Origin: Arthrobacter sp. MYb227
GTDB lineage: Bacteria > Actinomycetota > Actinomycetes > Actinomycetales > Micrococcaceae
Reading direction: 5' to 3'
Assembly (NCBI RefSeq): GCF_002975435.1
Contig: NZ_PCPT01000005.1
Location: 124,001-188,000 of the forward strand
Length of the DNA: 64,000 bases
Position 1 is the first letter of the stretch; the number at the start of each line of letters is the position of its first letter. A model generated the notes under the pieces. The model was not told the origin of the DNA. It did no database searches and was given only the letters and a program-made list of their open reading frames with translations. A program made the position numbers and the translations under genes. Below are positions 1-64,000 of this stretch, one piece after another.

Positions 1-1
1 C

Positions 2-364
2 AATTTGCTGACGGTCAAGGGCGCTTCCACGGAAGGCACACAGCTGGCTGTCGCTGGTACGCTGACCGGCCCGAAGCAGATCGAAAAGCTCGTTGGTATT
101 AACGGCTACGAAATCGAAATCCCGGTCACCGATCACATGATCGTGCTCCGTTATGCTGATCGCCCGGGCGTCATTGGTACCTTGGGCAACGTATTCGGTG
201 AGCAGGGCGTCAACATTGCAGGTATGCAGGTAGCGCGCAAGGAAGAGCGCGGCGAAGCACTTGCAGTGCTCGCCGTAGACTCGGCCCTGCCGGCCGGTGT
301 TCTTGACATCGTGGGCGCAGCAATTGGTGCGACCGTGGCGCGAGAGATCAATCTCGAAGGCTAA
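2..364 (+). CDS. serA: D-3-phosphoglycerate dehydrogenase, C-terminal part (cut by window edge)
   Basis: Only the last 120 or so residues are present; the reading frame is open to the left edge. The fragment ends in a typical ACT domain, with a beta strand near MIVLRYADRPG, then GVIGTLGNVFGEQGVNIAGM and the strand EALAVLAVD. This is the usual C-terminus of long actinobacterial SerA proteins, preceded by the end of the allosteric substrate-binding domain. SerA oxidises 3-phosphoglycerate, the first step of serine synthesis, and the ACT domain normally binds serine as feedback inhibitor. A different ACT-domain enzyme cannot be fully excluded because the catalytic part lies outside the window, but the sequence reads as SerA. 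Confidence 0.85.
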   Translation, partial: NLLTVKGASTEGTQLAVAGTLTGPKQIEKLVGINGYEIEIPVTDHMIVLRYADRPGVIGTLGNVFGEQGVNIAGMQVARKEERGEALAVLAVDSALPAGVLDIVGAAIGATVAREINLEG

Positions 365-569
365 ACCCTGATTATTTGAAGTAAACGTGCCTCGTGCGCC
401 GCTACACCACATGAACCTTCTGGTTTCGATTTGGTGGTAGTGGTTCGCGGGGCACGCTACTTTTTAAGCGGTGCAAAGTTCCATCTCAAAAGCTGGGAAT
501 CTCCTAGACAAGTTAGGATTCTTCCGCGAGTCGGCAGTTTCACTTGTGTCAAGCGCATAAGATCAAAGA

Positions 570-1622
570 ATGATGGCTCAGAGTGCAATTTTTGTAGATG
601 CAAGTTTCCTGCTGGCAATTGGTGGACACCGTGCGGCAGGCACAACTCTACGGTCTGCAATTACTGTCAACTATGAGTCCTTGATTCAAGGAATTCTTGA
701 CACGGCCAAAGAAAACTGTGGGTTAGAGAATCTGCGGATGTATTGGTATGACGCTGCCAAGGATGCAATCTTTACCGATCAGCACAAGCGCATTGGGTTA
801 CTCCCCGGTGTAAAGGTGCGTCTGGGCCGAATTTCGTATAACGGTGAGCAAAAAGGTGTAGATCTAAAGCTTGCTCTCGATCTTGTGGGCGTAGCTCGTA
901 ATAGGGCAGCATCAGTCGCATTTTTGATGTCTGGTGATGACGATTTGGCAGAGGCCGTTGAAGAGGCCCAAGACCTTGGCATGAAGGTGGTGCTTATTGG
1001 CATTGAGAAGCCAGATCACCGCCTTGGAGTTGCTTCGGTTGCCGAACACCTAGCATTACGTGTAGATAGCATTATTGCGCTCCCTGAAGAGCTTGTGGCT
1101 TCTTCCTTCGTCAAGGCCGTTACTTGGGATGCCGAGCACGCTGCCCACGCTGCAGCTATTGCTGGAGCGGGTGTGCAGCCTACGCAGCAGATCGGCGCCG
1201 AAACAGCAGAACAAGCAGATCCTGCACCTAAGCCAAGCACCATCCCGGCGATTCCTACTCCCGCAATGATGTCGGCAAAACCTAAACCCACGGTTGTTCC
1301 TCAATTAGTTGTTAATGACTACCAACTCATTTACAGCTCAACGCAACAGAACTCGGGATTCTCTGGGGAGCCTTCAAATGATCTTGCTGCGATTGAAACC
1401 GCATCCGAGGTGGGTTCTTCCGTTGCCAAGAACTGGCATGCAAGTACCACCCAAACGGAGCTCAAAGTGTTGCTCGCCGATAGGCCGCTCTTACCGGCCG
1501 AAATTGATCGAGTGCTCCTCAAAGATTGCGCTCAGCGCATTGGTGAGTGGAAGACAGATATCAAGGATGTGCGTAGGGCACTGCGTGTGGCCTTTTGGGA
1601 ACAGATCGATCAGCTCACATAA
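570..1622 (+). CDS. NYN-domain (PIN-like) protein, putative ribonuclease
   Basis: Residues 4-165 look like a NYN domain, a PIN-like nuclease fold. An acidic residue follows the first strand (IFVDASFLL), a second acidic cluster sits in KGVDLKLALDLVG, and a third in SGDDDLAEAV, followed by the Rossmann-like strand KVVLIG. These are the positions expected to bind metal. A low-complexity Ala/Pro linker (about 195-255) joins a small C-terminal helical region (about 295-350) that I do not recognise. Two ATG codons stand in tandem at 570 and 573. A TAAGAT box at 558-563 lies seven bases upstream and there is no good ribosome-binding site, so a leaderless transcript is possible. Its role is unknown; RNA processing is the usual inference for the family. 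Confidence 0.8.
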   Translation: MMAQSAIFVDASFLLAIGGHRAAGTTLRSAITVNYESLIQGILDTAKENCGLENLRMYWYDAAKDAIFTDQHKRIGLLPGVKVRLGRISYNGEQKGVDLKLALDLVGVARNRAASVAFLMSGDDDLAEAVEEAQDLGMKVVLIGIEKPDHRLGVASVAEHLALRVDSIIALPEELVASSFVKAVTWDAEHAAHAAAIAGAGVQPTQQIGAETAEQADPAPKPSTIPAIPTPAMMSAKPKPTVVPQLVVNDYQLIYSSTQQNSGFSGEPSNDLAAIETASEVGSSVAKNWHASTTQTELKVLLADRPLLPAEIDRVLLKDCAQRIGEWKTDIKDVRRALRVAFWEQIDQLT

Positions 1623-1668
1623 TGGCGTAAATGGCGGGTTTGGTATCGACATACGGTAGATTTTTAGG

Positions 1669-3228
1669 GTGACTTCTGAGCAGACTCCCTTTTATATCAC
1701 CACGGCCATCTCCTACCCGAACGGCGTTCCCCACATTGGGCATGCCTATGAGGTAATAGCTACCGACGCCATGGCGCGCTTTAAACGCCTCGATGGATAC
1801 GACGTATTCTTCATGACCGGTACAGATGAGCACGGTCAAAAGATGCTGCAGACGGCAGAAAAGCAGGGGATCACCCCGCGCGAGCTGGCACAGAAGAACT
1901 CTGATGCCTTCCAAGCAATGAATGATGAGCTTGGGATCAGCTACGATCGCTTCATCCGCACCACAGATGCAGATCACTATGCAGCCGCCCAGGCCATCTG
2001 GAAGCGCATGGAAGATAACGGTGACATCTACCTGGATAAGTACGCCGGCTGGTACTCTGTGCGTGATGAAGCCTTCCACGCTGAGGAAGACACTGAAGTC
2101 CGTGAAGATGGCGTCCGTTACTCCAAAGAAACCGATACAGAAGTTGTCTGGACAGAAGAGGAATCCTACTTCTTCCGTCTCTCGAACTACCAGGACAAGC
2201 TGCTTGAGCTCTACAAGTCACAGCCAGACTTCGGTGCACCGCAAACTCGCTTCAATGAAGTAATTCGCTTTGTAGAGCGCGGTCTTGAAGACTTATCGGT
2301 TTCCCGCACCACTTTTGACTGGGGAGTACCAGTACCGGGCAACAAGGACCACGTCATGTATGTCTGGGTTGACGCCCTGACAAACTACCTAACCGGTGCG
2401 GGTTTCCCTGATACCGAATCTGAAACTTTCAAGAAGTATTGGCCAGCAAATGTCCATGTGATTGGCAAGGATATCTCGCGTTTCCACGCCATTTACTGGC
2501 CTGCGTTCCTAATGTCTGCAAAGTTGCCGCTACCTAAGCGCATCATGATCCATGGCTTCCTTCACAACAACGGTGTGAAGATGTCCAAGTCCCTTGGAAA
2601 CGTAGTAGCACCTGCCGATTTCGTTGAGCAGTACGGAATCGATCAGGTCCGCTACTTCTTCCTGCGCGAAGTTCCGTTTGGTGCTGATGGAAGTTACAGC
2701 CATGACACCATCGTGAGCCGCATGAATTCAGATCTTGCCAACAACTTAGGTAACTTGGCACAGCGTTCACTGTCAATGGTTGCAAAGAACTGCGGGGGAG
2801 TAGTACCGACTTCTGGCGAGTTCACCGAGGCGGATCAGCAGATCTTGGATGAGGCCGGCAATCTGCTCAAAATCTGCCGTGACGCCTTCTCGCGTCAGGA
2901 GTTCAGTAAGGCTCTGGAAGCAATCTGGACCGTCTTAGGAGACACCAACGCGTACTTTGCTGACCAAGCTCCGTGGGTGTTGCGCAAAACGGATATCGCT
3001 CGAATGGAAACGGTATTGTACGTGACGCTCGAGGTGCTGCGGAGAGTCGCGCTGCTGGTACAGCCCGTAATGCCGATGGCCGCGGCTTCACTTCTTGAAG
3101 TCCTCGGTCAGGATGAGGGGGCAGGACGCCAATTCGGTTCGTTCGAAATTCCACTTGTAGAAGGTGCAACGTTGCCGGCACCGTCTCCAATTTTCCCGAA
3201 GTTTGTGGACCTTTCGGAATCTCTTTAG
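1669..3228 (+). CDS. metG: Methionyl-tRNA synthetase
   Basis: This 519-residue class I aminoacyl-tRNA synthetase charges tRNA-Met with methionine in the cytoplasm. The HIGH motif is at residues 22-25 (PHIGHAYE) and KMSKS at 304-308. The Trp/Tyr-rich methionine pocket and the anticodon-binding helical domain follow. The length and the absence of a C-terminal tRNA-binding extension match the short MetG type common in Actinobacteria. The start is GTG at 1669; the protein begins [19 protein letters not shown], as expected. It stands 46 bases after the NYN gene and 27 bases before the next gene on the same strand. Confidence 0.97.
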
Positions 3229-3255
3229 CACTTTTAGTAACCAGACGAGTTAATC

Positions 3256-4881
3256 ATGGACACGTTCACCTTTAAAGACCAAACAATCCACTATGAACAC
3301 CGGAAGGGCACTTCGGATCGCCGGCATTTGATTGTGGTTTTCTCTGGGTTTCGACCTCGAGGTACTTTTGATTTACACGGAGAGTCATCTCGAAACATCA
3401 AATGTGACATCTTGTGGATTGAAGACTGGTTTGAAAAGAACCACGCATACTACATAACGACTGGTGGCGATCTGGAAGTTGCCGAAGCCGTAAACGCACT
3501 TATCGAAGAAACCCGTCGTAAAGCTCAACTTGAAAAGAACGAGTGTACGATGCTTGGATTCTCCAAGGGTGGAACGGGAGCTCTGTATCAAGCGCTTGCA
3601 TATGAATATGGAAACGTAATTGCCGTTGCACCAAGAATGAATTTTGCTTCAGCGAATCGGCAGCGAAACTTAGATGTATTTGAAAACATAACGTCGCTGG
3701 GTACAGATGAAGAAGTAGAGAGACTGGATCGGATCTTACCGAATTTACTAGAGGAAAAATCTTCCTCAAGCATAAATATTTATTTATTTAGCTCGCAATC
3801 TGACTATCAATATGCGACAGAAATTGAACCATATATATCTACTTATGAACAATATGGCAATTTTAACTACGTACAGCTAAACAGCCCCTTTGTTACCGAT
3901 CACATTGACGTTAGTCGGTACAGCGTTCCGATGGTACTTTCGATCTTGACTGCGTTGGCTGAACGCGCCAAGCTGAGATTTGGTCGTATTGAAAGTGGCG
4001 ATTTCGCCCGAGCCCAGGAAGGCCTTGGAGCGCCGAGTATCGATAAGGTCGCTTTGAGAAATGAAAGTATTTTTTCACTTGATTCAGCCTCCATTGCGAA
4101 TGGAAAACTCTATCCCAACGGCGTTGCCTTTATTAAAGGTAATCAGGCACTAACTTACGGGAGCATCCAGCGCTGGCTTATATTGAGATCTAAAGAGAAT
4201 ACGAAACGATTTGCGCTTGGAAGCCTAAACGATCGAGGCTTATCCAGCAAGTATTTTGAAAATGAATTCTGCGACTATTCTAAGGCCCGATTTGCCTCAA
4301 TGCGGCAAGCAGGGATCGATTTGGCAGAAATTCCAGATGACGTATACGAAATCGGTGTCGCCTTAAAACACGCGGGCCAAAGTTTGACTCAAATGTCCGT
4401 GGAATTGATTGGACAAGAGTCGTATGGAATTTCAGGCGATTCTATCGTTGAGGTGAAGAAGACTGTAACGTCCACAATTTTGGTGAAGCGTCCTTTGATC
4501 TCTGAAACAATTCATGACCCACTTTTTTCGCTGGTAAGTACGTGGTCGACTGAAGGCCGAATTCATGTGGAAGGAATCTATGCCATAGCTGGACAGCCGA
4601 CACCAGAGTGGTCCGATATACAGTACTTCTTAGTACTTAGAAAAGCTGGCTCTAAGAATATCCGGTTTACGGGATTGCTTGCCAAGGATCATAAACCAGA
4701 GATCAATAATCTCGTTTCGGATAAATACGCGGATTATTCGAAAAGTTATTACACGACACCTAAGTACTTAGGCATACCGCTTCAAGGTATCGGTAAAGGT
4801 TCATATGAAATGTTCATCACTCGCAGGACAGTAGGCGGAGTGTTTACGTGGAAAATTGAAGATTTATTAGTTATCGATTAA
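3256..4881 (+). CDS. Alpha/beta-hydrolase-fold protein with two tandem C-terminal modules (cell-surface glycan type)
   Basis: The N-terminal 240 residues read as an alpha/beta-hydrolase. There is an early strand HLIVVFSGF, a nucleophile elbow GFSKGG with Ser103, a likely acid Asp183 in SQSDYQ and a likely base His216 in TDHIDVSRY. The remaining 300 residues contain two copies of a beta-rich module (about 275-385 and 430-535), each ending with the pattern DYxKxxFxT, a small GIDL/GIPL turn, then GxYE. The same architecture recurs in the 816-residue protein at 7362-9812. The closest described relatives I can think of are Asp2/XcbB-like proteins of surface-glycan loci; this is recognition of fold and context, not a search. 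There is no signal peptide. The gene is AT-richer than metG, which suggests transfer. Confidence 0.6.
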   Translation: MDTFTFKDQTIHYEHRKGTSDRRHLIVVFSGFRPRGTFDLHGESSRNIKCDILWIEDWFEKNHAYYITTGGDLEVAEAVNALIEETRRKAQLEKNECTMLGFSKGGTGALYQALAYEYGNVIAVAPRMNFASANRQRNLDVFENITSLGTDEEVERLDRILPNLLEEKSSSSINIYLFSSQSDYQYATEIEPYISTYEQYGNFNYVQLNSPFVTDHIDVSRYSVPMVLSILTALAERAKLRFGRIESGDFARAQEGLGAPSIDKVALRNESIFSLDSASIANGKLYPNGVAFIKGNQALTYGSIQRWLILRSKENTKRFALGSLNDRGLSSKYFENEFCDYSKARFASMRQAGIDLAEIPDDVYEIGVALKHAGQSLTQMSVELIGQESYGISGDSIVEVKKTVTSTILVKRPLISETIHDPLFSLVSTWSTEGRIHVEGIYAIAGQPTPEWSDIQYFLVLRKAGSKNIRFTGLLAKDHKPEINNLVSDKYADYSKSYYTTPKYLGIPLQGIGKGSYEMFITRRTVGGVFTWKIEDLLVID

Positions 4882-4985
4882 TTCTTCTCACAACGAACTA
4901 GCTCTATGATTGTGCTTGGTGCCTTTTAAATTAATTTTGGTACCCAGTATTACGGAACTAGGGATGCTCTTTTGACAAAATTTAT

Positions 4986-5006
4986 CTGTGGTCTGTGGTC
5001 TGTGGT
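4986..5006. repeat. 7-bp tandem repeat, three copies
   Basis: CTGTGGT is repeated three times exactly, followed by CTGC. It lies just upstream of the ISL3 remnant in the untranslated gap after the hydrolase gene. It may be a slippage product at the edge of the decayed insertion sequence. Confidence 0.8.
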
Positions 5007-5015
5007 CTGCGAGAA

Positions 5016-5298
5016 GTGAAAAAGAATGCCGCTGATGTGTCTTGAAGAATCGGGTGTGAAGAAAACCTCCATTCAAATTGCAGGGCAGATACCACCCCGT
5101 TTACGACTAACCACACGTTTGGTGAGCACAATCTTTGAAGACTGTATCAGTGTGACTAGCACCATCACCGGCATCGCCAAAGCCAACTTGATCGCCTGCC
5201 CAAATGTGCTGCGCAAGAACTACGCGAAGTGTACAAGACGCCTCAAAGAAATCCTTGAATCGGGTCTACAGCTGATCGTCAATTTCCGGCAAGTAACA
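5016..5298 (+). pseudogene. ISL3-family transposase remnant, first part
   Basis: An open stretch (5026-5325) starts MPLMCLEESGVKKTSIQI. It matches, with many substitutions, the zinc-finger-to-helix part of the ISL3 transposase at 15459-16628 (CLEETCAKKTFVQV, then IVEDCVTEIRTITGIAQAN versus IFEDCISVTSTITGIAKAN). After about 5235 the match jumps to a much later part of the protein (RLKEILES), so roughly half a kilobase of the transposase core has been deleted. At 5298 the similarity stops, because an IS1634-type element is inserted there, and it resumes at 7035. The gene is dead. Confidence 0.8.
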
Positions 5299-7034
5299 CC
5301 TGACTCGTGCCACTGTTTGAGTTGAGGTTTTTCAATGATCGGTTGACTCGAGCTTTTTGGTTTTGGTCGGTGCGTTTGTGGTTACTAACAATTCATTGCT
5401 GGGTATGCTGTTGGCATGGGTTCACGATTCGTGCGCAAGGTTCGCACCGCTTCTGGCGCGGTTGCGGTGCAGATCGTTGAGAAATCAGGACGGCAGGTCG
5501 TTGCCGTTGAACACGTGGGTTCCGCTCACTCGGATACCGATTTAGCATTGTTGTTGGCTGCCGCTCAGGAGCGATTGATGCCTGGGCAAGGAACGTTTGA
5601 CTTGGGGTTTGTGGAGCGGGTCCCGGTTTCACTCGCTGATGTTGCCGATTGGACTGAGCAGCATGTGATTCCTATTCCTGAGAAAACCAAGATTATTGGC
5701 CGACCGGCACGTAGCGTTTCCGCCGAAGGTAAGGTCTTAGCTTCTCCCGCGGCAGAGTTGTGGGATGTGTTGGTCGGTGCGTATTCCCGTCTTGGCTTTG
5801 ATGTCCTGGACGATGAGGGTTTTCGAGCGATGGTCTTGGCCCGGTTGATTGAGCCCACGTCCAAGGCCGAAAGTATCCGGGTCTTGGATGATATCGCGGC
5901 GCCTCATCCTGCCTTGCGGACATTGTTTCGGAGTCTGAAACGCAGCCAGGAACACGATTATCGAGACCTATTGGCCAAGGCCATGGTCGGATATCGCACC
6001 AAAACCACTGGGTTGGCCGCGATGATCATGAGACGAGCCCACCCTTCACTTCCAGTCCAAGGAAGAAGACAAGATCCGTCGGGTCGGGGAGAGCCAAAGA
6101 GCACCGGGTGGATCCACAAATCCAGGTCGGGCTCTTGGTAGATCCAGCCGGATTCCCACTAGAACTGCATATGTTTCGAAGGGAACAAGGCCGAAACGAC
6201 CACGATCCTTCCAGTCCTTACTGCATTCCAAGAACGGCACGGGATTACCGACATGGTCGTAGTTGCCGATGCCGGGATGCTCTCGGCTGGCAACCTGCAA
6301 GCCATCGAAGATGCCGGTTTTAAGTTCATTGTTGGATCCAGGCTCTCGAAGGCCCCGTACGATCTGCAGGAACATTTTGATACCAAGGGCAACAAGTTCA
6401 GTAACGGACAGATCCTTGAATCCGCAAGGGTCACGGGCACCGGAAAGAACGCTCGTGAACGTCGGGTCGTTTATCACTGGTCGTTTAAACGGTTCCGACG
6501 CGATAACCAAAACATCAACCATATGGAACGCCGAGCGATGGATATCGCCGAAGGCAAGATCCCGGTCCGCAAGGCACGCTTCCTGAGCGTGACCGGGTCG
6601 AAAACCTCGGTCGCTAAAAGTACCCTCGAACGAGCCCGACAGCTCGCCGGTCTGAAAGGGTACGTCACCAATATTTCTCAAGATGCCATGTCAGGGAACG
6701 AAATCATTGGTTCTTATCATGATCTGTGACAGGTGGAAGCGTCCTTCCGCATGACCAAACATGACCTTCAGGCTCGACCTATTTGGCACCGACAAGAAGA
6801 TGCCATCAATGCGCACCTCACCGTCGTTTTTGCATCCTTGGTGATCGGTCGGCACCTGCAAGAGCTTTCCGGGATGAGCCTCAAGAAGCTCATCACTACG
6901 CTCAAGGCCATCAAGTCCGCCAAAATCCTGATCAACGGCGAAGAGGTCCTCATCCCTGCTGAGATCCCGGAAGGCTTCAAACCCACATTGCAAACCCTGA
7001 AAAGTGGTTACTAAGGCACTTGGCACGAGTCAGG
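5299..7034 (+). mobile_element. IS1634-family insertion sequence, decayed, with terminal inverted repeats and target duplication
   Basis: A perfect 14-base inverted repeat bounds the element: CCTGACTCGTGCCA at 5299-5312 and its complement at 7021-7034. AGTAACA occurs immediately outside both ends (5292-5298 and 7035-7041), giving a 7-base target duplication, or 6 if the terminal base is shared. Joining the flanks restores continuity with the ISL3 transposase sequence, which independently confirms the borders. The 1736-base size fits an IS4-superfamily IS1634 element. The single transposase frame inside is broken. Confidence 0.85.
5416..7014 (+). pseudogene. IS1634-family transposase, three frameshifts and one nonsense codon
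   Basis: The N-terminal part (5416 to about 6025) reads MGSRFVRKVRTASGAVAV, then AVEHVGSAHSDTDLALLL, typical of IS1634-family transposases. The frame then moves by one base three times: near 6025, near 6097 and near 6174. The last shift returns it to the original frame, in which MVVVADAGMLSAGNL and the DDE core continue. At 6727-6729 a TGA interrupts YHDL-stop-QVEASFRMTKHD, where the family normally has Trp, so TGG has become TGA. Translation would resume in the same frame to TAA at 7014. Every domain is otherwise present, so inactivation looks fairly recent. Confidence 0.88.
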
Positions 7035-7205
7035 AGTAACACGTGCGAAATCTGCTGAGAACCACCAGCAGTGAATCCTTCCCCACCAGCTGAGACAAGA
7101 TTCAAAGTTCGGTGAAAGCCTCCGGAATAGACGATGCCAGATTCAAGCTACGCACGTGCTCTTCACGGTGAAAGGAACTCGCAACCTATCGCCCTACACA
7201 GCGTC
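7035..7205 (+). pseudogene. ISL3-family transposase remnant, second part
   Basis: This stretch continues the ISL3 remnant interrupted at 5298. It aligns to the reverse complement of about 15490-15660: AACACGTGCG, then CTGCTGA, then GGTGAAAGCCTCCGG, then a degenerate match to the stretch encoding the ELETYCLT region. It no longer encodes a protein. The match fades at about 7200, shortly before the separate ISL3 end at 7214. Confidence 0.7.
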
Positions 7206-7213
7206 AGCTATGG

Positions 7214-7283
7214 GGCTCTCAGGCTTTGAGCGTGGTGTCATCAAATAAGTAAGGCCACAGCCCCATGGATGTTCCCTGAACTC
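7214..7283 (+). mobile_element. Solitary ISL3-family element end (transposase-proximal end)
   Basis: About 70 bases match the transposase-upstream end of the ISL3 copy at 15311-16730 read in reverse. The end motif GGCTCTCAGGCTTTGAGCGT corresponds to GGCTCTCGGACTTTGGGCGT, followed by the shared TCATCAAATAAGTAAGGC and GGATGTT. The match ends within the leader before any transposase codon. The end points into the same strand as the older ISL3 remnant just upstream, so it belongs to a second, truncated copy or to a rearranged tandem. Confidence 0.75.
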
Positions 7284-7361
7284 AAAAGAGCGTTTATTTA
7301 GTTCTCAGAAATCTTGATAACCATGAACGGTAAGGTCGTAAACCGATTAATTGTAATCATA

Positions 7362-9812
7362 TCATTTCAATTCGGTAAATTTTATCAGTGTTGTATGCGG
7401 CAGGAGGGCAATCAGCTCACTATGTGTTCGTGAATAGTATGAGGGTTCATAATGCACATTTGCAGGGCCCCATGGATGATCCTTCGCACTCAGAATGTTT
7501 GTTTGATCAATTTTTAAGTTAGAGCATGAAAAAATTTCTAAAAATATCTTATCCAAAGTTTCCCAAAATTGATTAAAAGATATCTGATTTGAAAACTTTT
7601 TGAATTCGTATTGATCATAGTAGCCCTTCACGCCACGCGCAGAATTCACGATAATAGTAGTATTTGGTAGATATTTCTCTGCAAAAATTTTGAAATTAAT
7701 TGTCGCTTGTCTGAATAGCGACAGAAATGCTTCGGGCGCAGATTGCCGGGAGTATCTCGAATTCTTGGCTAAAGATGGATAATGATTCGACGTGCCAAGT
7801 TTCCAGGCGTTGTCGGTGATGTAGGAGTTTCCCATCTGAATGCAACCGAACCTGGCATCGGAATAGAAATCAAGCATGATCACATCCGGCTGTTCTGCAC
7901 GGAGTTCCGAGAGATAGGATTTATCGAAGTCTCGCTCGGTAGCAATTCTGCTATGCTCATCCATTCCACCAAGGTCTACTTGGGCCCTCGAGACAGGTTC
8001 AGCCAAGAGAGAGACCAGTGACATTTGATATTGTCCACCGTGGAAGGCATACCTAGATTTCCAGCCGGGCGAAAGCTTGCTGTTGAACAAGTCCCTCGTC
8101 ACACACGACCCAATAACACCAACTGTGAGCTGATTCTTGTCGGTTGTGAAAGATTCCTGGACTTCAATTTCTAAGTTGAGGTCTTTAGTAACGACTAAAT
8201 TTTTTGTGACAGCACTAATGGAGAGCTTATAATTCCCACGGCGCAGCCCATCAAGGTCTATTCCTTCGTATTTGGAGGTTGCGAAGTATGATTTGGAATA
8301 ATCATTCCATTGATCATTAATAATACTCCCGGCATTGGATCTATTTGCATTCGGCAAGGGAATTATTATTGGGGACTCAAGCTGAGTCGAACTATTTAAT
8401 ATGAGATGATAGGAAATATCCCGCCATCCCGGTGTCGGCTGACCCGGGATAATGAAGTAACCCTGGACGTGCAGCATAGAATCCTTCGCCCAACATTTCT
8501 CGAGGGAAAGGTAAGAGCCGTAATCTGCCCTATTGAGCAGACTTCGTTTGGATAGCTGGGCGCCAGCTTCGTTAACGCTTATCTCATAAACGGATGTACC
8601 ACAGATCGTTCTTTGGTAGGTAGAACGATGCGCTTTAACTGCAGCTTCGAATTCTTGTCCTGAATGTTTGGAATGAACAAGAATATCGTAAGTACCGTAC
8701 GCTATATCTGATAGATCGATGCCTTCGTTGCCAAGTGTGGTGAAGCTTGCAAAGTTGTAATCGCATGGTTCGTTTTCGAAATACGAATCAGAAAGACTTG
8801 CGTCCTTAGCAGTTCCAAGCTTGGCCGAAATAGTTTCGCTTGTTCCGTTTAGCATTAATCTGCTAGTGACTTCACCATGTTTATGCGCAGGGAAACCCTT
8901 CGCGAAGGAATGGCCTTCAATGTGGAATCGGTCCCGAACCATTCTTGGTGTTTTGGTTGCAAAAACATGTTCTTTACGAATTCTTACCGATTCTAAATTT
9001 GGTTGGATCTTACTTGAGCCGAAATTGTTGACACCATTGCGCACAGAGCCAAAACGTGGAGCAGCACCTTCTGCTAAAGCATAGAATATCGAGAGTATGA
9101 GGGGAACGTTGTACCAAGTTACCCGATCATGTTGCCGGACTAAGGGGCTGTCAGTTTCAATGTAATTGAAGTTGTGATATTTTTCGAACAGGTGTAGGTG
9201 CGGCAGCACCTCAGTCTTAAACTGATCATCCGCAGGTGAAGTGAACAGGTAGATATTCTTTGAGAGCTGTCGATCAGATTCTAAGGTCGAGGGAAGAAGC
9301 TCATCTAATTGCGAGATTCGTTCTGAGTGCGCTTCAAGCATGCTGTCAAGGACAGCCGGCATGTTCTGTGAAAGATACGAGCCGATCTTGAACTGCGGAA
9401 CGGTCGAAAGTATGTTGTTGAATCCGTATTTCGCACCGTAATACAGTGCGGCACTGCCACCCTTGGAAAATCCAGCCAGTGTAACGTGAATTTTCTCCAA
9501 CCCCATGGACTCCATTTTGGAAGCGATCAAAGAGTAAACTGTGTCGGTTAAATCTTGATTCTTCGAGTATAGATAGTACGAGAAGTCATCGTTAAAATAG
9601 TCTTGAATCCAAAGGATGGCCCCGCGAAGTCCTTGGATCGCAGCTCCATCAAAATCATATGTTTGCTTCTTACGGAAACCCGAAAAGATAACAGTCAAAT
9701 GTTTTCGATCTTGTTTTGCTTTACGGAATTTATATGTGATCGGAATGCCATTAGACGTAAATATTTTCTCGTTCACGTATCTATTCCACATCTTTCGGTT
9801 TCTATAATGCAA
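7362..9812 (-). CDS. Alpha/beta-hydrolase-like protein with two tandem modules and a C-terminal DUF6270 (SGNH-like) domain
   Basis: This 816-residue protein has the architecture of the 541-residue protein at 3256 plus an extra domain. The hydrolase part has a strand LTVIFSGF, an elbow GFSKGG (Ser116), a probable acid Asp195 and a probable base His228. Two beta-rich modules follow (about 290-410 and 450-555) with the pattern DYxxxxFxT, GIDL, GxY. From about residue 562 a DUF6270-type domain begins with VIGSCVTRDLF and closes with DHPWGPANVHYEPSYY, where GSC and the Asp-His pair are the expected active-site-like positions. DUF6270 proteins occur in polysaccharide loci and resemble SGNH esterases or acyltransferases. 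I infer modification of a surface polymer. ATG at residue 8 is an alternative start. The gene is AT-rich. Confidence 0.62.
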   Translation of the reverse strand: MHYRNRKMWNRYVNEKIFTSNGIPITYKFRKAKQDRKHLTVIFSGFRKKQTYDFDGAAIQGLRGAILWIQDYFNDDFSYYLYSKNQDLTDTVYSLIASKMESMGLEKIHVTLAGFSKGGSAALYYGAKYGFNNILSTVPQFKIGSYLSQNMPAVLDSMLEAHSERISQLDELLPSTLESDRQLSKNIYLFTSPADDQFKTEVLPHLHLFEKYHNFNYIETDSPLVRQHDRVTWYNVPLILSIFYALAEGAAPRFGSVRNGVNNFGSSKIQPNLESVRIRKEHVFATKTPRMVRDRFHIEGHSFAKGFPAHKHGEVTSRLMLNGTSETISAKLGTAKDASLSDSYFENEPCDYNFASFTTLGNEGIDLSDIAYGTYDILVHSKHSGQEFEAAVKAHRSTYQRTICGTSVYEISVNEAGAQLSKRSLLNRADYGSYLSLEKCWAKDSMLHVQGYFIIPGQPTPGWRDISYHLILNSSTQLESPIIIPLPNANRSNAGSIINDQWNDYSKSYFATSKYEGIDLDGLRRGNYKLSISAVTKNLVVTKDLNLEIEVQESFTTDKNQLTVGVIGSCVTRDLFNSKLSPGWKSRYAFHGGQYQMSLVSLLAEPVSRAQVDLGGMDEHSRIATERDFDKSYLSELRAEQPDVIMLDFYSDARFGCIQMGNSYITDNAWKLGTSNHYPSLAKNSRYSRQSAPEAFLSLFRQATINFKIFAEKYLPNTTIIVNSARGVKGYYDQYEFKKFSNQISFNQFWETLDKIFLEIFSCSNLKIDQTNILSAKDHPWGPANVHYEPSYYSRTHSELIALLPHTTLIKFTELK

Positions 9813-9988
9813 ACATTCTGAGTATCAGCAATACGGATATGCATGTTTGTCCCGGCATGGATTTCGTGCCGAACAGTTCATTTTACCTACCCTGTGGTGG
9901 AAGACTGGACACGTTTGTTGTGTGTAGCTCCAGATTCCAATTAGCTGGTGAAGTCTAGCTATTCCACTTGTAAGGGATGTTTCAGAAG

Positions 9989-12151
9989 TTAGGCAAGCTG
10001 ATTCATTTCAGTGGATTTTGAGCGTATTTTGTAGAATTGGCTCATCGGTGTCTCCACAATCGATAGTTCGACCCAGGCAGCTTCTTCGATTTCTTTGTTA
10101 GACGTAAGGGCAGCAAGACGTGCGATAGATGTCAGAAGATAAACGTCTGCATGCTTCAACTCAGAAGTCGATTGGAAATCGTAAAGCGGAAGTGCAAACT
10201 CGAGAGCACGGGAATATTCACTAAAAATCTCTGTGTTGCGCATCAGTTCTATGCGCAATGACTTTTCGAGCTTTTTGCTGATCGACGGCCGTGATAGAAG
10301 CAGAGTCTTTTCTGCACTTGTAATGAGCTCCATCGCGCTATCGTTCTTCTGGCGCATGTTAGCGGTGGAACGAAGCTGAGCGATTCGCAGCCTGCATTCA
10401 GTTTCTGCTGAAACTGGAGAGTGTTTCACTAACAAAGATTCGGCGGACTCCACACATTCGCGATCGCGCCCAAGAGTATATAGTGCATCGATTTCTCGCA
10501 ACGTGAGGTCCGCAAGGAGCTCGTTATTCGAGAATCCGGCATTTACCAAAACATTACGCTGCTTTCGCAGGCGCTTGACTGCTGTCTTGGGATCGACGAT
10601 TTCCAATAGTCTACAAAGAGTGTAGTTTGCTGCTACATACTCAAAGCTCGCCGCTGTGTATTTCCGTTCGACATCGAGCACCCAGAGTTTCATTGATTCA
10701 GGGTTGGAATCTGAAATGTTGGTGGAACTTAACATCTTGCTGGCCTGGCCGAGAATCAAACTACTCTGCGCGAGAACCAAATCCGAGAAGACTACGTACC
10801 GTTCCTCTGAGGTAAGAGACGTCGGAAGCTCTTCGCTGTTCACGTCCCTGCTGAGGTTGAAGCGATGGTACCAATTTGTCAGAACCTGCATTTCCGAGCT
10901 TCGCTTGTCGGAAAGATCTTGAGAAGTAAGATGGTCCGCAAGTAACTCGAGACTTGACTTCACCAAGCCCATTCTTCCCTCATACAAACCTCGCCTGATC
11001 ATTGAGTTCAAGTGCTGTTCAACGGTGGTGTGGCATGTGTCATGACTCAAGGCCGATTCTTTGCCGTGCTCGTCAGGCTTGTAGATCTCTTGAAGAGTAT
11101 GTAGCGACAACGAAACAGATTTGTGAAGCTCATCATCGATTCTGAGCGGATCCGTAGTTGCGAATTGGGATTTTGCAAACTTCATAATGTTTGCGACGGA
11201 CCACGTCGAGAGTCCCTGGAGAAAGGTGATTGCCCGCAATGGTGTCCAAATGGGCGAACTAGCGACGGCAGTCGGAAGCTTCTGGTAAAAGTTACTGAGT
11301 GCCGCAACCAAGTCTTCAAAGTTCTCGTGTTCAGCGAAAAGTCTGGGATCGATAATGTCAGCGGTAGCTATTGACCAAAAATTGATTAGCTGCCGTATGT
11401 CTTCAGCGACAAGGGACTCAGCACCACTTGGAAAGCTAACCAATTCTAAAGCTAGAATGTGCGCTAGGAGAACTTTGTCAGAAACAAGGCTCATGTTTTC
11501 TGCCAAAGTCATTGCCTCCTCAAACAGCTGCGTTGAGGAGGAATGTCCACGCCAAGACGAAATTACCCGTAGGAGCTCTGAATGGTAGTGCTTGCCTTCA
11601 ATAAGGTCAGAAATTTTTGATGCTACGAAGAGATTGCTTGAGTCAGATTGATTTGACGCCTCGGGCGCCGTTTCATTAGCTAAATGCGATGGCTCCGTTA
11701 ACCACGATTGCGTGCCCGAATATATAGCCAACGTGAGTAATTCTTCACCATCAATGTCAGTGGTATAATCTGCTTGTTTTGCGAATTCTTTACACCAATG
11801 AAGGTACTTTTCAACTTCGCCGTATTGACCAAGACGGTTCGTGAGTCGAAGTAGCTTCAAATTTAGTGTCAATAAATACGGTGTTGAGCCAAGATCAATA
11901 GACCGTGAGAGGCTATCTAAGCGGTCCATGGCTTCCTGGTACTGCCCATCCTGGACCAAAGCATCTGCCGCAATAAGCCATGCGCGCAGAGCCTCATCCG
12001 ATGTGACGCCAAGACGCCGAGTGCTCGAACGTGCTTCTGTAACTAGGTGGTGCTCATTGCGATCAACAGCATTCATTGGCATGTATCTAGGTGTTCCCTG
12101 CTCTGGCTTTGGTTTCATCCAAGTATAGAATGAATTCGCGAGTCCTGACAC
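9989..12151 (-). CDS. Hypothetical all-helical protein (TPR-like), 720 residues
   Basis: I do not recognise a named family. The sequence is almost wholly predicted alpha-helical, with recurring pairs such as ALRAWLIAADALVQDGQYQ and LLRLTNRLGQYGEVEKYLHW that resemble degenerate tetratricopeptide repeats, both near the N-terminus and around residues 480-640. There is no signal peptide or membrane segment, so it is probably a cytoplasmic scaffold or binding protein. The start is taken as GTG at 12151; ATG codons at residues 12, 24 and 26 are alternatives. It diverges from the GT2-TagF gene with about 90 bases between them and follows the hydrolase-DUF6270 gene's direction, which suggests that it serves the same surface-polymer island. 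Confidence 0.55.
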   Translation of the reverse strand: MSGLANSFYTWMKPKPEQGTPRYMPMNAVDRNEHHLVTEARSSTRRLGVTSDEALRAWLIAADALVQDGQYQEAMDRLDSLSRSIDLGSTPYLLTLNLKLLRLTNRLGQYGEVEKYLHWCKEFAKQADYTTDIDGEELLTLAIYSGTQSWLTEPSHLANETAPEASNQSDSSNLFVASKISDLIEGKHYHSELLRVISSWRGHSSSTQLFEEAMTLAENMSLVSDKVLLAHILALELVSFPSGAESLVAEDIRQLINFWSIATADIIDPRLFAEHENFEDLVAALSNFYQKLPTAVASSPIWTPLRAITFLQGLSTWSVANIMKFAKSQFATTDPLRIDDELHKSVSLSLHTLQEIYKPDEHGKESALSHDTCHTTVEQHLNSMIRRGLYEGRMGLVKSSLELLADHLTSQDLSDKRSSEMQVLTNWYHRFNLSRDVNSEELPTSLTSEERYVVFSDLVLAQSSLILGQASKMLSSTNISDSNPESMKLWVLDVERKYTAASFEYVAANYTLCRLLEIVDPKTAVKRLRKQRNVLVNAGFSNNELLADLTLREIDALYTLGRDRECVESAESLLVKHSPVSAETECRLRIAQLRSTANMRQKNDSAMELITSAEKTLLLSRPSISKKLEKSLRIELMRNTEIFSEYSRALEFALPLYDFQSTSELKHADVYLLTSIARLAALTSNKEIEEAAWVELSIVETPMSQFYKIRSKSTEMNQLA

Positions 12152-12240
12152 TTCGCAGACGATGAAGACACTTTCTATGGGTCATTTCCTGCTCTTGATC
12201 GGTTAGCGAACGGACTGAAACGACAAATAAAGGTAGTTTG

Positions 12241-14967
12241 ATGAATGATCCCCTGATTAGTGTAATTCTTGCTGTATACGATGTTGAAGAGTACGTAGAA
12301 GCGACGTTGACTTCGTTGGACAGGCAGACATATGAATCGAAGAATCTTGAATTCATTATCGTGAATGATGGTTCAACGGATATGAGCCTGGAGAAAGTCA
12401 CTCGTTGGGCGAAGGATAAGTCAAACGTCACAGTTATATCGCAAGAGAACCAAGGTGCAGGTGCGGCTCGTAAAGCCGCGCTAGAGCTGGTTACAGGCGA
12501 TTGGGTCACGGTGGTAGACCCCGATGACATTCTCGACCGTGATTATTTTTCTGCAATAGCCCGTTTCATTAAACGGGACGAATCCAACGTTGCAGATATG
12601 TTGATTACGAGGATTCTTGTACTAAACGGTACAACGGGCCGCGTACAAGATACGCACCCACTGGCCTACCGTTTCAAGAACGGCAGCAGATTAGTCTCCC
12701 TAAAGGATGAACCTAGCTGCATTCAGCTCGGTGCGACAGCAGTATTAAGAGTTGCTCGATTGAGGGACTCCGGCCTCACATACGACCCAAGAATTGAGCC
12801 TACATTCGAAGACGCACATTTGCTAGGACGCTATCTGGCCACTACGGCAGAGCCAGTTGTTGGTGTTGTTGCCGATGCGAAATATTACTATCGGAAACGC
12901 TTCGACCAGTCCTCTCTCGTTCAGAGCAGCTGGAGTACTGAAGACCGCTACAGCACTGTATTAGAACTAGGTTACCTAGACATGCTGCGTCAAGTTACCA
13001 ACAAGCTTGGTGAGACGCCGGTTTGGGCACAAACAATCGTTCTATATGACATTGCTTGGTATTTTAAGGAAGACACTCAACAGCATTCGAGAACTGCATG
13101 GATCTCGGGCGAGTTGCGAGATAATTTCATCAACAGCCTATACGAGATTTTTTCTTATATTGATAAAGAAACGATTGAAAATTTCTCCGTAAATCCGATC
13201 TGGTGGTCCCTTCGCCAGACGATACTGTCTTATTTCAAGGCCGACTATTTGAACAGTGCGCGAACTGTTCAATGGGGTAGCAATACCCAAACGGGATCAA
13301 ACCAGTACTGCATTCTTTACAGCGGTATCGAACCCGAACTTCAGATCTTTGTCGATGGCCTTGAAATCCAACCAACCAAAGACGATTACACGACGCACTC
13401 CTATTTTGGTATTCCCATGATGGTCGAGCGAAATATCACTATTGGTCACCCCGGCAGCGTCAGAATCTTGATTGATGGGAATAAAGCTCAAATTGAAAGA
13501 GCAGGAACTTCCACGCCGGCGCCAAAACCGGCCAACGCACGGTACAGGCTCGCGCCAATTCATGCGCAAGGGCAGAAATCGGTGCTGGCGAAGATTTCTG
13601 GGCGGGTCATTGGTACTGGAAGAATTGAAAAATTTGAGGGCATCTCTAAAAAAGCATCCTCAAAGCTTAGATACGTGACTACACGTCTAGAAGTCGAAAG
13701 TCTAGCGCTTTCTCTGCCGGTTGCTAAAGTTCTTGGAAACGCTGGCGTGACTGTTGCTAACAAACGAGCAGCAAAAGTCCGAGAGCTGAAGGAACAAGAA
13801 CACGCTACACAACTCAAGAAAATTGCTGCAAAGAGTGAGATCAGAGAACGCTATAGGGATGCCTGGGTTGTCATGGACCGTCCAATGCGTGCGGATGATA
13901 ACGGTGAACATCTTTATCGTTATTTGCTGACCGAGCGGGAGGATGTAAATGCGTTTTTCTTGCTGAGTAAGAACTCATCCGATTGGTCGAGGCTTAAATC
14001 TGAGGGCTTCCGACTCGTCGATTATGCCTCAGACGAAGCGGTATCGCTACTGCTGAATGCAAAATTTAGAATGTCTTCCGACGCAGTTGCCGAGGTAATG
14101 TACCCGATTTCCCGCAGATACTATGATTTGTCGAAATCAAAGTTCATCTTCTTGCAGCATGGAGTGACTAAGGATGACTTGTCTCGTTGGCTAAATCCGA
14201 AGAAGCTCGATGGTGTTATCTGCGCAACCCAAGCTGAATATGATTCATTTGTAGGGATAAACTCTCCCTATACAATTCGGAAACATCAGGCACTACTTTC
14301 TGGGTTCCCACGCTTTGATGGACTCCACCGCGCGCAGCAGTCTCTGGAAAACGATCCGGATCTACTCCTCATTATGCCGACATGGCGGCAGTACCTTCGC
14401 GACGAAATTGCGAGCGCTTCGAATGAGGAGGAAGCCCGAGATATCTTTTCGAACTCTGAATTCGGTGAAAATTGGCTGCAGTTCCTGCGAGCTCCCGAGC
14501 TGAGCCAAATTGCTCAGCGCTCTGGACTCAAAATTGGTTTTATCGCTCATCCCGCTTTTGCTAGCATGATCGAGTACCTGGATGTTCCTTCGTATGTCGA
14601 AGTTCTCGAGCCTGAAGTCCACGGTTTTCAGAACCTATTAGCTCGCGCGGCAGTTTTTATAACCGACTATTCTTCGGTCGCGTTCGATACAGCAAACCTC
14701 GGTATTCCGGTTGTTTATTTCCAGTTTGATCCGGAACAGATGTTCGGTGGTGGCCATAACTTTAGGCGTGGATATTTCGACTATTCATCAGATGGTTTTG
14801 GCCCAGTGTGCGCAACAGCCGCAGATGCAATTGCTGCGCTGGAAGAGTCTTTAGATTCTAATAGTGCTGAATACCTAGAGGAATACCGTAGAAGGACGAC
14901 CGCCGCATTTGCATTCCAAGATACCGAAAACTCAAAACGTGTTGCGGAAATGATCGAGCGACTCTAA
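12241..14967 (+). CDS. Bifunctional GT2 glycosyltransferase / CDP-glycerol glycerophosphotransferase-like protein
   Basis: Residues 5-220 form a GT-A family 2 glycosyltransferase. The start LISVILAVYD is followed by IIVNDGSTD and the metal-binding VVDPDD near 93-96. The middle (about 330-530) is a poorly conserved linker that ends in a basic helical stretch. Residues from about 540 to the end form a TagF/TagB-type GT-B domain: LQHGVTKDD, MPTWRQYL, AHPAF and TDYSSVAFD with the Ser-Ser pair that contacts substrate. Such fusions polymerise or prime teichoic-acid-like chains at the inner membrane face. ATG at 12241 is preferred, with GGTAG a few bases upstream, over the adjacent TTG. It faces away from the 720-residue gene. 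Confidence 0.82.
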   Translation: MNDPLISVILAVYDVEEYVEATLTSLDRQTYESKNLEFIIVNDGSTDMSLEKVTRWAKDKSNVTVISQENQGAGAARKAALELVTGDWVTVVDPDDILDRDYFSAIARFIKRDESNVADMLITRILVLNGTTGRVQDTHPLAYRFKNGSRLVSLKDEPSCIQLGATAVLRVARLRDSGLTYDPRIEPTFEDAHLLGRYLATTAEPVVGVVADAKYYYRKRFDQSSLVQSSWSTEDRYSTVLELGYLDMLRQVTNKLGETPVWAQTIVLYDIAWYFKEDTQQHSRTAWISGELRDNFINSLYEIFSYIDKETIENFSVNPIWWSLRQTILSYFKADYLNSARTVQWGSNTQTGSNQYCILYSGIEPELQIFVDGLEIQPTKDDYTTHSYFGIPMMVERNITIGHPGSVRILIDGNKAQIERAGTSTPAPKPANARYRLAPIHAQGQKSVLAKISGRVIGTGRIEKFEGISKKASSKLRYVTTRLEVESLALSLPVAKVLGNAGVTVANKRAAKVRELKEQEHATQLKKIAAKSEIRERYRDAWVVMDRPMRADDNGEHLYRYLLTEREDVNAFFLLSKNSSDWSRLKSEGFRLVDYASDEAVSLLLNAKFRMSSDAVAEVMYPISRRYYDLSKSKFIFLQHGVTKDDLSRWLNPKKLDGVICATQAEYDSFVGINSPYTIRKHQALLSGFPRFDGLHRAQQSLENDPDLLLIMPTWRQYLRDEIASASNEEEARDIFSNSEFGENWLQFLRAPELSQIAQRSGLKIGFIAHPAFASMIEYLDVPSYVEVLEPEVHGFQNLLARAAVFITDYSSVAFDTANLGIPVVYFQFDPEQMFGGGHNFRRGYFDYSSDGFGPVCATAADAIAALEESLDSNSAEYLEEYRRRTTAAFAFQDTENSKRVAEMIERL

Positions 14968-15302
14968 ATCTTGCGATGTAGTAATAGTCGTGGTTTGGAT
15001 CGCTTTGCCGCATGATCTGTCTTGGTCTGGCCTTTGGAAGAGTCGCCAATTTCAGATCCCTACAGGGAAATTCTGAGGCGACTGGTTCTCCGATGTATCA
15101 GATAGGTTGCGTCTGGAATTTGGATCCCCACCTGCAATTCGTGGGGATGATGACTAACCAAAATGATATCTTTATACGGCATTCGCGTAGGCTTGGTAGG
15201 CATCCACGGCCTAAGAAGTCTTGGTCGCGGATGCGGCGCGCGGCGTGTGAACCATCGATTTCCTACATGGTCAATGTTAATTTAACGCGTTAGGCGGTCT
15301 TC
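14968..15302. other. Gap without a recognisable gene, one weak hairpin
   Basis: I see no credible coding sequence between the GT2-TagF gene and the ISL3 element. A small inverted repeat, ATCCCCAC at 15124-15131 with GTGGGGAT at 15141-15148, could act as a terminator for the upstream gene but is not followed by a T-run. Confidence 0.45.
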
Positions 15303-15310
15303 GGTAAAGG

Positions 15311-16730
15311 GGCTCTTCGGCTTTGGGCGTGGTGACCGGATGTTCAGCACGGTCTGAGGTCGCGTGCCGAAAACAATAATATCCGTAGTCGGTAGTTCTC
15401 GTGGTTGATGTATCCGCGTCCCATCCGTTTGAAGTTCTTAGCCGTCAAGTTCGCCGCTTCACTTCGGGCATTGGCCAGCTAAGGTGAGGCAGTAGGTTTC
15501 GAGTTCTTTCTTCCATGCGGTGAAGGTGCGCAGCAACGACTTGGCCTCGTCCAGGCCGGAGGCTTTCACCGAGGCTGAGAGTTTTTCCCAGCCAGCGGCG
15601 AAGGCTTCGGGTGTATTGCTTTTCAGCAGGTCCCGCACGTGTTCCTTGATGGCATAGACCACCACGAGTTCGGTATCTGATTCAAGGATTTCCTTCAGGC
15701 GCCCGGTCTGCTTCACGAAAGAGGTTCTCCAGGTTATAGGTCAAGAGTTTGCGGTATTTGTAGGCCGGATCGATGTTCCTTCCACGACGTCCATGCAAGT
15801 CGTGGGCGCGGCGTTGCCGCACCGCGGTAAGCATCTGATGAGCACGTTGGACGATATGAAAACAATCCACCGAAATCTTCGCCTCCGGCAAAGACTCATG
15901 GATGGCCTTGCGGAACTCGGCGGACAAATGGAAACGAAACATGGCCAATGTTTCGCTTCCATACTTCGGGGCGTTGAGCCATCCAAGTAGTCACGGCTGC
16001 ACCGTGGCGTCCGTCAATGACATCAAGGATCCTGCCGGTTTCCAGATCCGTAAAAACAATCGACCACGGCTCCAACCGGATAGCTTTTCCCGAAGCTCCC
16101 AGCACGTAGCGGATCCTCCTGAACCGGTGTTCATCGATCCCGAGCCGGCGCACCAGGCACTGATCAACATCCAACAAGATGTGTTCGGTGGCAAAAGCCT
16201 TGCGCAGCACGGTGGGCCAAGCGACCTGGTTGGCTTGGGCAATCCCGGTGATGGTGCGGATCTCGGTCACACAGTCCTCAACAATTTTGCCTACCAAACG
16301 GGTAGTCAGGCGTGAGCGTCAGGGGGATTTGCTCGGTGACTTGAACGAAGGTTTTCTTCGCGCACGTTTCTTCGAGGCACACCAGCCGACGTTTCTTCAC
16401 CCATAGGACCAAGTCTTTGCCGCCGGTGTCGATGTCCTTGACTCGGTGCACCGGGCGAGCCTGGACCCGCCGTGAAAACACCCCACAGGTAGGGCAGGCA
16501 GCTTCGCGGTTGATTGGTTCCACCAGCACCGAACGCGAGGGCCCCACCCGCTCACTGCTGAGCACCGCATAGTCATCAAGATTCAACAGAATCGACGCAG
16601 CATCAACTGCGCCAGTATCCTTATACATGGCTCGTAGTCCTTGGAAATATGTTGTTTAGAGAACATCCATATTTCCGTAGAGCTGCGAGCCTTACTTATT
16701 TGATGACACCACGCCCAAAGTCCGAGAGCC
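15311..16730 (-). mobile_element. ISL3-family insertion sequence with inverted repeats and 8-bp target repeat
   Basis: The ends are 24-base imperfect inverted repeats: GGCTCTTCGGCTTTGGGCGT... at 15311 and, on the other strand from 16730, GGCTCTCGGACTTTGGGCGT..., both continuing GGTG. Outside them lie GGTAAAGG (15303-15310) and GGTAAAAG (16731-16738). This is an 8-base direct repeat with one difference, the size known for ISL3 targets. The length of 1420 bases is normal for the family. The transposase inside is frameshifted. Confidence 0.85.
15459..16628 (-). pseudogene. ISL3-family transposase, multiple frameshifts
   Basis: The protein starts with a zinc-finger region (ACPTCGVFSRRVQ, RPVHRVKDI), then KKRRLVCLEETC. 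It continues in other frames through EIRTITGIAQANQVAW, the DDE core (EPWSIVFTDLETGRILDVID, then KISVDCFHIVQRAHQ) and RLKEILESDTELVVVYA near the end. Four overlapping open pieces in three frames (breaks near 16300, 15920 and 15700) are needed to read it, so no active transposase is made. The last piece reads through the normal end at about 15459. It is similar to, but much better kept than, the remnant at 5016-7205. Confidence 0.87.
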
Positions 16731-17888
16731 GGTAAAAGCATTTGCAAGTCCTTGCACGGAGCTCCTTGACTACCATCTTAAACTTTTTTGGCATTTTCGG
16801 TGTATTTGGCAAGTTTTTGGCCTTGGCGGGCATTCATATTTCCCGTGTCTATGCGGAGAGAAGCTACCTCGCCTATCGAGAGTTTCCCGATGAGGCGAGG
16901 TAGCTGATCCGACAATCGGCTACGGAGAGTAGAACGTTGCTAGCTCCCGTTGCATCTCTGAGGACTCGACCGTCGAATGACGATATCATGCGGTCAAAAA
17001 GGTGCATCCATGGGTTCGTAAGAGGGGAGTGTCTTATGCCAAATAGCGTCTGGCGGTAGTGGTGTTCTTGCGACCCGGTAGTAAGTCATCCGTATAGGTG
17101 GTAATCGAATTCCGGGGAAGTGTTAGTGCATTGAACTCTGAATCCGCTCGGTCGTGACGCGAGAAATCGTATATGCATCATCTCCTCTGGAGCCTAGACC
17201 AAATGCGAGCTTTCACGGTCTCGGTATTAAGCCTGTCTGCCGGGCACAACCGCTCAAAAAACCTCAGTCGTCATCGAAACAAAGCAGTCGGCAGTGATGC
17301 TGACGGCGATGGACCGTGTTGCGGCCTTCGGCATCGCGAGGCGAGCTCCATGCGGACGTCGTGGCTTCCGTGTAGGTCCGCCTTGAACACGAACGGCAAG
17401 TTGGCTGGGAATTCACAAATGCGTTCCTTCTCTGGACTGATCGCCGGGCCAGCTTGTGTGGCGATCCGATCAGGGTGGTCAGGAAGAGCTCTGGAGATTA
17501 CCACGTAGTCAGAACGACACTACCAGCAGGTCGGAACAGAACGACCTCCGGAGGCTATTTGGCCCTAATCGTGAAGCACAAAGAGAATGGCGGATACTAA
17601 CTCAATACGTTACCTTTGGGATCGGCCATAAGGTTCAATTGGGTGCTGCAGTTCCCCAGGCAATCAAAATTACCTGTTCGAAAAGCTCTTTATTTGCCAA
17701 TCTTCATTCCGTGAATAGATTTTCCCAAAGTGTATTCAATGCAGTGATCTGAAGTCAGAAGTATGCTTTTTGTGACGATTGAGTGCTGCTTGGGCTTTCA
17801 GTAAAGATACCATTTTACGAAGGCTTGTTCTGCGTCAATTTATTGTTATTGAATAATTGCAATATTTCAAAAAGCAAGTCTCAAATGA
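16731..17888. other. Long gene-poor gap after the ISL3 element
   Basis: No gene longer than about 110 codons is open here and none looks coding. On the minus strand, a short frame starting ATG near 16835 reads MNARQGQKLAKYTENAKKV. With one frameshift it goes on as KMVVKELRARTCK, right up to the ISL3 target repeat, so the insertion may have hit a small gene that has since decayed. A strong hairpin lies at 16862-16905. Around 17270-17500 the minus strand has a 77-codon open stretch that I cannot assign. Confidence 0.5.
16862..16905. repeat. Perfect 13-bp inverted repeat hairpin
   Basis: AGCTACCTCGCCT at 16862-16874 pairs exactly with AGGCGAGGTAGCT at 16893-16905, and an inner ATCG/CGAT pair lengthens the stem. 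No T-run follows on either side, so it may be a relic of a mobile element or an RNA structure rather than a simple terminator. Confidence 0.6.
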
Positions 17889-19289
17889 TTAAAGTTCGGC
17901 TGACGATTTCCAGGGGAAGTACCTCTCCAAGAAATTCTTGATCATAAGTTCATCATCTGCGGCTGGCGATTTTTTTGATGCCACTTGGTTGAGGCAGAAG
18001 ATTGTTGGCTGATCCCACAGTAGTAGCCTTGATAATTCAATCTCAGCTCTGGGTGAGCTGATGTCGATGTACCGATAATTGATTTGAGCCGACGTGGCCG
18101 TGCCTACTATTGCGCCGAAGTGGTGTGCAAGATTTGAGGGTAAAGCAACATCTGTCCGCTGCCTGAACTTTTGGCGACTTGTTTCGCTAAGGCTGGTGCG
18201 GAAATCTTTAGCCGCACGCTTGAGGGTGCTCAATCGCTGTGCGTGTGCCGTGTGTTTAAACTTATGGGTAACTTTATAATTAAACCGGTCCTGCAACATT
18301 CTTTTGATGTTGTAGGCGGCCCAATTGCTTGGCAGATCAGTAACCGAAGGATCGTCCGGGACTTTATTTTCGCTCTCGAAAAACTTGCTCAAGCCTTCAT
18401 TGGTGAAAAAAGTCTTTGGGGTGCACCAATCTGCAAGAAATACATCGTCATTGAAGTAGAGGAAATGTTCTTTCAAGCCAGGGATCCGATGCAAGTTTGC
18501 TTCTATCGCATGGGAATTGAATGTTGGTAGATCTTCGGGATTCTCGAATATTTGCTTATGTGTGACTACGGTCACTCGAGTGTTGCTGGTGTCCAGCCAT
18601 CCCGGAACTTGTCCGTTAGTGACTATGTAAATGTGATTTACCCAAGGGGCGAACATCTCTAAGGATCGTAGTGAATACTTGAGCTCTTCTCTGTCCTGAA
18701 AGCGGACAATGTCAGAAGCTGTTCGAGGGCTAGCTGAGCCGTATTGCTCGAGCGCGGCCGCGTATTCTCTTTTCCATTGAGGGTCTTCACTGTCTACCCA
18801 GGTGTACACGACGTCTATGGGCTCATTGAGCGCATAGTTCTGGGCCTCGGCAAGAGTGTTGGCGTGGTCCATGATTTGAGTGCAAATCGCGCGGGTAATA
18901 TTTTTGCGAAGCGAATGCGCAAATGGAGATAGCCGAAGTCTGCCACTCGCTAACGGGTGTGTGTTGCTGAATAGTCCAGTAGATACAAATAGCGGTGCAA
19001 CAGAAGGTAGCGTTGCGTCGGCCAGCTGAAGTTGAGTGCGGCCAAGGTGGGCTTCTCTTGTGTACTTGAAACCAGCGCTGTCCAGGATTGATTCAATATG
19101 GGCTAGGGTCTCTAGTCGAATACCTTCGATTGTGAGGGATTTGTCAAGTGGCGGTAGATTCTTTCTAGCCCCCTTGGTTCGTAGCTGGTCTACGACCGTG
19201 AAGGCTGAATGTGCGATTTTCCATACTGGAGAAGGTAGGTGTGACGCGACGCGCCCTCTCCAACCACTCACAGTTTTTCCGTCCGTCAT
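17889..19289 (-). CDS. Stealth-family sugar-phosphate transferase
   Basis: This 466-residue protein shows the four conserved Stealth regions. CR1 is IDVVYTWVDSEDPQW (158-172). CR2 is the long block from REELKYSLRSLEMFAPWVNHI through FLYFNDDVFL, including the NDD acidic motif. CR3 is HKFKHTAHAQRLSTLKR, and CR4 is TIFCLNQVAS near the C-terminus. Stealth proteins transfer hexose-1-phosphate or hexosamine-1-phosphate units in capsules and wall polymers, and are related to GlcNAc-1-phosphotransferase. It lies at the right end of the AT-rich glycan island and would add phosphodiester-linked sugars to a surface polymer. The start is ATG at 19289. The exact substrate cannot be read from the sequence. 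Confidence 0.9.
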   Translation of the reverse strand: MTDGKTVSGWRGRVASHLPSPVWKIAHSAFTVVDQLRTKGARKNLPPLDKSLTIEGIRLETLAHIESILDSAGFKYTREAHLGRTQLQLADATLPSVAPLFVSTGLFSNTHPLASGRLRLSPFAHSLRKNITRAICTQIMDHANTLAEAQNYALNEPIDVVYTWVDSEDPQWKREYAAALEQYGSASPRTASDIVRFQDREELKYSLRSLEMFAPWVNHIYIVTNGQVPGWLDTSNTRVTVVTHKQIFENPEDLPTFNSHAIEANLHRIPGLKEHFLYFNDDVFLADWCTPKTFFTNEGLSKFFESENKVPDDPSVTDLPSNWAAYNIKRMLQDRFNYKVTHKFKHTAHAQRLSTLKRAAKDFRTSLSETSRQKFRQRTDVALPSNLAHHFGAIVGTATSAQINYRYIDISSPRAEIELSRLLLWDQPTIFCLNQVASKKSPAADDELMIKNFLERYFPWKSSAEL

Positions 19290-19416
19290 ACGAATTTATG
19301 CAGAATCATGAGATCAGCAAATTAAATATCTGGCTTAAGTACTGTGAGATACTACCATCGGTGGAGAAAACAGGGAAATAATTTTAGTCCATCGACCAAG
19401 GTCATTAGTGACCAAT

Positions 19417-20106
19417 TTAAGGCGAGACAATTCCGGTTTCGTAGGCGATAACAACTGCCTGAACCCGATCCCTTGCGTTGAGCTTGGACAATATATGCCC
19501 AACGTGAGTCTTTACCGTAGCTTCCGAGAGGAAAAGCCCCGAAGCAATCTCCGGGTTCGACTGGCCATTAGCGATGAGCTCAAATACTTCTCGCTCACGT
19601 GGAGTCAAGGATGCCACAGCTTTGACGTGTTCGCTATCGGGCATACTTGAGCGTCGCAGTATTGGTGCCACGTGGTCCAGTAGGCGCCGGGTTGTTGAAG
19701 GAGCGATAACTGCGTCTCCTCGATGTACGGTGCGGATCGAGTCCAGAAGTTCCTCGGGAGGGGCATCCTTCAGGAGGAAGCCGCTAGCACCTGCCTGTAT
19801 TGCGGAAAGCGCATACTCATCGAGATCGAAGGTTGTTAGAACGATGACTTTTGGTGCGGGTATTCCCTTTGGCCTGTTGCTAAGCAAGTGCTCGGTTGTT
19901 TGAATACCGTTCATTTCCGGCATGCGCACATCCATAAGGATCACATCTGCGGTGCTCAGTGTTGGAGAAGCAATAGCTTCCCTGCCATTGGAAGCCTCGG
20001 CAATTACCTCTAAATCCTTCTGTGAATTAATGAGCATTCTGAATCCGCTGCGCACCAATAGTTGGTCATCAACGAGTGCTACCCGGATGGGGTTGTCCTT
20101 AGGCAA
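19417..20106 (-). CDS. NarL/LuxR-family response regulator
   Basis: The receiver domain spans residues 7-125. It has the acidic pair VDD (13-14), the phosphoacceptor Asp59 in LMDVRMPEMNG, the conserved Thr in VLTTFD and Lys in FLLKDAPP. The LuxR-type helix-turn-helix follows near the C-terminus: LTPREREVFELIANGQSN, then LFLSEATVKTHVGHIL. The gene is five bases downstream of the histidine kinase gene on the same strand, forming a standard two-component pair. The signal and target genes are unknown. Confidence 0.95.
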   Translation of the reverse strand: MPKDNPIRVALVDDQLLVRSGFRMLINSQKDLEVIAEASNGREAIASPTLSTADVILMDVRMPEMNGIQTTEHLLSNRPKGIPAPKVIVLTTFDLDEYALSAIQAGASGFLLKDAPPEELLDSIRTVHRGDAVIAPSTTRRLLDHVAPILRRSSMPDSEHVKAVASLTPREREVFELIANGQSNPEIASGLFLSEATVKTHVGHILSKLNARDRVQAVVIAYETGIVSP

Positions 20107-20111
20107 GGTTT

Positions 20112-21299
20112 CTAGTCCTCTGTGTATGGAATGAATACGGCAACCCTAAAGCCACCGCTTTGCTGAGGTGTAGCTTCTACCTGGCCATCATAGAGAGAAA
20201 CCCTTTCATGCATACCGCGCAGCCCTTGCCCGGAGTCAGCAGTGCCTAGTGCGCCAGCACCACGACCGTTGTCGGCAATAACAATCTTTAGGCCACGATT
20301 GTCCCAAGAGAGACTGACAACTGCTTTAGCGGACGGGCCAGCGTGTTTGACGACATTCGTTAGGGCTTCCTGAACTGAGCGATACGCGGTTAGTTCGGCA
20401 CCCGCAGGGAGTTCGCGACGAGGTTGGCCACTTGCGTTGTACTCAATGTCCAGTCCTGTTTTACGCGTCGATTCTAGTAGGTCTTCTACATCAGTAAGTG
20501 TTGGCAGGGGGCGCGTGGAGGCTTCCTCATCATTGCGGAGCACTCCTAAGAGACGCCTCATCTCTCTTAGAGATCCACGGCCGGTATTTGAAATTGTTGC
20601 TAAAGTTTCTCTGGCTATTTCTGGATCGTGCTCACTTGCGTACCTTGCGCCGTCCGCTTGAGTGATGATTACCGACAGTGAATGCGCAACTATGTCATGC
20701 ATTTCTCGGGCAATGTGGCTACGTTCATCCGCGGCGGCAAGATCTCGTTCTTGTTGGCGCTCAATTTCCAAGCGCCGTGCGCGATCTTCGAGTGTTTGTG
20801 TGGCAATTCGACGTGTACGCGCCAGATCGCCAAAAGTCCAAGACACCATGACAGTCAGGGCAAGTCCCATGAATGAAATGAGCCAGCCTTCGAGCGACCA
20901 GCTACCGCCTAGTAAGAGCAATTTACTGCTCATCAGGAATGCTCCCACAAAACCTGAAATCATCCCAGCAATCGACTGCCATCGTTTGGCATAGGCGGCC
21001 AATGTATAGACAACTATTGGCACAGAAATCTGCGATGGCAAAAAGTCTGTATACGTAACTAGCTGGATTAGGTGTGCTGCAACGATAATAGCTGCCGCGA
21101 GGCCTGGGTGTTTCCGGCGCCAGATGAGGGGGAGGGTTTGTGCCGAAGCGACCACCACAAGCGTGAAGCCATTGCCTCCATAACCCATCAGGAATGCGCT
21201 CCCGAGCCCGAAGAGCAACCACATACCAAGGCCGAGAATTAGATCTACTCTGTATGGATTCTCTCGAATCCAGCGATCAATGGTGCGGTGGGGCGTCAT
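20112..21299 (-). CDS. Sensor histidine kinase (HisKA_3 type)
   Basis: The N-terminal 160 residues are hydrophobic, with about five membrane segments and little extracellular sequence, so the sensor is probably intramembrane. A short coiled region (170-190) leads to the dimerisation/H-box AREMHDIVAHSLS with His201. The catalytic domain has IVIADNGRGAG, then GLRGMHERVSLYDG and a C-terminal GGFRVAVFIP strand, as in DesK/NarX-like kinases. It forms an operon with the response regulator downstream and diverges from leuB, with the leuB operators in the shared 160-base gap. Confidence 0.95.
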   Translation of the reverse strand: MTPHRTIDRWIRENPYRVDLILGLGMWLLFGLGSAFLMGYGGNGFTLVVVASAQTLPLIWRRKHPGLAAAIIVAAHLIQLVTYTDFLPSQISVPIVVYTLAAYAKRWQSIAGMISGFVGAFLMSSKLLLLGGSWSLEGWLISFMGLALTVMVSWTFGDLARTRRIATQTLEDRARRLEIERQQERDLAAADERSHIAREMHDIVAHSLSVIITQADGARYASEHDPEIARETLATISNTGRGSLREMRRLLGVLRNDEEASTRPLPTLTDVEDLLESTRKTGLDIEYNASGQPRRELPAGAELTAYRSVQEALTNVVKHAGPSAKAVVSLSWDNRGLKIVIADNGRGAGALGTADSGQGLRGMHERVSLYDGQVEATPQQSGGFRVAVFIPYTED

Positions 21300-21405
21300 G
21301 AAGTCCTGCGTTATCTAAAAGGGGTTCTGAATCTTATGAATAACTCTATGTTCCTTTCATTGCATTTACCTCATGCCACGGGTGGAGTCCGGGATGAAAC
21401 GTCTA

Positions 21406-21440
21406 GCTCACTATGTGAGACGGGTTGCTCACATAGTGAT
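21406..21440 (+). promoter_or_regulatory. Paired palindromic operator sites upstream of leuB (LtbR/NdgR-type)
   Basis: Two palindromes stand side by side: CTCACTATGTGAG (21407-21419) and CTCACATAGTGAT (21428-21440). Their centres are about 21 bases apart, two helical turns. The pair also forms a longer inverted repeat with 12-base arms and an 8-base loop. The same palindrome type, CTCACTATTTGAG, lies between the IclR regulator and leuC at 34022-34034. In Actinobacteria the IclR-type regulators LtbR and NdgR control leuB and leuCD. I infer that these are its binding sites; that step rests on position and shared sequence. Confidence 0.75.
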
Positions 21441-21462
21441 ACAAATCGTTAGGATTATTCTT

Positions 21463-22521
21463 ATGAGTGAATCCTTGAATATTGCCGTCATTCCGGGTGA
21501 CGGTATTGGTCCAGAAGTAATCGCCGAAGCAGTGAAGGTCTTGAAAAAGGTCATCGGTCAGACCGACGTCACGTTGGATTTGACCGACTACAAGCTCGGC
21601 GCCGAGCATTGGTTGGAAACGGGGGAAACCCTTCCCGAGGAGACCTTGGACGCGCTGAAGCGCCATGATGCAATTCTTTTTGGTGCCGTCGGCGCAGCGC
21701 CGGGGGATACTCGGATCCCTTCTGGCCTTATTGAACGTGAACTTCTACTGAAGCTCCGTTTTTCCCTTGATCATTATGTAAACCTGCGCCCGGCAAAGCT
21801 TTACCCAGGTGTTCCAAGCCCATTGGCTGATCCAGGAGAAATTGATTTCATTGTGGTGCGTGAGGGAACGGAAGGTCCCTACGTTGGCAACGGTGGAGCT
21901 CTACGCGTTGGCACTCCACACGAAATCGCAACCGAAGTTTCGGTTAATACTGCGCATGGCGTTGAGCGTGTGGTCCGTGATGCCTTCCGCCGCGCTTCAG
22001 AACGCGAACGCAAACACGTAACCCTCGTCCACAAGCACAATGTGCTGGTCTACGCGGGTCACCTATGGCGCCGTACCGTTGAGGCTGTCGCTGCCGAATT
22101 CCCGAATGTCACCCACGATTACCTGCACATTGATGCAGCAACGATCTTCATGACTTCAAACCCGTCACGCTTTGACGTGATTGTCACTGACAATCTTTTT
22201 GGAGATATTCTCACCGATCAGGCGGGAGCCGTCACCGGCGGCATTGGTTTGGCGGCCAGCGGAAATATCAATATGGATCGTACAGCTCCTTCAATGTTTG
22301 AACCGGTTCATGGTTCTGCCCCAGATATTGCCGGCCAACAGAAAGCAGATCCAACAGCTGCGATCCTGTCCGTTGCGCTCCTTCTGGACCACCTGGGCCA
22401 GCCGGAAGCTGCTCGACGTGTCGAAGCTGCGGTGGAAAGCGACATTGAATCCCGAGACGAGATGACAGATCCACGCACAACAACCGAAATCGGCGATGCA
22501 ATCGTAGCGGCTCTGGCATAG
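21463..22521 (+). CDS. leuB: 3-isopropylmalate dehydrogenase
   Basis: The enzyme oxidatively decarboxylates 3-isopropylmalate with NAD, the third step of leucine synthesis. The 352-residue protein starts [19 protein letters not shown] and contains the substrate and metal-binding elements [22 protein letters not shown] and the conserved [14 protein letters not shown] stretch. ATG at 21463 is chosen because AGGA lies about 8 bases upstream and the family begins here; an upstream in-frame ATG at 21373 would place the operators inside the coding region. It is transcribed away from the two-component system, and its partners leuC and leuD lie 12 kb downstream. Confidence 0.95.
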
Positions 22522-22556
22522 TCTTGATTCTAGGTTCCTTGGGAACCAAATCTTAG

Positions 22557-22584
22557 GGTGGCAAGCTGTAACATGCTTGCCACC
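22557..22584 (+). terminator. Hairpin between leuB and ilvE
   Basis: GGTGGCAAGC pairs perfectly with GCTTGCCACC across an 8-base loop. A smaller hairpin, GGTTCC/GGAACC, precedes it near 22533-22547. There is no T-run, so termination strength is uncertain and partial read-through into ilvE is possible. Confidence 0.55.
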
Positions 22585-22619
22585 GCAACACCCTTTCGAA
22601 GAGGAAGCCTGACGGCATC

Positions 22620-23714
22620 ATGGAATTCATTGAAGAACTCTCACAGCAACGTAAAAGTGACAAGGAACGCGCCGAAGTCTTAGCGAATCCCGGGTTTGGC
22701 GACTTCTTCACTGATCACACGGCGGTCATTGACTGGAGCGCGGATGCTGAGGGTGGTTCCGGAATCTGGAAGAACGCCCGCATTGAACCTTACGGTCCGA
22801 TTGCAATGGATCCTGCAGCTTCGGTCCTGCACTATGGGCAAGAAATCTTTGAAGGTCTCAAGGCGTACCGTCATGCAGACGGTACCGTGTGGACATTCCG
22901 CCCTCACGCCAATGCGGCACGGCTGAATCGCTCTGCCGAACGTTTGGCTCTACCTCAGCTCGACGAAGAAGCCTTTGTTGAATCGTTGCGTCGTTTGGTC
23001 AAGGCTGATGTTGAGTGGGTACCTAGCGGAGATGGGGAAGCCCTTTACCTGCGTCCGTTCATGATTGCTACCGAGGCTTTCTTGGGAGTTCGAGCTGCAC
23101 GCGAGGTTTCCTACCGTGTCATTGCTTCTCCTGCCGGTAACTACTTTGGTGGGGAGCTCAAGCCCGTTGGAATTTGGGTGTCCCATAACTATGCACGTGC
23201 AGGCCGTGGTGGAACCGGTGCAGCAAAGTGCGGAGGTAACTATGCCGCGTCCCTCATTGCACAACTTGAAGCCGAACAGAACGGTTGCAAGCAGGTTCTA
23301 TTCCTAGACCCGTTCAATGATGAGGCCGTAGAAGAACTTGGCGGCATGAACGTCTTCTTCGTGATGAAGAATGGCAAGCTGGTGACTCCGCGTCTGACCG
23401 GAACCATTCTTGAAGGAATCACACGTTCCTCGATCATTCAGCTTGCACGAGATCGTGGCATAGAAGTTGAAGAACGCACTATCACTCTGGGTGAATGGCG
23501 CGAAGGAATCGCTAACGGTGACATCCAGGAAGTCTTTGCTTGCGGTACCGCAGCAGTCGTCACCCCAATTGGCGTTCTCAAGAACGGTGAAGAGCTGATC
23601 GGTGATCCGGACGCTCCAGCCGGAGAAATTACTATGTCATTGCGTACCGAACTGCTTGGAATTCAAACCGGTGCCGTGGCTGACCGCCACGGTTGGTTGG
23701 AGCAGCTGGCTTAG
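22620..23714 (+). CDS. ilvE: Branched-chain amino acid aminotransferase
   Basis: This 364-residue fold-type IV PLP enzyme catalyses the last step of leucine, isoleucine and valine synthesis. Motifs include HYGQEIFEGLKAYRHADG, RPFMIATE and the PLP lysine in GAAKCGGNYAASL. LDPFNDEAVEELGGMNVFFV and FACGTAAVVTPIG follow. Length and start match the actinobacterial IlvE type. It lies 98 bases after leuB, with a hairpin between, and ends just before a very strong stem-loop. Confidence 0.95.
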   Translation: MEFIEELSQQRKSDKERAEVLANPGFGDFFTDHTAVIDWSADAEGGSGIWKNARIEPYGPIAMDPAASVLHYGQEIFEGLKAYRHADGTVWTFRPHANAARLNRSAERLALPQLDEEAFVESLRRLVKADVEWVPSGDGEALYLRPFMIATEAFLGVRAAREVSYRVIASPAGNYFGGELKPVGIWVSHNYARAGRGGTGAAKCGGNYAASLIAQLEAEQNGCKQVLFLDPFNDEAVEELGGMNVFFVMKNGKLVTPRLTGTILEGITRSSIIQLARDRGIEVEERTITLGEWREGIANGDIQEVFACGTAAVVTPIGVLKNGEELIGDPDAPAGEITMSLRTELLGIQTGAVADRHGWLEQLA

Positions 23715-23727
23715 GCTTAGGTAACTT

Positions 23728-23762
23728 GTGTGGGGAATAACCTGAATGGTTATTCCCCACAC
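23728..23762 (+). terminator. Strong stem-loop after ilvE
   Basis: A perfect 15-base stem (23728-23742 with 23748-23762) encloses the loop TGAAT. It begins 14 bases after the ilvE stop codon. No long T-run follows, but the stem is long enough to act as an actinobacterial terminator. Confidence 0.75.
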
Positions 23763-23800
23763 TGCGTTAAAAGCCAGTTTCTGCATGAATTATCCATAGA

Positions 23801-24925
23801 ATGGATTCCATGCGCATATTGGTTACCGGGGGAGCCGGGTACATCGGCTCACATACTGTCCTCCTTCTTCTTGAAGAAGGACATGAAGTCCACGTCTTTG
23901 ACAATCTCAGCAACTCATCGCCGGAGTCTCTCCGGCGCGTTGCAGAACTAACCGGCAAGAATGCCGAACTGCATATTGGTGACCTTCTTGATCAGGTGCG
24001 CCTTGAAGAAGTGTTTGCTTCTACCAAGCCAGAAGCCGTCATTCACTTTGCTGGTCTCAAAGCCGTGGGGGAATCAGTAGCTAAACCACTTACTTATTAC
24101 CGCAACAACGTAACTGGCACCCTGAACCTGCTGGAAACAATGCAATCACACGGTGTCTTCACGTTTGTCTTCAGCTCTTCGGCAACCGTTTATGGTGAGA
24201 CACTGGAACTGCCGATCACCGAAGCAACAATGCTTTCGGCAACCAATCCCTACGGCCGAACCAAGCTGCATATTGAGTACATGCTTGATGATTTAGCTCG
24301 TTCGGATCCGCGTTGGTCTATCGCCAAACTACGCTATTTCAACCCGGTCGGGTCCCACGAATCGGGACGCATTGGTGAAGACCCACAGGGAATTCCAAAT
24401 AATCTGATGCCATTCGTTGCCCAAGTTGCCGTAGGTATCCGGGAAAAAGTGAATGTCTTCGGTGGTGACTACCCGACTCCGGATGGTACCGGGGTGCGCG
24501 ACTACATCCACGTGCTGGACCTAGGCGCTGGTCACTTGGCTGCACTCGAGTACTTGGAAGAACACGGCGGTCTCCACGCATGGAATCTTGGGACAGGACA
24601 TGGATCGTCCGTACTCGAGGTAATCCAGGCGTTCTCTCGTACCTCTGAGCGAGAGATTCCCTATGACATCGTGGACCGTCGTCCAGGCGATGTAGCCGCC
24701 AGCTATGCAGATCCTGCACTAGCCCGTGAAGAAATTGGCTGGAAAGCAGAACGCGGTCTCGAACAAATGGTTGAAGACATGTGGCGCTGGCAATCGACCA
24801 ACCCGACCGGCTACCCGGATGAAGACCCACTGGTGCCTGTCGACCTTCCACTCGTTGAAGATCTCGAGACACCACCGGCAAACGAGAACGAGGAACCCGA
24901 GTCCGACGAAACCACTAAGGTATAA
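23801..24925 (+). CDS. galE: UDP-glucose 4-epimerase
   Basis: This SDR-family enzyme interconverts UDP-glucose and UDP-galactose. The NAD-binding motif GGAGYIGSH is at the N-terminus, the catalytic Ser in FSSSATVYG, and the YxxxK pair in NPYGRTKLHIEYM. HAWNLGTGHGSSVLEV and RRPGDVAASYADP are typical GalE signatures. The C-terminus carries an acidic tail of about 30 residues beyond the usual end. The start is ATG 23801; ATG 23810 (MRILVTGG) is equally plausible. Its product could feed the surface-glycan genes elsewhere in the window. Confidence 0.93.
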   Translation: MDSMRILVTGGAGYIGSHTVLLLLEEGHEVHVFDNLSNSSPESLRRVAELTGKNAELHIGDLLDQVRLEEVFASTKPEAVIHFAGLKAVGESVAKPLTYYRNNVTGTLNLLETMQSHGVFTFVFSSSATVYGETLELPITEATMLSATNPYGRTKLHIEYMLDDLARSDPRWSIAKLRYFNPVGSHESGRIGEDPQGIPNNLMPFVAQVAVGIREKVNVFGGDYPTPDGTGVRDYIHVLDLGAGHLAALEYLEEHGGLHAWNLGTGHGSSVLEVIQAFSRTSEREIPYDIVDRRPGDVAASYADPALAREEIGWKAERGLEQMVEDMWRWQSTNPTGYPDEDPLVPVDLPLVEDLETPPANENEEPESDETTKV

Positions 24926-24928
24926 CTC

Positions 24929-25690
24929 ATGCGTATTGCTCGTTTCGTAGTAGACAATGACCCAATGTACGGTGTGGTTGACGGGGAAGACGTCCTTGTC
25001 ATTGCCGGTGACCCCTTCTTCCAAGGCATCAAACCCACCGGAGTTAAGCACAAGCTCGAGGACGTCCGCTTACTGGCTCCCATCATTCCGCGATCCAAGG
25101 TCGTCTGTTTCGGGCGAACTTATGCCGAGCACGCGGCTGAGTTGGGTAATGAGGTTCCTGCAGAACCCCTGATGTTCTTGAAACCAAATACTGCGGTTGT
25201 TGGTTCCGGAGATCCTATTACCCTGCCTAGTTTCTCGGATGAGATTTCCTATGAAGGTGAACTCGCCGTGGTCATCGGACGTATTTGCAAAGATGTCCCC
25301 GCAGAAAAGGCTCAGGACGTCATCTTCGGGTACACCATTGCCAATGACCTCACTGCTCGCGATGCTCAGCGCACCGACGGGCAATGGGCGCGGGCTAAGG
25401 GCTGGGACGGTTCCTGCCCCCTAGGGCCATGGATCCAAACAGAACTGGATCATGAAGATACACAGCTGACCACACGTCTAGATGACAAGGTCGTACAAGA
25501 CGGAAACACCTCGCAAATGGTGTGGGGTGTCAACGACCTCGTAGCCTACGCGTCACAGGCTTTCACCCTCCTGCCCGGAGACGTGATTCTCACCGGTACA
25601 CCAGCGGGAGTGGGTCTCGTCCGTGAGGGGCAGCGCGTTGAAATTGAAATTGAAGGAATTGGTACGCTAAGCAATCCGTTTCGACGCTAG
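24929..25690 (+). CDS. Fumarylacetoacetate hydrolase family protein
   Basis: The 253-residue protein has the short N-terminal domain and the catalytic beta-roll of the FAH family. SKVVCFGRTYAEHAAELG leads to the metal ligands in YEGELAVV and the Asp in ANDLTARDAQ. The end LPGDVILTGTPAGVGLVREGQ is typical. Members cleave or decarboxylate C-C bonds of keto acids such as oxaloacetate or acylpyruvates; the specific substrate is not evident. The gene starts three bases after the galE stop. The FAH gene just before gltX is a common arrangement in Arthrobacter relatives. Confidence 0.9.
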   Translation: MRIARFVVDNDPMYGVVDGEDVLVIAGDPFFQGIKPTGVKHKLEDVRLLAPIIPRSKVVCFGRTYAEHAAELGNEVPAEPLMFLKPNTAVVGSGDPITLPSFSDEISYEGELAVVIGRICKDVPAEKAQDVIFGYTIANDLTARDAQRTDGQWARAKGWDGSCPLGPWIQTELDHEDTQLTTRLDDKVVQDGNTSQMVWGVNDLVAYASQAFTLLPGDVILTGTPAGVGLVREGQRVEIEIEGIGTLSNPFRR

Positions 25691-25800
25691 ATAAGCTTTC
25701 TTTAGGAAGCCCGGCTGCAAACAATTTGGTTCCGAGCTAAATGAACTATTAAGCTATCTAGGTTGGTTTCTTTCTTGCCATCGAAACCGACACCATACAG

Positions 25801-25829
25801 AGTTGGGCCCGGATTTTCCGGGTCCAACT
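25801..25829 (+). terminator. Terminator-like hairpin upstream of gltX
   Basis: AGTTGGGCCCGG pairs with CCGGGTCCAACT (one G-T pair) around the loop ATTTT. It lies about 110 bases after the FAH gene and 80 bases before gltX, so it separates the two transcription units. Confidence 0.7.
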
Positions 25830-25910
25830 CGTCTTAATGACTGCACGGAACGGCCGATGCGTTGGGGCTCCGCCAAGCAATCAACATTCCCGGCATAGAA
25901 TGAATACATC

Positions 25911-27416
25911 ATGACTGATGTAGCCCTCATTCCCACTGTGACCGATGAAACTCCCGTCCGCGTACGCTTCTGCCCGTCTCCGACCGGCACCCCGCACGTT
26001 GGCCTGATCCGCACCGCCCTGTTTAACTGGGCCTACGCGCGCCACACCGGTGGCAAGATGATCTTCCGCATTGAAGACACCGATGCCAAGCGCGACTCCG
26101 AAGAAAGCTACAACCAGTTGCTTGACGCACTGGATTGGCTCGGCATCACCTGGGATGAAGGAGTCAACGTTGGTGGACCACACGAGCCATACCGCCAGTC
26201 TCAGCGTGGCGATATCTACCAGGACGTGATTGCCAAGCTACGCGAAGCGGGCCACCTCTACGAGTCGTTCTCAACTCCGGAAGAAGTTGAAGAGCGTCAC
26301 AAGGCTGCAGGACGCGACCCCAAGTTGGGTTATGACGGATTTGACCGTGACCTGTCAGCAGAACAAATTGCTGTATTCCGCGCAGAAGGTCGCGAACCCG
26401 TGCTGCGTGTCCGCATGCCCGATGAAGACATTAGCTTCAACGACCTAGTGCGTGGAGAAGTAACATTCAAGGCTGGAAGCGTTCCGGACTTTGTGGTTGT
26501 GCGTGCAAACGGTCAGCCGCTTTACACTCTGGTCAACCCGGTTGATGATGCACTCATGGGTATCACTCACGTATTGCGCGGTGAAGACCTCCTCTCCTCA
26601 ACCCCTCGCCAAATTGCTTTATACCATGCACTGATTGACGTAAACGTTGCGCAGTACATGCCGCTCTTCGGGCATCTACCGTATGTGATGGGCCAGGGTA
26701 ATAAGAAGCTTTCCAAGCGTGATCCGGAATCCAGCCTCTTCCTGCACCGCGATCGTGGTTTCATCCCCGAAGGACTGTTGAACTATCTGTCCTTGCTGGG
26801 TTGGTCGCTCAGCGGAGACGAAGATATTTTCACGCGCGAGCAGCTCATCGAAGCCTTTGACGTCCATGATGTGCTCTCAAATCCCGCACGCTTTGACTTG
26901 AAAAAGGCAGAGGCCATCAACGGCACTCACGTACGTCTGCTTGAAGCCGAGGATTTCCGTAACCGGTTGATTCCGTACCTTCAGGCAGCAGGTCTAGTAG
27001 GGGAGCAGCTAACCGAACGCCAGAACGAAATCCTTGCCGAAGCCGCACCACTGGTTCAGGAGCGCATTACGCTGCTGGGCGAAGCTCCGGAAATGCTTGA
27101 GTTCCTCTTCCGCGAAGATTCTGAGATCGACCCTGCAGCCGATGCCCTCAAGGGAATGCCGGAAAACACCGCAGAAATCTTGGATGCAGGCATTCTCGCG
27201 TTAGAGAATGCGCCGGAGTGGAATGCCGAGGCAATCCAGGAAGGATTGAAATCGGCGCTGGTTGAAGACATGGGTATTAAGCCGCGTCATGCCTTCGGTC
27301 CAATCCGCACGGCCGTTTCTGGCAAGCGTATTTCCCCGCCACTTTTTGAATCTATGGTCATTCTGGGCAAGGATTCCTCCTTGGCTCGAATTCGAGCATT
27401 CCGGGCAACACAGTAG
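25911..27416 (+). CDS. gltX: Glutamyl-tRNA synthetase
   Basis: This 501-residue class Ib synthetase has the HIGH-type motif in [19 protein letters not shown] (about 22-40), the acidic [12 protein letters not shown] stretch, and the KMSKS variant KLSKR at 266-270. The C-terminal anticodon-binding cage follows. It charges tRNA-Glu, and in organisms without glutaminyl-tRNA synthetase also tRNA-Gln. The substrates tRNA-Gln and two tRNA-Glu genes lie less than 1.3 kb downstream. A terminator-like hairpin begins 35 bases after the stop codon and overlaps the next gene. Confidence 0.96.
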
Positions 27417-27433
27417 AAAAGAAAAGTTTGCCC

Positions 27434-28201
27434 TTGAATAACGTCACAAGCGTCCCTAATCCGGGCAGCAGAAGTAATGCTGTTGCCCGGATTAGGGGCG
27501 TTCTTTTCGATATTGATGACACCCTCGTGGACCTTAACTCTGCTTCCATCCGCGGCTTTCATCGGATGACGGAGCAAGATTTCGGTGATTTAGCGCCCGA
27601 GGATCGCGAACATATTGCCAAAGACTATGCGGATGATGGTGCCGGCGCGTATGAAAGATACATGTCGGGTGAGCTGACATTTTTGGGCCAACGCGCCGAA
27701 CGAATTAGGCGGGCCTACGGACTTGCAAAATTGCAAGCACCCGAGGCCGAAGCGCTGGGCATTTGGAGTGCTGAATACGAGCGAACCGTCAGAAGCATGT
27801 GGGAGCCGTACCCCGATGTTCACGCATGCCTTGATTCATTGGACGTCATGGGTATTCCCTATGGCGCCGTCAGTAATAACATCGAAAGCTACCAGCGTGA
27901 CAAGCTAGTACTTTCGGGACTTGAGCGCATAGCAATAGTGGTTGGGTCTGACACCGCAGGTGCGCCCAAGCCGGATCCACGCCCATTCCATGAAGGTTGC
28001 AGATTACTTGGAACCAAAATAAGGGAAACGCTATACGTGGGGGATAACCCCATCAATGACGTGCAAGGTGCGAAGAGCGCTGGACTGCAAGCAGTCCTAA
28101 TTAACCGTGCCCCGAATCACATGCCAAGTTCTTCGGAATTACTTGGAAGTCATACTTCTCTGAACTCGATAATTAGTGAAAACTTAGGGTTTTTCGGTTA
28201 G
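27434..28201 (+). CDS. HAD-superfamily hydrolase (phosphatase)
   Basis: Motif I is VLFDIDDTLVDL near residues 25-35. The helical cap follows, motif II/III is represented by GAVSNN and GAPKPDPRPF, and motif IV is YVGDNPINDVQGAKSAGL. All catalytic acids are present, so it should be an active phosphatase of the HAD-IA type. The only in-frame starts before motif I are TTG 27428 and TTG 27434. I chose the second because the purine-rich GAAAAG lies seven bases upstream. The first 25 codons overlap a strong hairpin that looks like the gltX terminator. Confidence 0.88.
   Translation: MNNVTSVPNPGSRSNAVARIRGVLFDIDDTLVDLNSASIRGFHRMTEQDFGDLAPEDREHIAKDYADDGAGAYERYMSGELTFLGQRAERIRRAYGLAKLQAPEAEALGIWSAEYERTVRSMWEPYPDVHACLDSLDVMGIPYGAVSNNIESYQRDKLVLSGLERIAIVVGSDTAGAPKPDPRPFHEGCRLLGTKIRETLYVGDNPINDVQGAKSAGLQAVLINRAPNHMPSSSELLGSHTSLNSIISENLGFFG
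27451..27508 (+). terminator. Terminator-like hairpin of gltX lying inside the start of the HAD gene
   Basis: CGTCCCTAATCCGGGCA (27451-27467) pairs with 27484-27500 with one mismatch, and inner CAGCA/TGCTG bases extend the stem. TTCTTTTC follows, as in an intrinsic terminator. Because the only usable HAD starts are upstream, the hairpin is also coding sequence. Confidence 0.7.
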
Positions 28202-28223
28202 TGGGAGCCATCTGTTTCTCGAT

Positions 28224-28252
28224 TTGTGCAAGCATCAAATCCTATGTATAGT
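28224..28252 (+). promoter_or_regulatory. Sigma-70-type promoter of the tRNA operon
   Basis: TTGTGC (28224-28229) and TATAGT (28247-28252) are separated by 17 bases. The -10 box is about 60 bases upstream of the first mature tRNA base, allowing a short 5' leader. Confidence 0.65.
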
Positions 28253-28315
28253 TATTTCTCGTGCTGAAGCGCAGAAAAGCTTTCCAAGAGAAAGTTTGAA
28301 AGCGACTCAATGCAG

Positions 28316-28387
28316 TGGGGTATGGTGTAATTGGCAACACACTGGTTTCTGGTACCAACATTCTAGGTTCGAGTCCTGGTACCCCAG
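28316..28387 (+). tRNA. tRNA-Gln (anticodon CTG)
   Basis: TGGGGTA at the start pairs with TACCCCA at the end. The D arm has GTGT/ACAC around AATTGGCA, the anticodon loop TTCTGGT carries CTG, and the T arm has the invariant GGTTCGAGTCC. The CCA end is not encoded. It is the first gene of a three-tRNA cluster. Confidence 0.93.
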
Positions 28388-28418
28388 CGCTTCGGTCTTC
28401 GCATTTGCGAGGACCGGT

Positions 28419-28448
28419 TTGCGTGAAAGATGAAAATCTTTCACGCAA
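28419..28448 (+). repeat. Perfect hairpin between tRNA-Gln and tRNA-Glu
   Basis: TTGCGTGAAAGAT pairs exactly with ATCTTTCACGCAA around GAAA. A smaller stem precedes it (GGTCTTCGC with GCGAGGACC). The spacer ends six bases before tRNA-Glu and could be a processing signal or a partial terminator. Confidence 0.6.
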
Positions 28449-28454
28449 CACTAC

Positions 28455-28527
28455 GGCCCCATCGTATAGCGGCCTAGTACGCTGCCCTCTCACGGCGGTA
28501 ACGCGGGTTCGAATCCCGCTGGGGTCA
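28455..28527 (+). tRNA. tRNA-Glu (anticodon CTC), first copy
   Basis: The acceptor stem is GGCCCCA/TGGGGTC with one G-U pair. The anticodon loop CCTCTCA has CTC in a GCCGTG-type stem (CTGCC/GGCGG), and the T loop is GGTTCGAATCC. CGA follows the discriminator A, so CCA is not encoded. The 73 bases are identical to the second copy. Confidence 0.93.
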
Positions 28528-28576
28528 CGATTCAGTAGAATCGGACGGTAACAGTCCATAAACGTTACAGCTATGC

Positions 28577-28649
28577 GGCCCCATCGTATAGCGGCCTAGT
28601 ACGCTGCCCTCTCACGGCGGTAACGCGGGTTCGAATCCCGCTGGGGTCA
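28577..28649 (+). tRNA. tRNA-Glu (anticodon CTC), second copy
   Basis: This is an exact duplicate of the 73-base tRNA-Glu 122 bases upstream. Here the discriminator A is followed directly by CCA (28650-28652), so the 3' end is encoded, unlike the first copy. The operon terminator starts a few bases later. Confidence 0.93.
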
Positions 28650-28655
28650 CCAGCT

Positions 28656-28694
28656 CAATTGGTTCCAAACACTTGTTTGGAACCAATTGTTTTT
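28656..28694 (+). terminator. Intrinsic terminator of the tRNA operon
   Basis: CAATTGGTTCCAAAC pairs perfectly (15 bases) with GTTTGGAACCAATTG around ACTT, followed by TTTTT. This is a textbook Rho-independent terminator. Confidence 0.92.
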
Positions 28695-28774
28695 AAGCTA
28701 AATATGGGCATCTAATTAGCAAGTATTTGGGCTGGCTTGCCGAAAATTCGCCAACACTTTGGCATGATGTAGTT

Positions 28775-30577
28775 GTGACCACCAATAATGCCTCCGAACC
28801 GGCCAGCGAATCTGCCTCTTTAGCAGTGCCCGCCGATGCCGAGGCCATCGATTTACTCACGGCGCTCAGAGGCCAACTTGGCCAAGACCTATTTCCCTTG
28901 GAGCTTTCTGGCGCTGCCGACTCTAGAACAGCTGCTAGGGAAACTGTCGCGCAACTCGAAGACTATATTCTTCCTAGATACCGTAGTTTAGATGCGCCGC
29001 TCCTAGCGGTAGTAGGTGGTTCCACAGGAGCCGGGAAATCCACTCTTGTTAATGCGTTGGTAGGTCATCCGGTAACAAGAGCCGGAGCAATCCGCCCCAC
29101 GACCCGGCAACCAATTCTCTTACACCATAAAGAGGACAAGAAATGGTTGGATAGCGATCGAATTCTTCCGGGCCTTAAACGCATTACTGGTACTCCGGTG
29201 GCAGGCACATCCGTGCTGTCCGCAGATAAAGTTGGTATGGATCCAGACCCGGCACTGATTGATTCGATTGTCCTTTTGGAGGACCGAGCAGTTCCCCGCG
29301 GTCTAGCATTGCTTGATGCACCAGATATTGATTCTGTTTCCGATGAAAATAGGCGCCTAGCAAGCCAGCTTTTGGCGGCTGCCGATCTTTGGATATTTGT
29401 TACTACAGCAAATAGGTACGCAGATGCTGTGCCGTGGAAACTTCTCTCCGAAGCTGCAACCCGAAACATTACCGTTTCAATTGTTCTTGACCGTGTGCCC
29501 GCAGGTGTTACTGAAGAGATCAGTGCCGATCTACACAGGATGCTTGAACGGGAGGGATTAAGTTCCGCCAGGGTATTTGTCATTGAAGAGCAGGAACTTA
29601 ACGCACTGGATATGCTGCCGGCGGCCGCCGTAACCGAGCTGAAAAGCTGGTTAGAACAGATAGCCGTGAATAGTGAATCTCGGGCGGCAATTGCTCGGCA
29701 GACTCTTGCCGGTGTCCTCAAGCAATTGGGAGATCGCACCGAAACAATGGCAGCGGCAGTCAAGACCCAAGATGAAAGCGCTCGGCGGTTGACTTCTTAT
29801 GTTGATGAGGCTTTTGAAGAAGCAAAAACAGGAATTCTTCAGGCGACCAAGGATGGAACACTGCTACGGGGTGAAGTACTGGCACGCTGGCAGGACTTTG
29901 TCGGAACTGGCGAATTTTTCAGATCCCTAGAATCTGGCATCGGTCGACTTCGTGACAGGATCGGGGCTTTCTTTACTGGCAAGCCACAACCTGTCGATCA
30001 TGTAGAGAAAGCCATTGAGAGTGGACTTCATGCAGTGGTCGTTGACCAAGGTGCAACTGCATGTGAAACAGCAGAAAGTCGTTGGCGGGCGGATCCTGCC
30101 GGAATAGCGTTGCTCGGGGGAAAAAACCTAGGTGAGGTGAGCCCAGGTTTTTCAGCTGAAGTGGCCAAGCAGATCAGGGCCTGGCAGTTGGACCTTATGG
30201 ATATTATCCGTAGCGAGGGCGCAAGTAAGCGCATGACTGCCCGGATGGTCTCATTTGGGATCAATGGTGTTGCGGTTGCCTTGATGGTTGTGGTTTTTGC
30301 ATCAACGGCGGGATTAACCGGTCTTGAAGTTGGTATTGCGGGTGGTTCTGCAGTTGTGGGGCAAAAGCTACTCGAAGCAATCTTTGGAGAGGACGCAGTG
30401 AGACGCTTAGCAAAGAAAGCAATGCAAGGACTTGAAATTCGCTGTAACGAGTTGCTGGACGGTGAAAAGAAGCGTTTTGAGCTCATCCTTTCCGAAGTGC
30501 CGACCGAAGCGCAAAGTACAAAGCTTGAGGAGTATGCGGCGGCAGTTCGTCGTCTGGCCCGAGAGCAGGACGCATGA
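28775..30577 (+). CDS. Dynamin-like GTPase with a C-terminal hydrophobic hairpin
   Basis: The GTPase domain has a P-loop GGSTGAGKSTLVN (about 81-93), a G2 Thr in RPTTRQP and a G3-like LLDAPDID. G4 is less canonical (SIVLDRVPAG). Long helical segments follow, and near the C-terminus a hydrophobic pair (GVAVALMVVVFAS, then GLEVGIAGGSAVVG) could insert into membrane, as in bacterial dynamin-like proteins. The start is set at GTG 28775: no ribosome-binding site is visible, but CATGAT lies seven bases upstream, so the mRNA may be leaderless. TTG 28727 would give a 616-residue form. It overlaps the next GTPase gene by four bases, so the two proteins are probably made and act together. Confidence 0.82.
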   Translation: MTTNNASEPASESASLAVPADAEAIDLLTALRGQLGQDLFPLELSGAADSRTAARETVAQLEDYILPRYRSLDAPLLAVVGGSTGAGKSTLVNALVGHPVTRAGAIRPTTRQPILLHHKEDKKWLDSDRILPGLKRITGTPVAGTSVLSADKVGMDPDPALIDSIVLLEDRAVPRGLALLDAPDIDSVSDENRRLASQLLAAADLWIFVTTANRYADAVPWKLLSEAATRNITVSIVLDRVPAGVTEEISADLHRMLEREGLSSARVFVIEEQELNALDMLPAAAVTELKSWLEQIAVNSESRAAIARQTLAGVLKQLGDRTETMAAAVKTQDESARRLTSYVDEAFEEAKTGILQATKDGTLLRGEVLARWQDFVGTGEFFRSLESGIGRLRDRIGAFFTGKPQPVDHVEKAIESGLHAVVVDQGATACETAESRWRADPAGIALLGGKNLGEVSPGFSAEVAKQIRAWQLDLMDIIRSEGASKRMTARMVSFGINGVAVALMVVVFASTAGLTGLEVGIAGGSAVVGQKLLEAIFGEDAVRRLAKKAMQGLEIRCNELLDGEKKRFELILSEVPTEAQSTKLEEYAAAVRRLAREQDA

Positions 30578-32214
30578 GTCGACGGCGCTCAGAGGCAACG
30601 ATAAGCCCGCTCGAAAAACGACTGGAAGCGCTTAAGGAGGCTACCGAGTTAGGCGATGGAAGACTCAGTTCACAGGCCAGTGAGGAAGCCTGGGCACTTC
30701 TGGAACGAGCATCAACCAGACGCACGCTCTCATCCGAGCACACTGTAGTCGGATTTTTTGGTGCCACGGGTAGCGGAAAATCATCTCTGTTCAATGCAGT
30801 TGTCGGCGAAAATCTCGCGCGTACCGCTGCAACAAGACCTACAACTAGTAAGCCGCTTGCCGCAATCTGGAATACCCAAGGAGCAACGTCGCTTTTAGAT
30901 TGGCTCGAAGTGCATGATCGCCATGTGTTGACGACTCCTCTGCGACTAGCAAAGAAAGGGATCTTTGGTTCGGAAAAGGAAGCTAATGGGCTGATCCTCT
31001 TAGACCTACCCGACTTTGACTCAACAACTCTTGAAAATAGGGAGGTTGCTGTACGTCTTTCCGGGCAGGTGGATGTCTTGATTTGGGTAATGGATCCGCA
31101 AAAATATGCCGATGCAGCGGTCCACCACGATTTCATTACTCCGCTATCCGCTCATGGCGCCGTGACCTTGGTGGTTCTGAACCAAATAGACACATTGCGT
31201 GAAGCGCAGCGAGAGCCGGTACTAACGTCTTTGCGTTCCATTCTTGAACGTGATGGGCTCACAGACCCTCAACTCGTGGGCGTTTCGGCGACTACCGGTG
31301 AAGGCATAGATGATCTACGGGGCCGAATCGCAAAAATTGTCACCGAACGCGGGGCAACTACACGCCGACTGGCCGCCGATGTCGTGACCGTGGCAGAAAA
31401 CCTAGGCCAGGGCCAAACAAATACTGCCTTGAACATGCCAACCCAGGGCGCAACTAACCAAGTCACCCGGAAGCTAGCGCAGGCCGCCGGAATCGAAACA
31501 GTTGTTGACGCAGTGCGAAAGACCTACATGTTGGATGCCACCAAGAAAGCAGGCTGGCCACTGACTCGATGGCTCTCAAAAATCAGGCCCGATCCATTAC
31601 GCAGGCTTAATCTGAAAAGCACAGATATCAATCCGCAGATGAACCGAACGTCGCTACCAGTCGCTGGGGCAGCGGAAAAGGCACAAGCCGATTCTGCTGT
31701 TCGAGAGTTTGCCGACCAATCAAGCACCGGAGCAACTGATGCTTGGAAGGCTGCAATTCGCCGATCCGCGCGCCAAGACGCGGCAGCTTTGCCTGACAAA
31801 TTAGATCAGGCAATCGCGAATGCTGACGTAGGTGCGACCAAAGGATCGTGGTGGTGGCCAATAATTTCGGTGATCCAATGGGTTTCACTGGTTACTGCGC
31901 TTACCGGTGCCCTGTGGCTAGGAGCTTTGGCAGTTGTCCAGTACCTTCAGTTTTCTCTTCCTCCAGCACCTCAAGTTGAAGGAATTCCCGTTCCAACGCT
32001 GATGCTTGTCATAGGTATATTGCTAGGAATTATCTTGGGTATCCTCACCAGTTTTGCAGCCCGGGCAGGCGGCGCTGGCCGAGCACGGAAGGCAAGGAAG
32101 GTATTATTGGGTGCCGTACACGATGTGGTCGACGCCTCTGTGATTCAACCCGTGAGTGAAGAAGTCAACCGACACAATCAATTCATTGGAGCCCTAGCAC
32201 GTGCCAGAAACTAG
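30574..32214 (+). CDS. Membrane-associated GTPase, partner of the preceding dynamin-like protein
   Basis: The P-loop is GATGSGKSS at 63-71, with switch I RPTTSKP, G3 LLDLPDFD, G4 NQID and G5 VSATTG, so all five G motifs are present. Two hydrophobic segments lie in the C-terminal third (SVIQWVSLVTALTGALWLG and LMLVIGILLGIILGILTSF), which makes it an integral membrane protein. The start ATG overlaps the previous stop codon (ATGA). Paired GTPases of this design in Actinobacteria include the DynA/DynB proteins that support division septa; I infer a membrane-remodelling role by analogy only. The thiL start lies inside its last 14 bases. Confidence 0.85.
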   Translation: MSRRRSEATISPLEKRLEALKEATELGDGRLSSQASEEAWALLERASTRRTLSSEHTVVGFFGATGSGKSSLFNAVVGENLARTAATRPTTSKPLAAIWNTQGATSLLDWLEVHDRHVLTTPLRLAKKGIFGSEKEANGLILLDLPDFDSTTLENREVAVRLSGQVDVLIWVMDPQKYADAAVHHDFITPLSAHGAVTLVVLNQIDTLREAQREPVLTSLRSILERDGLTDPQLVGVSATTGEGIDDLRGRIAKIVTERGATTRRLAADVVTVAENLGQGQTNTALNMPTQGATNQVTRKLAQAAGIETVVDAVRKTYMLDATKKAGWPLTRWLSKIRPDPLRRLNLKSTDINPQMNRTSLPVAGAAEKAQADSAVREFADQSSTGATDAWKAAIRRSARQDAAALPDKLDQAIANADVGATKGSWWWPIISVIQWVSLVTALTGALWLGALAVVQYLQFSLPPAPQVEGIPVPTLMLVIGILLGIILGILTSFAARAGGAGRARKARKVLLGAVHDVVDASVIQPVSEEVNRHNQFIGALARARN

Positions 32215-33220
32215 AAGCCTGACCGTAGGCAACCTTGGGGAAAGCGGGCTGCTAGCGCGGATTCTTCCTAGGCTGCAAGGAGCCGCTGCACTGGTGGGGC
32301 CCGGTGACGACGCGGCCCTGATTGCGGCTCCGGGCGGAGCGTTTGTTTTTACTGTTGATACGTTGGTTGAAAACCAAGATTTTCGACTCCGCTGGCCCAG
32401 TGGTTTTGAGAGCAGCGGATTTGATGTCGGCTGGAAGTCGGCGGCTCAAAACCTTTCTGACGTTAACGCCATGGGCGCATGCGCAACAGCCGCTGTAATC
32501 TCGCTGACGCTGCCACCTGAAACTCCGGTGCATTGGGTTGAAGACCTTGCCGAAGGTTTTAGCGCAGCCATGCGTGAACTAGGCGCTTCCCATTGCGCAA
32601 TTGCCGGAGGGGATCTGGGTCGGGGGAGCGAACTGTCAATTACCGCTGCCTTGACCGGAGCATTGGTGACCGAATCACCAGTGCTACGCTCCGGAGCTCA
32701 ACCCGGCGACATTCTCGCTGTTCATGGAGTACTTGGCGTTGCTGCGGCGGGATTAGCGTTGTTGGATTCAAGCATCCAAACCGAAAATTGGACGGTGGAG
32801 CAGCAAGAAATAGTCTTGGGGCAGCGTCGTCCGAAGCCACCATTGGATGCTGGCCCTCTTGCCGCAAAATCCGGTGCGAGCGCCATGATGGATATTTCAG
32901 ATGGGTTGTTCAAAGACGCCCACCGGCTAGCTCTTGCAAGCGATGTTGAAATAGACATAAACCAAGAATCTTTGATCAAAGATCTTGAACGTCTGCTTCC
33001 TATTGCCCAGACGCTTGAGACTGAGCCGTTGGCTTGGGTGATTAGCGGGGGAGAAGACCACGGTCTTCTTGCCACTTTCCCGCCTCGCACCGAATTACCG
33101 GAGGGATTTAGAAAAGTTGGTACCGTGCATGCCGCGGCAACAAGCGAAACGAAGAATCGGGTTAGCCTCGACGGCGATAGCTTGAACGTTTCGGCCGGGT
33201 TTGATCATTTCGAAGTGTAG
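32201..33220 (+). CDS. thiL: Thiamine-monophosphate kinase
   Basis: ThiL phosphorylates thiamine monophosphate to the active diphosphate. Visible motifs are GPGDDAALI near the N-terminus, DTLVENQDFR, the VGWKSAAQNLSDVNAMGA block, AGGDLGRG, and MMDISDGLFKDAHRLA. DISDGL and GGEDHGLLATF are family hallmarks. The start is GTG at 32201, overlapping the GTPase gene by 14 bases, so it is translationally coupled. The 339-residue length is normal. Confidence 0.95.
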   Translation: MPETRSLTVGNLGESGLLARILPRLQGAAALVGPGDDAALIAAPGGAFVFTVDTLVENQDFRLRWPSGFESSGFDVGWKSAAQNLSDVNAMGACATAAVISLTLPPETPVHWVEDLAEGFSAAMRELGASHCAIAGGDLGRGSELSITAALTGALVTESPVLRSGAQPGDILAVHGVLGVAAAGLALLDSSIQTENWTVEQQEIVLGQRRPKPPLDAGPLAAKSGASAMMDISDGLFKDAHRLALASDVEIDINQESLIKDLERLLPIAQTLETEPLAWVISGGEDHGLLATFPPRTELPEGFRKVGTVHAAATSETKNRVSLDGDSLNVSAGFDHFEV

Positions 33221-33240
33221 TTTACGCTCCGTAGTTTCGA

Positions 33241-33278
33241 GGGTTGGCTGCGGAATATCTCCAGTCAGCAGCCAACCC
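33241..33278. terminator. Bidirectional hairpin between convergent thiL and the IclR gene
   Basis: GGGTTGGCTGC pairs perfectly with GCAGCCAACCC across a 16-base loop. TGGTTTT follows on the plus side. It sits in the 65-base gap between the two stop codons. Confidence 0.75.
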
Positions 33279-33285
33279 GCTGGTT

Positions 33286-34005
33286 TTAGTCCCCGGTCTT
33301 GCGCAGTGCCTCACTGAGTGCGTTTGCTGTCTGAACTACGACTTCCTGATGTGCTCGACCGGGCTGGCGTGAAAGCCGTTCAATTGGGCCAGACATGGAA
33401 ACGGCAGCAATGACGCGACCGGAGGGGCCACGTACGGGCGCCGACACAGAAGCAACACCTGGTTCACGTTCGCCCAGGCTCTGAGCCCACCCGCGACGGC
33501 GCACTCCCGCCAAGATAGTTGGAGTGAACCGGGCTCCTTGCAGCCCATCGAGGAGTCGTTCGTGATCTTCCCAAGCGAGCAAAACTTGAGCAGCGGATCC
33601 TGCCTTCATGGAAAGCTGGGTGCCAACCGGAATTGTATCGCGCAGACCTACGGGACGTTCGGCAGAAGCAACGCACACACGGTAGTCGCCCTGGCGGCGG
33701 AAGACCTGAGTGCTTTCACCGGTGCTGTCGCGTAATTGCAGTAGTAGAGGGCCTGCCGCAGCAATGAGCCTGTCCTCGCCGGCGGCTGAAGCCAGTTCGA
33801 CAAGCCGACCGCCAAGTACAAATCGGCCGTGGATATCTTTGCCCACTAAACGGTGATGAACCAAGGCTTGGGCCAGTCGGTGCACCGTGGGACGGGAAAT
33901 TTTGGTGACAGTTACTAACTGTGCCAAGGATGTAGGTCCCGCCTCAAGGGCATTGAGAATGAGTGCTGCCTTATCGATGACGCCAACGCCACTTGAAGTG
34001 TCCAT
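33286..34005 (-). CDS. ltbR: IclR-family regulator of leucine genes (LtbR/NdgR-like)
   Basis: The protein has an N-terminal winged helix-turn-helix (VIDKAALILNALEAGPTSLAQLVTVTKISRPTVHRLAQAL) and the IclR effector domain, with GGRLVELAS, STQVFRRQGDYRVCVA and GVASVSAPV. It is divergent from leuCD, the position of LtbR in Corynebacterium and NdgR in Streptomyces, which control leucine genes. ATG 34005 is preferred; the upstream GTG at 34026 would put coding sequence across the operator at 34021-34035. That operator directly precedes the start, so autoregulation is likely. Confidence 0.9.
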   Translation of the reverse strand: MDTSSGVGVIDKAALILNALEAGPTSLAQLVTVTKISRPTVHRLAQALVHHRLVGKDIHGRFVLGGRLVELASAAGEDRLIAAAGPLLLQLRDSTGESTQVFRRQGDYRVCVASAERPVGLRDTIPVGTQLSMKAGSAAQVLLAWEDHERLLDGLQGARFTPTILAGVRRRGWAQSLGEREPGVASVSAPVRGPSGRVIAAVSMSGPIERLSRQPGRAHQEVVVQTANALSEALRKTGD

Positions 34006-34020
34006 ACTATGATATTGACG

Positions 34021-34035
34021 TCTCACTATTTGAGA
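34021..34035. promoter_or_regulatory. Operator-like palindrome between ltbR and leuC
   Basis: TCTCACTATTTGAGA is a palindrome with a 5-base centre. Its core CTCACTATTTGAG differs at one position from CTCACTATGTGAG upstream of leuB. It lies 16 bases before the ltbR start and 83 bases before leuC. Confidence 0.75.
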
Positions 34036-34117
34036 TGCAAGTCCGAGTAGTGGATATTACATGGTGTCCGGTGAAAGAGTTGTCTCATAAGATTTTGATC
34101 AAGTGAGGGAGTCGGTT

Positions 34118-35569
34118 ATGGCCGCACACCAGGCAGCACAGACGCTGGCAGAAAAAGTATGGAACGCACACGTTGTGCGTAAGGGTGAAGGAACTGGTGC
34201 TGCGCGCCAGCCCGACCTGATCTTTATCGACCTGCACCTAGTGCATGAGGTGACCTCACCGCAGGCTTTTGAAGGTCTGCGCCTTGCTGGACGAAAGCTA
34301 CGCCGGCCAGATTTGACGATCGCCACCGAAGACCACAACACCCCAACCATAGATATTGATAAGCCTATTGCGGATTTAACTAGCCGCACGCAGATCGAGA
34401 CTCTGCGCAAGAACTGTGCCGAGTTCGGCGTGCGACTGCATTCGCTGGGCGATAAGGAACAGGGAATTGTTCACGTAGTGGGTCCGCAGCTGGGTCTGAC
34501 TCAACCCGGCATGACGGTGGTTTGTGGCGATTCACACACTTCCACTCACGGTGCCTTTGGGGCACTGGCCTTCGGTATTGGTACCTCCGAGGTTGAACAC
34601 GTGATGGCAACCCAGGCCCTGTCCTTGAAGCCATTTAAGACCATGGCTATCAATGTTGAGGGAACCTTGAAGCCTGGTGTTACCGCCAAAGATATTATCT
34701 TGGCAGTTATTGCCAAGATTGGTACCGGCGGCGGGCAAGGCTACGTTCTTGAATACCGTGGTTCGGCTATTCGTTCGCTTTCGATGGACGCTCGTATGAC
34801 CATCTGTAATATGTCCATCGAAGCCGGCGCTCGCGCTGGAATGGTGGCGCCGGATGCAATTACCTACGAATACATCAAGGGACGTCCACACGCACCACAG
34901 GGCGATGACTGGGGTGCCGCGGTAGCCGAGTGGGAAACTCTCGCAACCGATGAGGGCGCGAGCTTTGACGCGGAAGTTTTCCTTGACGCAAATGAGCTTG
35001 AGCCATTTGTCACTTGGGGAACCAACCCAGGCCAGGGTGTTTCGCTTTCGGCGCGGGTTCCGGCACCCGAAGACTTTGAAGACGAGAACGCTCGCGCAGC
35101 ATGTGAACGTGCACTTGAATACATGGACCTAACAGCCGGTACTCCCATGAAGGAAATTCGTGTTGACACGGTATTCCTCGGTTCCTGCACCAATAGCCGT
35201 ATGGAAGATCTGCGTGCAGCTGCAGAAATTATTCAGGGCCGTGAAAAAGATCCAGATATCCGCATGATTGTGGTTCCAGGCTCTGCGCGCGTACGTCTTG
35301 AAGCTGAAGCAGCAGGATTGGACAAGATCTTCAAGGAGTTCGGTGCCGAATGGCGTTTTGCTGGTTGCTCCATGTGCTTGGGCATGAACCCGGACCAGCT
35401 TGCCGAGGGTGAGCGTTGCGCCTCAACCTCAAACCGCAACTTTGAGGGTCGTCAGGGTAAGGGCGGACGCACCCACCTTGTTTCGCCAGTAGTTGCCGCT
35501 GCAACAGCAATCCGTGGCACGCTCTCGTCCCCTTCGGATCTCGTATCCGTAGTATCAGACGCCGTCTAA
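34118..35569 (+). CDS. leuC: 3-isopropylmalate dehydratase large subunit
   Basis: LeuC and LeuD isomerise 2-isopropylmalate to 3-isopropylmalate through an aconitase-type 4Fe-4S cluster. The protein shows [40 protein letters not shown] and the three cluster cysteines: Cys in [16 protein letters not shown] and the pair in [17 protein letters not shown] 34118 is chosen over the upstream GTG 34103, with GAGGGAG as ribosome-binding site. leuD follows after ten bases. Confidence 0.97.
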
Positions 35570-35579
35570 GGAATACACA

Positions 35580-36182
35580 ATGGAAAAAATTACTACTCAC
35601 ACAGGTATTGGCGTCCCGCTGCGTCAGAGCAACGTCGATACAGACCAGATCATTCCGGCGGTGTATCTGAAGCGGATTACCCGTACCGGCTTTGAGGATG
35701 CGCTTTTCGCTGGTTGGCGTAAAGACTCAACTTTTATCCTGAATCAGGAACCGTATTCAACTGGTTCGGTTTTGGTGGCAGGGCCAGATTTTGGTACCGG
35801 TTCATCACGTGAACATGCTGTTTGGGCTTTGAAAGATTATGGTTTCAAGGCAGTACTTTCCTCAAGATTCGCAGATATCTTCCGAGGTAACTCGGGAAAG
35901 CAAGGTTTGATTGCGGCAGAAGTTGCCCAAAGTGATATCGAATTAATCTGGAAAGAGATTGAAAACCATCCAGGAACAGAGATCGCTGTTGACCTTGATT
36001 CACGCACGGTAATCTGCGGATCGATCGTTGCCCCGTTTGAAATTGATGACTACACACGCTGGCGTCTCATGGAGGGCCTTGACGATATTGGCCTTACCCT
36101 GCAGCACGAACAGGATATTACGGACTTTGAAGGTCAACGCCCATCATTTAAGCCAACAACTCTTCCTGCAAAGTACTCCTAG
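35580..36182 (+). CDS. leuD: 3-isopropylmalate dehydratase small subunit
   Basis: This 200-residue swivelling subunit has the motifs [36 protein letters not shown] and [17 protein letters not shown], which form the substrate pocket. It completes the isomerase with LeuC. The ribosome-binding site AGGAA sits at the end of leuC. Coupled expression with leuC from the operator-controlled promoter is likely. Confidence 0.97.
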
Positions 36183-36302
36183 CGGTACTTAGCTGATCGC
36201 GTAACCGTTTACGGACTGACTTGTCACTCTTGGGCCAAAAAGCCCGGAATCATTGATAAGTATCGGTGTGTGAAAGGGCCAACACGACGAGCACCACAGT
36301 GA

Positions 36303-36337
36303 GCATACGGCCCTCGGCATTGCCGAGGGCTGTATGC
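36303..36337 (+). terminator. Terminator after leuCD
   Basis: GCATACGGCCCTCGGCA pairs with TGCCGAGGGCTGTATGC (one G-T pair), a 17-base stem with a 1-base loop on paper, so in practice the loop is a few bases. TTGCTTA follows. It lies about 120 bases after leuD and 60 bases before murA. Confidence 0.82.
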
Positions 36338-36396
36338 TTGCTTAGTCTTACCTTCGTTTTCGAAGGCCAAACAATTTCGGTGAGGTTCTTATATTC

Positions 36397-37725
36397 ATGG
36401 GGAAAGTCCTAACGATTCATGGTGGTGTGCCGCTCAAGGGCAAGGTGACCGTTCGCGGCGCTAAGAACTTGGTTCCCAAGGCCATGGTCGCAGCTCTCTT
36501 GGCAGATTCCCCCTCGGTTCTACGCAATGTACCCGAGATTAAGGACGTTGCCGTTGTCACGAGCTTATTGAAAATCCATGGCGTCAGTGTCATTAAAGAT
36601 GAGGTGACCGGAGATCTAACCATGGATCCGTCGGGTACCAAGACTGCAACCAGCAACGAGATCGATGCTCACGCTGGGGATTCACGTATTCCGATTCTTT
36701 TCTGTGGTCCTTTGCTTCATAGCCTAGGCGAGACCCTGATCCCTAATCTTGGCGGATGCAAGATCGGTGATCGCCCTATCGATTTCCACCTTGATGTCCT
36801 GCGTGACTTTGGTGCCGAGATTGACAAGGCTGGCCCGCTGGGAACCAGCATTCGCGCACCTCATGGGTTGACCGGTGCGAAAATCACTTTGCCGTACCCA
36901 AGCGTCGGCGCCACCGAACAGGTATTGCTGACTGCAGTACGTGCCAAGGGCACCACCGAACTTGAAAATGCTGCAATTGAACCTGAAATTCTGGATCTCA
37001 TCTCATTGCTCCAAAAAATGGGTGCAATCATCAAGGTTCAGCGAGATCGGGTGATCCGCATTGTTGGTGTTGAACGGCTCACTGGTTATAACCACAAGGC
37101 GCTGCCGGACCGCAATGAATCCGCTTCCTGGGCCTCAGCAGCACTTGTTACCAAGGGTGATATATTCGTGGAGGGTGCCGCGCAACGCGATCTCACGGCC
37201 TTCCTTCACACCTACCGCCAAATCGGTGGCGAATTTGAAGTCACGGATGATGGCATACGTTTCTTCCACCCGGGCGGGGAGCTCAAACCGCTCATGCTCG
37301 AGACGGATGTTCACCCAGGATTTATGACCGACTGGCAGCAACCATTAGTTGTTGCACTTACCCAAGCCCGCGGCGTTTCAATAGTTCACGAAACCGTGTA
37401 TGAGAACCGTTTTGGTTTCACCAATGCCCTGGTTGAAATGGGCGCCACGGTTCAGGTCCATAACGAATGCCTCGGTGCTACTCCATGCCGTTTTGGGCAG
37501 CGTAACTTCCAGCACTCGGCAGTTATTTCCGGGCCAGCGGAACTTAAGGGCGCTGACATTGACATTCCGGATCTTCGCGGAGGGTTCTCCCACTTAATTG
37601 CTGCCTTAGCCGCAGATGGTGTCAGCCATGTGACCGGTATCGAACTAATTAACCGTGGCTATGAAAAGTTCATGGATAAGCTCATTGGCTTGGGTGCGCG
37701 AGTCGAACTAAACGAAATCGCCTAG
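36397..37725 (+). CDS. murA: UDP-N-acetylglucosamine 1-carboxyvinyltransferase
   Basis: MurA transfers enolpyruvate to UDP-GlcNAc, the first committed step of peptidoglycan precursor synthesis. The substrate-binding pair Lys23-Asn24 (RGAKNLVPKA) and the EPSP-synthase fold with its inner repeat are clear. The catalytic loop reads LGGCKIGDRP with Cys121, the fosfomycin-target residue; Mycobacterium MurA has Asp here. The gene starts a plus-strand run of murA, plsC, gpsA and ddl. Confidence 0.96.
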   Translation: MGKVLTIHGGVPLKGKVTVRGAKNLVPKAMVAALLADSPSVLRNVPEIKDVAVVTSLLKIHGVSVIKDEVTGDLTMDPSGTKTATSNEIDAHAGDSRIPILFCGPLLHSLGETLIPNLGGCKIGDRPIDFHLDVLRDFGAEIDKAGPLGTSIRAPHGLTGAKITLPYPSVGATEQVLLTAVRAKGTTELENAAIEPEILDLISLLQKMGAIIKVQRDRVIRIVGVERLTGYNHKALPDRNESASWASAALVTKGDIFVEGAAQRDLTAFLHTYRQIGGEFEVTDDGIRFFHPGGELKPLMLETDVHPGFMTDWQQPLVVALTQARGVSIVHETVYENRFGFTNALVEMGATVQVHNECLGATPCRFGQRNFQHSAVISGPAELKGADIDIPDLRGGFSHLIAALAADGVSHVTGIELINRGYEKFMDKLIGLGARVELNEIA

Positions 37726-37744
37726 TCCGCATAGGCTAATTTGC

Positions 37745-38512
37745 ATGAAAGAATCACGCGGTACTAAAACCGTGTTCGCTATAACTGCAGGCATAGTCCG
37801 TCCAATTATGAATCTTCTGATTGGACGGACTTGGCAGGACTTTAATAAGTTGCCTGAGGGCGGGGCTATCGTATGCCCAAACCACGTTACGGAAATTGAT
37901 CCGCTAGTGGTGGGCCACGCCATATATAGCAATAAGCGCTATCCAAGATACTTGGCCAAGGAATCTTTGTTTAAAGTTCCGGTACTTGGTTTTGTCTTGA
38001 AGAAGACCGGACAAGTTCCGGTTGCACGCACCAGCGCCGGGGCTTCCCAGTCCTTACTGACAGCGCGCAAAGTTCTTGATGCCAACGGTGTAATCATTAT
38101 TTATCCAGAAGGCACACTGACCCGGGATCCAGAATTATGGCCTATGCGGGGGCATACTGGTGCAGCAAGGCTTGCCCTTCAAACCGGCGCGCCGGTGATT
38201 CCCATGGCCCATTGGGGCGCACAAGAGCTATTCCCGCGCTACGCCAAGGGAATAAGGCTCTTTCCTCGAAAGCACGTAAAAGTGTTGATCGGGGATCCGG
38301 TTGATTTGGACGATTTGCGGGGCGGGCCACTAACCCGCACGATCCTGAATGAAGCCACCGAACGTATCATGCGTGCGATTGCCAACGACGTCTCAAAGCT
38401 ACGTGGTGTTCCTGCACCGGAAATCCTGTGGGATCCATCAGCACATGGACAAAGTACTAAGGGCAGAAATTTTGAGAGTGGCGGGCAGCCACCCGAACCG
38501 AAGGATAAATAG
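37745..38512 (+). CDS. plsC: 1-acylglycerol-3-phosphate O-acyltransferase
   Basis: The HX4D acyltransferase motif is NHVTEIDP, and the second block is IYPEGTLTRDPELWPMRGHTG. Both are typical of PlsC-type lysophosphatidic-acid acyltransferases that make phosphatidic acid at the membrane. A moderately hydrophobic N-terminus may anchor it. The stop codon is directly followed by the gpsA start. Together these two genes provide phospholipid and glycerol-3-phosphate. Confidence 0.93.
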   Translation: MKESRGTKTVFAITAGIVRPIMNLLIGRTWQDFNKLPEGGAIVCPNHVTEIDPLVVGHAIYSNKRYPRYLAKESLFKVPVLGFVLKKTGQVPVARTSAGASQSLLTARKVLDANGVIIIYPEGTLTRDPELWPMRGHTGAARLALQTGAPVIPMAHWGAQELFPRYAKGIRLFPRKHVKVLIGDPVDLDDLRGGPLTRTILNEATERIMRAIANDVSKLRGVPAPEILWDPSAHGQSTKGRNFESGGQPPEPKDK

Positions 38513-39544
38513 ATGAGGCCACAGCCACGTAAAATCGCGGTGATGGGAGCCGGTAGCTGGGGAACAACCTTCGCCAAAGTACTAGCCGATTCCGGCACTG
38601 AAGCAGGTATTGAGGTAATGGTCTGGGCACGTCGCCCAGAAGTTGCAACAGAGATCAATACCAAACACACAAACTCTCGTTATCTGCGTGAAACCGTCCT
38701 GCCGAACAATCTAAGGTCTTCGGCGGAAACAACAGAGGTATTGGCTGGCGCCGATCTAGTTGTGTTGGCGGTTCCTGCACAAAGCCTGCGTGAACAGTTG
38801 CGTTCCTTCAAGGAATCGATAGAACCTCACGCAGTGCTTATGTCCTTGATGAAGGGCCTCGAACGGGGCACTGATCAGCGCATGAGCGAAGTAATTTTTG
38901 CGGAAACAGGTATTACTGACGACCGTATTGCAGTCCTATCGGGGCCCAACCTTGCCATGGAGATTGCCCGCAGGCAACCAACAGCCTCGGTTGTAGCCTG
39001 CGCAGACAGTGACACCGCGACATGGATCGCTTCACTATGCTCTACAGACTATTTCCGCCCTTATACCAACACCGACGTCATAGGCGTTGAAATTGGTGGC
39101 ATTGCAAAAAACGTGATTGCACTTGCGGTGGGTATCTGTGATGGCATGGGTATGGGGGACAACACCAAATCCTCAATTATTACCCGTGGTCTTGCCGAGA
39201 CAACTCGTCTTGCATTAGCTTTGGGCGGCAAATATGAGACTCTCTCGGGGCTTGCCGGGCTTGGCGACCTAGTGGCAACCTGCTCGTCGTCACTCTCACG
39301 TAATAACACCGCAGGCCGATTACTTGGTCAAGGGTTGTACCTCGAAGAGGTGAATGACCGCATGTCACAAACAGCCGAGGGCATTAAATCCGGTCGTGCG
39401 GTATTAGATCTTGCTATGCGCCATCAGGTGGAGGTTCCCATCACCGAGGCAGTGGTAATGGTTCTTGAAGGAACACTAAGCGTTGAAAACATGGGGGCAC
39501 GGCTTCTTGGCCGTGAGCTCAAATCCGAAGGTGAGCTGAAATGA
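38513..39544 (+). CDS. gpsA: Glycerol-3-phosphate dehydrogenase [NAD(P)+]
   Basis: The N-terminal Rossmann motif is MGAGSWGTTFAKVLAD. The catalytic region shows LSGPNLAMEIARRQPTAS and GGIAKNVIALAVGICDGMGMGDNTKSSIITRG with the active-site Lys. It reduces dihydroxyacetone phosphate to glycerol-3-phosphate, needed for phospholipids and, here, for CDP-glycerol in teichoic acid. It abuts plsC and overlaps ddl by four bases (ATGA). Confidence 0.96.
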   Translation: MRPQPRKIAVMGAGSWGTTFAKVLADSGTEAGIEVMVWARRPEVATEINTKHTNSRYLRETVLPNNLRSSAETTEVLAGADLVVLAVPAQSLREQLRSFKESIEPHAVLMSLMKGLERGTDQRMSEVIFAETGITDDRIAVLSGPNLAMEIARRQPTASVVACADSDTATWIASLCSTDYFRPYTNTDVIGVEIGGIAKNVIALAVGICDGMGMGDNTKSSIITRGLAETTRLALALGGKYETLSGLAGLGDLVATCSSSLSRNNTAGRLLGQGLYLEEVNDRMSQTAEGIKSGRAVLDLAMRHQVEVPITEAVVMVLEGTLSVENMGARLLGRELKSEGELK

Positions 39545-40665
39545 CCGATGTAAATTCCCGTAAGCCTCGGGTTCTTCTTTTGTTCGGTGGCCGCTCATCT
39601 GAACACCCGGTGAGCTGCGTAACGGCAGCTGGAGTCCTTGAAGCCATTGATCGTAATAAATATGATGTGGTTTCGGTAGGGATTACTCGGGAAGGGGTCT
39701 GGACGCTAGTCGACCAGGATATTAAAACCTGGTCCTTGACCAGTGGTACCAAGCCAGAGATTACCGCAGGTCCTGAGGTACTACGACTTACCGGGGAACC
39801 GGGAAGCCACGAGCTTTTGGCATCGGATCCTGCACACCAGGTGCGCAGCCTAGGGGATATTGATCTGGTATTCCCAGTGCTCCATGGACCTTTTGGCGAA
39901 GACGGCTCCTTACAAGGAATGCTAGAGATGGCAGATGTTCCTTATGTTGGCTCGGGAATTGCCGCAAGTGCCATTGGCATGGACAAGCATTTCATGAAGG
40001 TAGTTTTCGAAGCGGCAGGATTTGAAGTTGGCCCCTATGCGGTAATTACCGATAAGCAATGGGAACGTGACCGCGAAGCCGCACTCGAGACCCTCACACA
40101 TCTGCAATACCCGCTGTTCGTGAAGCCTTCGCGAGCTGGTTCCTCGGTGGGGATCTCAAAGGTGGAAACGCCTGCGGATCTTGTGCTGGCCATTGAGGCA
40201 GCTAGAATCCATGATCCTAAAATCGTCATTGAGCAGGGGATCTCGGGTAGAGAGATTGAGTGCGGTGTTCTCGAAGGTCGCGGTCACGCGGCCCCACGTT
40301 CTTCACTTCCAGGTGAAATCGTAGTCGAACACAACGGTCACACCTTTTACGACTTTGATGCAAAGTACGTTAACGGGGCAGCCGCCGAGCTAAGCTGTCC
40401 GGCAGTACTTTCGAGTGAAGCCACGGCAGAGATCCGTGAGCTTGCTGCCAAGGCCTTTGACGCTGTCAATGCCGAGGGGCTCTCCCGCGTTGACTTCTTC
40501 TACACCGAAGGCGGCGCTTGGATTATTAATGAAATTAATACAATGCCTGGCTTCACACCTTCGAGCATGTATCCGCATATGTGGGCACAAACCGGCATTG
40601 GGTATGTCGAGCTTATTGATGAGCTGATCTACCTGGGGCTCAACCGTAAGAAGGGCCTACGCTAA
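39541..40665 (+). CDS. ddl: D-alanine--D-alanine ligase
   Basis: This ATP-grasp enzyme of 374 residues begins LLFGGRSSEHPVSCVTA. It has the FPVLHGPFGEDGSLQGML block, VKPSRAGSSVGISKV, the omega-like ATP loop with EQGISGREIECGV, and EINTMPGFTPSSMYP near the C-terminus. It makes the D-Ala-D-Ala terminus of peptidoglycan. It is the last gene of the murA run and is followed by a long bidirectional terminator. Confidence 0.96.
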   Translation: MTDVNSRKPRVLLLFGGRSSEHPVSCVTAAGVLEAIDRNKYDVVSVGITREGVWTLVDQDIKTWSLTSGTKPEITAGPEVLRLTGEPGSHELLASDPAHQVRSLGDIDLVFPVLHGPFGEDGSLQGMLEMADVPYVGSGIAASAIGMDKHFMKVVFEAAGFEVGPYAVITDKQWERDREAALETLTHLQYPLFVKPSRAGSSVGISKVETPADLVLAIEAARIHDPKIVIEQGISGREIECGVLEGRGHAAPRSSLPGEIVVEHNGHTFYDFDAKYVNGAAAELSCPAVLSSEATAEIRELAAKAFDAVNAEGLSRVDFFYTEGGAWIINEINTMPGFTPSSMYPHMWAQTGIGYVELIDELIYLGLNRKKGLR

Positions 40666-40697
40666 GCCGCAGGGCTAGCCAATGGTTGTTAAAAAAT

Positions 40698-40747
40698 AAG
40701 TTGGGGTGATGCTTTCAGTTATGCGGATGAAAGCATCACCCCAACTT
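40698..40747. terminator. Bidirectional terminator, perfect 20-bp stem
   Basis: The arms 40698-40717 and 40728-40747 are exact complements around a 10-base loop. An A-run precedes and TCTCTTT follows, suiting both convergent genes, ddl and the DUF3515 gene. Confidence 0.92.
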
Positions 40748-40763
40748 CTCTTTGGCCCTTATG

Positions 40764-41255
40764 CTATGGAATATCTTCAGATTTAGTAACATCAGTGCAT
40801 TGGCGTTCGGCAGGAATTTTCTCTGCTGCTGCAGCAAGGCTTGCCAATACGGTACTTGACGCGATGACTTTTGGGTCAAAAATCAGTTCGGTTGCTGGCA
40901 CCCGGCCATACGTTGTTAGCGTCCATGATCCTTCACCTTCCTTGGCAAGCCAATCGACACCATTCACAGAGACACACGGGTCTGTTGAAGGTGGCGGGGG
41001 AGTCACTCCACAACGCAGCACCAACTGTGATGGATCACCCCAAACTGCGGTAGCTTGAGAATTGGTTTGCCGCTTGCGCTGATCAGAGATTTCGTCGGGA
41101 AGCAGCACCATCATTTCTGCGCATAAAGGATTACCCGCGTCGTCTGCGGGCTTAACATTGGCGATCGGTGCACACCCGGAAAGTAATGCAATCCCGGTTA
41201 CCGAGATCGCAATTGCTGAGATCCAGCGGGGTCGAGACTTCGATTGTGCTGGCAT
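40764..41255 (-). CDS. DUF3515-family lipoprotein
   Basis: This 163-residue protein starts with a basic N-terminus and a hydrophobic stretch ending in the lipobox LLSGC, so it is an exported lipoprotein. The mature part has paired cysteines (PLCAEMM, LRCGV, DPCVSV, ERQCTD) and the PPPPSTDPC segment, as in DUF3515 proteins. Its place next to ddl is typical of actinobacteria, but the function is unknown; an envelope role is inferred. ATG 41255 gives a normal signal peptide; a GTG at 41315 would add 20 residues. Confidence 0.8.
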   Translation of the reverse strand: MPAQSKSRPRWISAIAISVTGIALLSGCAPIANVKPADDAGNPLCAEMMVLLPDEISDQRKRQTNSQATAVWGDPSQLVLRCGVTPPPPSTDPCVSVNGVDWLAKEGEGSWTLTTYGRVPATELIFDPKVIASSTVLASLAAAAEKIPAERQCTDVTKSEDIP

Positions 41256-41380
41256 TTGGCTGGAAGACACCTGTGAATCAAGGGAAATGGCGTTTGAAAC
41301 TATCAATCTGGACACCTAAACAGCCTACCTGTCGTTTTGCATGACTAAGATGTAGTGGAGTATTTGCTTGAGAGGCATAA

Positions 41381-42427
41381 ATGACAAATTTTAACGAGTC
41401 CTACGACGACACCACCGGTATGAGACCACGGAAGAAAAAGCGTACAGGATTGATGATCCTGATTGGTGCCGTTTCTTTGGTGTTGATCGCACTACTTGTC
41501 GCAGGTAGCTACCTATTCTCCTTGGCTCGGACCTTTGATAAGAATTCGACAAAACTAGAGAATGTTTTCCCTGCAGAAAGCTTGCGCCCTAAGGTGACTG
41601 AAGAGTCTAAGGGAGCCGTCAATATCTTGCTTCTAGGTAATGACACGCGTGCCACCGACAACGGGGACGAGAATTTTGCTTCGCTTCCCAACGGCGGTAG
41701 GTCCGACACCATGATGTTGGTGCATATCCCGGCAGACCGAAAAGGTATTTATGTAACATCGGTCATGCGCGATACATGGCTTGATATTCCGGGTCACGGC
41801 AAAGCAAAAATTAACGCAGCGTTTGCATATGGTGGAGTTTCGCTTGCTGTCCAAACCCTCGAGGGTCTCTTCGATACCAGAATTGATCATGTTGCGGCAA
41901 TCGATTTTGAAGGCTTCAAGGGACTAACAGATGCTCTGGGCGGAGTTCAAATCAACAACCCGATTGCTTTCACTCCCAGAACCAAGAAGGACATTCACTT
42001 CCCTCAGGGAGTCCAGACTCTCAATGGTGAAGAAGCGCTTGCCTTCGTTCGTGAGCGCTACGCCTTCAAAGACGGCGACTACCAACGCGTTCGAAATCAG
42101 CAGCTCTACATCAAGGCAGTCTTGAGCACCATGATGTCCAAGGAAACTCTTACCGACCCGGCCAAGATTTCAGAGAGCGTTAAAGAGCTGGCGCCATTCA
42201 TTGCTGTTGACGACACGCTTGACGCACTCAAGGTTGCCCAATTGGGAGCCTCAATGTCCGGGGTTCGACCAAATGAGCTGAACTTTTTCACGCTCCCCAA
42301 TAAGGGAACAGGACGCTCAGCAGACGGACAATCAATCGTTATCCCTGACATGACCGTCATCGGAGAATTCGCCAAGGCCTTGAAAGCCGATAAGGTCGGC
42401 CAATTCGTAGAGGAAAACAATCTCTAG
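41381..42427 (+). CDS. LytR-CpsA-Psr (LCP) family glycopolymer ligase
   Basis: A short basic cytoplasmic tail is followed by one membrane helix (LMILIGAVSLVLIALLVAGSY) and the extracellular LCP domain. Motifs include LLGNDTRATD, RSDTMMLVHI, VMRDTWLDIPGHGKAKINAAFAYGG split by the lipid pocket, and FVRERYAFKDGDYQRVRNQQ. These Arg and Asp residues bind the polyprenyl pyrophosphate. LCP enzymes attach teichoic acids or arabinogalactan to peptidoglycan. A closely similar paralogue is at 49851. Confidence 0.95.
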   Translation: MTNFNESYDDTTGMRPRKKKRTGLMILIGAVSLVLIALLVAGSYLFSLARTFDKNSTKLENVFPAESLRPKVTEESKGAVNILLLGNDTRATDNGDENFASLPNGGRSDTMMLVHIPADRKGIYVTSVMRDTWLDIPGHGKAKINAAFAYGGVSLAVQTLEGLFDTRIDHVAAIDFEGFKGLTDALGGVQINNPIAFTPRTKKDIHFPQGVQTLNGEEALAFVRERYAFKDGDYQRVRNQQLYIKAVLSTMMSKETLTDPAKISESVKELAPFIAVDDTLDALKVAQLGASMSGVRPNELNFFTLPNKGTGRSADGQSIVIPDMTVIGEFAKALKADKVGQFVEENNL

Positions 42428-42449
42428 TAATCGAGAAAAAACCTACTCC

Positions 42450-43412
42450 ATGAATACAAAGATCCATGCGAACACCCAAGCCATGGCAAATTGGCTTGAG
42501 CGTGTGGTGAAGAGTCTGGGCAATCATAGCGATCGACTCAACGCCATCAATATTTTTCCTGTTGCGGACGGGGATACAGGTAGCAACCTTTATCTCACCG
42601 CACGGGCTGCTCATGATGCCATATCTAAATTTGAGACAGATAATATTGGTGAGTTGCTGACAATAGCCTCACGTGCAGCGATGGAATCGGCCCGTGGCAA
42701 TTCAGGAACACTATTTGCCGTATTCATGGCGGGACTTGCCGAGCCACTATACGGTGCTGAACGATTGACCGCCTCTCTCCTTGCCACAGCGCTTGAAAGA
42801 GGCAAGGTGAGGGCCTGGTCAGCGCTGAGCGATCCGGTATCTGGAACCATGCTCTCAGTCATGGAAGTTGTTGCAGATACCGCGCGTAGAACACACCGCA
42901 CCAGTACGTTGGAGCCTGCGAGCAAGGCAGCGCTAGTTGAAGTTTTGACAGAGGTCTGTGCTGCTGCCGAGAGCGCTGTAGTTGCCACGGAATTAGAACT
43001 TGGGGCACTCCACGAGGCAAAAATCGTTGATGCTGGTGCCGTGGGCATGCTCATTATCCTTGATGAATTACGTGGAGCATTGCAGGGTTATGTCATCGAA
43101 CCTGATGAGTATTCTCAGTTTCATGGCTATGACATTCAGGACCCACATATCCATGGGGCAGTCACGACGGACGCTGGTGTAGAAGTCATGTGCACCATTA
43201 ACCTTGACGCACTAGGCGCGGCAACACTGCGTGGCCAACTGGATGCTGTGGGGGATTCGGTGATCATGAGTCCCGTAAATCAAACTAAAGACGGCTATAG
43301 ATGGCGGGTGCATGTGCACGTTCCAGAAGCCGAAGACGCTTTGGGCGTTATCCGAGGTGTTGGTTCACCGGTAAATGTTGCAGTGACAAATCTCTGTACT
43401 CATGATGGCTGA
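42450..43412 (+). CDS. DAK2-domain protein (FakA-like, short)
   Basis: The N-terminal DAK2 domain has NIFPVADGDTGSNLYLT, ARGNSGTLFAVFMAGLAE and SDPVSGTMLSVM, the nucleotide and metal-binding loops of dihydroxyacetone kinase L-type subunits and of fatty-acid kinase FakA. At 320 residues it is much shorter than FakA (about 550): a middle region is present but the C-terminal domain is missing. Its substrate is uncertain. It precedes recG and overlaps it by 11 bases, the conserved DAK2-recG-rsmD order of Gram-positives. Confidence 0.87.
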   Translation: MNTKIHANTQAMANWLERVVKSLGNHSDRLNAINIFPVADGDTGSNLYLTARAAHDAISKFETDNIGELLTIASRAAMESARGNSGTLFAVFMAGLAEPLYGAERLTASLLATALERGKVRAWSALSDPVSGTMLSVMEVVADTARRTHRTSTLEPASKAALVEVLTEVCAAAESAVVATELELGALHEAKIVDAGAVGMLIILDELRGALQGYVIEPDEYSQFHGYDIQDPHIHGAVTTDAGVEVMCTINLDALGAATLRGQLDAVGDSVIMSPVNQTKDGYRWRVHVHVPEAEDALGVIRGVGSPVNVAVTNLCTHDG

Positions 43413-45618
43413 TATTGAGGCATACTCACAGGCGCAGCTTTCGAGTGTTTTAGGAAGTGCTTCGGCCCGCAAGCTCGAACAGGCTTTTGGCTATCTCACA
43501 GTTGGTGAGCTCTTGTCTCATTTTCCAAGGCGTTACATGGAAATTGGTGAGCTCACCAATATTTCTGAGCTTCCACTGGGCGAAGAAGTAACAATTGTTG
43601 CTGAGGTTGAATCAGTGACTCAGCGGCGCATGCAAACCCGTTCGGGGTTTCTGCTTCAAGCCGTGGTCCGTGATGCGATGGGCCCCGCCCAAGCGACATT
43701 GCGGATGAGCTTTTTCAACGGTTTTGAAGCTAAACGGGATTTACAAGTTGGCGTAACCGCTATGTTTAGCGGCAAGGTGAGTCAGTATCAAAACCGACTT
43801 GAACTGACTCATCCCGCATATTCATTACTTGAGTCTGCTGAAGATGCAGACCCCCGCCCGATCCCCATCTATCCGGCAACCGCTAAATTTCCTAATAAGA
43901 AGATTAGAGAAGCAATCTCGTTGCTCTTGCCACGGGTAACGGATCAAGAATTTCCCGAGTTTCTTCCGCCCCAGGTCTTGAAGAAGATGAAGCTATCCTC
44001 ACAGGCCATGGCATTTCATGAAATTCACGAACCAGACACCGCGGGGCGCGGGTATGCGGCAAGAAAACGATTTGCCTTTGAAGAAGCTTTCTTACTTCAG
44101 GCGGCTTTGCTTCAGCGTCGTGCACACCGCAGGTTGCAACCAGCAATCGCGCGCGGGGGGCGCACCGATGGATTGCTAGCAGAATTTGAGAGGACACTTC
44201 CCTTCACACTGACCGAAGGCCAGCAGCGTTCAGGGATAGAAATATCAAACGATCTCGTTCGGGCGCATCCGATGAATAGACTTTTACAGGGTGAAGTTGG
44301 ATCCGGTAAAACGTTAGTAGCCTTACGAGCCATGCTTCAGGTTATTGATTCCGGAGGGCAATGTGCACTACTTGCACCCACCGAAGTCTTAGCTCAGCAA
44401 CACTACCAATCAATTAGAAAGCTCCTCGGCGAATGGGGAAATCTTGGAGAATTAGGTTCAGATCCAAGAGCTACTCGAGTCGATATTCTCACGGGCTCAA
44501 TGGCCACCAACGACAAACGACGTGTGCTGTTGGGGGCAGCGTCTGGGGAAACCGGAATTTTGGTTGGTACTCATGCTTTGTTATCGGATGTTGTAGGTTT
44601 CGCGGATCTAGGGCTTGTAGTCGTTGACGAGCAGCACAGATTTGGTGTTGAGCAAAGAGACCTTTTACGTTCCAAGGCGATAAGTCCTCCGCATATGCTC
44701 GTGATGACTGCTACTCCAATTCCACGTACCGTGGCTATGACCGTCTTCGGTGATCTCGAGGTTAGCCTCATGAAATCATTGCCGCCGGGACGTGCTCCTA
44801 TTTCGACTCACTTAGTGCCGCTACAAATTCCACAAATGCAAGAACGGCTTTTTGCTCGCATTGCCGAAGAAGTCACCAAGGGCCATCAAGTGTATGTCGT
44901 GTGTCCACGCATCAGCGAGAAAGCACTGGAAGATGATGCTGCACCACAATTGGTCGACCCCGAAGAAGAACCAGGCGAGAAGGGCTCAATAGCCCCAAAG
45001 CCACCGTCGATGACTGTTGAGAAAATGATGGAACTTTTCTCGGGTTTGCCCGAATTTGCGCATACAAATATCGGCGAGCTTCATGGGCGGATGCCGAGCG
45101 AAGAAAAATCCGCAACGATGGCTGATTTTGACCATGGCAGGCTTTCCATCCTGGTTTCTACAACCGTGATCGAGGTTGGCGTGGACGTCCATAACGCGAC
45201 ACTCATGGTGATCATTGATGCCGAAAACTTTGGCATCTCGCAACTTCACCAGTTACGAGGACGAATTGGTCGTGGTGGACATCCTGGTACGTGTTTAATG
45301 ACTACTTGGTTGGATGCGGAGCACCCATCAATAGCTAGACTCCGGGCGGTTGAATCAACAACAGATGGGTTCTTGTTGGCGGAGTCGGATCTTCAAGAGC
45401 GTCGCGAGGGAGATATTCTGGGAGCCAGTCAATCTGGATCTCGTTCAACGTTGCGAGTACTGCGCGTGATCAAGGATTCAAAGCTCATTGAGCGTGCACG
45501 CACAGAAGCGGAAGAAGTCGTTGAATCTGCCGGGGGATTAGATAACTACCCGCTGCTGCGGACGGCAGTTGAAAACTGGGTTGATGAAGACATGCAAGCA
45601 TTTTTGGAAAGAGGATAA
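43402..45618 (+). CDS. recG: ATP-dependent DNA helicase RecG
   Basis: This 738-residue SF2 helicase regresses stalled replication forks and processes Holliday junctions. It has the N-terminal wedge/OB domain, then Walker A GEVGSGKTLVAL, the DEQH box VVVDEQHRFGV, TATPIPRT, and the C-terminal RecG part with QLRGRIGRGG and the LLAESDLQERREGDILG wedge contact. Two ATG codons in tandem serve as start, inside the end of the DAK2 gene. Confidence 0.97.
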   Translation: MMADIEAYSQAQLSSVLGSASARKLEQAFGYLTVGELLSHFPRRYMEIGELTNISELPLGEEVTIVAEVESVTQRRMQTRSGFLLQAVVRDAMGPAQATLRMSFFNGFEAKRDLQVGVTAMFSGKVSQYQNRLELTHPAYSLLESAEDADPRPIPIYPATAKFPNKKIREAISLLLPRVTDQEFPEFLPPQVLKKMKLSSQAMAFHEIHEPDTAGRGYAARKRFAFEEAFLLQAALLQRRAHRRLQPAIARGGRTDGLLAEFERTLPFTLTEGQQRSGIEISNDLVRAHPMNRLLQGEVGSGKTLVALRAMLQVIDSGGQCALLAPTEVLAQQHYQSIRKLLGEWGNLGELGSDPRATRVDILTGSMATNDKRRVLLGAASGETGILVGTHALLSDVVGFADLGLVVVDEQHRFGVEQRDLLRSKAISPPHMLVMTATPIPRTVAMTVFGDLEVSLMKSLPPGRAPISTHLVPLQIPQMQERLFARIAEEVTKGHQVYVVCPRISEKALEDDAAPQLVDPEEEPGEKGSIAPKPPSMTVEKMMELFSGLPEFAHTNIGELHGRMPSEEKSATMADFDHGRLSILVSTTVIEVGVDVHNATLMVIIDAENFGISQLHQLRGRIGRGGHPGTCLMTTWLDAEHPSIARLRAVESTTDGFLLAESDLQERREGDILGASQSGSRSTLRVLRVIKDSKLIERARTEAEEVVESAGGLDNYPLLRTAVENWVDEDMQAFLERG

Positions 45619-45623
45619 CCACT

Positions 45624-46223
45624 ATGAGCCGAATAGTTGCCGGGGCCGCAGGTGGACTGCCTCTGAAGAGCGTCCCCGGAGACGCGACACGACCAACAAC
45701 GGACCGCGTTAAAGAAGCCCTATTTTCTCGTCTGGAAAGCTATGACGTGCTATCCGGCGCTAGGGTTCTTGATCTATATGCTGGTGCGGGGACCTTAGGC
45801 ATTGAGGCGGCAAGCCGAGGCGCCAGATCGGTACTCTTAGTTGAGCTTGCACCGAAGGCAGCCTCTGTGTGCCAAACAAATGCAGGGCTGATCAATAAGG
45901 CCCTACGAACTGAGATAGTTTCGGTTCGCAAAGGTTCAGTAGATTCGGTGCTTGATTCATTCGCGCCTGTTAGTGGTATTTCGGCCGGAAAGAGCTGGGA
46001 TCTAGTCTTCATGGATCCCCCATACCCCCTTACCGATGCTGAGCTTGCTAAGACATTGAGCAAGGTCTCTTTGATTCTTGAGGAGAACGCAACATTGGTA
46101 GTCGAACGCTCCTCCCGCTCGGCGGAACCATCCTGGCCCGAAGGGATCAGATTGATCGCCGAGAAGAAATACGGGGAAACCCGGTTATGGTTTGCCGAAC
46201 CCGTCGAGATCACTGCCGGCTAG
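45624..46223 (+). CDS. rsmD: 16S rRNA (guanine(966)-N(2))-methyltransferase
   Basis: The protein begins with the RsmD signature RIVAGAAGGLPLKSVPG, then RPTTDRVKEALFS. The SAM-binding loop is VLDLYAGAGTLGIEAASRGA, and the catalytic motif IV is FMDPPYPL. It methylates G966 of 16S rRNA during ribosome assembly. It follows recG after five bases. Its last 39 bases overlap the end of the convergent spermidine-synthase-like gene. Confidence 0.95.
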   Translation: MSRIVAGAAGGLPLKSVPGDATRPTTDRVKEALFSRLESYDVLSGARVLDLYAGAGTLGIEAASRGARSVLLVELAPKAASVCQTNAGLINKALRTEIVSVRKGSVDSVLDSFAPVSGISAGKSWDLVFMDPPYPLTDAELAKTLSKVSLILEENATLVVERSSRSAEPSWPEGIRLIAEKKYGETRLWFAEPVEITAG

Positions 46224-46964
46224 TACTGTCCCCGGATGTGCCCCTGCAGCTCGAAGCCTTTCGATGAGATGTGAATCAATTTTTGCATGGCTTCCGGCAA
46301 GGATCATGTTCCCCGGATATTTTCGGCTGAATATTTCTGTTGGGGCACTTGCCATGACAGTTGGGAATACCTCGGACATGGCCTGGATCTGTGTGTCGGC
46401 GAATGCAAACGGTGGATCATCTCCAACGTTGACCAAAACCATGCCTTGCGGTGCCAAAAGCGCATCCATCTCGGCATAGAACCCCGGTACCGTCAGATGT
46501 TCGGGTGCGCCAAAGCCGCTAAAAATATCCAAGACAATGACATCAAATTCTTGGGACGCCAGCTCGCGAGTCAGTACTTCCCGTGCATCACCGATCAGTG
46601 TTGTCAGCTGATCAGGGGTCTTTAGTGGTAGCGCATCAAGAACGAAATCTAATAGTTCCCGTTCAAGATCGACCGCAACCTGAGTGCTCTTAGGTCTAAC
46701 TGCTTCCACATATCGGGCCAACGTCAGTGCTCCGGCTCCTAGGTGTAATATGCGCAAAGGCTGTTTCGGTACGTCGATTTCATCAATAAAGTTGGCGAGA
46801 CGACGGAGATATTCATAGAATATTTCTTCTGGCTGCCCAATATTTACATGTGATTGCTCCGCCCCGCCAAGAGAAAGCACCCATGCCCCGGGGACAAAGA
46901 TATCTTCCTCGAGCGTTGCATGAGCACCAAGATTACTCATCCAACGAGATGCCTTGCTGACCAT
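46185..46964 (-). CDS. Spermidine-synthase-like (polyamine aminopropyltransferase family) protein
   Basis: The Rossmann methyltransferase-like fold has ILHLGAGALTLARYV, VAVDLERELLDFV, LTTLIGDAREVL and DVIVLDIFSGFGAPEHL, the layout of spermidine synthases. The gatekeeper and diamine-binding residues are not clearly kept, so aminopropyl transfer is doubtful; many actinobacterial homologues are only distantly related. It begins two bases after the aminotransferase stop codon, forming a two-gene operon, and its 3' end overlaps rsmD by 39 bases. Confidence 0.8.
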   Translation of the reverse strand: MVSKASRWMSNLGAHATLEEDIFVPGAWVLSLGGAEQSHVNIGQPEEIFYEYLRRLANFIDEIDVPKQPLRILHLGAGALTLARYVEAVRPKSTQVAVDLERELLDFVLDALPLKTPDQLTTLIGDAREVLTRELASQEFDVIVLDIFSGFGAPEHLTVPGFYAEMDALLAPQGMVLVNVGDDPPFAFADTQIQAMSEVFPTVMASAPTEIFSRKYPGNMILAGSHAKIDSHLIERLRAAGAHPGTVLAGSDLDGFGKP

Positions 46965-46966
46965 GA

Positions 46967-48178
46967 TTAGTTTCCGATCTTGGACGAGAGAAGTGCGAGC
47001 CGTTCGGCCGCCTGAGTTAGAAGATCAAGTTTCTTACAAAAAGCAAAACGCAATAGTGTCTTGGTTTGTTTGGCCCCCTCTTCATGGCAAAAGACGGAGA
47101 GTGGAATGCCTGCAACACCGATTGCCTCTGGCATTTTCCTTGCCAGGTCCACAGCATCGGTGAATCCAAGAGGTGCAACATCGGCAACAATGAAATAGGT
47201 ACCCTGTGGCCTATAGACGGTCATGCCCGCGGCCTCCAACCCTGAAGCCAATACTTCGCTTCGTTTGGCTAAATCTTGGGCAAAATTGTTAAAGAATTCT
47301 GTAGGGGAGTCCAACGCCTCCGCTATAGCGGGCTGGAAGGCCGTACCCGATGAATAGCTGAGGAACTGCTTTACCGTTCGTACCGCGGCAACTAAATGTG
47401 CAGGTCCGGTGGCCCACCCAACCTTCCATCCAGTGAAGGAAAAAGTCTTGCCCACCGAAGACAAGGTCAGTGTCCGTTCCCATGCACCTGGCAACGTTGC
47501 GATAGGGATATGAGTCACACCAAACGTCAAATGCTCATAGACTTCATCCGAAAGAATCAAGCAATTAAATTTTCTGGCCAGAGATACGATCTCCGCTAGC
47601 ACATCCTTATCGAACGTAGCTCCCGTCGGATTATGCGGATTATTGAGCACAATCATTTTGGTACGGGCGGTAAATGCTTTTCGAAGTTCATTCAAGTTTG
47701 GTTGGAAGTCTGGAGCATTGAGCATGACTGTCTTATGAATCCCGCCGGCCAAACCAATAGTTGCACCGTAGGAGTCATAGAACGGTTCGAAGGTGATCAC
47801 TTCGTCACCGGGTTTGATGAAGGCAAGGATGGAAGCCGCGATAGCTTCAGTTGCACCAGTTGTAACTACAATCTCGTGGACCGGATCGACAGTCAGGCCG
47901 TAAAAGCGTGCTTGGTGGCGTGCAATTGATTCGCGCAGAGCAAAGATTCCACTTCCGGGTGCGTACTGGTTCTTGTCACCTAGGACGCCTTGAGCCGCCT
48001 GTTGTTTGAAATGCTCGGGACCGTCGGTGTCTGGGAACCCTTGCCCGAGATTGATCGCATTGTGTTTGGCGGCGAGCGTGGTAATTTCTTCGAAAATGGT
48101 GACACTTAGGTCTCCATTTGAAGCGAGTAGATTGGCACCGGCAGCGGTACGCTGCCACGGAAGAGCAGAAGAAGGCAT
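46967..48178 (-). CDS. PLP-dependent aminotransferase, class I/II
   Basis: This 403-residue fold-type I enzyme contains INLGQGFPDTDGPE, TTGATEAIAASILAF, LNNPHNPTGATFDK, LSDEVYEHLTF and the PLP lysine in SSVGKTFSFTGWKVGW. It resembles the YbdL/kynurenine-aminotransferase/DapC-like group that uses methionine, aromatic or N-succinyl-diaminopimelate substrates. Which applies cannot be told here. ATG 48178 is chosen because the family starts near SALPW; an open extension upstream adds 29 unlikely residues. Confidence 0.9.
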   Translation of the reverse strand: MPSSALPWQRTAAGANLLASNGDLSVTIFEEITTLAAKHNAINLGQGFPDTDGPEHFKQQAAQGVLGDKNQYAPGSGIFALRESIARHQARFYGLTVDPVHEIVVTTGATEAIAASILAFIKPGDEVITFEPFYDSYGATIGLAGGIHKTVMLNAPDFQPNLNELRKAFTARTKMIVLNNPHNPTGATFDKDVLAEIVSLARKFNCLILSDEVYEHLTFGVTHIPIATLPGAWERTLTLSSVGKTFSFTGWKVGWATGPAHLVAAVRTVKQFLSYSSGTAFQPAIAEALDSPTEFFNNFAQDLAKRSEVLASGLEAAGMTVYRPQGTYFIVADVAPLGFTDAVDLARKMPEAIGVAGIPLSVFCHEEGAKQTKTLLRFAFCKKLDLLTQAAERLALLSSKIGN

Positions 48179-48292
48179 GAGTTCATTATCGCCGGTATCT
48201 CTCAAAGTATGGGCACCAGCGGTATACGACACGAAGAGACAGTAGAACTCCGGAGCATTCAGCATTCACCGCACTTTGGTAGATTGCTCAGT

Positions 48293-48766
48293 ATGCGTCG
48301 CGCCGTCTGCCCAGGATCCTTTGACCCCATTCACAATGGCCATGTTGAAATCATCGCCCGTGCTAGTAGCCTCTTTGATGAGGTGATCGTGGCTGTCTCT
48401 ACTAATTATTCCAAGAAGTATCGTTTTAGTTCCGAAGAACGTCTTGAAATGATTCAAGAAACACTTGGTGGGTTACGTGGCGTAACTGTTGTGCCCATGG
48501 GGGAAGGACTGCTTGCGGATTTCTGCAAGCAGCATGGGGCTGACGCGATAGTTAAAGGGCTCCGTTCAACTGTTGACTATCAGTACGAGACCCCAATGGC
48601 GGTGATGAATCGTCATCTTACCGGCGTGGAGACGGTATTTTTGGCCGCAGATAATAGATACACCCATTTGTCTTCCTCCTTGCTGAAGGAAGTGAACGCT
48701 CTGGGTGGTGATGTTTCTGACTATTTGCCACGAACTGTACTTAAACGACTCAATTCGTCGAGTTAG
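48293..48766 (+). CDS. coaD: Phosphopantetheine adenylyltransferase
   Basis: CoaD adenylates 4'-phosphopantetheine in coenzyme A synthesis. The 157-residue protein starts MRRAVCPGSFDPIHNGHVEI with the nucleotidyltransferase HxGH motif. KGLRSTVDYQYETPMAVMNR and the C-terminal HLSSSLLKEVNALGG block follow. An upstream in-frame extension from 48209 would lie in the divergent promoter region and is rejected. Confidence 0.97.
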   Translation: MRRAVCPGSFDPIHNGHVEIIARASSLFDEVIVAVSTNYSKKYRFSSEERLEMIQETLGGLRGVTVVPMGEGLLADFCKQHGADAIVKGLRSTVDYQYETPMAVMNRHLTGVETVFLAADNRYTHLSSSLLKEVNALGGDVSDYLPRTVLKRLNSSS

Positions 48767-48816
48767 CTATCTCGCAAGTTGGGTGTCTCCACCCGAGATG
48801 AAGTAACCTCATATTC

Positions 48817-49713
48817 ATGAATATGAATCACAGAGTTACAAAAGCAGTAATTCCCGCAGCTGGTCTTGGAACGCGTTTCTTGCCCGCGACTAAAGCCATG
48901 CCCAAGGAAATGCTTCCTGTGGTGGATGAACCAGCAATTCAATACGTTGTAGCAGAAGCTTCTAAAGCGGGCCTGTCCGATGTCCTGATGATCACTGGTC
49001 GTAATAAGCGCGCTCTTGAAGATCACTTTGACCGTGTTCCTTCAATTGAAGCAGCACTTGAAGCAAAGGGTGATCATGAGCGTTTGAAACGCGTTCAAGA
49101 GGCCACCGAACTTGGGGAGATTCACTATATTCGTCAGGGCGATCCTAAGGGACTCGGACATGCAGTGCTTTGCGCCAAACAGCACGTTGGCAACGAACCA
49201 TTTGCAGTACTACTTGGTGATGACCTCATTGACGAACGTGATGAACTGCTCTCCATCATGATTGATGTACAGGAAAAAACTGGTGGCTCCGTCATTGCCT
49301 TGATGGAGGTAGACCCTGCACAGATCAGTGCATACGGTTGTGCTGATGTATCTGCCGTTGAAGGTGAGGGCTTCGTCAAAGTTAACGGCCTTGTTGAGAA
49401 ACCAGCAGTCGAGGATGCACCTTCCAATCTGGCCGTCATTGGTCGCTACGTACTTCACCCGCGTGTGTTCTCGGTTCTTGAAGAGACAGCCCCGGGTCGC
49501 GGGAACGAAATCCAGCTCACCGATGCGCTTGAAACCTTGGCCCGTGCAGAAGGCGATGGTGCTGGAGTCCACGCAGTAGTGTTCCGTGGGCGCCGCTACG
49601 ATACTGGCGATAAAGTCAGCTATCTACAAGCAGTTATTTCGCTCGCTTCCGAGCGCGATGACATTGCACCGGCCTTGGTGCCTTGGCTCAAGGACTTTGT
49701 AGCAGGTCTTTAA
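48817..49713 (+). CDS. galU: UTP--glucose-1-phosphate uridylyltransferase
   Basis: The nucleotide-binding start is VIPAAGLGTRFLPATKAMPKEMLP. YVVAEASKAGLSDVLMITGR, LGDDLIDE and VEKPA follow, all typical of bacterial GalU. It makes UDP-glucose, the donor for glucose or, through GalE, galactose substituents on wall polymers. The 298-residue length is normal. A terminator follows within 20 bases. Confidence 0.96.
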   Translation: MNMNHRVTKAVIPAAGLGTRFLPATKAMPKEMLPVVDEPAIQYVVAEASKAGLSDVLMITGRNKRALEDHFDRVPSIEAALEAKGDHERLKRVQEATELGEIHYIRQGDPKGLGHAVLCAKQHVGNEPFAVLLGDDLIDERDELLSIMIDVQEKTGGSVIALMEVDPAQISAYGCADVSAVEGEGFVKVNGLVEKPAVEDAPSNLAVIGRYVLHPRVFSVLEETAPGRGNEIQLTDALETLARAEGDGAGVHAVVFRGRRYDTGDKVSYLQAVISLASERDDIAPALVPWLKDFVAGL

Positions 49714-49730
49714 TAGTGATTTACTAACAG

Positions 49731-49779
49731 GGCTAATCCAGCTTTCTCACAGGAGAGCTGGTTAGCCTTGTTTTGTTTG
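49731..49779 (+). terminator. Terminator after galU
   Basis: GGCTAATCCAGCTTTCTC pairs with GAGAGCTGGTTAGCC (bulges on the 5' side), and TTGTTTTGTTT follows. Confidence 0.82.
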
Positions 49780-49850
49780 TGCGAATATTGCCGATCGGAC
49801 GTAGTCTCACGTCGACTTGGGCTTTTCGTTTTGCCTAATGGAGATGTTGA

Positions 49851-50906
49851 TTGACACGTAAGAAGAAGTTTCACGGCGGCTATACGCCCAGACGCTTGCA
49901 GCCGCCCAAAAAGAGCACGGGAATGATCGTGCTCTTCAGTGCCGTTGCAGTGGTGCTCATTGCCGTTCTGAGTGCTGGCGGTTACCTCATGAGTTTGGCA
50001 AATACTTTTGACAAGAAAACTCAAACCATTGAGTCCGCATTTCCTGACGAGAATCTTCGCCCGGTAAAGAATCCCGAAGACGGATCACTTAATTTTCTGC
50101 TTCTCGGTGTAGACAGCGGTGCCGATGGTACTCAAGCCTCTGACATGCTCAGCGGCGGTGGCACAGATCAACGCTCAGACTCCATGATGCTGATGCATAT
50201 CCCGGCCAATCGTCAAGGTGTTTATGTCATGTCCATCATGAGGGACCTCTGGACGGAGATTCCTGGATATGGAAAGCACAAGATTAACGCGTCGATGGCC
50301 TTTGGCGGTGTTCCGCTTGCCGTACAAACGATCGAGGGAATGTTTGACACCAAGATCGATCACGTGGCAATGATTGATTTTGATGGCTTCAAGGAGCTCT
50401 CAACGGCCCTTGGTGGAGTCACCGTACAAAACGACATCGAATTCTGGTCAACGGATAAGAAGAAATATCATTACCCCGTTGGCGAACTGAATCTCCAAGG
50501 AAACAAGGCACTTAGATTCGTTAGAGAACGCAAACCCTTCATCGATGGCGATTACCAGCGCGTCAGAAACCAGCAGACATTCGTAAAGGCTGCCATAAGT
50601 GAACTGTTGTCTAAGAACACTTTGACTAATCCGGCTACCGTCTATGAAGTCATAGACAAGGTAGCCCCATACCTGTCCTTCGACAACGGCTTTGATTCAG
50701 CCAGTGCTGCCGGATTGGCTCTTCAAATGAAAAGCTTACGTGCCGGAAACGTAGAGATGTTCACGTTGCCGACAGATGGTACTGGAACATCACCTGATGG
50801 ACAATCGATTATTCTGCGCAATGAGCAAGCGATTCTAGACATAGGCGCCGCGCTCAGATCAGATACTTTTAGTTCTTACGTAGCGAATACTACATTCAGC
50901 CATTAG
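49851..50906 (+). CDS. LytR-CpsA-Psr (LCP) family glycopolymer ligase, second copy
   Basis: This has the same architecture and strong similarity to the LCP protein at 41381: a basic tail, one membrane helix (MIVLFSAVAVVLIAVLSAGGY), then LLGVDSGADG, RSDSMMLMHI, IMRDLWTEIPGYGKHKINASMAFGG split by the lipid pocket, and FVRERKPFIDGDYQRVRNQQ. The start is TTG at 49851, supported by GGAG eight bases upstream; no in-frame ATG is near. It heads the wall-polymer cluster, so it probably attaches the polymer made by the genes that follow. Confidence 0.94.
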   Translation: MTRKKKFHGGYTPRRLQPPKKSTGMIVLFSAVAVVLIAVLSAGGYLMSLANTFDKKTQTIESAFPDENLRPVKNPEDGSLNFLLLGVDSGADGTQASDMLSGGGTDQRSDSMMLMHIPANRQGVYVMSIMRDLWTEIPGYGKHKINASMAFGGVPLAVQTIEGMFDTKIDHVAMIDFDGFKELSTALGGVTVQNDIEFWSTDKKKYHYPVGELNLQGNKALRFVRERKPFIDGDYQRVRNQQTFVKAAISELLSKNTLTNPATVYEVIDKVAPYLSFDNGFDSASAAGLALQMKSLRAGNVEMFTLPTDGTGTSPDGQSIILRNEQAILDIGAALRSDTFSSYVANTTFSH

Positions 50907-51037
50907 CGGTGATGCATAGCTCACATTTGAACAGTACTGCTGAGAAGATCCGGTGGTCTGCGCGCAAATCTATTAGACTTCAATAGGTCCGTCGGCAAAC
51001 GCAGACGCAAACCGTAATTTACGAGGTATTGAACATT

Positions 51038-51883
51038 ATGACAGCTGCCGAATATGCGGCGCAGCATAACCTGCCTAGGGTAGGTGCGCGACCGGCCTTA
51101 GGGAGCTATCTCAAGCAAGCTTGGGAACGACGCGACTTTGCACTTGAGCTCGCGCGAGCACGCCTCAAATCAGGCAATGAGCGAAACCGTCTTGGTATGT
51201 TGTGGGTGGTTATTCAACCAACAATGAACGCGGTCATGTATGGCTTCATTTTTGGCATACTACAGACTTCCAAGCCAGCGGACTTCCCTGTTTATGTAGT
51301 AATCGGAGTTTTCCTCTTCGAATTCTTCAGCGCTTCAGTCGGCCAAGGTGCTAAAGCAATCACCGGAAATGGATCGCTCGTTCAATCATTAGCGTTCCCT
51401 CGAATTACTCTGCCTTTCGCTGCAGTTTTGCAGCAGTTCCTTGCGCTGATGCCAGTCTTAGGAGTCATGTTTGTTTTCTGCATGCTTCTTGGCACGATGC
51501 CAAAGCTTTCTTGGTTGCTCATCATTCCCTTGCTCGCAATTTATTCAGTTTTCAACTTCGGTATCGCACTTATTTGTGCGCGCCTTACCGTTCATCTTCG
51601 AGATTTCACGCAGATCATCCCAATCATTATCCGCGTTCTATTTTTCACCTCGGGTGTACTTTTTGGCATTGAACGCGTCACGAAAGCCATACCTGCAGCG
51701 GAACCGCTATTCGCTTTCCATCCCATCTATCAAACCTTGCAAATTGCACGCGGTGTGATCATGGATGGGGCCGTCTATTCTTCTTCCGCGTGGATCGTGG
51801 TCTCTGGCTGGGCATTAGTTCTTCTTGTGAGTGGGATCTTCTTCTTCTGGTCGGCTGAGGAGCAATATGGTCGAGTTAACTAG
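51038..51883 (+). CDS. ABC-2 type polysaccharide/teichoic acid export permease (TagG/Wzm-like)
   Basis: The 281-residue protein has a cytoplasmic N-terminus with the amphipathic LARARLKSGNERNRLGMLW stretch typical of TagG/RfbA permeases, and about six membrane helices. It pairs with the ATPase encoded by the next gene, which starts 17 bases before its stop codon. ATG 51038 is preferred over TTG 51029 because the GAGG element would be too close to the latter. Together they should flip a lipid-linked glycopolymer across the membrane. Confidence 0.92.
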   Translation: MTAAEYAAQHNLPRVGARPALGSYLKQAWERRDFALELARARLKSGNERNRLGMLWVVIQPTMNAVMYGFIFGILQTSKPADFPVYVVIGVFLFEFFSASVGQGAKAITGNGSLVQSLAFPRITLPFAAVLQQFLALMPVLGVMFVFCMLLGTMPKLSWLLIIPLLAIYSVFNFGIALICARLTVHLRDFTQIIPIIIRVLFFTSGVLFGIERVTKAIPAAEPLFAFHPIYQTLQIARGVIMDGAVYSSSAWIVVSGWALVLLVSGIFFFWSAEEQYGRVN

Positions 51884-52730
51884 CTTCGACGATCTAATCA
51901 ATCCAAAACTTCACAAAGCATACGAACCGGAGCCTGTTTTTGAACCAACGGCTACTGGTGTAATTCCTGTCGTTGATCTGAAGATCGACCCGAAGCGTAA
52001 ACCTGCGGTGATAGTGGACAATCTCCACGTCAAGTATCAGGTGTATTCAAGCGGCAAATCGATCGGAGCTGCAGGCGCCAAAAGACTTCTCGCAACTTCT
52101 ACACGTGGTATTCGTGAAGTACACGCAGTCAAGGGCGTTTCCTTCGTGGCGTATGAAAATGAGTCAATCGGTATCGTGGGATCTAACGGTTCCGGAAAGT
52201 CGACTCTAATGCGTGCCATCACTGGGCTAACCCCGCCAACGGAGGGTTCGGTGTATGCTTCATCGCGGCCGAACCTCTTGGGTGTTGGCGCTGCGCTCAT
52301 TAACGATCTTTCGGGGGACAAAAACATCACCTTGGGCGGACTCGCATTGGGTTATTCACGTGACGAGGTTGAAAAATTACGTGAAGAAATTATCAAGTTC
52401 GCTGAACTCGAAGAATTTATTGATCTGCCCATGCGTACCTACAGCTCTGGTATGTCGGCTCGACTGAAATTCGCAATTGCGGCGTCCAAGCAACACGATA
52501 TTCTCATCGTTGATGAGGCACTCGCTGTCGGTGACGCTCGATTCCGCAAACGCAGTGAAGCCAAGATCCGTGAAATTCGAGAGAATGCGGGAACGATTTT
52601 CCACGTTTCGCACTCAATGAATTCAATCCTAGATACCTGCAACCGAGTTATCTGGCTCAATAAAGGTGTTCTGGTCATGGACGGCGAAGCCAAAACGGTC
52701 GTCGACGCATACAAGGCTTCAAAACCGTGA
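51867..52730 (+). CDS. ABC transporter ATPase for polysaccharide/teichoic acid export (TagH/Wzt-like)
   Basis: Walker A is GSNGSGKST, the signature is YSSGMSARLKFAIA, and Walker B is ILIVDEALAVGDARF, followed by the H-loop FHVSHSM. The N-terminal 50 residues are an extension before the nucleotide-binding domain. The ARL form of the signature is typical of O-antigen and teichoic-acid exporters. There is no C-terminal carbohydrate-binding domain as in some Wzt proteins. The gene overlaps the permease gene by 17 bases and the next gene by four. Confidence 0.94.
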   Translation: MVELTSFDDLINPKLHKAYEPEPVFEPTATGVIPVVDLKIDPKRKPAVIVDNLHVKYQVYSSGKSIGAAGAKRLLATSTRGIREVHAVKGVSFVAYENESIGIVGSNGSGKSTLMRAITGLTPPTEGSVYASSRPNLLGVGAALINDLSGDKNITLGGLALGYSRDEVEKLREEIIKFAELEEFIDLPMRTYSSGMSARLKFAIAASKQHDILIVDEALAVGDARFRKRSEAKIREIRENAGTIFHVSHSMNSILDTCNRVIWLNKGVLVMDGEAKTVVDAYKASKP

Positions 52731-53773
52731 CGGGTGAGTTCAAGCCCGGAGTCTCATATATCATGCCGGTGCTCAACGAGGAAGACTACTTGCGTGAAGC
52801 CGTTCAGAGTATCCTCGGCCAAAATTATGAAGGTCCTAAGGAAATCGTCCTAGCGCTGGGCCCCAGTATTGACCGTACTCTCGAAGTAGCTCAAGCTATT
52901 GCCGAAGAAGATAACCGAGTACGAATCGTTTCCAATCCGGCAGGGCGCACCCCCATCGGCCTAAACCTGGCCATAAAGGCCTCTCAACACCCGATAATTA
53001 TTCGAGTCGATGCTCACAGCGAATTAGAACCCCAATACACTGCTCGTGGGATCGAAACCCTCTACCGGGTGAATGCTCATGATGTCGGTGGTTTGATGGA
53101 TGCACGTGGCAAAAATACTCTTCAAAGAGCTGTTGCCGCTGCGTATCATTCACCCTTTGGACTAGGTGGTGCTGCCTACCACAGTGGAGCTCCTGAGGGA
53201 CCAGCAGAGTCGGCATATCTTGGTATCTTCAGACGTGAAGTCTTTGACGAGGTTGGCTTCTACGACGAAACTCTATGGCGTGCCCAAGACTGGGAGCTAT
53301 GTTTGAGAATCCGTCAGGCCGGCCATAAAGTCTGGTTTGATCCAGAACTTCGCACCGGTTACTACCCACGAGATGACTTTAAGTCTTTGTCTGCGCAGTC
53401 CTATGCTTCGGGTGTCTGGCGTGGAGAAATTGCACGCCGGTACCCCGACGGGAAATCTCTCAGACATGATCTGCCGCCACTTATGGTCGCCGGAACAGCG
53501 ATTGGAAGTATCGCTTTGATAGTGGACCCGTTGCTGGGAGCCCACCGTGGGGGACTAATACGTAGGCTCTTCAGACTTTCAAAACTTGCTCCGGTTGCCT
53601 ATCTTGGGCTGGTTCTGTACGCCTCCGTCAAATCTTCAAAGACAAATCTGAAAGAGAAGGTTGCCATGGCAGGTGTCTTGCCTGCCATTCATTTTCCCTG
53701 GGCAATTGGCTTTGTGAAGGGTCGCATCAAAGGAGCACAGGGAACATTGGATAAAGGGCGTGTGCGCTCATGA
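52727..53773 (+). CDS. Glycosyltransferase family 2 with C-terminal membrane region
   Basis: The GT-A domain begins VSYIMPVLNEEDYLREAV. ALGPSIDRTLEVA and the metal-binding IIRVDAHSELEP follow, with acceptor-site ESAYLGIFRREVFDEVGFYDE and the ED-type catalytic stretch RAQDWELCLRIRQAG. The last 100 residues contain two or three hydrophobic helices, like ExoA/WcaA-type enzymes that act on lipid-linked acceptors. The start is GTG at 52727, overlapping the ATPase stop; its end overlaps the next gene by four bases. Confidence 0.9.
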   Translation: MTGEFKPGVSYIMPVLNEEDYLREAVQSILGQNYEGPKEIVLALGPSIDRTLEVAQAIAEEDNRVRIVSNPAGRTPIGLNLAIKASQHPIIIRVDAHSELEPQYTARGIETLYRVNAHDVGGLMDARGKNTLQRAVAAAYHSPFGLGGAAYHSGAPEGPAESAYLGIFRREVFDEVGFYDETLWRAQDWELCLRIRQAGHKVWFDPELRTGYYPRDDFKSLSAQSYASGVWRGEIARRYPDGKSLRHDLPPLMVAGTAIGSIALIVDPLLGAHRGGLIRRLFRLSKLAPVAYLGLVLYASVKSSKTNLKEKVAMAGVLPAIHFPWAIGFVKGRIKGAQGTLDKGRVRS

Positions 53774-54594
53774 CCTCCCAAAATTTCCGTCCTCAAAAGC
53801 CGACCTTGGATCAGCTTCGCGCAGTGTGTCAACCACCGGAAGTCCGTGCTCGTCGAAATGCTGAGCACTGGACTGCTGAGCTTTATTTAAGGCACATTTC
53901 CATTTACCTCACCGCAGTCTTGGTGCGCACGCGCATTAGCGCGAATGGGGTAACCGGCCTGATGATCCTTGCCGGGTGGCTCATGTCCGTAGCATTGCTG
54001 ATCCCAGGAATCTGGGGTCCACTGCTTGCCGTAGTTCTATCGCAGGTGCAGCTGTACTTCGATTGCAGCGACGGAGAAGTAGCACGCTGGCGCGGAACCC
54101 AGTCACCGCGTGGAATTTTTATAGACATGGTCGGCCACCACACCACCGAGGCCCTAATTCCGATTGCGCTTGGCTACCGCGTCTTCCGAGAGCTTCAAAC
54201 TCAGGGCGCTGACGTCTCCCAAGCGTGGCCAACCTTGTTCGTGGCCGCCGTCCTTGCAGTATTACTGGTTCTAAATCGTTCGCAAAGCCTTATGGTTCAT
54301 GCTGCACGCGGCATGGCTGGGCTTGGGAAGCTACCGGATACCGCAGAAGCGCGGGCAGTTGCTCCCATGACTCTCATTGGCAAACTGCGCTTAGCCGCCA
54401 GATTCCTGCCCTTCCACAAGATGTTGCATGCCGTTGAACTTAGTCTAGTTATTCTACTGATGTCGATTGTTTCCGAAATCATTGGGATACCAGGCATCGC
54501 TGAAAAATGGATGATTTGGATACTTCTACCAGCAGTTTTCATGGTTAACATTGGTCACTTTGTTGCTTCAATGGCTTCCTCACGGTTGCGGTGA
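53770..54594 (+). CDS. CDP-alcohol phosphotransferase family protein with altered catalytic motif
   Basis: The family motif D-x2-D-G-x2-A-R-x8-G-x3-D-x3-D is recognisable at residues 98-123 (FDCSDGEVARWRG, then GIFIDMVGHH). The fourth aspartate, the expected catalytic base, is His123 here, while the other three Asp remain. About six membrane segments fit the family. The neighbour TagD-like enzyme supplies a CDP-alcohol (probably CDP-glycerol), so the protein may transfer a phospho-alcohol onto a lipid-linked sugar. Whether it is active with His is unknown; some glycan-cluster relatives seem to share this change. Confidence 0.85.
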   Translation: MTSQNFRPQKPTLDQLRAVCQPPEVRARRNAEHWTAELYLRHISIYLTAVLVRTRISANGVTGLMILAGWLMSVALLIPGIWGPLLAVVLSQVQLYFDCSDGEVARWRGTQSPRGIFIDMVGHHTTEALIPIALGYRVFRELQTQGADVSQAWPTLFVAAVLAVLLVLNRSQSLMVHAARGMAGLGKLPDTAEARAVAPMTLIGKLRLAARFLPFHKMLHAVELSLVILLMSIVSEIIGIPGIAEKWMIWILLPAVFMVNIGHFVASMASSRLR

Positions 54595-54602
54595 TTTAGC
54601 CA

Positions 54603-55496
54603 GTGAATTCTGAAATGCAGGATTGCCCCTCGGTGGGTGTCGTGGTTCTCACTATGGGCAACCGCCCGGAAGAATTGGCACGGGCTCTAGACACCCTTAT
54701 CCACCAAAAGAACGTAACACTTGATGTCGTTGTAGTTGGGAACGGATGGGATCCTATAGGGATCCCCCCGGAAGTCCGTGGACACTACTTAGAGGATAAT
54801 CTGGGCATACCTGCCGGCAGAAATGCGGGTGTCCCCTTGGTTACAGGAGAGTATCTGTGTTTCCTCGATGACGACTCATGGTTCCTGGATGATGACTTCC
54901 TTCAACAAGCAATCGATCGTTTTAAGAAGTTTCCTAAGATGGGCCTGCTTCAACCACGAATCACCGATCCGGATCGTGATGATGATCCGACTCGTTGGAT
55001 CCCACGATTGAACAAACGGACGGCATTCGAATCGAGCAAGGTCTTCCATGTCGGCGAGACCTGTCTAGTAATGCCCCGCCTCACTTTTGAAGAGACTGGG
55101 GGATGGGCAGGTGGGTTCTGGTATGCCCACGAGGGAATCGAGCTTGCCTGGAGAGTCTGGGATGCTGGACTTCATGTGTGGTATGCGGGAGACATGCGCA
55201 TTGGTCATCCGGTAGTGGATCCTCGCCGACACGTTGAATTCTACCGACTCAACGCTCGTAATAGAGTTTGGTTAGCACGCAGAAACCTACGCTGGCCATT
55301 TAACTGGTTGTACGTTTCAAGCTGGGGACTGCTCGAATGTCTGAGATTGCGTAAAGAACCTGGGGCCATCAAACAATATCTAAGTGGGTGGCTCGCGGGT
55401 TGGCGTGAAAGCCCCTGGTACCAGTTGCCGAGGCCTAAACTTAGATGGTCGACACATTGGCGGATGCTACTGGCTGGTCGGCCACCAATAATCTAA
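54603..55496 (+). CDS. Glycosyltransferase family 2
   Basis: The domain starts VGVVVLTMGNRPEELARALD and continues with LGIPAGRNAGV and the DxD-type motif CFLDDDSWFLDDDF. The acceptor region has VMPRLTFEETGGWAGGFWYAHEGIELAWRVWDAG. These are GalNAc/rhamnosyl-transferase-like features; the sugar is not predictable. The start is GTG 54603, eight bases after the CDP-alcohol gene. It belongs to the same operon as the exporter. Confidence 0.9.
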   Translation: MNSEMQDCPSVGVVVLTMGNRPEELARALDTLIHQKNVTLDVVVVGNGWDPIGIPPEVRGHYLEDNLGIPAGRNAGVPLVTGEYLCFLDDDSWFLDDDFLQQAIDRFKKFPKMGLLQPRITDPDRDDDPTRWIPRLNKRTAFESSKVFHVGETCLVMPRLTFEETGGWAGGFWYAHEGIELAWRVWDAGLHVWYAGDMRIGHPVVDPRRHVEFYRLNARNRVWLARRNLRWPFNWLYVSSWGLLECLRLRKEPGAIKQYLSGWLAGWRESPWYQLPRPKLRWSTHWRMLLAGRPPII

Positions 55497-55556
55497 GTCC
55501 TTTGACCTTTGCACCCCGGCTAAGGGGTAGCACCGAAGCAACAAATGGAGTTGAAC

Positions 55557-56018
55557 ATGGCGAAGACGGTTCTCACCTATGGGACCTTTGACCTCTTTCA
55601 CATTGGACACTTGAATATTCTCAAGCGGCTAAAAGAAAAGGGCGACCGCTTAATCGTTGGCGTGTCTACTGACGAATTTAATGCGCTCAAGGGTAAAAAA
55701 CCCATTGTTCCGTTCGAACAGCGACTAGAAATCGTTCAGGCGATCCAGTACGTCGATGAGGCAATTCCGGAAGACAACTGGGAACAAAAACGTCTGGACA
55801 TCGCCAAATACGATGTTGACGTGTTTGGTATCGGTGAGGACTGGAAAGGTAAGTTTGACGACCTCGGTGACAAAGTTGAGGTTATTTATCTTCCGCGTAC
55901 ATCCGGAATATCTACCACGGAACTCAAACGAGTGTTGAGTGCATTCGATGAGCGCCATGTAGCCAAGCTCAAAGACACCCTTGATAGTTTGAGCCAGATC
56001 GTTAAGGAGCTGAGTTAG
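55557..56018 (+). CDS. tagD: Glycerol-3-phosphate cytidylyltransferase (TagD-like)
   Basis: The 153-residue protein has the HxGH motif in GTFDLFHIGHLNILKRL and the C-terminal RTSGISTTELKR motif, both typical of TagD/GCT, which makes CDP-glycerol from glycerol-3-phosphate and CTP. The product is the donor for TagB/TagF-type polymerases, four of which occur in the window. ATG 55557 is chosen because GGAG lies six bases upstream; ATG 55545 overlaps that site. Related enzymes for other alcohols (for example ribitol or ethanolamine) cannot be excluded. Confidence 0.88.
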   Translation: MAKTVLTYGTFDLFHIGHLNILKRLKEKGDRLIVGVSTDEFNALKGKKPIVPFEQRLEIVQAIQYVDEAIPEDNWEQKRLDIAKYDVDVFGIGEDWKGKFDDLGDKVEVIYLPRTSGISTTELKRVLSAFDERHVAKLKDTLDSLSQIVKELS

Positions 56019-56161
56019 TTTCTATAGGTTAATCGATTGCTGCTTCTCATTCTTGTGAGGTAGATAGCTTTAACTGGTCTGTTACAACAGGTACAGATGG
56101 ATCATTATGATCTTGTAGAAATTCCACTCAATCGTTACTATATTTGAGATCCAGGAGCAGT

Positions 56162-57697
56162 ATGCCCGATAAGCAAGTTCGGATGATTGTCAGACCATCG
56201 GTGGTAACCTTGGGTGGTTCAACAGAAATCCGCAGAATTCCACCCCGTGCCCCAGAGAAACGTCAGCCTGAGTACGAGTTAAAGTTTGATGATGAAACAC
56301 TATTCTTTGATATTTTTAATTCCGAACGTGGTGTCGAACTAGTTGGCCCACCGCTCTTAAACCTGCGGAAATACTTGGTTGACGGTCAAGTTCTTCTTGA
56401 GCCAAGTCAGGTGGCTGATGCCGTGTTTGCTGACATTGATCGGACACAAGATTCCTACGTCAAATGTGATATGACGGCACAAAGCGTTCGTTTTGAGAAT
56501 ATGCTGATAGACGATAGCTTTCCAGTAGGGGAAAGCTATACACATCTATTTGAAAACAAATATACGCTTGTCACTTTGTCAAAAAATAATTCTCTGAATT
56601 GGGTTAAAGAGTGGGTGTCATTTCACGTAATTAACCATGGGGTTAACTCGGTTCTTTTTTATGACAATGATTCCACTGATTACAGGCCTGAAGATATTGT
56701 TGAAGCGTTGACGGATATTCCAGATCTAGATGTCGTTGTAGTGGTTCATTGGCCATATAAATATGGCCCTCAAGGGGGGACCTGGGAAGGTTCGGTTCCT
56801 GCGCCTTGGGATTCTGATTTCTGTCAGCACGGGGCAATTAATCATGCTCGTCGACGATTCCTGAGCAATGCTGCGGGTGTCATTAACGCGGATATTGACG
56901 AACTTGTAGTCCTAGATGACGGTGGCAACGTCTTTGAGAAGTTAGCAAATTCAGGTGCAGCAGCCCTTTCATATACGGGGCGATGGATTGAAGCCATCCG
57001 AGAACAAACTTCGAGCATTCCGAGCTTCGAGGACTTTCGCTACTTCGATAAGCGATCTCAACCTTGTACAAGAAAGTGGACAGCAAGTCCGCTAAGGATG
57101 GCCGATGCTGTGCAGTGGTGCACCCATGAGATTAGGGGCGCAGACTTGCTGGAGGTTTCCGATATTGCACATCGACATTTCAAAGGGATCAATTCTGACT
57201 GGAAGTATCCACGAACGACACCCCCAACTTTTGACGACCAGTTCCACAATGTGGATGTTATTCTCCAGGGATATCTTGGTAACGCTTACGCAACGTCGCC
57301 TCAGAGACTCTTAGCTCCTCCGGCTGCTGAGATGACTAGATCTGTTGGCGTTTCCACAACTCTTCAGCAGATTGAAGCGTCATTCTTGACGGAGTCAGAT
57401 CAGCTAGGATTTGTTGTCAAGACTTGGTACTGGAGGCCTTCGTGCCTTGTGTTTGAGCTCAATTATTTCGGTTTAAGAATAGGTATAGACTTGACTAATT
57501 CTGACACTGGGTTCCAAATGAAAATGATAGGACGAGATGATCACTCTAAGGCTCTCCTAACGAATTCATTGAAGACTGATGCTTCGAACAAACAATCTTC
57601 TAGCGGTCACTGGAAGGTTCGAACATGGCCGCGTACAGTCTCAGGATCAACCATTGCTCATGATATAAAGAATATGCTACTCGCTGGTCAAAGCTAA
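56162..57697 (+). CDS. Glycosyltransferase family 92-like protein
   Basis: Residues 130-380 resemble the GT92/DUF23 fold: TLVTLSKNNSLNWVKEWVSF, a YDNDSTD block and the metal-binding INADIDELVVLDD. An HWPYKYGPQGGTW segment and the RHFKGINSDWKYPR stretch follow. This family moves galactose or related sugars onto surface glycans. The N- and C-terminal 100 residues are unassigned. A strong AGGAG precedes ATG 56162 by five bases. The gene is AT-richer than the cluster before it and ends at a very strong bidirectional terminator. Confidence 0.75.
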   Translation: MPDKQVRMIVRPSVVTLGGSTEIRRIPPRAPEKRQPEYELKFDDETLFFDIFNSERGVELVGPPLLNLRKYLVDGQVLLEPSQVADAVFADIDRTQDSYVKCDMTAQSVRFENMLIDDSFPVGESYTHLFENKYTLVTLSKNNSLNWVKEWVSFHVINHGVNSVLFYDNDSTDYRPEDIVEALTDIPDLDVVVVVHWPYKYGPQGGTWEGSVPAPWDSDFCQHGAINHARRRFLSNAAGVINADIDELVVLDDGGNVFEKLANSGAAALSYTGRWIEAIREQTSSIPSFEDFRYFDKRSQPCTRKWTASPLRMADAVQWCTHEIRGADLLEVSDIAHRHFKGINSDWKYPRTTPPTFDDQFHNVDVILQGYLGNAYATSPQRLLAPPAAEMTRSVGVSTTLQQIEASFLTESDQLGFVVKTWYWRPSCLVFELNYFGLRIGIDLTNSDTGFQMKMIGRDDHSKALLTNSLKTDASNKQSSSGHWKVRTWPRTVSGSTIAHDIKNMLLAGQS

Positions 57698-57834
57698 AGA
57701 ACTTCAGCTAAACCGATAGTGTCTCAATAGCGGTATATGTAGTCATGGTTGCCAGGGTGAGTTTGATAGTTTAGTCATTGATTTGACTCGGCGAGTCAAG
57801 TAGATGGTTTCCGCACATCAAAATCGCCGAGCCA

Positions 57835-57884
57835 ATTAAAGGTCGGGGGTATCCACAAAAATGTGGATACCCCCGACCTTTAAT
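57835..57884. terminator. Bidirectional terminator, perfect 23-bp stem
   Basis: The arms 57835-57857 and 57862-57884 are exact complements around AAAA, with A/T-rich bases at the stem base. It separates the convergent GT92-like and GT2-TagF genes. Confidence 0.93.
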
Positions 57885-57900
57885 CTTGCTGTTTATTCAT

Positions 57901-60900
57901 CTATTGAGACTCTGCGTCGCTGATACTGGCAGCCCATTCATCTGAGATGCGTTCGGACGCGTTTCCGTCGTCATGACGTGTGAACTCGTTTGCAAATACT
58001 TCATACTTTTCGGAGAACTCTGCGTTTAGAGCCTGAAGGTCCGAGAGCCAAGTAGCGAGCTCGCTTGTGCTCCGTGCTAATGGACCGGGTGCGATTGCTT
58101 CGAAATCCAAATAGAACCCTCTTACCTCACCAGCATAAGATTCGAGATCTGGAACTAGGTACAGGATCGGTTTGCCTGTGTTCACATAATCGAACATTAC
58201 TGATGAGTAGTCAGTAATGAGTACGTCGCAGGCTAGGTAGAGATCATTGACATCGGGGTAGTCCGTAACATCGATGATGCTGTTCGGATCAGTCGAGGAG
58301 CGGCCTTGAGCGGTATTGCTATGCCCACGGAGTAGAACTTTGACTGGTGTAGCAACCTTGCCTTGGAGTTCTGTTGCATTTAGATATGAAACGAGCTTGT
58401 ATTGGTTGCTCTCTGTCTTCTGATTGTCGCGCCAAGTTGGTGCGTAAAGAACAGCGAGTTCGTCGTCTTGGATTCCTAGTTGTGAGCGAGTTTTCAGTCG
58501 AATTTCAGCACTTTGAGTACTGTTTAGGACGTCGTTTCGTGGATATCCAGAGGTTATCGTGCGTCCCTCATATCCGAAGGATTTCGGAAGCTGCTCGGCT
58601 GAAAAATCGTTCTGCGCGATGAGTAGATCCCAGCTTGCGGCCTCACGTTTCATTAGCTCACGGTAAGACACCGATAAATTGGCACCCGGTACGTCATTAC
58701 CGATCTTCTTCAATGGCGTACCGTGCCAAGTCTGGATGTACGTTTGTCCAGGACGCTTCGCAAAATAATATGGGAAGTTATTGTTATTCACAAGAAACGC
58801 AGCGGATGAAAGTACCTCGTGATAAAGCCGAGATTCAAGTACTACAGGGACTGTCCCGTTCGGTACCGCAATAGAACCATCCTTTACCGTCCAGTAGTGT
58901 ATGCCGCCTTCTCCTTGCTCTAAGAGTTTCTTAGAAATTTCAAGAGGAGAATCACTACAGTTCTTACCGCCGTAGCTTTCGAAAAGAGTCGCGTTAGCGA
59001 TCGGCAAGTTCGCCGCACGCACTTCCCGGATCAGGCTGCGCTTCGCAAAGCGTCCGCGTTCCTCCCAACCTAATGGAGCATCAATCGAAATCCAGAGAGC
59101 ACCAGCTTTCGGTGTCCGAGTTGCGCGAATGTTATGCAGGGAAGAAGTCGAATAAATTGGGAACGAATCGGCCAGGCCAGGACTGACTGGCAGCCAATAC
59201 GAGAACTCATCATTAACAAGGCGGAGCGAGTATCCACCAGAAGGCTGAGATAACGTCTGCTCATTGACCTCTATTGAGGTTGAGAATATTAAGCACAGTG
59301 TTTCGTCATCAATACGAGTGACTGTTGCTTGGATACGGTGACCGCTTGTAGAAACTAGAACCCAATGCGCACCGTTTATCTCGTCGGAGGGTTTCGCTGA
59401 AACTGTTACTTTAAGACCTCCTTCTTCTATCTGGAGGTCTTGGACAAAAGCAGGAGTGACAACTTCACTCATTCTCAGATAGCCATTTGGTGAAAGAACC
59501 GGGACTAGCGAATCCGAATCATTCTTCATCGAATGCAGTTCTTCGGTCGTCTGACCGATCTGCAAATGGTTGAGGGGACCTCCGCGTACGCCTGCCCTAA
59601 AGTTCCAATAGCAATCATCTGCATGCAAATAGCGCTGGTCTAGTTCTGGAAACGAAACACTGAAGGAAAAGGAACCTTCCGTGTCGGGTCGTACCATGAT
59701 CACCGTTTTTGCTACTGGATGCGATAATTCTAGGATTGCCGCTGATTTATCAGAATCGCCAAAGTACTCTGGTTCGAGAGCGATTTTTGCTTCCCGGCCA
59801 GTAACACTTAACGCTGCGATGATTGGGCGCTCGGCGGTGGCTCGGATTTCGATGCCTGATACAGCGTTGTATGTGATTGCTAAGCGTGAACCCTGGATTA
59901 GCGGTGCATGATTGAACTTAAATGCGTTTCCAAAGTTCGATCGGGAGTCAAAATTACCAGATAGCGTGAGCCCCAAAGCCTCAAGATGTAATTTAGCCTG
60001 CCATTTGTTGTTTCCTGAGCCAACAGCCTGCACAAACCAATCGTAAGGGATCACACATTCAAATCCGTCACTAATGTGCGATGCATATGCATCACCGACA
60101 ACAACATCTGCATCTATGACGTCAATGCGCTTCGTAGGAAATCTATCGAGATCTGCAGCATCTTTATTGATATCAGAGGTCAAACTTAAAGTCAGGCTCC
60201 TATCTTCAGAGGAAGTGAATCCCGGCACATAAGCTAAACCGCAGAGTTTGAGATCTCCGGAAGGAGTCCAAGTAGCTGAGGAAATCCTGAATTTTGCTAG
60301 CAGATCAATCGAGGAGGCTTCTCGGTACTCATCCGCTAAACGGAAAGATAAACGATCAAGGTAGTCAGCACTGCAGATTGTTTTCCCATTTACACGAGAA
60401 ATCTCAAATGTACGACCATTTTCTTGAAGCTCAGAAAGAATAATTGCGATGTCTTCACGATTTCCGTGAATTGCTGCCTGTGCTTTAGCCCGGTTATGGA
60501 ATGAAACTTGTGACCACGAACTTAGATCCATTCCTGTTGCAAGTTCCCGAACGCCAGCCTGTAGTTCTTGCCAGTATGTTTCATTGGTGCGAGGAATCTG
60601 CTCAAAGTAGGATTCAAGGTCGAAACCAATTGCTTTTGCTTGCCAATAGTTAAAAATATCTGGGTGAACTTTGTTAGCAAGAACTTCCTTGACACTTTGC
60701 TTCACCTTCAAGCGATCTTGCAGATCCTCTATATTGGCTTTTCCTTGAGTGATGGAGCTGCCGTCTTCACGGATTACCCACGTATATACCACATCTGGGA
60801 TTACGTCGAATGAAGAGGAAGTAGAGTAAGCGATCGCTGTGGGCTTCTGATCTTCGTAACGAATACGTTCTGGAAATTTCCCTACATTTGATTCCCAGAA

Positions 60901-61530
60901 ACTCTTGCGGAATAGCTTGTTGCATGCAAATACATCTTGGAGAATGCTTGGATCATCTGCTAGGACGGCTCGAAGACGCGTTTGACCATGTACTGCTTGT
61001 GCCCATTTGGGGATCCATCGCTTACTGCCCAGTTGCCGCTGCATAGTGCCAACGACGAAATCCGAATTGGTACGGTGCAGGGTTTGCACCATTTTCAAGT
61101 ATCCGGATTTAGAGATGGTGTCATCTGGGTCGACGAACGTTATGAATGAGCCCCTAGCAGAAGCAACACCGGTGTTGCGTGCACCACCGAGCCCCTTGTT
61201 TAGTTGGCGAACAATCTTGACACGTCGATCCTTTTTTGCCACCCTTCGGGCTATCTCATATGAATTGTCGGGCGAACCATCATCAACAACAACCACTTCG
61301 ATATATGGGTAATCTTGATCAAGAATCGACCTCAAGCATTTTTCGAGGTACGGCTCTACGTTGTAGCAAGGAACGATTACACTAATTATCCCCTGATTCC
61401 TGACGTGTGAATTTGGAAATCCATAGACGGCGTTATAGGCGATTCGCTTTGCCTTGGACAGCCCTCGTCGGACAAGCTGCGTTTTGGGCGTTCGTTTAGT
61501 TGACTGAGGACTATTCATTGATGTTTTCAA
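57901..61530 (-). CDS. Large bifunctional GT2 / CDP-glycerol glycerophosphotransferase (TagF-like)
   Basis: This 1209-residue protein opens with a GT2 domain (about 48-300) with ISVIVPCYNVEPYLEKCL, VVVDDGSPDNSY and the metal site FVDPDDTI. A middle region (about 400-830) of beta-rich repeats resembles the modules of the hydrolase proteins at 3256 and 7362. The C-terminal TagF domain has TWHGTPLKKIG, YAPTWRDNQ, RGHSN and TDYSSVMFDYVNTG. It should add glycosyl and glycerol-phosphate (or ribitol-phosphate) units to a lipid-linked chain. There is no membrane helix. ATG 61518 is an alternative start. Confidence 0.85.
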   Translation of the reverse strand: MKTSMNSPQSTKRTPKTQLVRRGLSKAKRIAYNAVYGFPNSHVRNQGIISVIVPCYNVEPYLEKCLRSILDQDYPYIEVVVVDDGSPDNSYEIARRVAKKDRRVKIVRQLNKGLGGARNTGVASARGSFITFVDPDDTISKSGYLKMVQTLHRTNSDFVVGTMQRQLGSKRWIPKWAQAVHGQTRLRAVLADDPSILQDVFACNKLFRKSFWESNVGKFPERIRYEDQKPTAIAYSTSSSFDVIPDVVYTWVIREDGSSITQGKANIEDLQDRLKVKQSVKEVLANKVHPDIFNYWQAKAIGFDLESYFEQIPRTNETYWQELQAGVRELATGMDLSSWSQVSFHNRAKAQAAIHGNREDIAIILSELQENGRTFEISRVNGKTICSADYLDRLSFRLADEYREASSIDLLAKFRISSATWTPSGDLKLCGLAYVPGFTSSEDRSLTLSLTSDINKDAADLDRFPTKRIDVIDADVVVGDAYASHISDGFECVIPYDWFVQAVGSGNNKWQAKLHLEALGLTLSGNFDSRSNFGNAFKFNHAPLIQGSRLAITYNAVSGIEIRATAERPIIAALSVTGREAKIALEPEYFGDSDKSAAILELSHPVAKTVIMVRPDTEGSFSFSVSFPELDQRYLHADDCYWNFRAGVRGGPLNHLQIGQTTEELHSMKNDSDSLVPVLSPNGYLRMSEVVTPAFVQDLQIEEGGLKVTVSAKPSDEINGAHWVLVSTSGHRIQATVTRIDDETLCLIFSTSIEVNEQTLSQPSGGYSLRLVNDEFSYWLPVSPGLADSFPIYSTSSLHNIRATRTPKAGALWISIDAPLGWEERGRFAKRSLIREVRAANLPIANATLFESYGGKNCSDSPLEISKKLLEQGEGGIHYWTVKDGSIAVPNGTVPVVLESRLYHEVLSSAAFLVNNNNFPYYFAKRPGQTYIQTWHGTPLKKIGNDVPGANLSVSYRELMKREAASWDLLIAQNDFSAEQLPKSFGYEGRTITSGYPRNDVLNSTQSAEIRLKTRSQLGIQDDELAVLYAPTWRDNQKTESNQYKLVSYLNATELQGKVATPVKVLLRGHSNTAQGRSSTDPNSIIDVTDYPDVNDLYLACDVLITDYSSVMFDYVNTGKPILYLVPDLESYAGEVRGFYLDFEAIAPGPLARSTSELATWLSDLQALNAEFSEKYEVFANEFTRHDDGNASERISDEWAASISDAESQ

Positions 61531-62231
61531 TACCTGACAAGCTCGGAGGGGCTAATTGCGTTTAGTTTGGTTGGAAGCAGCTGACCTACGTTGATTCTTG
61601 AGCGTACCTTCTTTGTGTTAATGAACTCTGGAACACCCGATGCGCAACTTAGAGCAACTGCCAAGTCTTCAAATTCATAAAAAGTGTTGGCTACGTTTCT
61701 AAATATCGGGAACAATGCTGGGCTACGCACCTCACTAAATAAGCCCCTTGTAGCTGCACCAGATACGTTCTAAGACTAGCAAGCAGATTAGAGAAAATCG
61801 GAATCTGCCATTTGTTCACTCGCAGCTTTGAAAAAACTAAAATTTACTAGCCCTACTTGACTACTTGTTGAATCAGGCTAAAAGCCGGTCGTGGTATAGA
61901 CCCGTATAGTTTAAATAGCAGAACGATCGAGCAACGAATGTAAAAGGCACCGCATACAGATTGTTTCGCTTCAATGCGCGTAGCCTTCGACAAAAAGTGG
62001 CTCTCGCATCATGAACAGTAGCGACTCGGGGCGGCATGGTGGGTACTCATGCGATTAGTCCTGTTGCAGTTGAACGAGCTCGCAGTACTATTGCGCGCCT
62101 GAGCGATGCAAAGAACAAATTTCTAAGCGAAACGCAAATTGTTTGGATGCTTAAATCGTACTTTTCTGCACTTTGACAAACAAATTTTAAGACTTCCTCT
62201 GTTGGAAGAACCCAAAAGTGATCTGGCGTAT
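61531..62231. other. Gap of about 700 bases without a clear gene
   Basis: No convincing gene is seen. A 67-codon minus-strand frame (61527-61730, GTG start) ends inside the start of the TagF gene and resembles nothing I recognise. The stretch is AT-rich and may hold the promoter and leader of the large GT2-TagF gene. Confidence 0.5.
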
Positions 62232-63443
62232 TTACGTTGTTTGTCTTTGCTCAGAAATAATCGCCATTGATTCGTTAATGAAACGTTGCATGCTTGCTCC
62301 AGGTGCAGTGTCCCCAAAGTAATAGTCAACTAGCTCGTAAAAATCATGGTTTGTTGCTTCCATCAAGCCTCTAATTATTGTGCCGGCGTTTTTAGCCTCT
62401 GCCGCAGTGAGGTTTGGAACTTTCATCAGAGCTGGTGATTCGTCAATTTCAGCCTGTGGATTAGATGGCTTGGTGACAATTATTGGTTTTCCAGTAGCGA
62501 GCCAATCGTATGCCACTGCTGAAATATCAGTCACACAAACATCGGCTGCGGTCCACTGCCAGCCCCATGAATCTGTCTCATCGTAGAAATATGATGGGGA
62601 GCCGACACGTTGCGAGTTCTCAAAAAGCTCTCGAATGGTATGCAACGCCGTCTTATATTCGCGGTTATTGATTCCACTACGAGGATGTGGACGGAAAATA
62701 ATATTACAGTTACCTTCCGCGACTAGAGCCTTAAGCATGGGTAAGCCATGACTAAGCGCCGAACCATAGCTCATTGATGGGCGGTCGCCTTCCCATGTGG
62801 GAGCATAGAGTACCGTTTTGAAATTTTGATTTACCTGAACCGGTGCAGGGTACGTCACATCAATTTGGGGCCGGCCGATGAGTTTGGTGCGTTCTGCCGC
62901 GTTGTATCTACTTAGATTTTTTTCTAAACGATCTCGAGCAGCTTGACCTGCTGAAAACACATAGTCGTAGGCCTTGAGTTGGTTAGACCACATGTAGGAT
63001 TTTTCACTTTCACCATGACTGACGAAAACATGGGCAGGTCCATTGAACCGCATCATTTGAAAGTTGCGGATATTTTGGTTGACGTAAAATACAGTTTCAA
63101 TTCTTTGGCTTTCTAACATCGTCTCGATGTCAGCAATAGCAGGTGCAAAGAAGATAGGTAACGGACACTCATCGCGAAGGGCAACGGCCGTTTCTGGATT
63201 TCGGACCAGCACAACGACCGGTGCTTGCTTGGCGAGCATCCGCATTGGTTCGTACCATTGGCGAAGTTGATAAGCATTGACCATCTGATCTGCAAAGTAC
63301 AAGGCAGCTTGAAAGCGATCATCCCCATTGGGAAGGTAGCTAAAGGCTAAGGGAGAGGAATTGATTGCTTGGATAGCATTCCGTTTCCGGCGGATATTGC
63401 CGACGATAGTGCTTAGCGTCTTCGCTGCATTGAGGGGGTTCAT
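62232..63443 (-). CDS. CDP-glycerol glycerophosphotransferase family protein (TagB/TarF-like)
   Basis: The 403-residue GT-B protein shows HVFVSHGESEKSYMWSN, VLYAPTWEGDRPSMSYGSAL, IIFRPHPRSGINNREY and VTDISAVAYDWLATGKP. The TagF-type TDYSS is replaced by TDISA. It lacks the GT2 part found in the other two fusions. ATG 63443 with GAAAGGAAACC upstream is preferred over an in-frame start at 63482. It probably adds one or a few glycerol-phosphate units, or an unknown phospho-alcohol. Confidence 0.85.
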   Translation of the reverse strand: MNPLNAAKTLSTIVGNIRRKRNAIQAINSSPLAFSYLPNGDDRFQAALYFADQMVNAYQLRQWYEPMRMLAKQAPVVVLVRNPETAVALRDECPLPIFFAPAIADIETMLESQRIETVFYVNQNIRNFQMMRFNGPAHVFVSHGESEKSYMWSNQLKAYDYVFSAGQAARDRLEKNLSRYNAAERTKLIGRPQIDVTYPAPVQVNQNFKTVLYAPTWEGDRPSMSYGSALSHGLPMLKALVAEGNCNIIFRPHPRSGINNREYKTALHTIRELFENSQRVGSPSYFYDETDSWGWQWTAADVCVTDISAVAYDWLATGKPIIVTKPSNPQAEIDESPALMKVPNLTAAEAKNAGTIIRGLMEATNHDFYELVDYYFGDTAPGASMQRFINESMAIISEQRQTT

Positions 63444-63551
63444 TGGTTTCCTTTCGGCCCCATGCCTGAGGACCAGAAACAATACTATGGGTTAAAGCTG
63501 AAAGGTTTCGGGAAGAATGGCGGTGGGGCGCGGAAACTTGACGGAATCTAT

Positions 63552-64000
63552 TTAAATTTCTGCCTTAATCGCAGCGGCGAACCGTTCGAGGCCGAATCCG
63601 GCACCCACTTTTCCGAAGTGTTCGACGACGAATGAGGATGCGCCTGGCATCGGGCCACCGGTCAAGATCTCCCGAATAATTGCGACGATGTCTTTTTCTT
63701 GCTCCGGGTATATTTTTCTGGCCGCATCCCACAGGAGACTTCTAGACATCGAGACTTCAAGTTTTTGCGGGCATGTCACCAGAAAAGCGCGCTCTAGGAC
63801 ACTAAAATCCATTGCCATCGCTGAAATGTCAAAAATTGCAACGTCTGCCGATACAAGTGCAGTGTGATAGTCGGGTTGCATGTCAAAAAGATGTCCCGTT
63901 TGAGGATCTTGGGACACTTTTTCGGCGATTAGCTTCTTTATAGTTTGGTTTGCCGCCAAAGTTGATTTGCTCCGCGATCCAGTCTTGGGATGGGGGCGGT
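63552..64000 (-). CDS. CDP-glycerol glycerophosphotransferase family protein, C-terminal part (cut by window edge)
   Basis: The frame is open to the right edge, reading RPHPKTG (the TagF-type Arg-Pro-His motif) at the start, then the substrate-loop variant FDISAMAMDFSVLERAF. It is similar to the 403-residue protein just downstream in the same direction. Both may descend from one duplication. Only about 149 residues are visible. Confidence 0.8.
   Translation of the reverse strand, partial: RPHPKTGSRSKSTLAANQTIKKLIAEKVSQDPQTGHLFDMQPDYHTALVSADVAIFDISAMAMDFSVLERAFLVTCPQKLEVSMSRSLLWDAARKIYPEQEKDIVAIIREILTGGPMPGASSFVVEHFGKVGAGFGLERFAAAIKAEI

Follow-up and report, generated by a model that had tools for sequence, protein, structure and literature searches.

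The window, a stretch of 64,000 nucleotides from Arthrobacter sp. MYb227, contains two related genes, P0001 and P0002, whose open reading frames of 541 and 816 residues lie where the earlier note had placed them. Each protein consists of a core domain followed by two copies of a C-terminal module, and P0002 ends in an additional domain, DUF6270, that had been overlooked in the earlier reading. The features of the two genes and of their neighbours are as follows (position, strand, description, evidence):

3256..4881, +, P0001 gene, 541 aa, CsaC-like core and two modules (open reading frame; homologues of the same architecture)
3265..4008, +, P0001 core, residues 4-251, alpha/beta-hydrolase fold, O-acetyltransferase-like (core profile, CsaC match, conservation)
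3562-3564, 3802-3804 and 3901-3903, +, codons of the P0001 triad Ser103, Asp183 and His216
4042..4452, +, P0001 module copy 1, residues 263-399 (profiles)
4471..4875, +, P0001 module copy 2, residues 406-540 (profiles; modelled singly)
7362..9812, -, P0002 gene, 816 aa, core, two modules and DUF6270 (open reading frame; model)
7449..8117, -, P0002 DUF6270, residues 566-788 (Pfam PF19786, E 1.2e-22; alignment; low-confidence region of the model)
8160..8564, -, P0002 module copy 2, residues 417-551 (profiles, model)
8580..8996, -, P0002 module copy 1, residues 273-411 (profiles, model)
9024..9761, -, P0002 core, residues 18-263 (core profile, model, fold comparison)
9465-9467, 9228-9230 and 9129-9131, -, codons of the P0002 triad Ser116, Asp195 and His228
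9989..12151, -, protein of 720 aa with weak matches to TPR, same strand as P0002 and upstream of it (Pfam)
12238..14967, +, fusion of a glycosyltransferase 2 and a TagF-type domain (PF04464), a conserved neighbour in gammaproteobacteria (Pfam)
17889..19289, -, Stealth family sugar-phosphotransferase, the sole Stealth_CR2 match in the genome (Pfam)

P0001 and P0002 are 35% identical over 530 aligned columns (E 1e-107). A recent duplication in place was rejected on the core tree because the two proteins fall in separate groups, with P0001 clustering with L046, L047, L066 and L050 (support 100/99) and P0002 placed elsewhere with weaker support (91/83). According to hydropathy alone, neither protein has a membrane or signal-like segment, which fits the expectation for the use of acetyl-CoA. 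The architecture is a new one, assembled from known kinds and built around an undescribed mobile module.

The core domain and its closest relatives

The catalytic residues that the earlier note had picked out in a shared core (Ser103, Asp183 and His216; Ser116, Asp195 and His228) are all in place, and Ser, Asp and His are invariant in a 22-sequence alignment that takes in both window proteins. The triad is retained in 51 of 51 different proteins having the module and an aligned core of 120 residues or more, a filter that left out L159, whose core piece has only 105 residues. In alignment A1, row L057 contains X from masked DNA. The nucleophile elbow GxSKGG is present as GFSKGG in both window proteins, and all 71 core rows keep the Lys that follows the catalytic Ser. 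The core model shows the alpha/beta-hydrolase fold that had been proposed, with the triad residues in canonical order: strand 110-115, Ser116 and helix 117-129 of P0002 succeed one another as in this fold, Asp195 follows strand 186-191, and His228 follows strand 214-220. The match to the CsaC crystal structures suggests that the triad residues cluster in P0001 and P0002. A single-sequence scan of genome contigs with P0001 yielded no relative, probably owing to too narrow peptide patterns, and an alignment-based scan of genome contigs recovered P0001 relatives where the single-protein scan had not.

CsaC/SacC, which O-acetylates the capsule of serogroup A Neisseria meningitidis (PDB 6yuo, 6yuq, 6yus, 6yuv), is the nearest solved structure to the core, providing its four best fold matches (VIA Z 23.4-24.6, rmsd 2.7-3.0, 224-225 residues) as well as matches by sequence (phmmer E 6e-6; profile E 6e-15). 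The likeness extends to the fold, the Ser-Asp-His triad, the GxSKGG elbow and the equivalent of Tyr79, which is conserved in P0001 and P0002, and we also count the phosphate-containing capsule that serves CsaC as substrate. In contrast to the window proteins, CsaC/SacC is a chain of 255 residues without C-terminal modules and without DUF6270. Gln138 of CsaC is replaced by Arg127 in P0001 and corresponds to Gln140 in P0002, while His201 is a His in neither (Tyr186 and Phe198, respectively) and Arg148, which positions the CsaC acceptor, corresponds to Arg137 in P0001 and Asn150 in P0002. The extension of the triad by Tyr79, Gln138 and His201 is a description of CsaC rather than an established mark of a family. 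CsaC is reported to be an O-acetyltransferase that uses such a triad, and a double displacement has been published for it (PMC7501274).

The earlier note had named Asp2 as the nearest functional analogy. Asp2/Gap2 of accessory Sec systems (PDB 6oyc, 6lnw) does share the core fold and the triad and matches in sequence, with 6oyc as the fifth fold match (Z 22.3), but CsaC is closer (Z 24.6). Asp2 has been reported as an O-acetyltransferase with such a triad that acetylates GlcNAc on a glycoprotein (PMC5578698). Against the Asp2 family of Pfam (PF16929, gathering score 28), P0002 scored above (30.8 bits) and P0001 below (22.3 bits). Asp2/Gap2 differs in its other domains and its locus, and the accessory-Sec Asp2 model TIGR03712 was not reached (16 and 30 bits versus a cut-off of 210.75). 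The best NCBIfam match of the core was XcbB/CpsF (NF033892; 66.2 and 53 bits), with neither core reaching the curated cut-off of 125 bits; unlike the window proteins, this model stops at the core end and lacks modules. The molecule name of an XcbB/CpsF structure, PDB 9hvz, mentions 'ACoA', and a literature search on 9HVZ found no paper. Judging from these relatives, the term hydrolase suits the fold but not the name, and the core reads as an O-acetyltransferase of alpha/beta-hydrolase fold, with CsaC as the closer relative.

DUF6270 (PF19786) matched P0002 with 81.3 bits against a gathering score of 27.5, the whole profile being covered. Its motifs are GSCVTRD at 568-574 and DHPWG at 778-782; G-S-C follows the first strand and a conserved His stands near the end, in a region of low model confidence. 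By motif alone, the domain may be SGNH-like. A profile search against the PDB returned two matches only, a designed protein (E 0.027) and 4nzk (E 0.24), and a literature search on DUF6270 found no paper.

The duplicated C-terminal module

A profile search of the window's genome confirmed the duplicated module, in four copies in two genes, since it found exactly four places at E up to 10, all within P0001 and P0002. Copies inside one protein are 17.6-21.8% identical, same-position copies across the two proteins about 32%, and the first-copy profile matches the second-copy profile at E 1.3e-22. The duplication is genuine, even if hard to see by eye. The module also remains, as the earlier note had it, without a tie to a named domain, as no sequence match in Pfam or the PDB was accepted. 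Thirty copies gave scattered weak Pfam matches to 15 families, among them TcfC in 7 of the 30 (best E 0.0043), and six matches to PDB sequences, the best to a spike protein (E 0.025), were judged to be chance. NCBIfam searches with whole P0001 and P0002 gave no convincing match over the module region. We found no description of the module in the literature searched, which had few subscription papers or bioRxiv in scope.

Modelled in isolation, copy 2 of P0001 forms a beta-sandwich (pLDDT 91.8). The best fold matches (VIA) were TarS 5u02 (Z 9.3, rmsd 4.6, 108 residues) and TarS 5tz8 (Z 9.2, rmsd 2.3, 96 residues), followed by CBM21 domains at Z 8.7-8.8, within the tie margin, and by others also within one unit. 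By its model, the module is nearest, in a tie with others, to the tandem region of TarS that serves polymer binding and trimerisation. TarS resembles the window proteins in carrying a C-terminal tandem Ig/CBM-like region on a teichoic-acid-decorating enzyme, and the full model gave a Foldseek match to RmlT (PDB 8bz6), a wall teichoic acid glycosyltransferase, that is local only (rmsd about 18 when the entire alignment is counted). In both cases, however, the catalytic domain is a glycosyltransferase and a sequence relation to the module is undetectable; TarS_C1 (PF18674) went unmatched in the window's genome at E 1 and was absent among the Pfam matches of the 30 copies. Foldseek comparison of the module with the PDB yielded nothing at E 0.001 or lower, and with viral models a single such match, an Enterococcus phage endolysin (E 3e-4). 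The tandem domains of TarS are reported to build a trimer, and their removal to leave kcat/Km little changed and to lower processivity; the same source also argues for polymer binding by them (PMC5156392).

Distribution and gene neighbourhood

Of 396 genomes drawn evenly from the phylum, only the window's own has the module, which is thus a rare accessory trait. In other bacteria it occurs joined to capsule glycosyltransferases and to acetyltransferases of the unrelated beta-helix kind. The latter are hexapeptide (left-handed beta-helix), WbbJ-like O-acetyltransferases, whose catalytic fold is unrelated to the core of P0001 and P0002 and absent from these two proteins. Such fusions lie above the Pfam Hexapep gathering score in L091 and L156, below it in L093 and L097, and were recognised by reading only in L154, L161 and L162; the WbbJ matches of L093 (E 6e-14) and L091 (E 5e-19) are both under the NCBIfam cut-offs. 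Stand-alone two-module proteins occur as well (L158-L160). A DNA search of E. coli genomes with the Enterobacter relative gave no match. Relatives carried on plasmids bear the database label accessory Sec protein Asp2, which is doubtful.

The TagF fusion and Stealth neighbours, which had been taken to point to polymer tailoring, are both in the window by Pfam, and the same set occurs near the module in gammaproteobacteria. We regard the fusion as the putative polymerase of the acceptor polymer. Across 11 gammaproteobacterial genomes, every one of the 11 PF04464 genes is at most 2.8 kb from a module (in 10 of the 11 genomes) and every one of the 11 Stealth genes at most 5.7 kb (likewise in 10 of 11). 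Nine of 140 genomes of Testudinibacter's family have the module and 34 have PF04464, with all nine among the 34 (p 1.2e-6, a value that ignores relatedness). As entered, 18 of 21 PF04464 places in 18 genomes are within 6 kb of the module and the others at 7.5, 8.2 and 95 kb, a count for which the fragments of a single split PF04464 ORF were joined in G458 and in G475, with one G422 piece left out.

Thirteen actinobacterial loci are of the Streptomyces type (12 Streptomyces, 1 Saccharothrix); only L086 and L100, both short contig pieces, lack a TagF-type gene. Within the stretch examined, a PF04464-type gene is present in 3 and Stealth in 1 of 11 non-Streptomyces actinobacterial loci; in a further set of 17 loci from the window's family, the numbers are 4 and 1. 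These sets share some genomes (L046-L062 overlap partly with the other actinobacterial loci), and totals were kept per set. The contrast set comprised 17 module-free loci from the window's family, not gammaproteobacteria, and the contrast is therefore unmatched. Within 10 kb, six Arthrobacter loci had neither a PF04464-type gene (0/6) nor Stealth (0/6). Ten neighbours were scanned in two Arthrobacter loci, six of them without a Pfam match at E 1e-5, and no polymer gene was recognised besides a membrane acyltransferase (PF01757, L068). At E 1e-8, none of the loci examined contains a relative of the 720-aa protein.

Proposed function in polymer O-acetylation

A role in surface-glycan modification, as first suggested in the earlier note, is supported by the Asp2 and CsaC matches in sequence and fold. 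We posit that P0001 and P0002 are likely to be O-acetyltransferases of the cytoplasm, acting on a surface polymer of the TagF type, which contains phosphate, before it is exported. Fold family, triad conservation, module duplication, the sharing of the module between kinds of enzyme and the gene neighbourhood were shown by computation, whereas the acetyl-CoA donor, transfer in place of hydrolysis, the location in the cytoplasm, the identity of the polymer, its binding by the modules and the role of DUF6270 are inferred. The Ser of the GFSKGG elbow would accept an acetyl group from acetyl-CoA to form an acetyl-enzyme, and the triad His would then activate a hydroxyl group on a sugar or polyol in the polymer, which takes the acetyl group, in a double displacement as for CsaC. 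The two modules would act as a TarS-like tandem, holding the polymer and/or multimerising the enzyme, and many units might so be acetylated per encounter. DUF6270 probably provides a second active site that handles acyl groups of this polymer; we read it in this way because a relative has a beta-helix O-acetyltransferase in the same slot. Against the proposal as a whole speak the partial retention of the CsaC residues beyond the triad, the tie of the TarS match with CBM21 and other folds, and the small number of non-Streptomyces actinobacterial loci with a TagF-type or Stealth gene.

The same triad serves both transfer and hydrolysis, and CsaC itself is reported to hydrolyse acetyl-CoA slowly (PMC7501274). 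The cores could be esterases that take acetyl or some other acyl off the polymer and so tune an acetylation carried out by other enzymes, with the modules targeting them to it. The weak matches to Pfam Esterase and Abhydrolase_2, which fall short of their gathering scores, and the many esterases among the fold matches at Z 18-20 are in line with this. We nevertheless consider it unlikely, as the best four fold matches and the best sequence matches are to an acetyltransferase (Z 23-25 versus 20 and less for esterases), the XcbB/CpsF, CsaC and Asp2 profile matches outscore esterase families, and an export signal is absent by hydropathy. That the proteins acetylate a secreted glycoprotein, like Asp2 in accessory Sec systems, would accord with the sequence and fold match of Asp2 to the core, but is highly improbable given the TIGR03712 scores far under the cut-off, the absence of accessory Sec and serine-rich adhesin genes among the 33 window ORFs scanned, and the TagF and Stealth neighbours, which point to a polymer.

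Another alternative competes with the module part only and is compatible with O-acetyltransferase activity of the cores. The modules might serve oligomerisation without any polymer contact, their sharing among enzymes reflecting one biosynthetic complex. The trimer formed by the TarS tandem domains, the small effect of their removal on kcat/Km alongside lower processivity, and the stand-alone two-module proteins favour this possibility, whereas the carbohydrate-binding CBM21 domains among the nearest folds and the polymer binding argued for TarS speak against it, and on balance we find it doubtful.

O-acetylation of capsules is described as affecting polymer stability and immune responses (PMC7501274) as well as phage resistance (PMC13001214), and few O-acetylation enzymes are reported as assigned for group 2 capsules (PMC8262930). 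If P0001 and P0002 are polymer O-acetyltransferases as posited, the module, which marks decorating enzymes of several folds beside TagF and Stealth genes, would provide a sequence handle for predicting acetylated polymers. It also points to the Asp2 annotation of the plasmid relatives as one to be doubted, and offers a way to test directly if tandem domains like those of TarS are a shared means of holding teichoic-acid-like chains.

Gene island and domain make-up

The genes of P0001 and P0002 lie in an island with metG (ending at 3228) on one side and, from 21373, a leuB-type gene on the other. The TagF-type fusion and the Stealth (sugar-phosphotransferase family) gene, which the earlier note had named as neighbours of both genes, are present at the positions shown.

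Genes and remnants of the island
3256-4881, + strand: P0001 gene, 541 aa
5416-6729: IS1634-type transposase remnants
7362-9812, - strand: P0002 gene, 816 aa
9989-12151, - strand: 720-aa protein with weak TPR matches only
12238-14967, + strand: glycosyltransferase 2 and TagF-type fusion
15896-16628: ISL3 remnants
17889-19289, - strand: Stealth gene
19417-21299, - strand: response regulator/histidine kinase pair

The 720-aa protein had no relative at E 1e-8 among the loci examined. A second TagF-type gene group is located at 57901-63482; genes for an ABC transporter ATPase (51831) and for LytR-CpsA-Psr proteins (41381, 49851) lie ahead of it in the window, and this is possibly a wall teichoic acid locus.

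P0001 and P0002 share 35% identity across 530 aligned columns. Each consists of a core of ~250 residues and two modules of ~135 residues apiece, and P0002 also carries DUF6270, which was overlooked in the first reading. The profiles of modules 1 and 2 match each other (profile-to-profile E 1.3e-22) and each other's position in the listed two-module relatives, except L093. Searched with a module profile at E up to 10, the whole genome yielded four copies and no more, the number that had been read from these two genes, and the motif DYxKxxFxT...GIDL...GxY, thought to close the module, forms its C-terminal half. Conservation across 30 diverse copies is highest at two Gly of the first half, at the Tyr in DY, at the Gly in GI and at the final Tyr. 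Hydropathy revealed no membrane segment in either protein (top 19-residue means 1.29 and 1.25).

An acetyltransferase-like core

By sequence, the core matches the meningococcal capsule O-acetyltransferase CsaC/SacC (E 6e-6 and 2.5e-5; profile E 6e-15), XcbB/CpsF (NF033892; E 3e-18 and 3e-14, both under the family cut-off) and Asp2 of accessory Sec loci. The P0002 model has a mean pLDDT of 82.4, with ten-residue blocks mostly at 80-97 in core and modules and 44-87 in the DUF6270 part. In its VIA fold ranking the top four rows are four CsaC entries (Z 23.4-24.6), followed by Asp2/Gap2 (Z 22.3) and, further below, by MPT51/antigen 85 proteins and esterases (Z <=20.1). Asp2, proposed earlier as the nearest analogue, is matched in fold and, above the Pfam gathering score for P0002 only, in sequence, but CsaC ranks above it.

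The Ser-Asp-His set noticed earlier stands in canonical order relative to strands and helices in the P0002 model. In CsaC the triad is S114/D198/H228, an acetyl-serine has been observed, and the amides of F40 and K115 form the oxyanion hole (PMC7501274). Asp183 of P0001 and Asp195 of P0002 align with CsaC Asp198 in the profile alignment. Because the aligned stretch stops short of His228, the equivalence of the His rests on conservation (57/57 rows reaching its column; 14 of the 71 do not reach), spacing and the fold match. The Lys directly after the catalytic Ser, corresponding to CsaC K115, is kept in all 71 core rows. Core fold and triad are well supported, and the core would act by double displacement as in CsaC. 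By analogy with two characterised relatives, and from the genetic context, we posit that both proteins likely transfer acetyl groups to a polymer, whose identity we infer.

A module shared between acetyltransferase folds

Modelled alone, the module is a confident beta-sandwich (pLDDT 91.8). The top VIA rows are the wall teichoic acid glycosyltransferase TarS (5u02, Z 9.3, rmsd 4.6, 108 residues; 5tz8, TarS 352-487, Z 9.2, rmsd 2.3, 96 residues), and the CBM21 domains that follow (Z 8.7-8.8) count as tied with them, being at most one Z apart. Foldseek gave no PDB match at E 0.001 for the module alone. The full P0002 model matched Listeria RmlT (E 2.5e-7), a likeness that is local only, since the rmsd is ~18 over the 539 columns. 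According to PMC5156392, the TarS region comprises tandem Ig/CBM-like domains that build the trimer, are believed to bind poly-ribitol-phosphate and increase processivity. The job of the module is what we infer. As the earlier note had held, the module cannot be tied to a named domain: no sequence family match was accepted, and TarS_C1 had no match anywhere in the window's genome. Among viral models the best match was the Enterococcus phage endolysin A0A411B6T3 (E 3e-4, TM 0.66), and the two might, judging from the models, share a wall-polymer-binding fold.

Relatives of P0001 with at least the core occur in 38 of 395 genomes of the window's bacterial family. An alignment scan of one-per-species genomes returned 39 loci, including ones in actinobacterial hosts (Arthrobacter, Zafaria, Streptomyces, Saccharothrix, Actinomyces) and in Aeromonas, Rahnella, Ewingella, Pantoea, Enterobacter, Pseudomonas, Psychrobacter and Pasteurellaceae.

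Architectures of the 63 different module proteins
Core and two modules: 35
Core and one module: 11
Core, two modules and DUF6270: 6
One module without core: 7
Two modules without core: 4 (one of these, in Pantoea, is the back half of a gene broken into two ORFs)

A hexapeptide acetyltransferase appears to be present in six of the seven coreless one-module proteins, by Pfam above the gathering score in L091 and L156, below it in L097 (E 0.0012), and by reading of the sequence in L154, L161 and L162. In L156 a capsule glycosyltransferase precedes the hexapeptide/module part, and the seventh protein, L163, is a capsule glycosyltransferase with a module. Eight loci of the window's family (L032, L033, L034, L037-L040, L042) encode ~900-aa proteins with the core near the C-terminus and without module; the front part of L032, the sole one scanned, is heparinase II/III-like.

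In Actinomyces mediterranea (L093, 6531-8984), one chain joins a core resembling O-acetyltransferases of the alpha/beta-hydrolase fold to two modules and then to a domain resembling beta-helix O-acetyltransferases, which is WbbJ-like (E 6e-14, under the model's cut-off). Because this domain occupies the slot held by DUF6270 in P0002, we think by analogy that DUF6270 may also handle acyl groups. In staphylococcal L101 (8873-12320) and L102 (2655-4292) a DUF6270-like stretch precedes the core, the reverse of the order in P0002. A DUF6270-type gene lies near 6 of 17 module-free core loci, Pfam-confirmed in L036 only.

Polymer neighbourhood and probable paralogy

In 10 of the 11 gammaproteobacterial genomes reached via named loci, PF04464 (the TagF-type polymerase domain) occurs at 11 places, all 1.5-2.8 kb from a module, and Stealth likewise at 11 places in 10 genomes, all within 5.7 kb. 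Among the 140 genomes of the Testudinibacter genome's family, the module is found in 9 and PF04464 in 34, with all 9 inside the 34 (hypergeometric p 1.2e-6, relatedness ignored).

Loci with a TagF-type gene; with a Stealth gene
Gammaproteobacterial: 17/21; 16/21
Streptomyces-type: 11/13; 0/13
Other named actinobacterial: 3/11; 1/11
Arthrobacter alone, among the preceding 11: 0/6; 0/6
Module-free core (all from the window's own family, an unmatched control for gammaproteobacteria): 0/17; 0/17

The association of the module with TagF and Stealth is thus strong in gammaproteobacteria and the window, fair in Streptomyces and unseen in Arthrobacter loci. The contig that carries the locus in Arthrobacter sp. 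CAU 1506 does have PF04464 matches, at a distance of 15-50 kb; a membrane acyltransferase (PF01757; L068, 7085-8116) is found ~1.8 kb from the family gene pair of this strain. The Pantoea rodasii locus (L092, 5280-11618) looks decayed, because its family, TagF-type and Stealth genes are all split or short ORFs. That TagF-like capsule polymerases produce teichoic-acid-like capsules in Gram-negatives is established (PMC5974469). Two products of such polymerases were compared there with native polymers, de-O-acetylated, from A. pleuropneumoniae serotype 1 and from H. influenzae type c, which implies that those polymers are O-acetylated in nature.

In the core tree, P0001 clusters with L046, L047/L066 and L050 (support 100/99) and P0002 is placed in a different part (91/83); owing to this separate placement, they are probably old paralogues. 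Since CsaC Arg148, which positions the acceptor, aligns with Arg137 in P0001 but Asn150 in P0002, it is possible that they use different acceptors.

A 434-aa core relative (L164, 8790-10094, NC_025184.1) is annotated 'accessory Sec system protein Asp2', a label that looks doubtful at a score of 36 bits, the cut-off being 210.75. It is located on a conjugative IncFIB/IncFII plasmid with IS elements and capsular biosynthesis genes nearby. Similar matches occur in 45 of 72,556 plasmid records (42 predicted conjugative), and the second of the two whose context was inspected is alike.

No published description of the module was found in the literature searched. New here are the domain combination and a module that bridges unrelated acetyltransferase folds.
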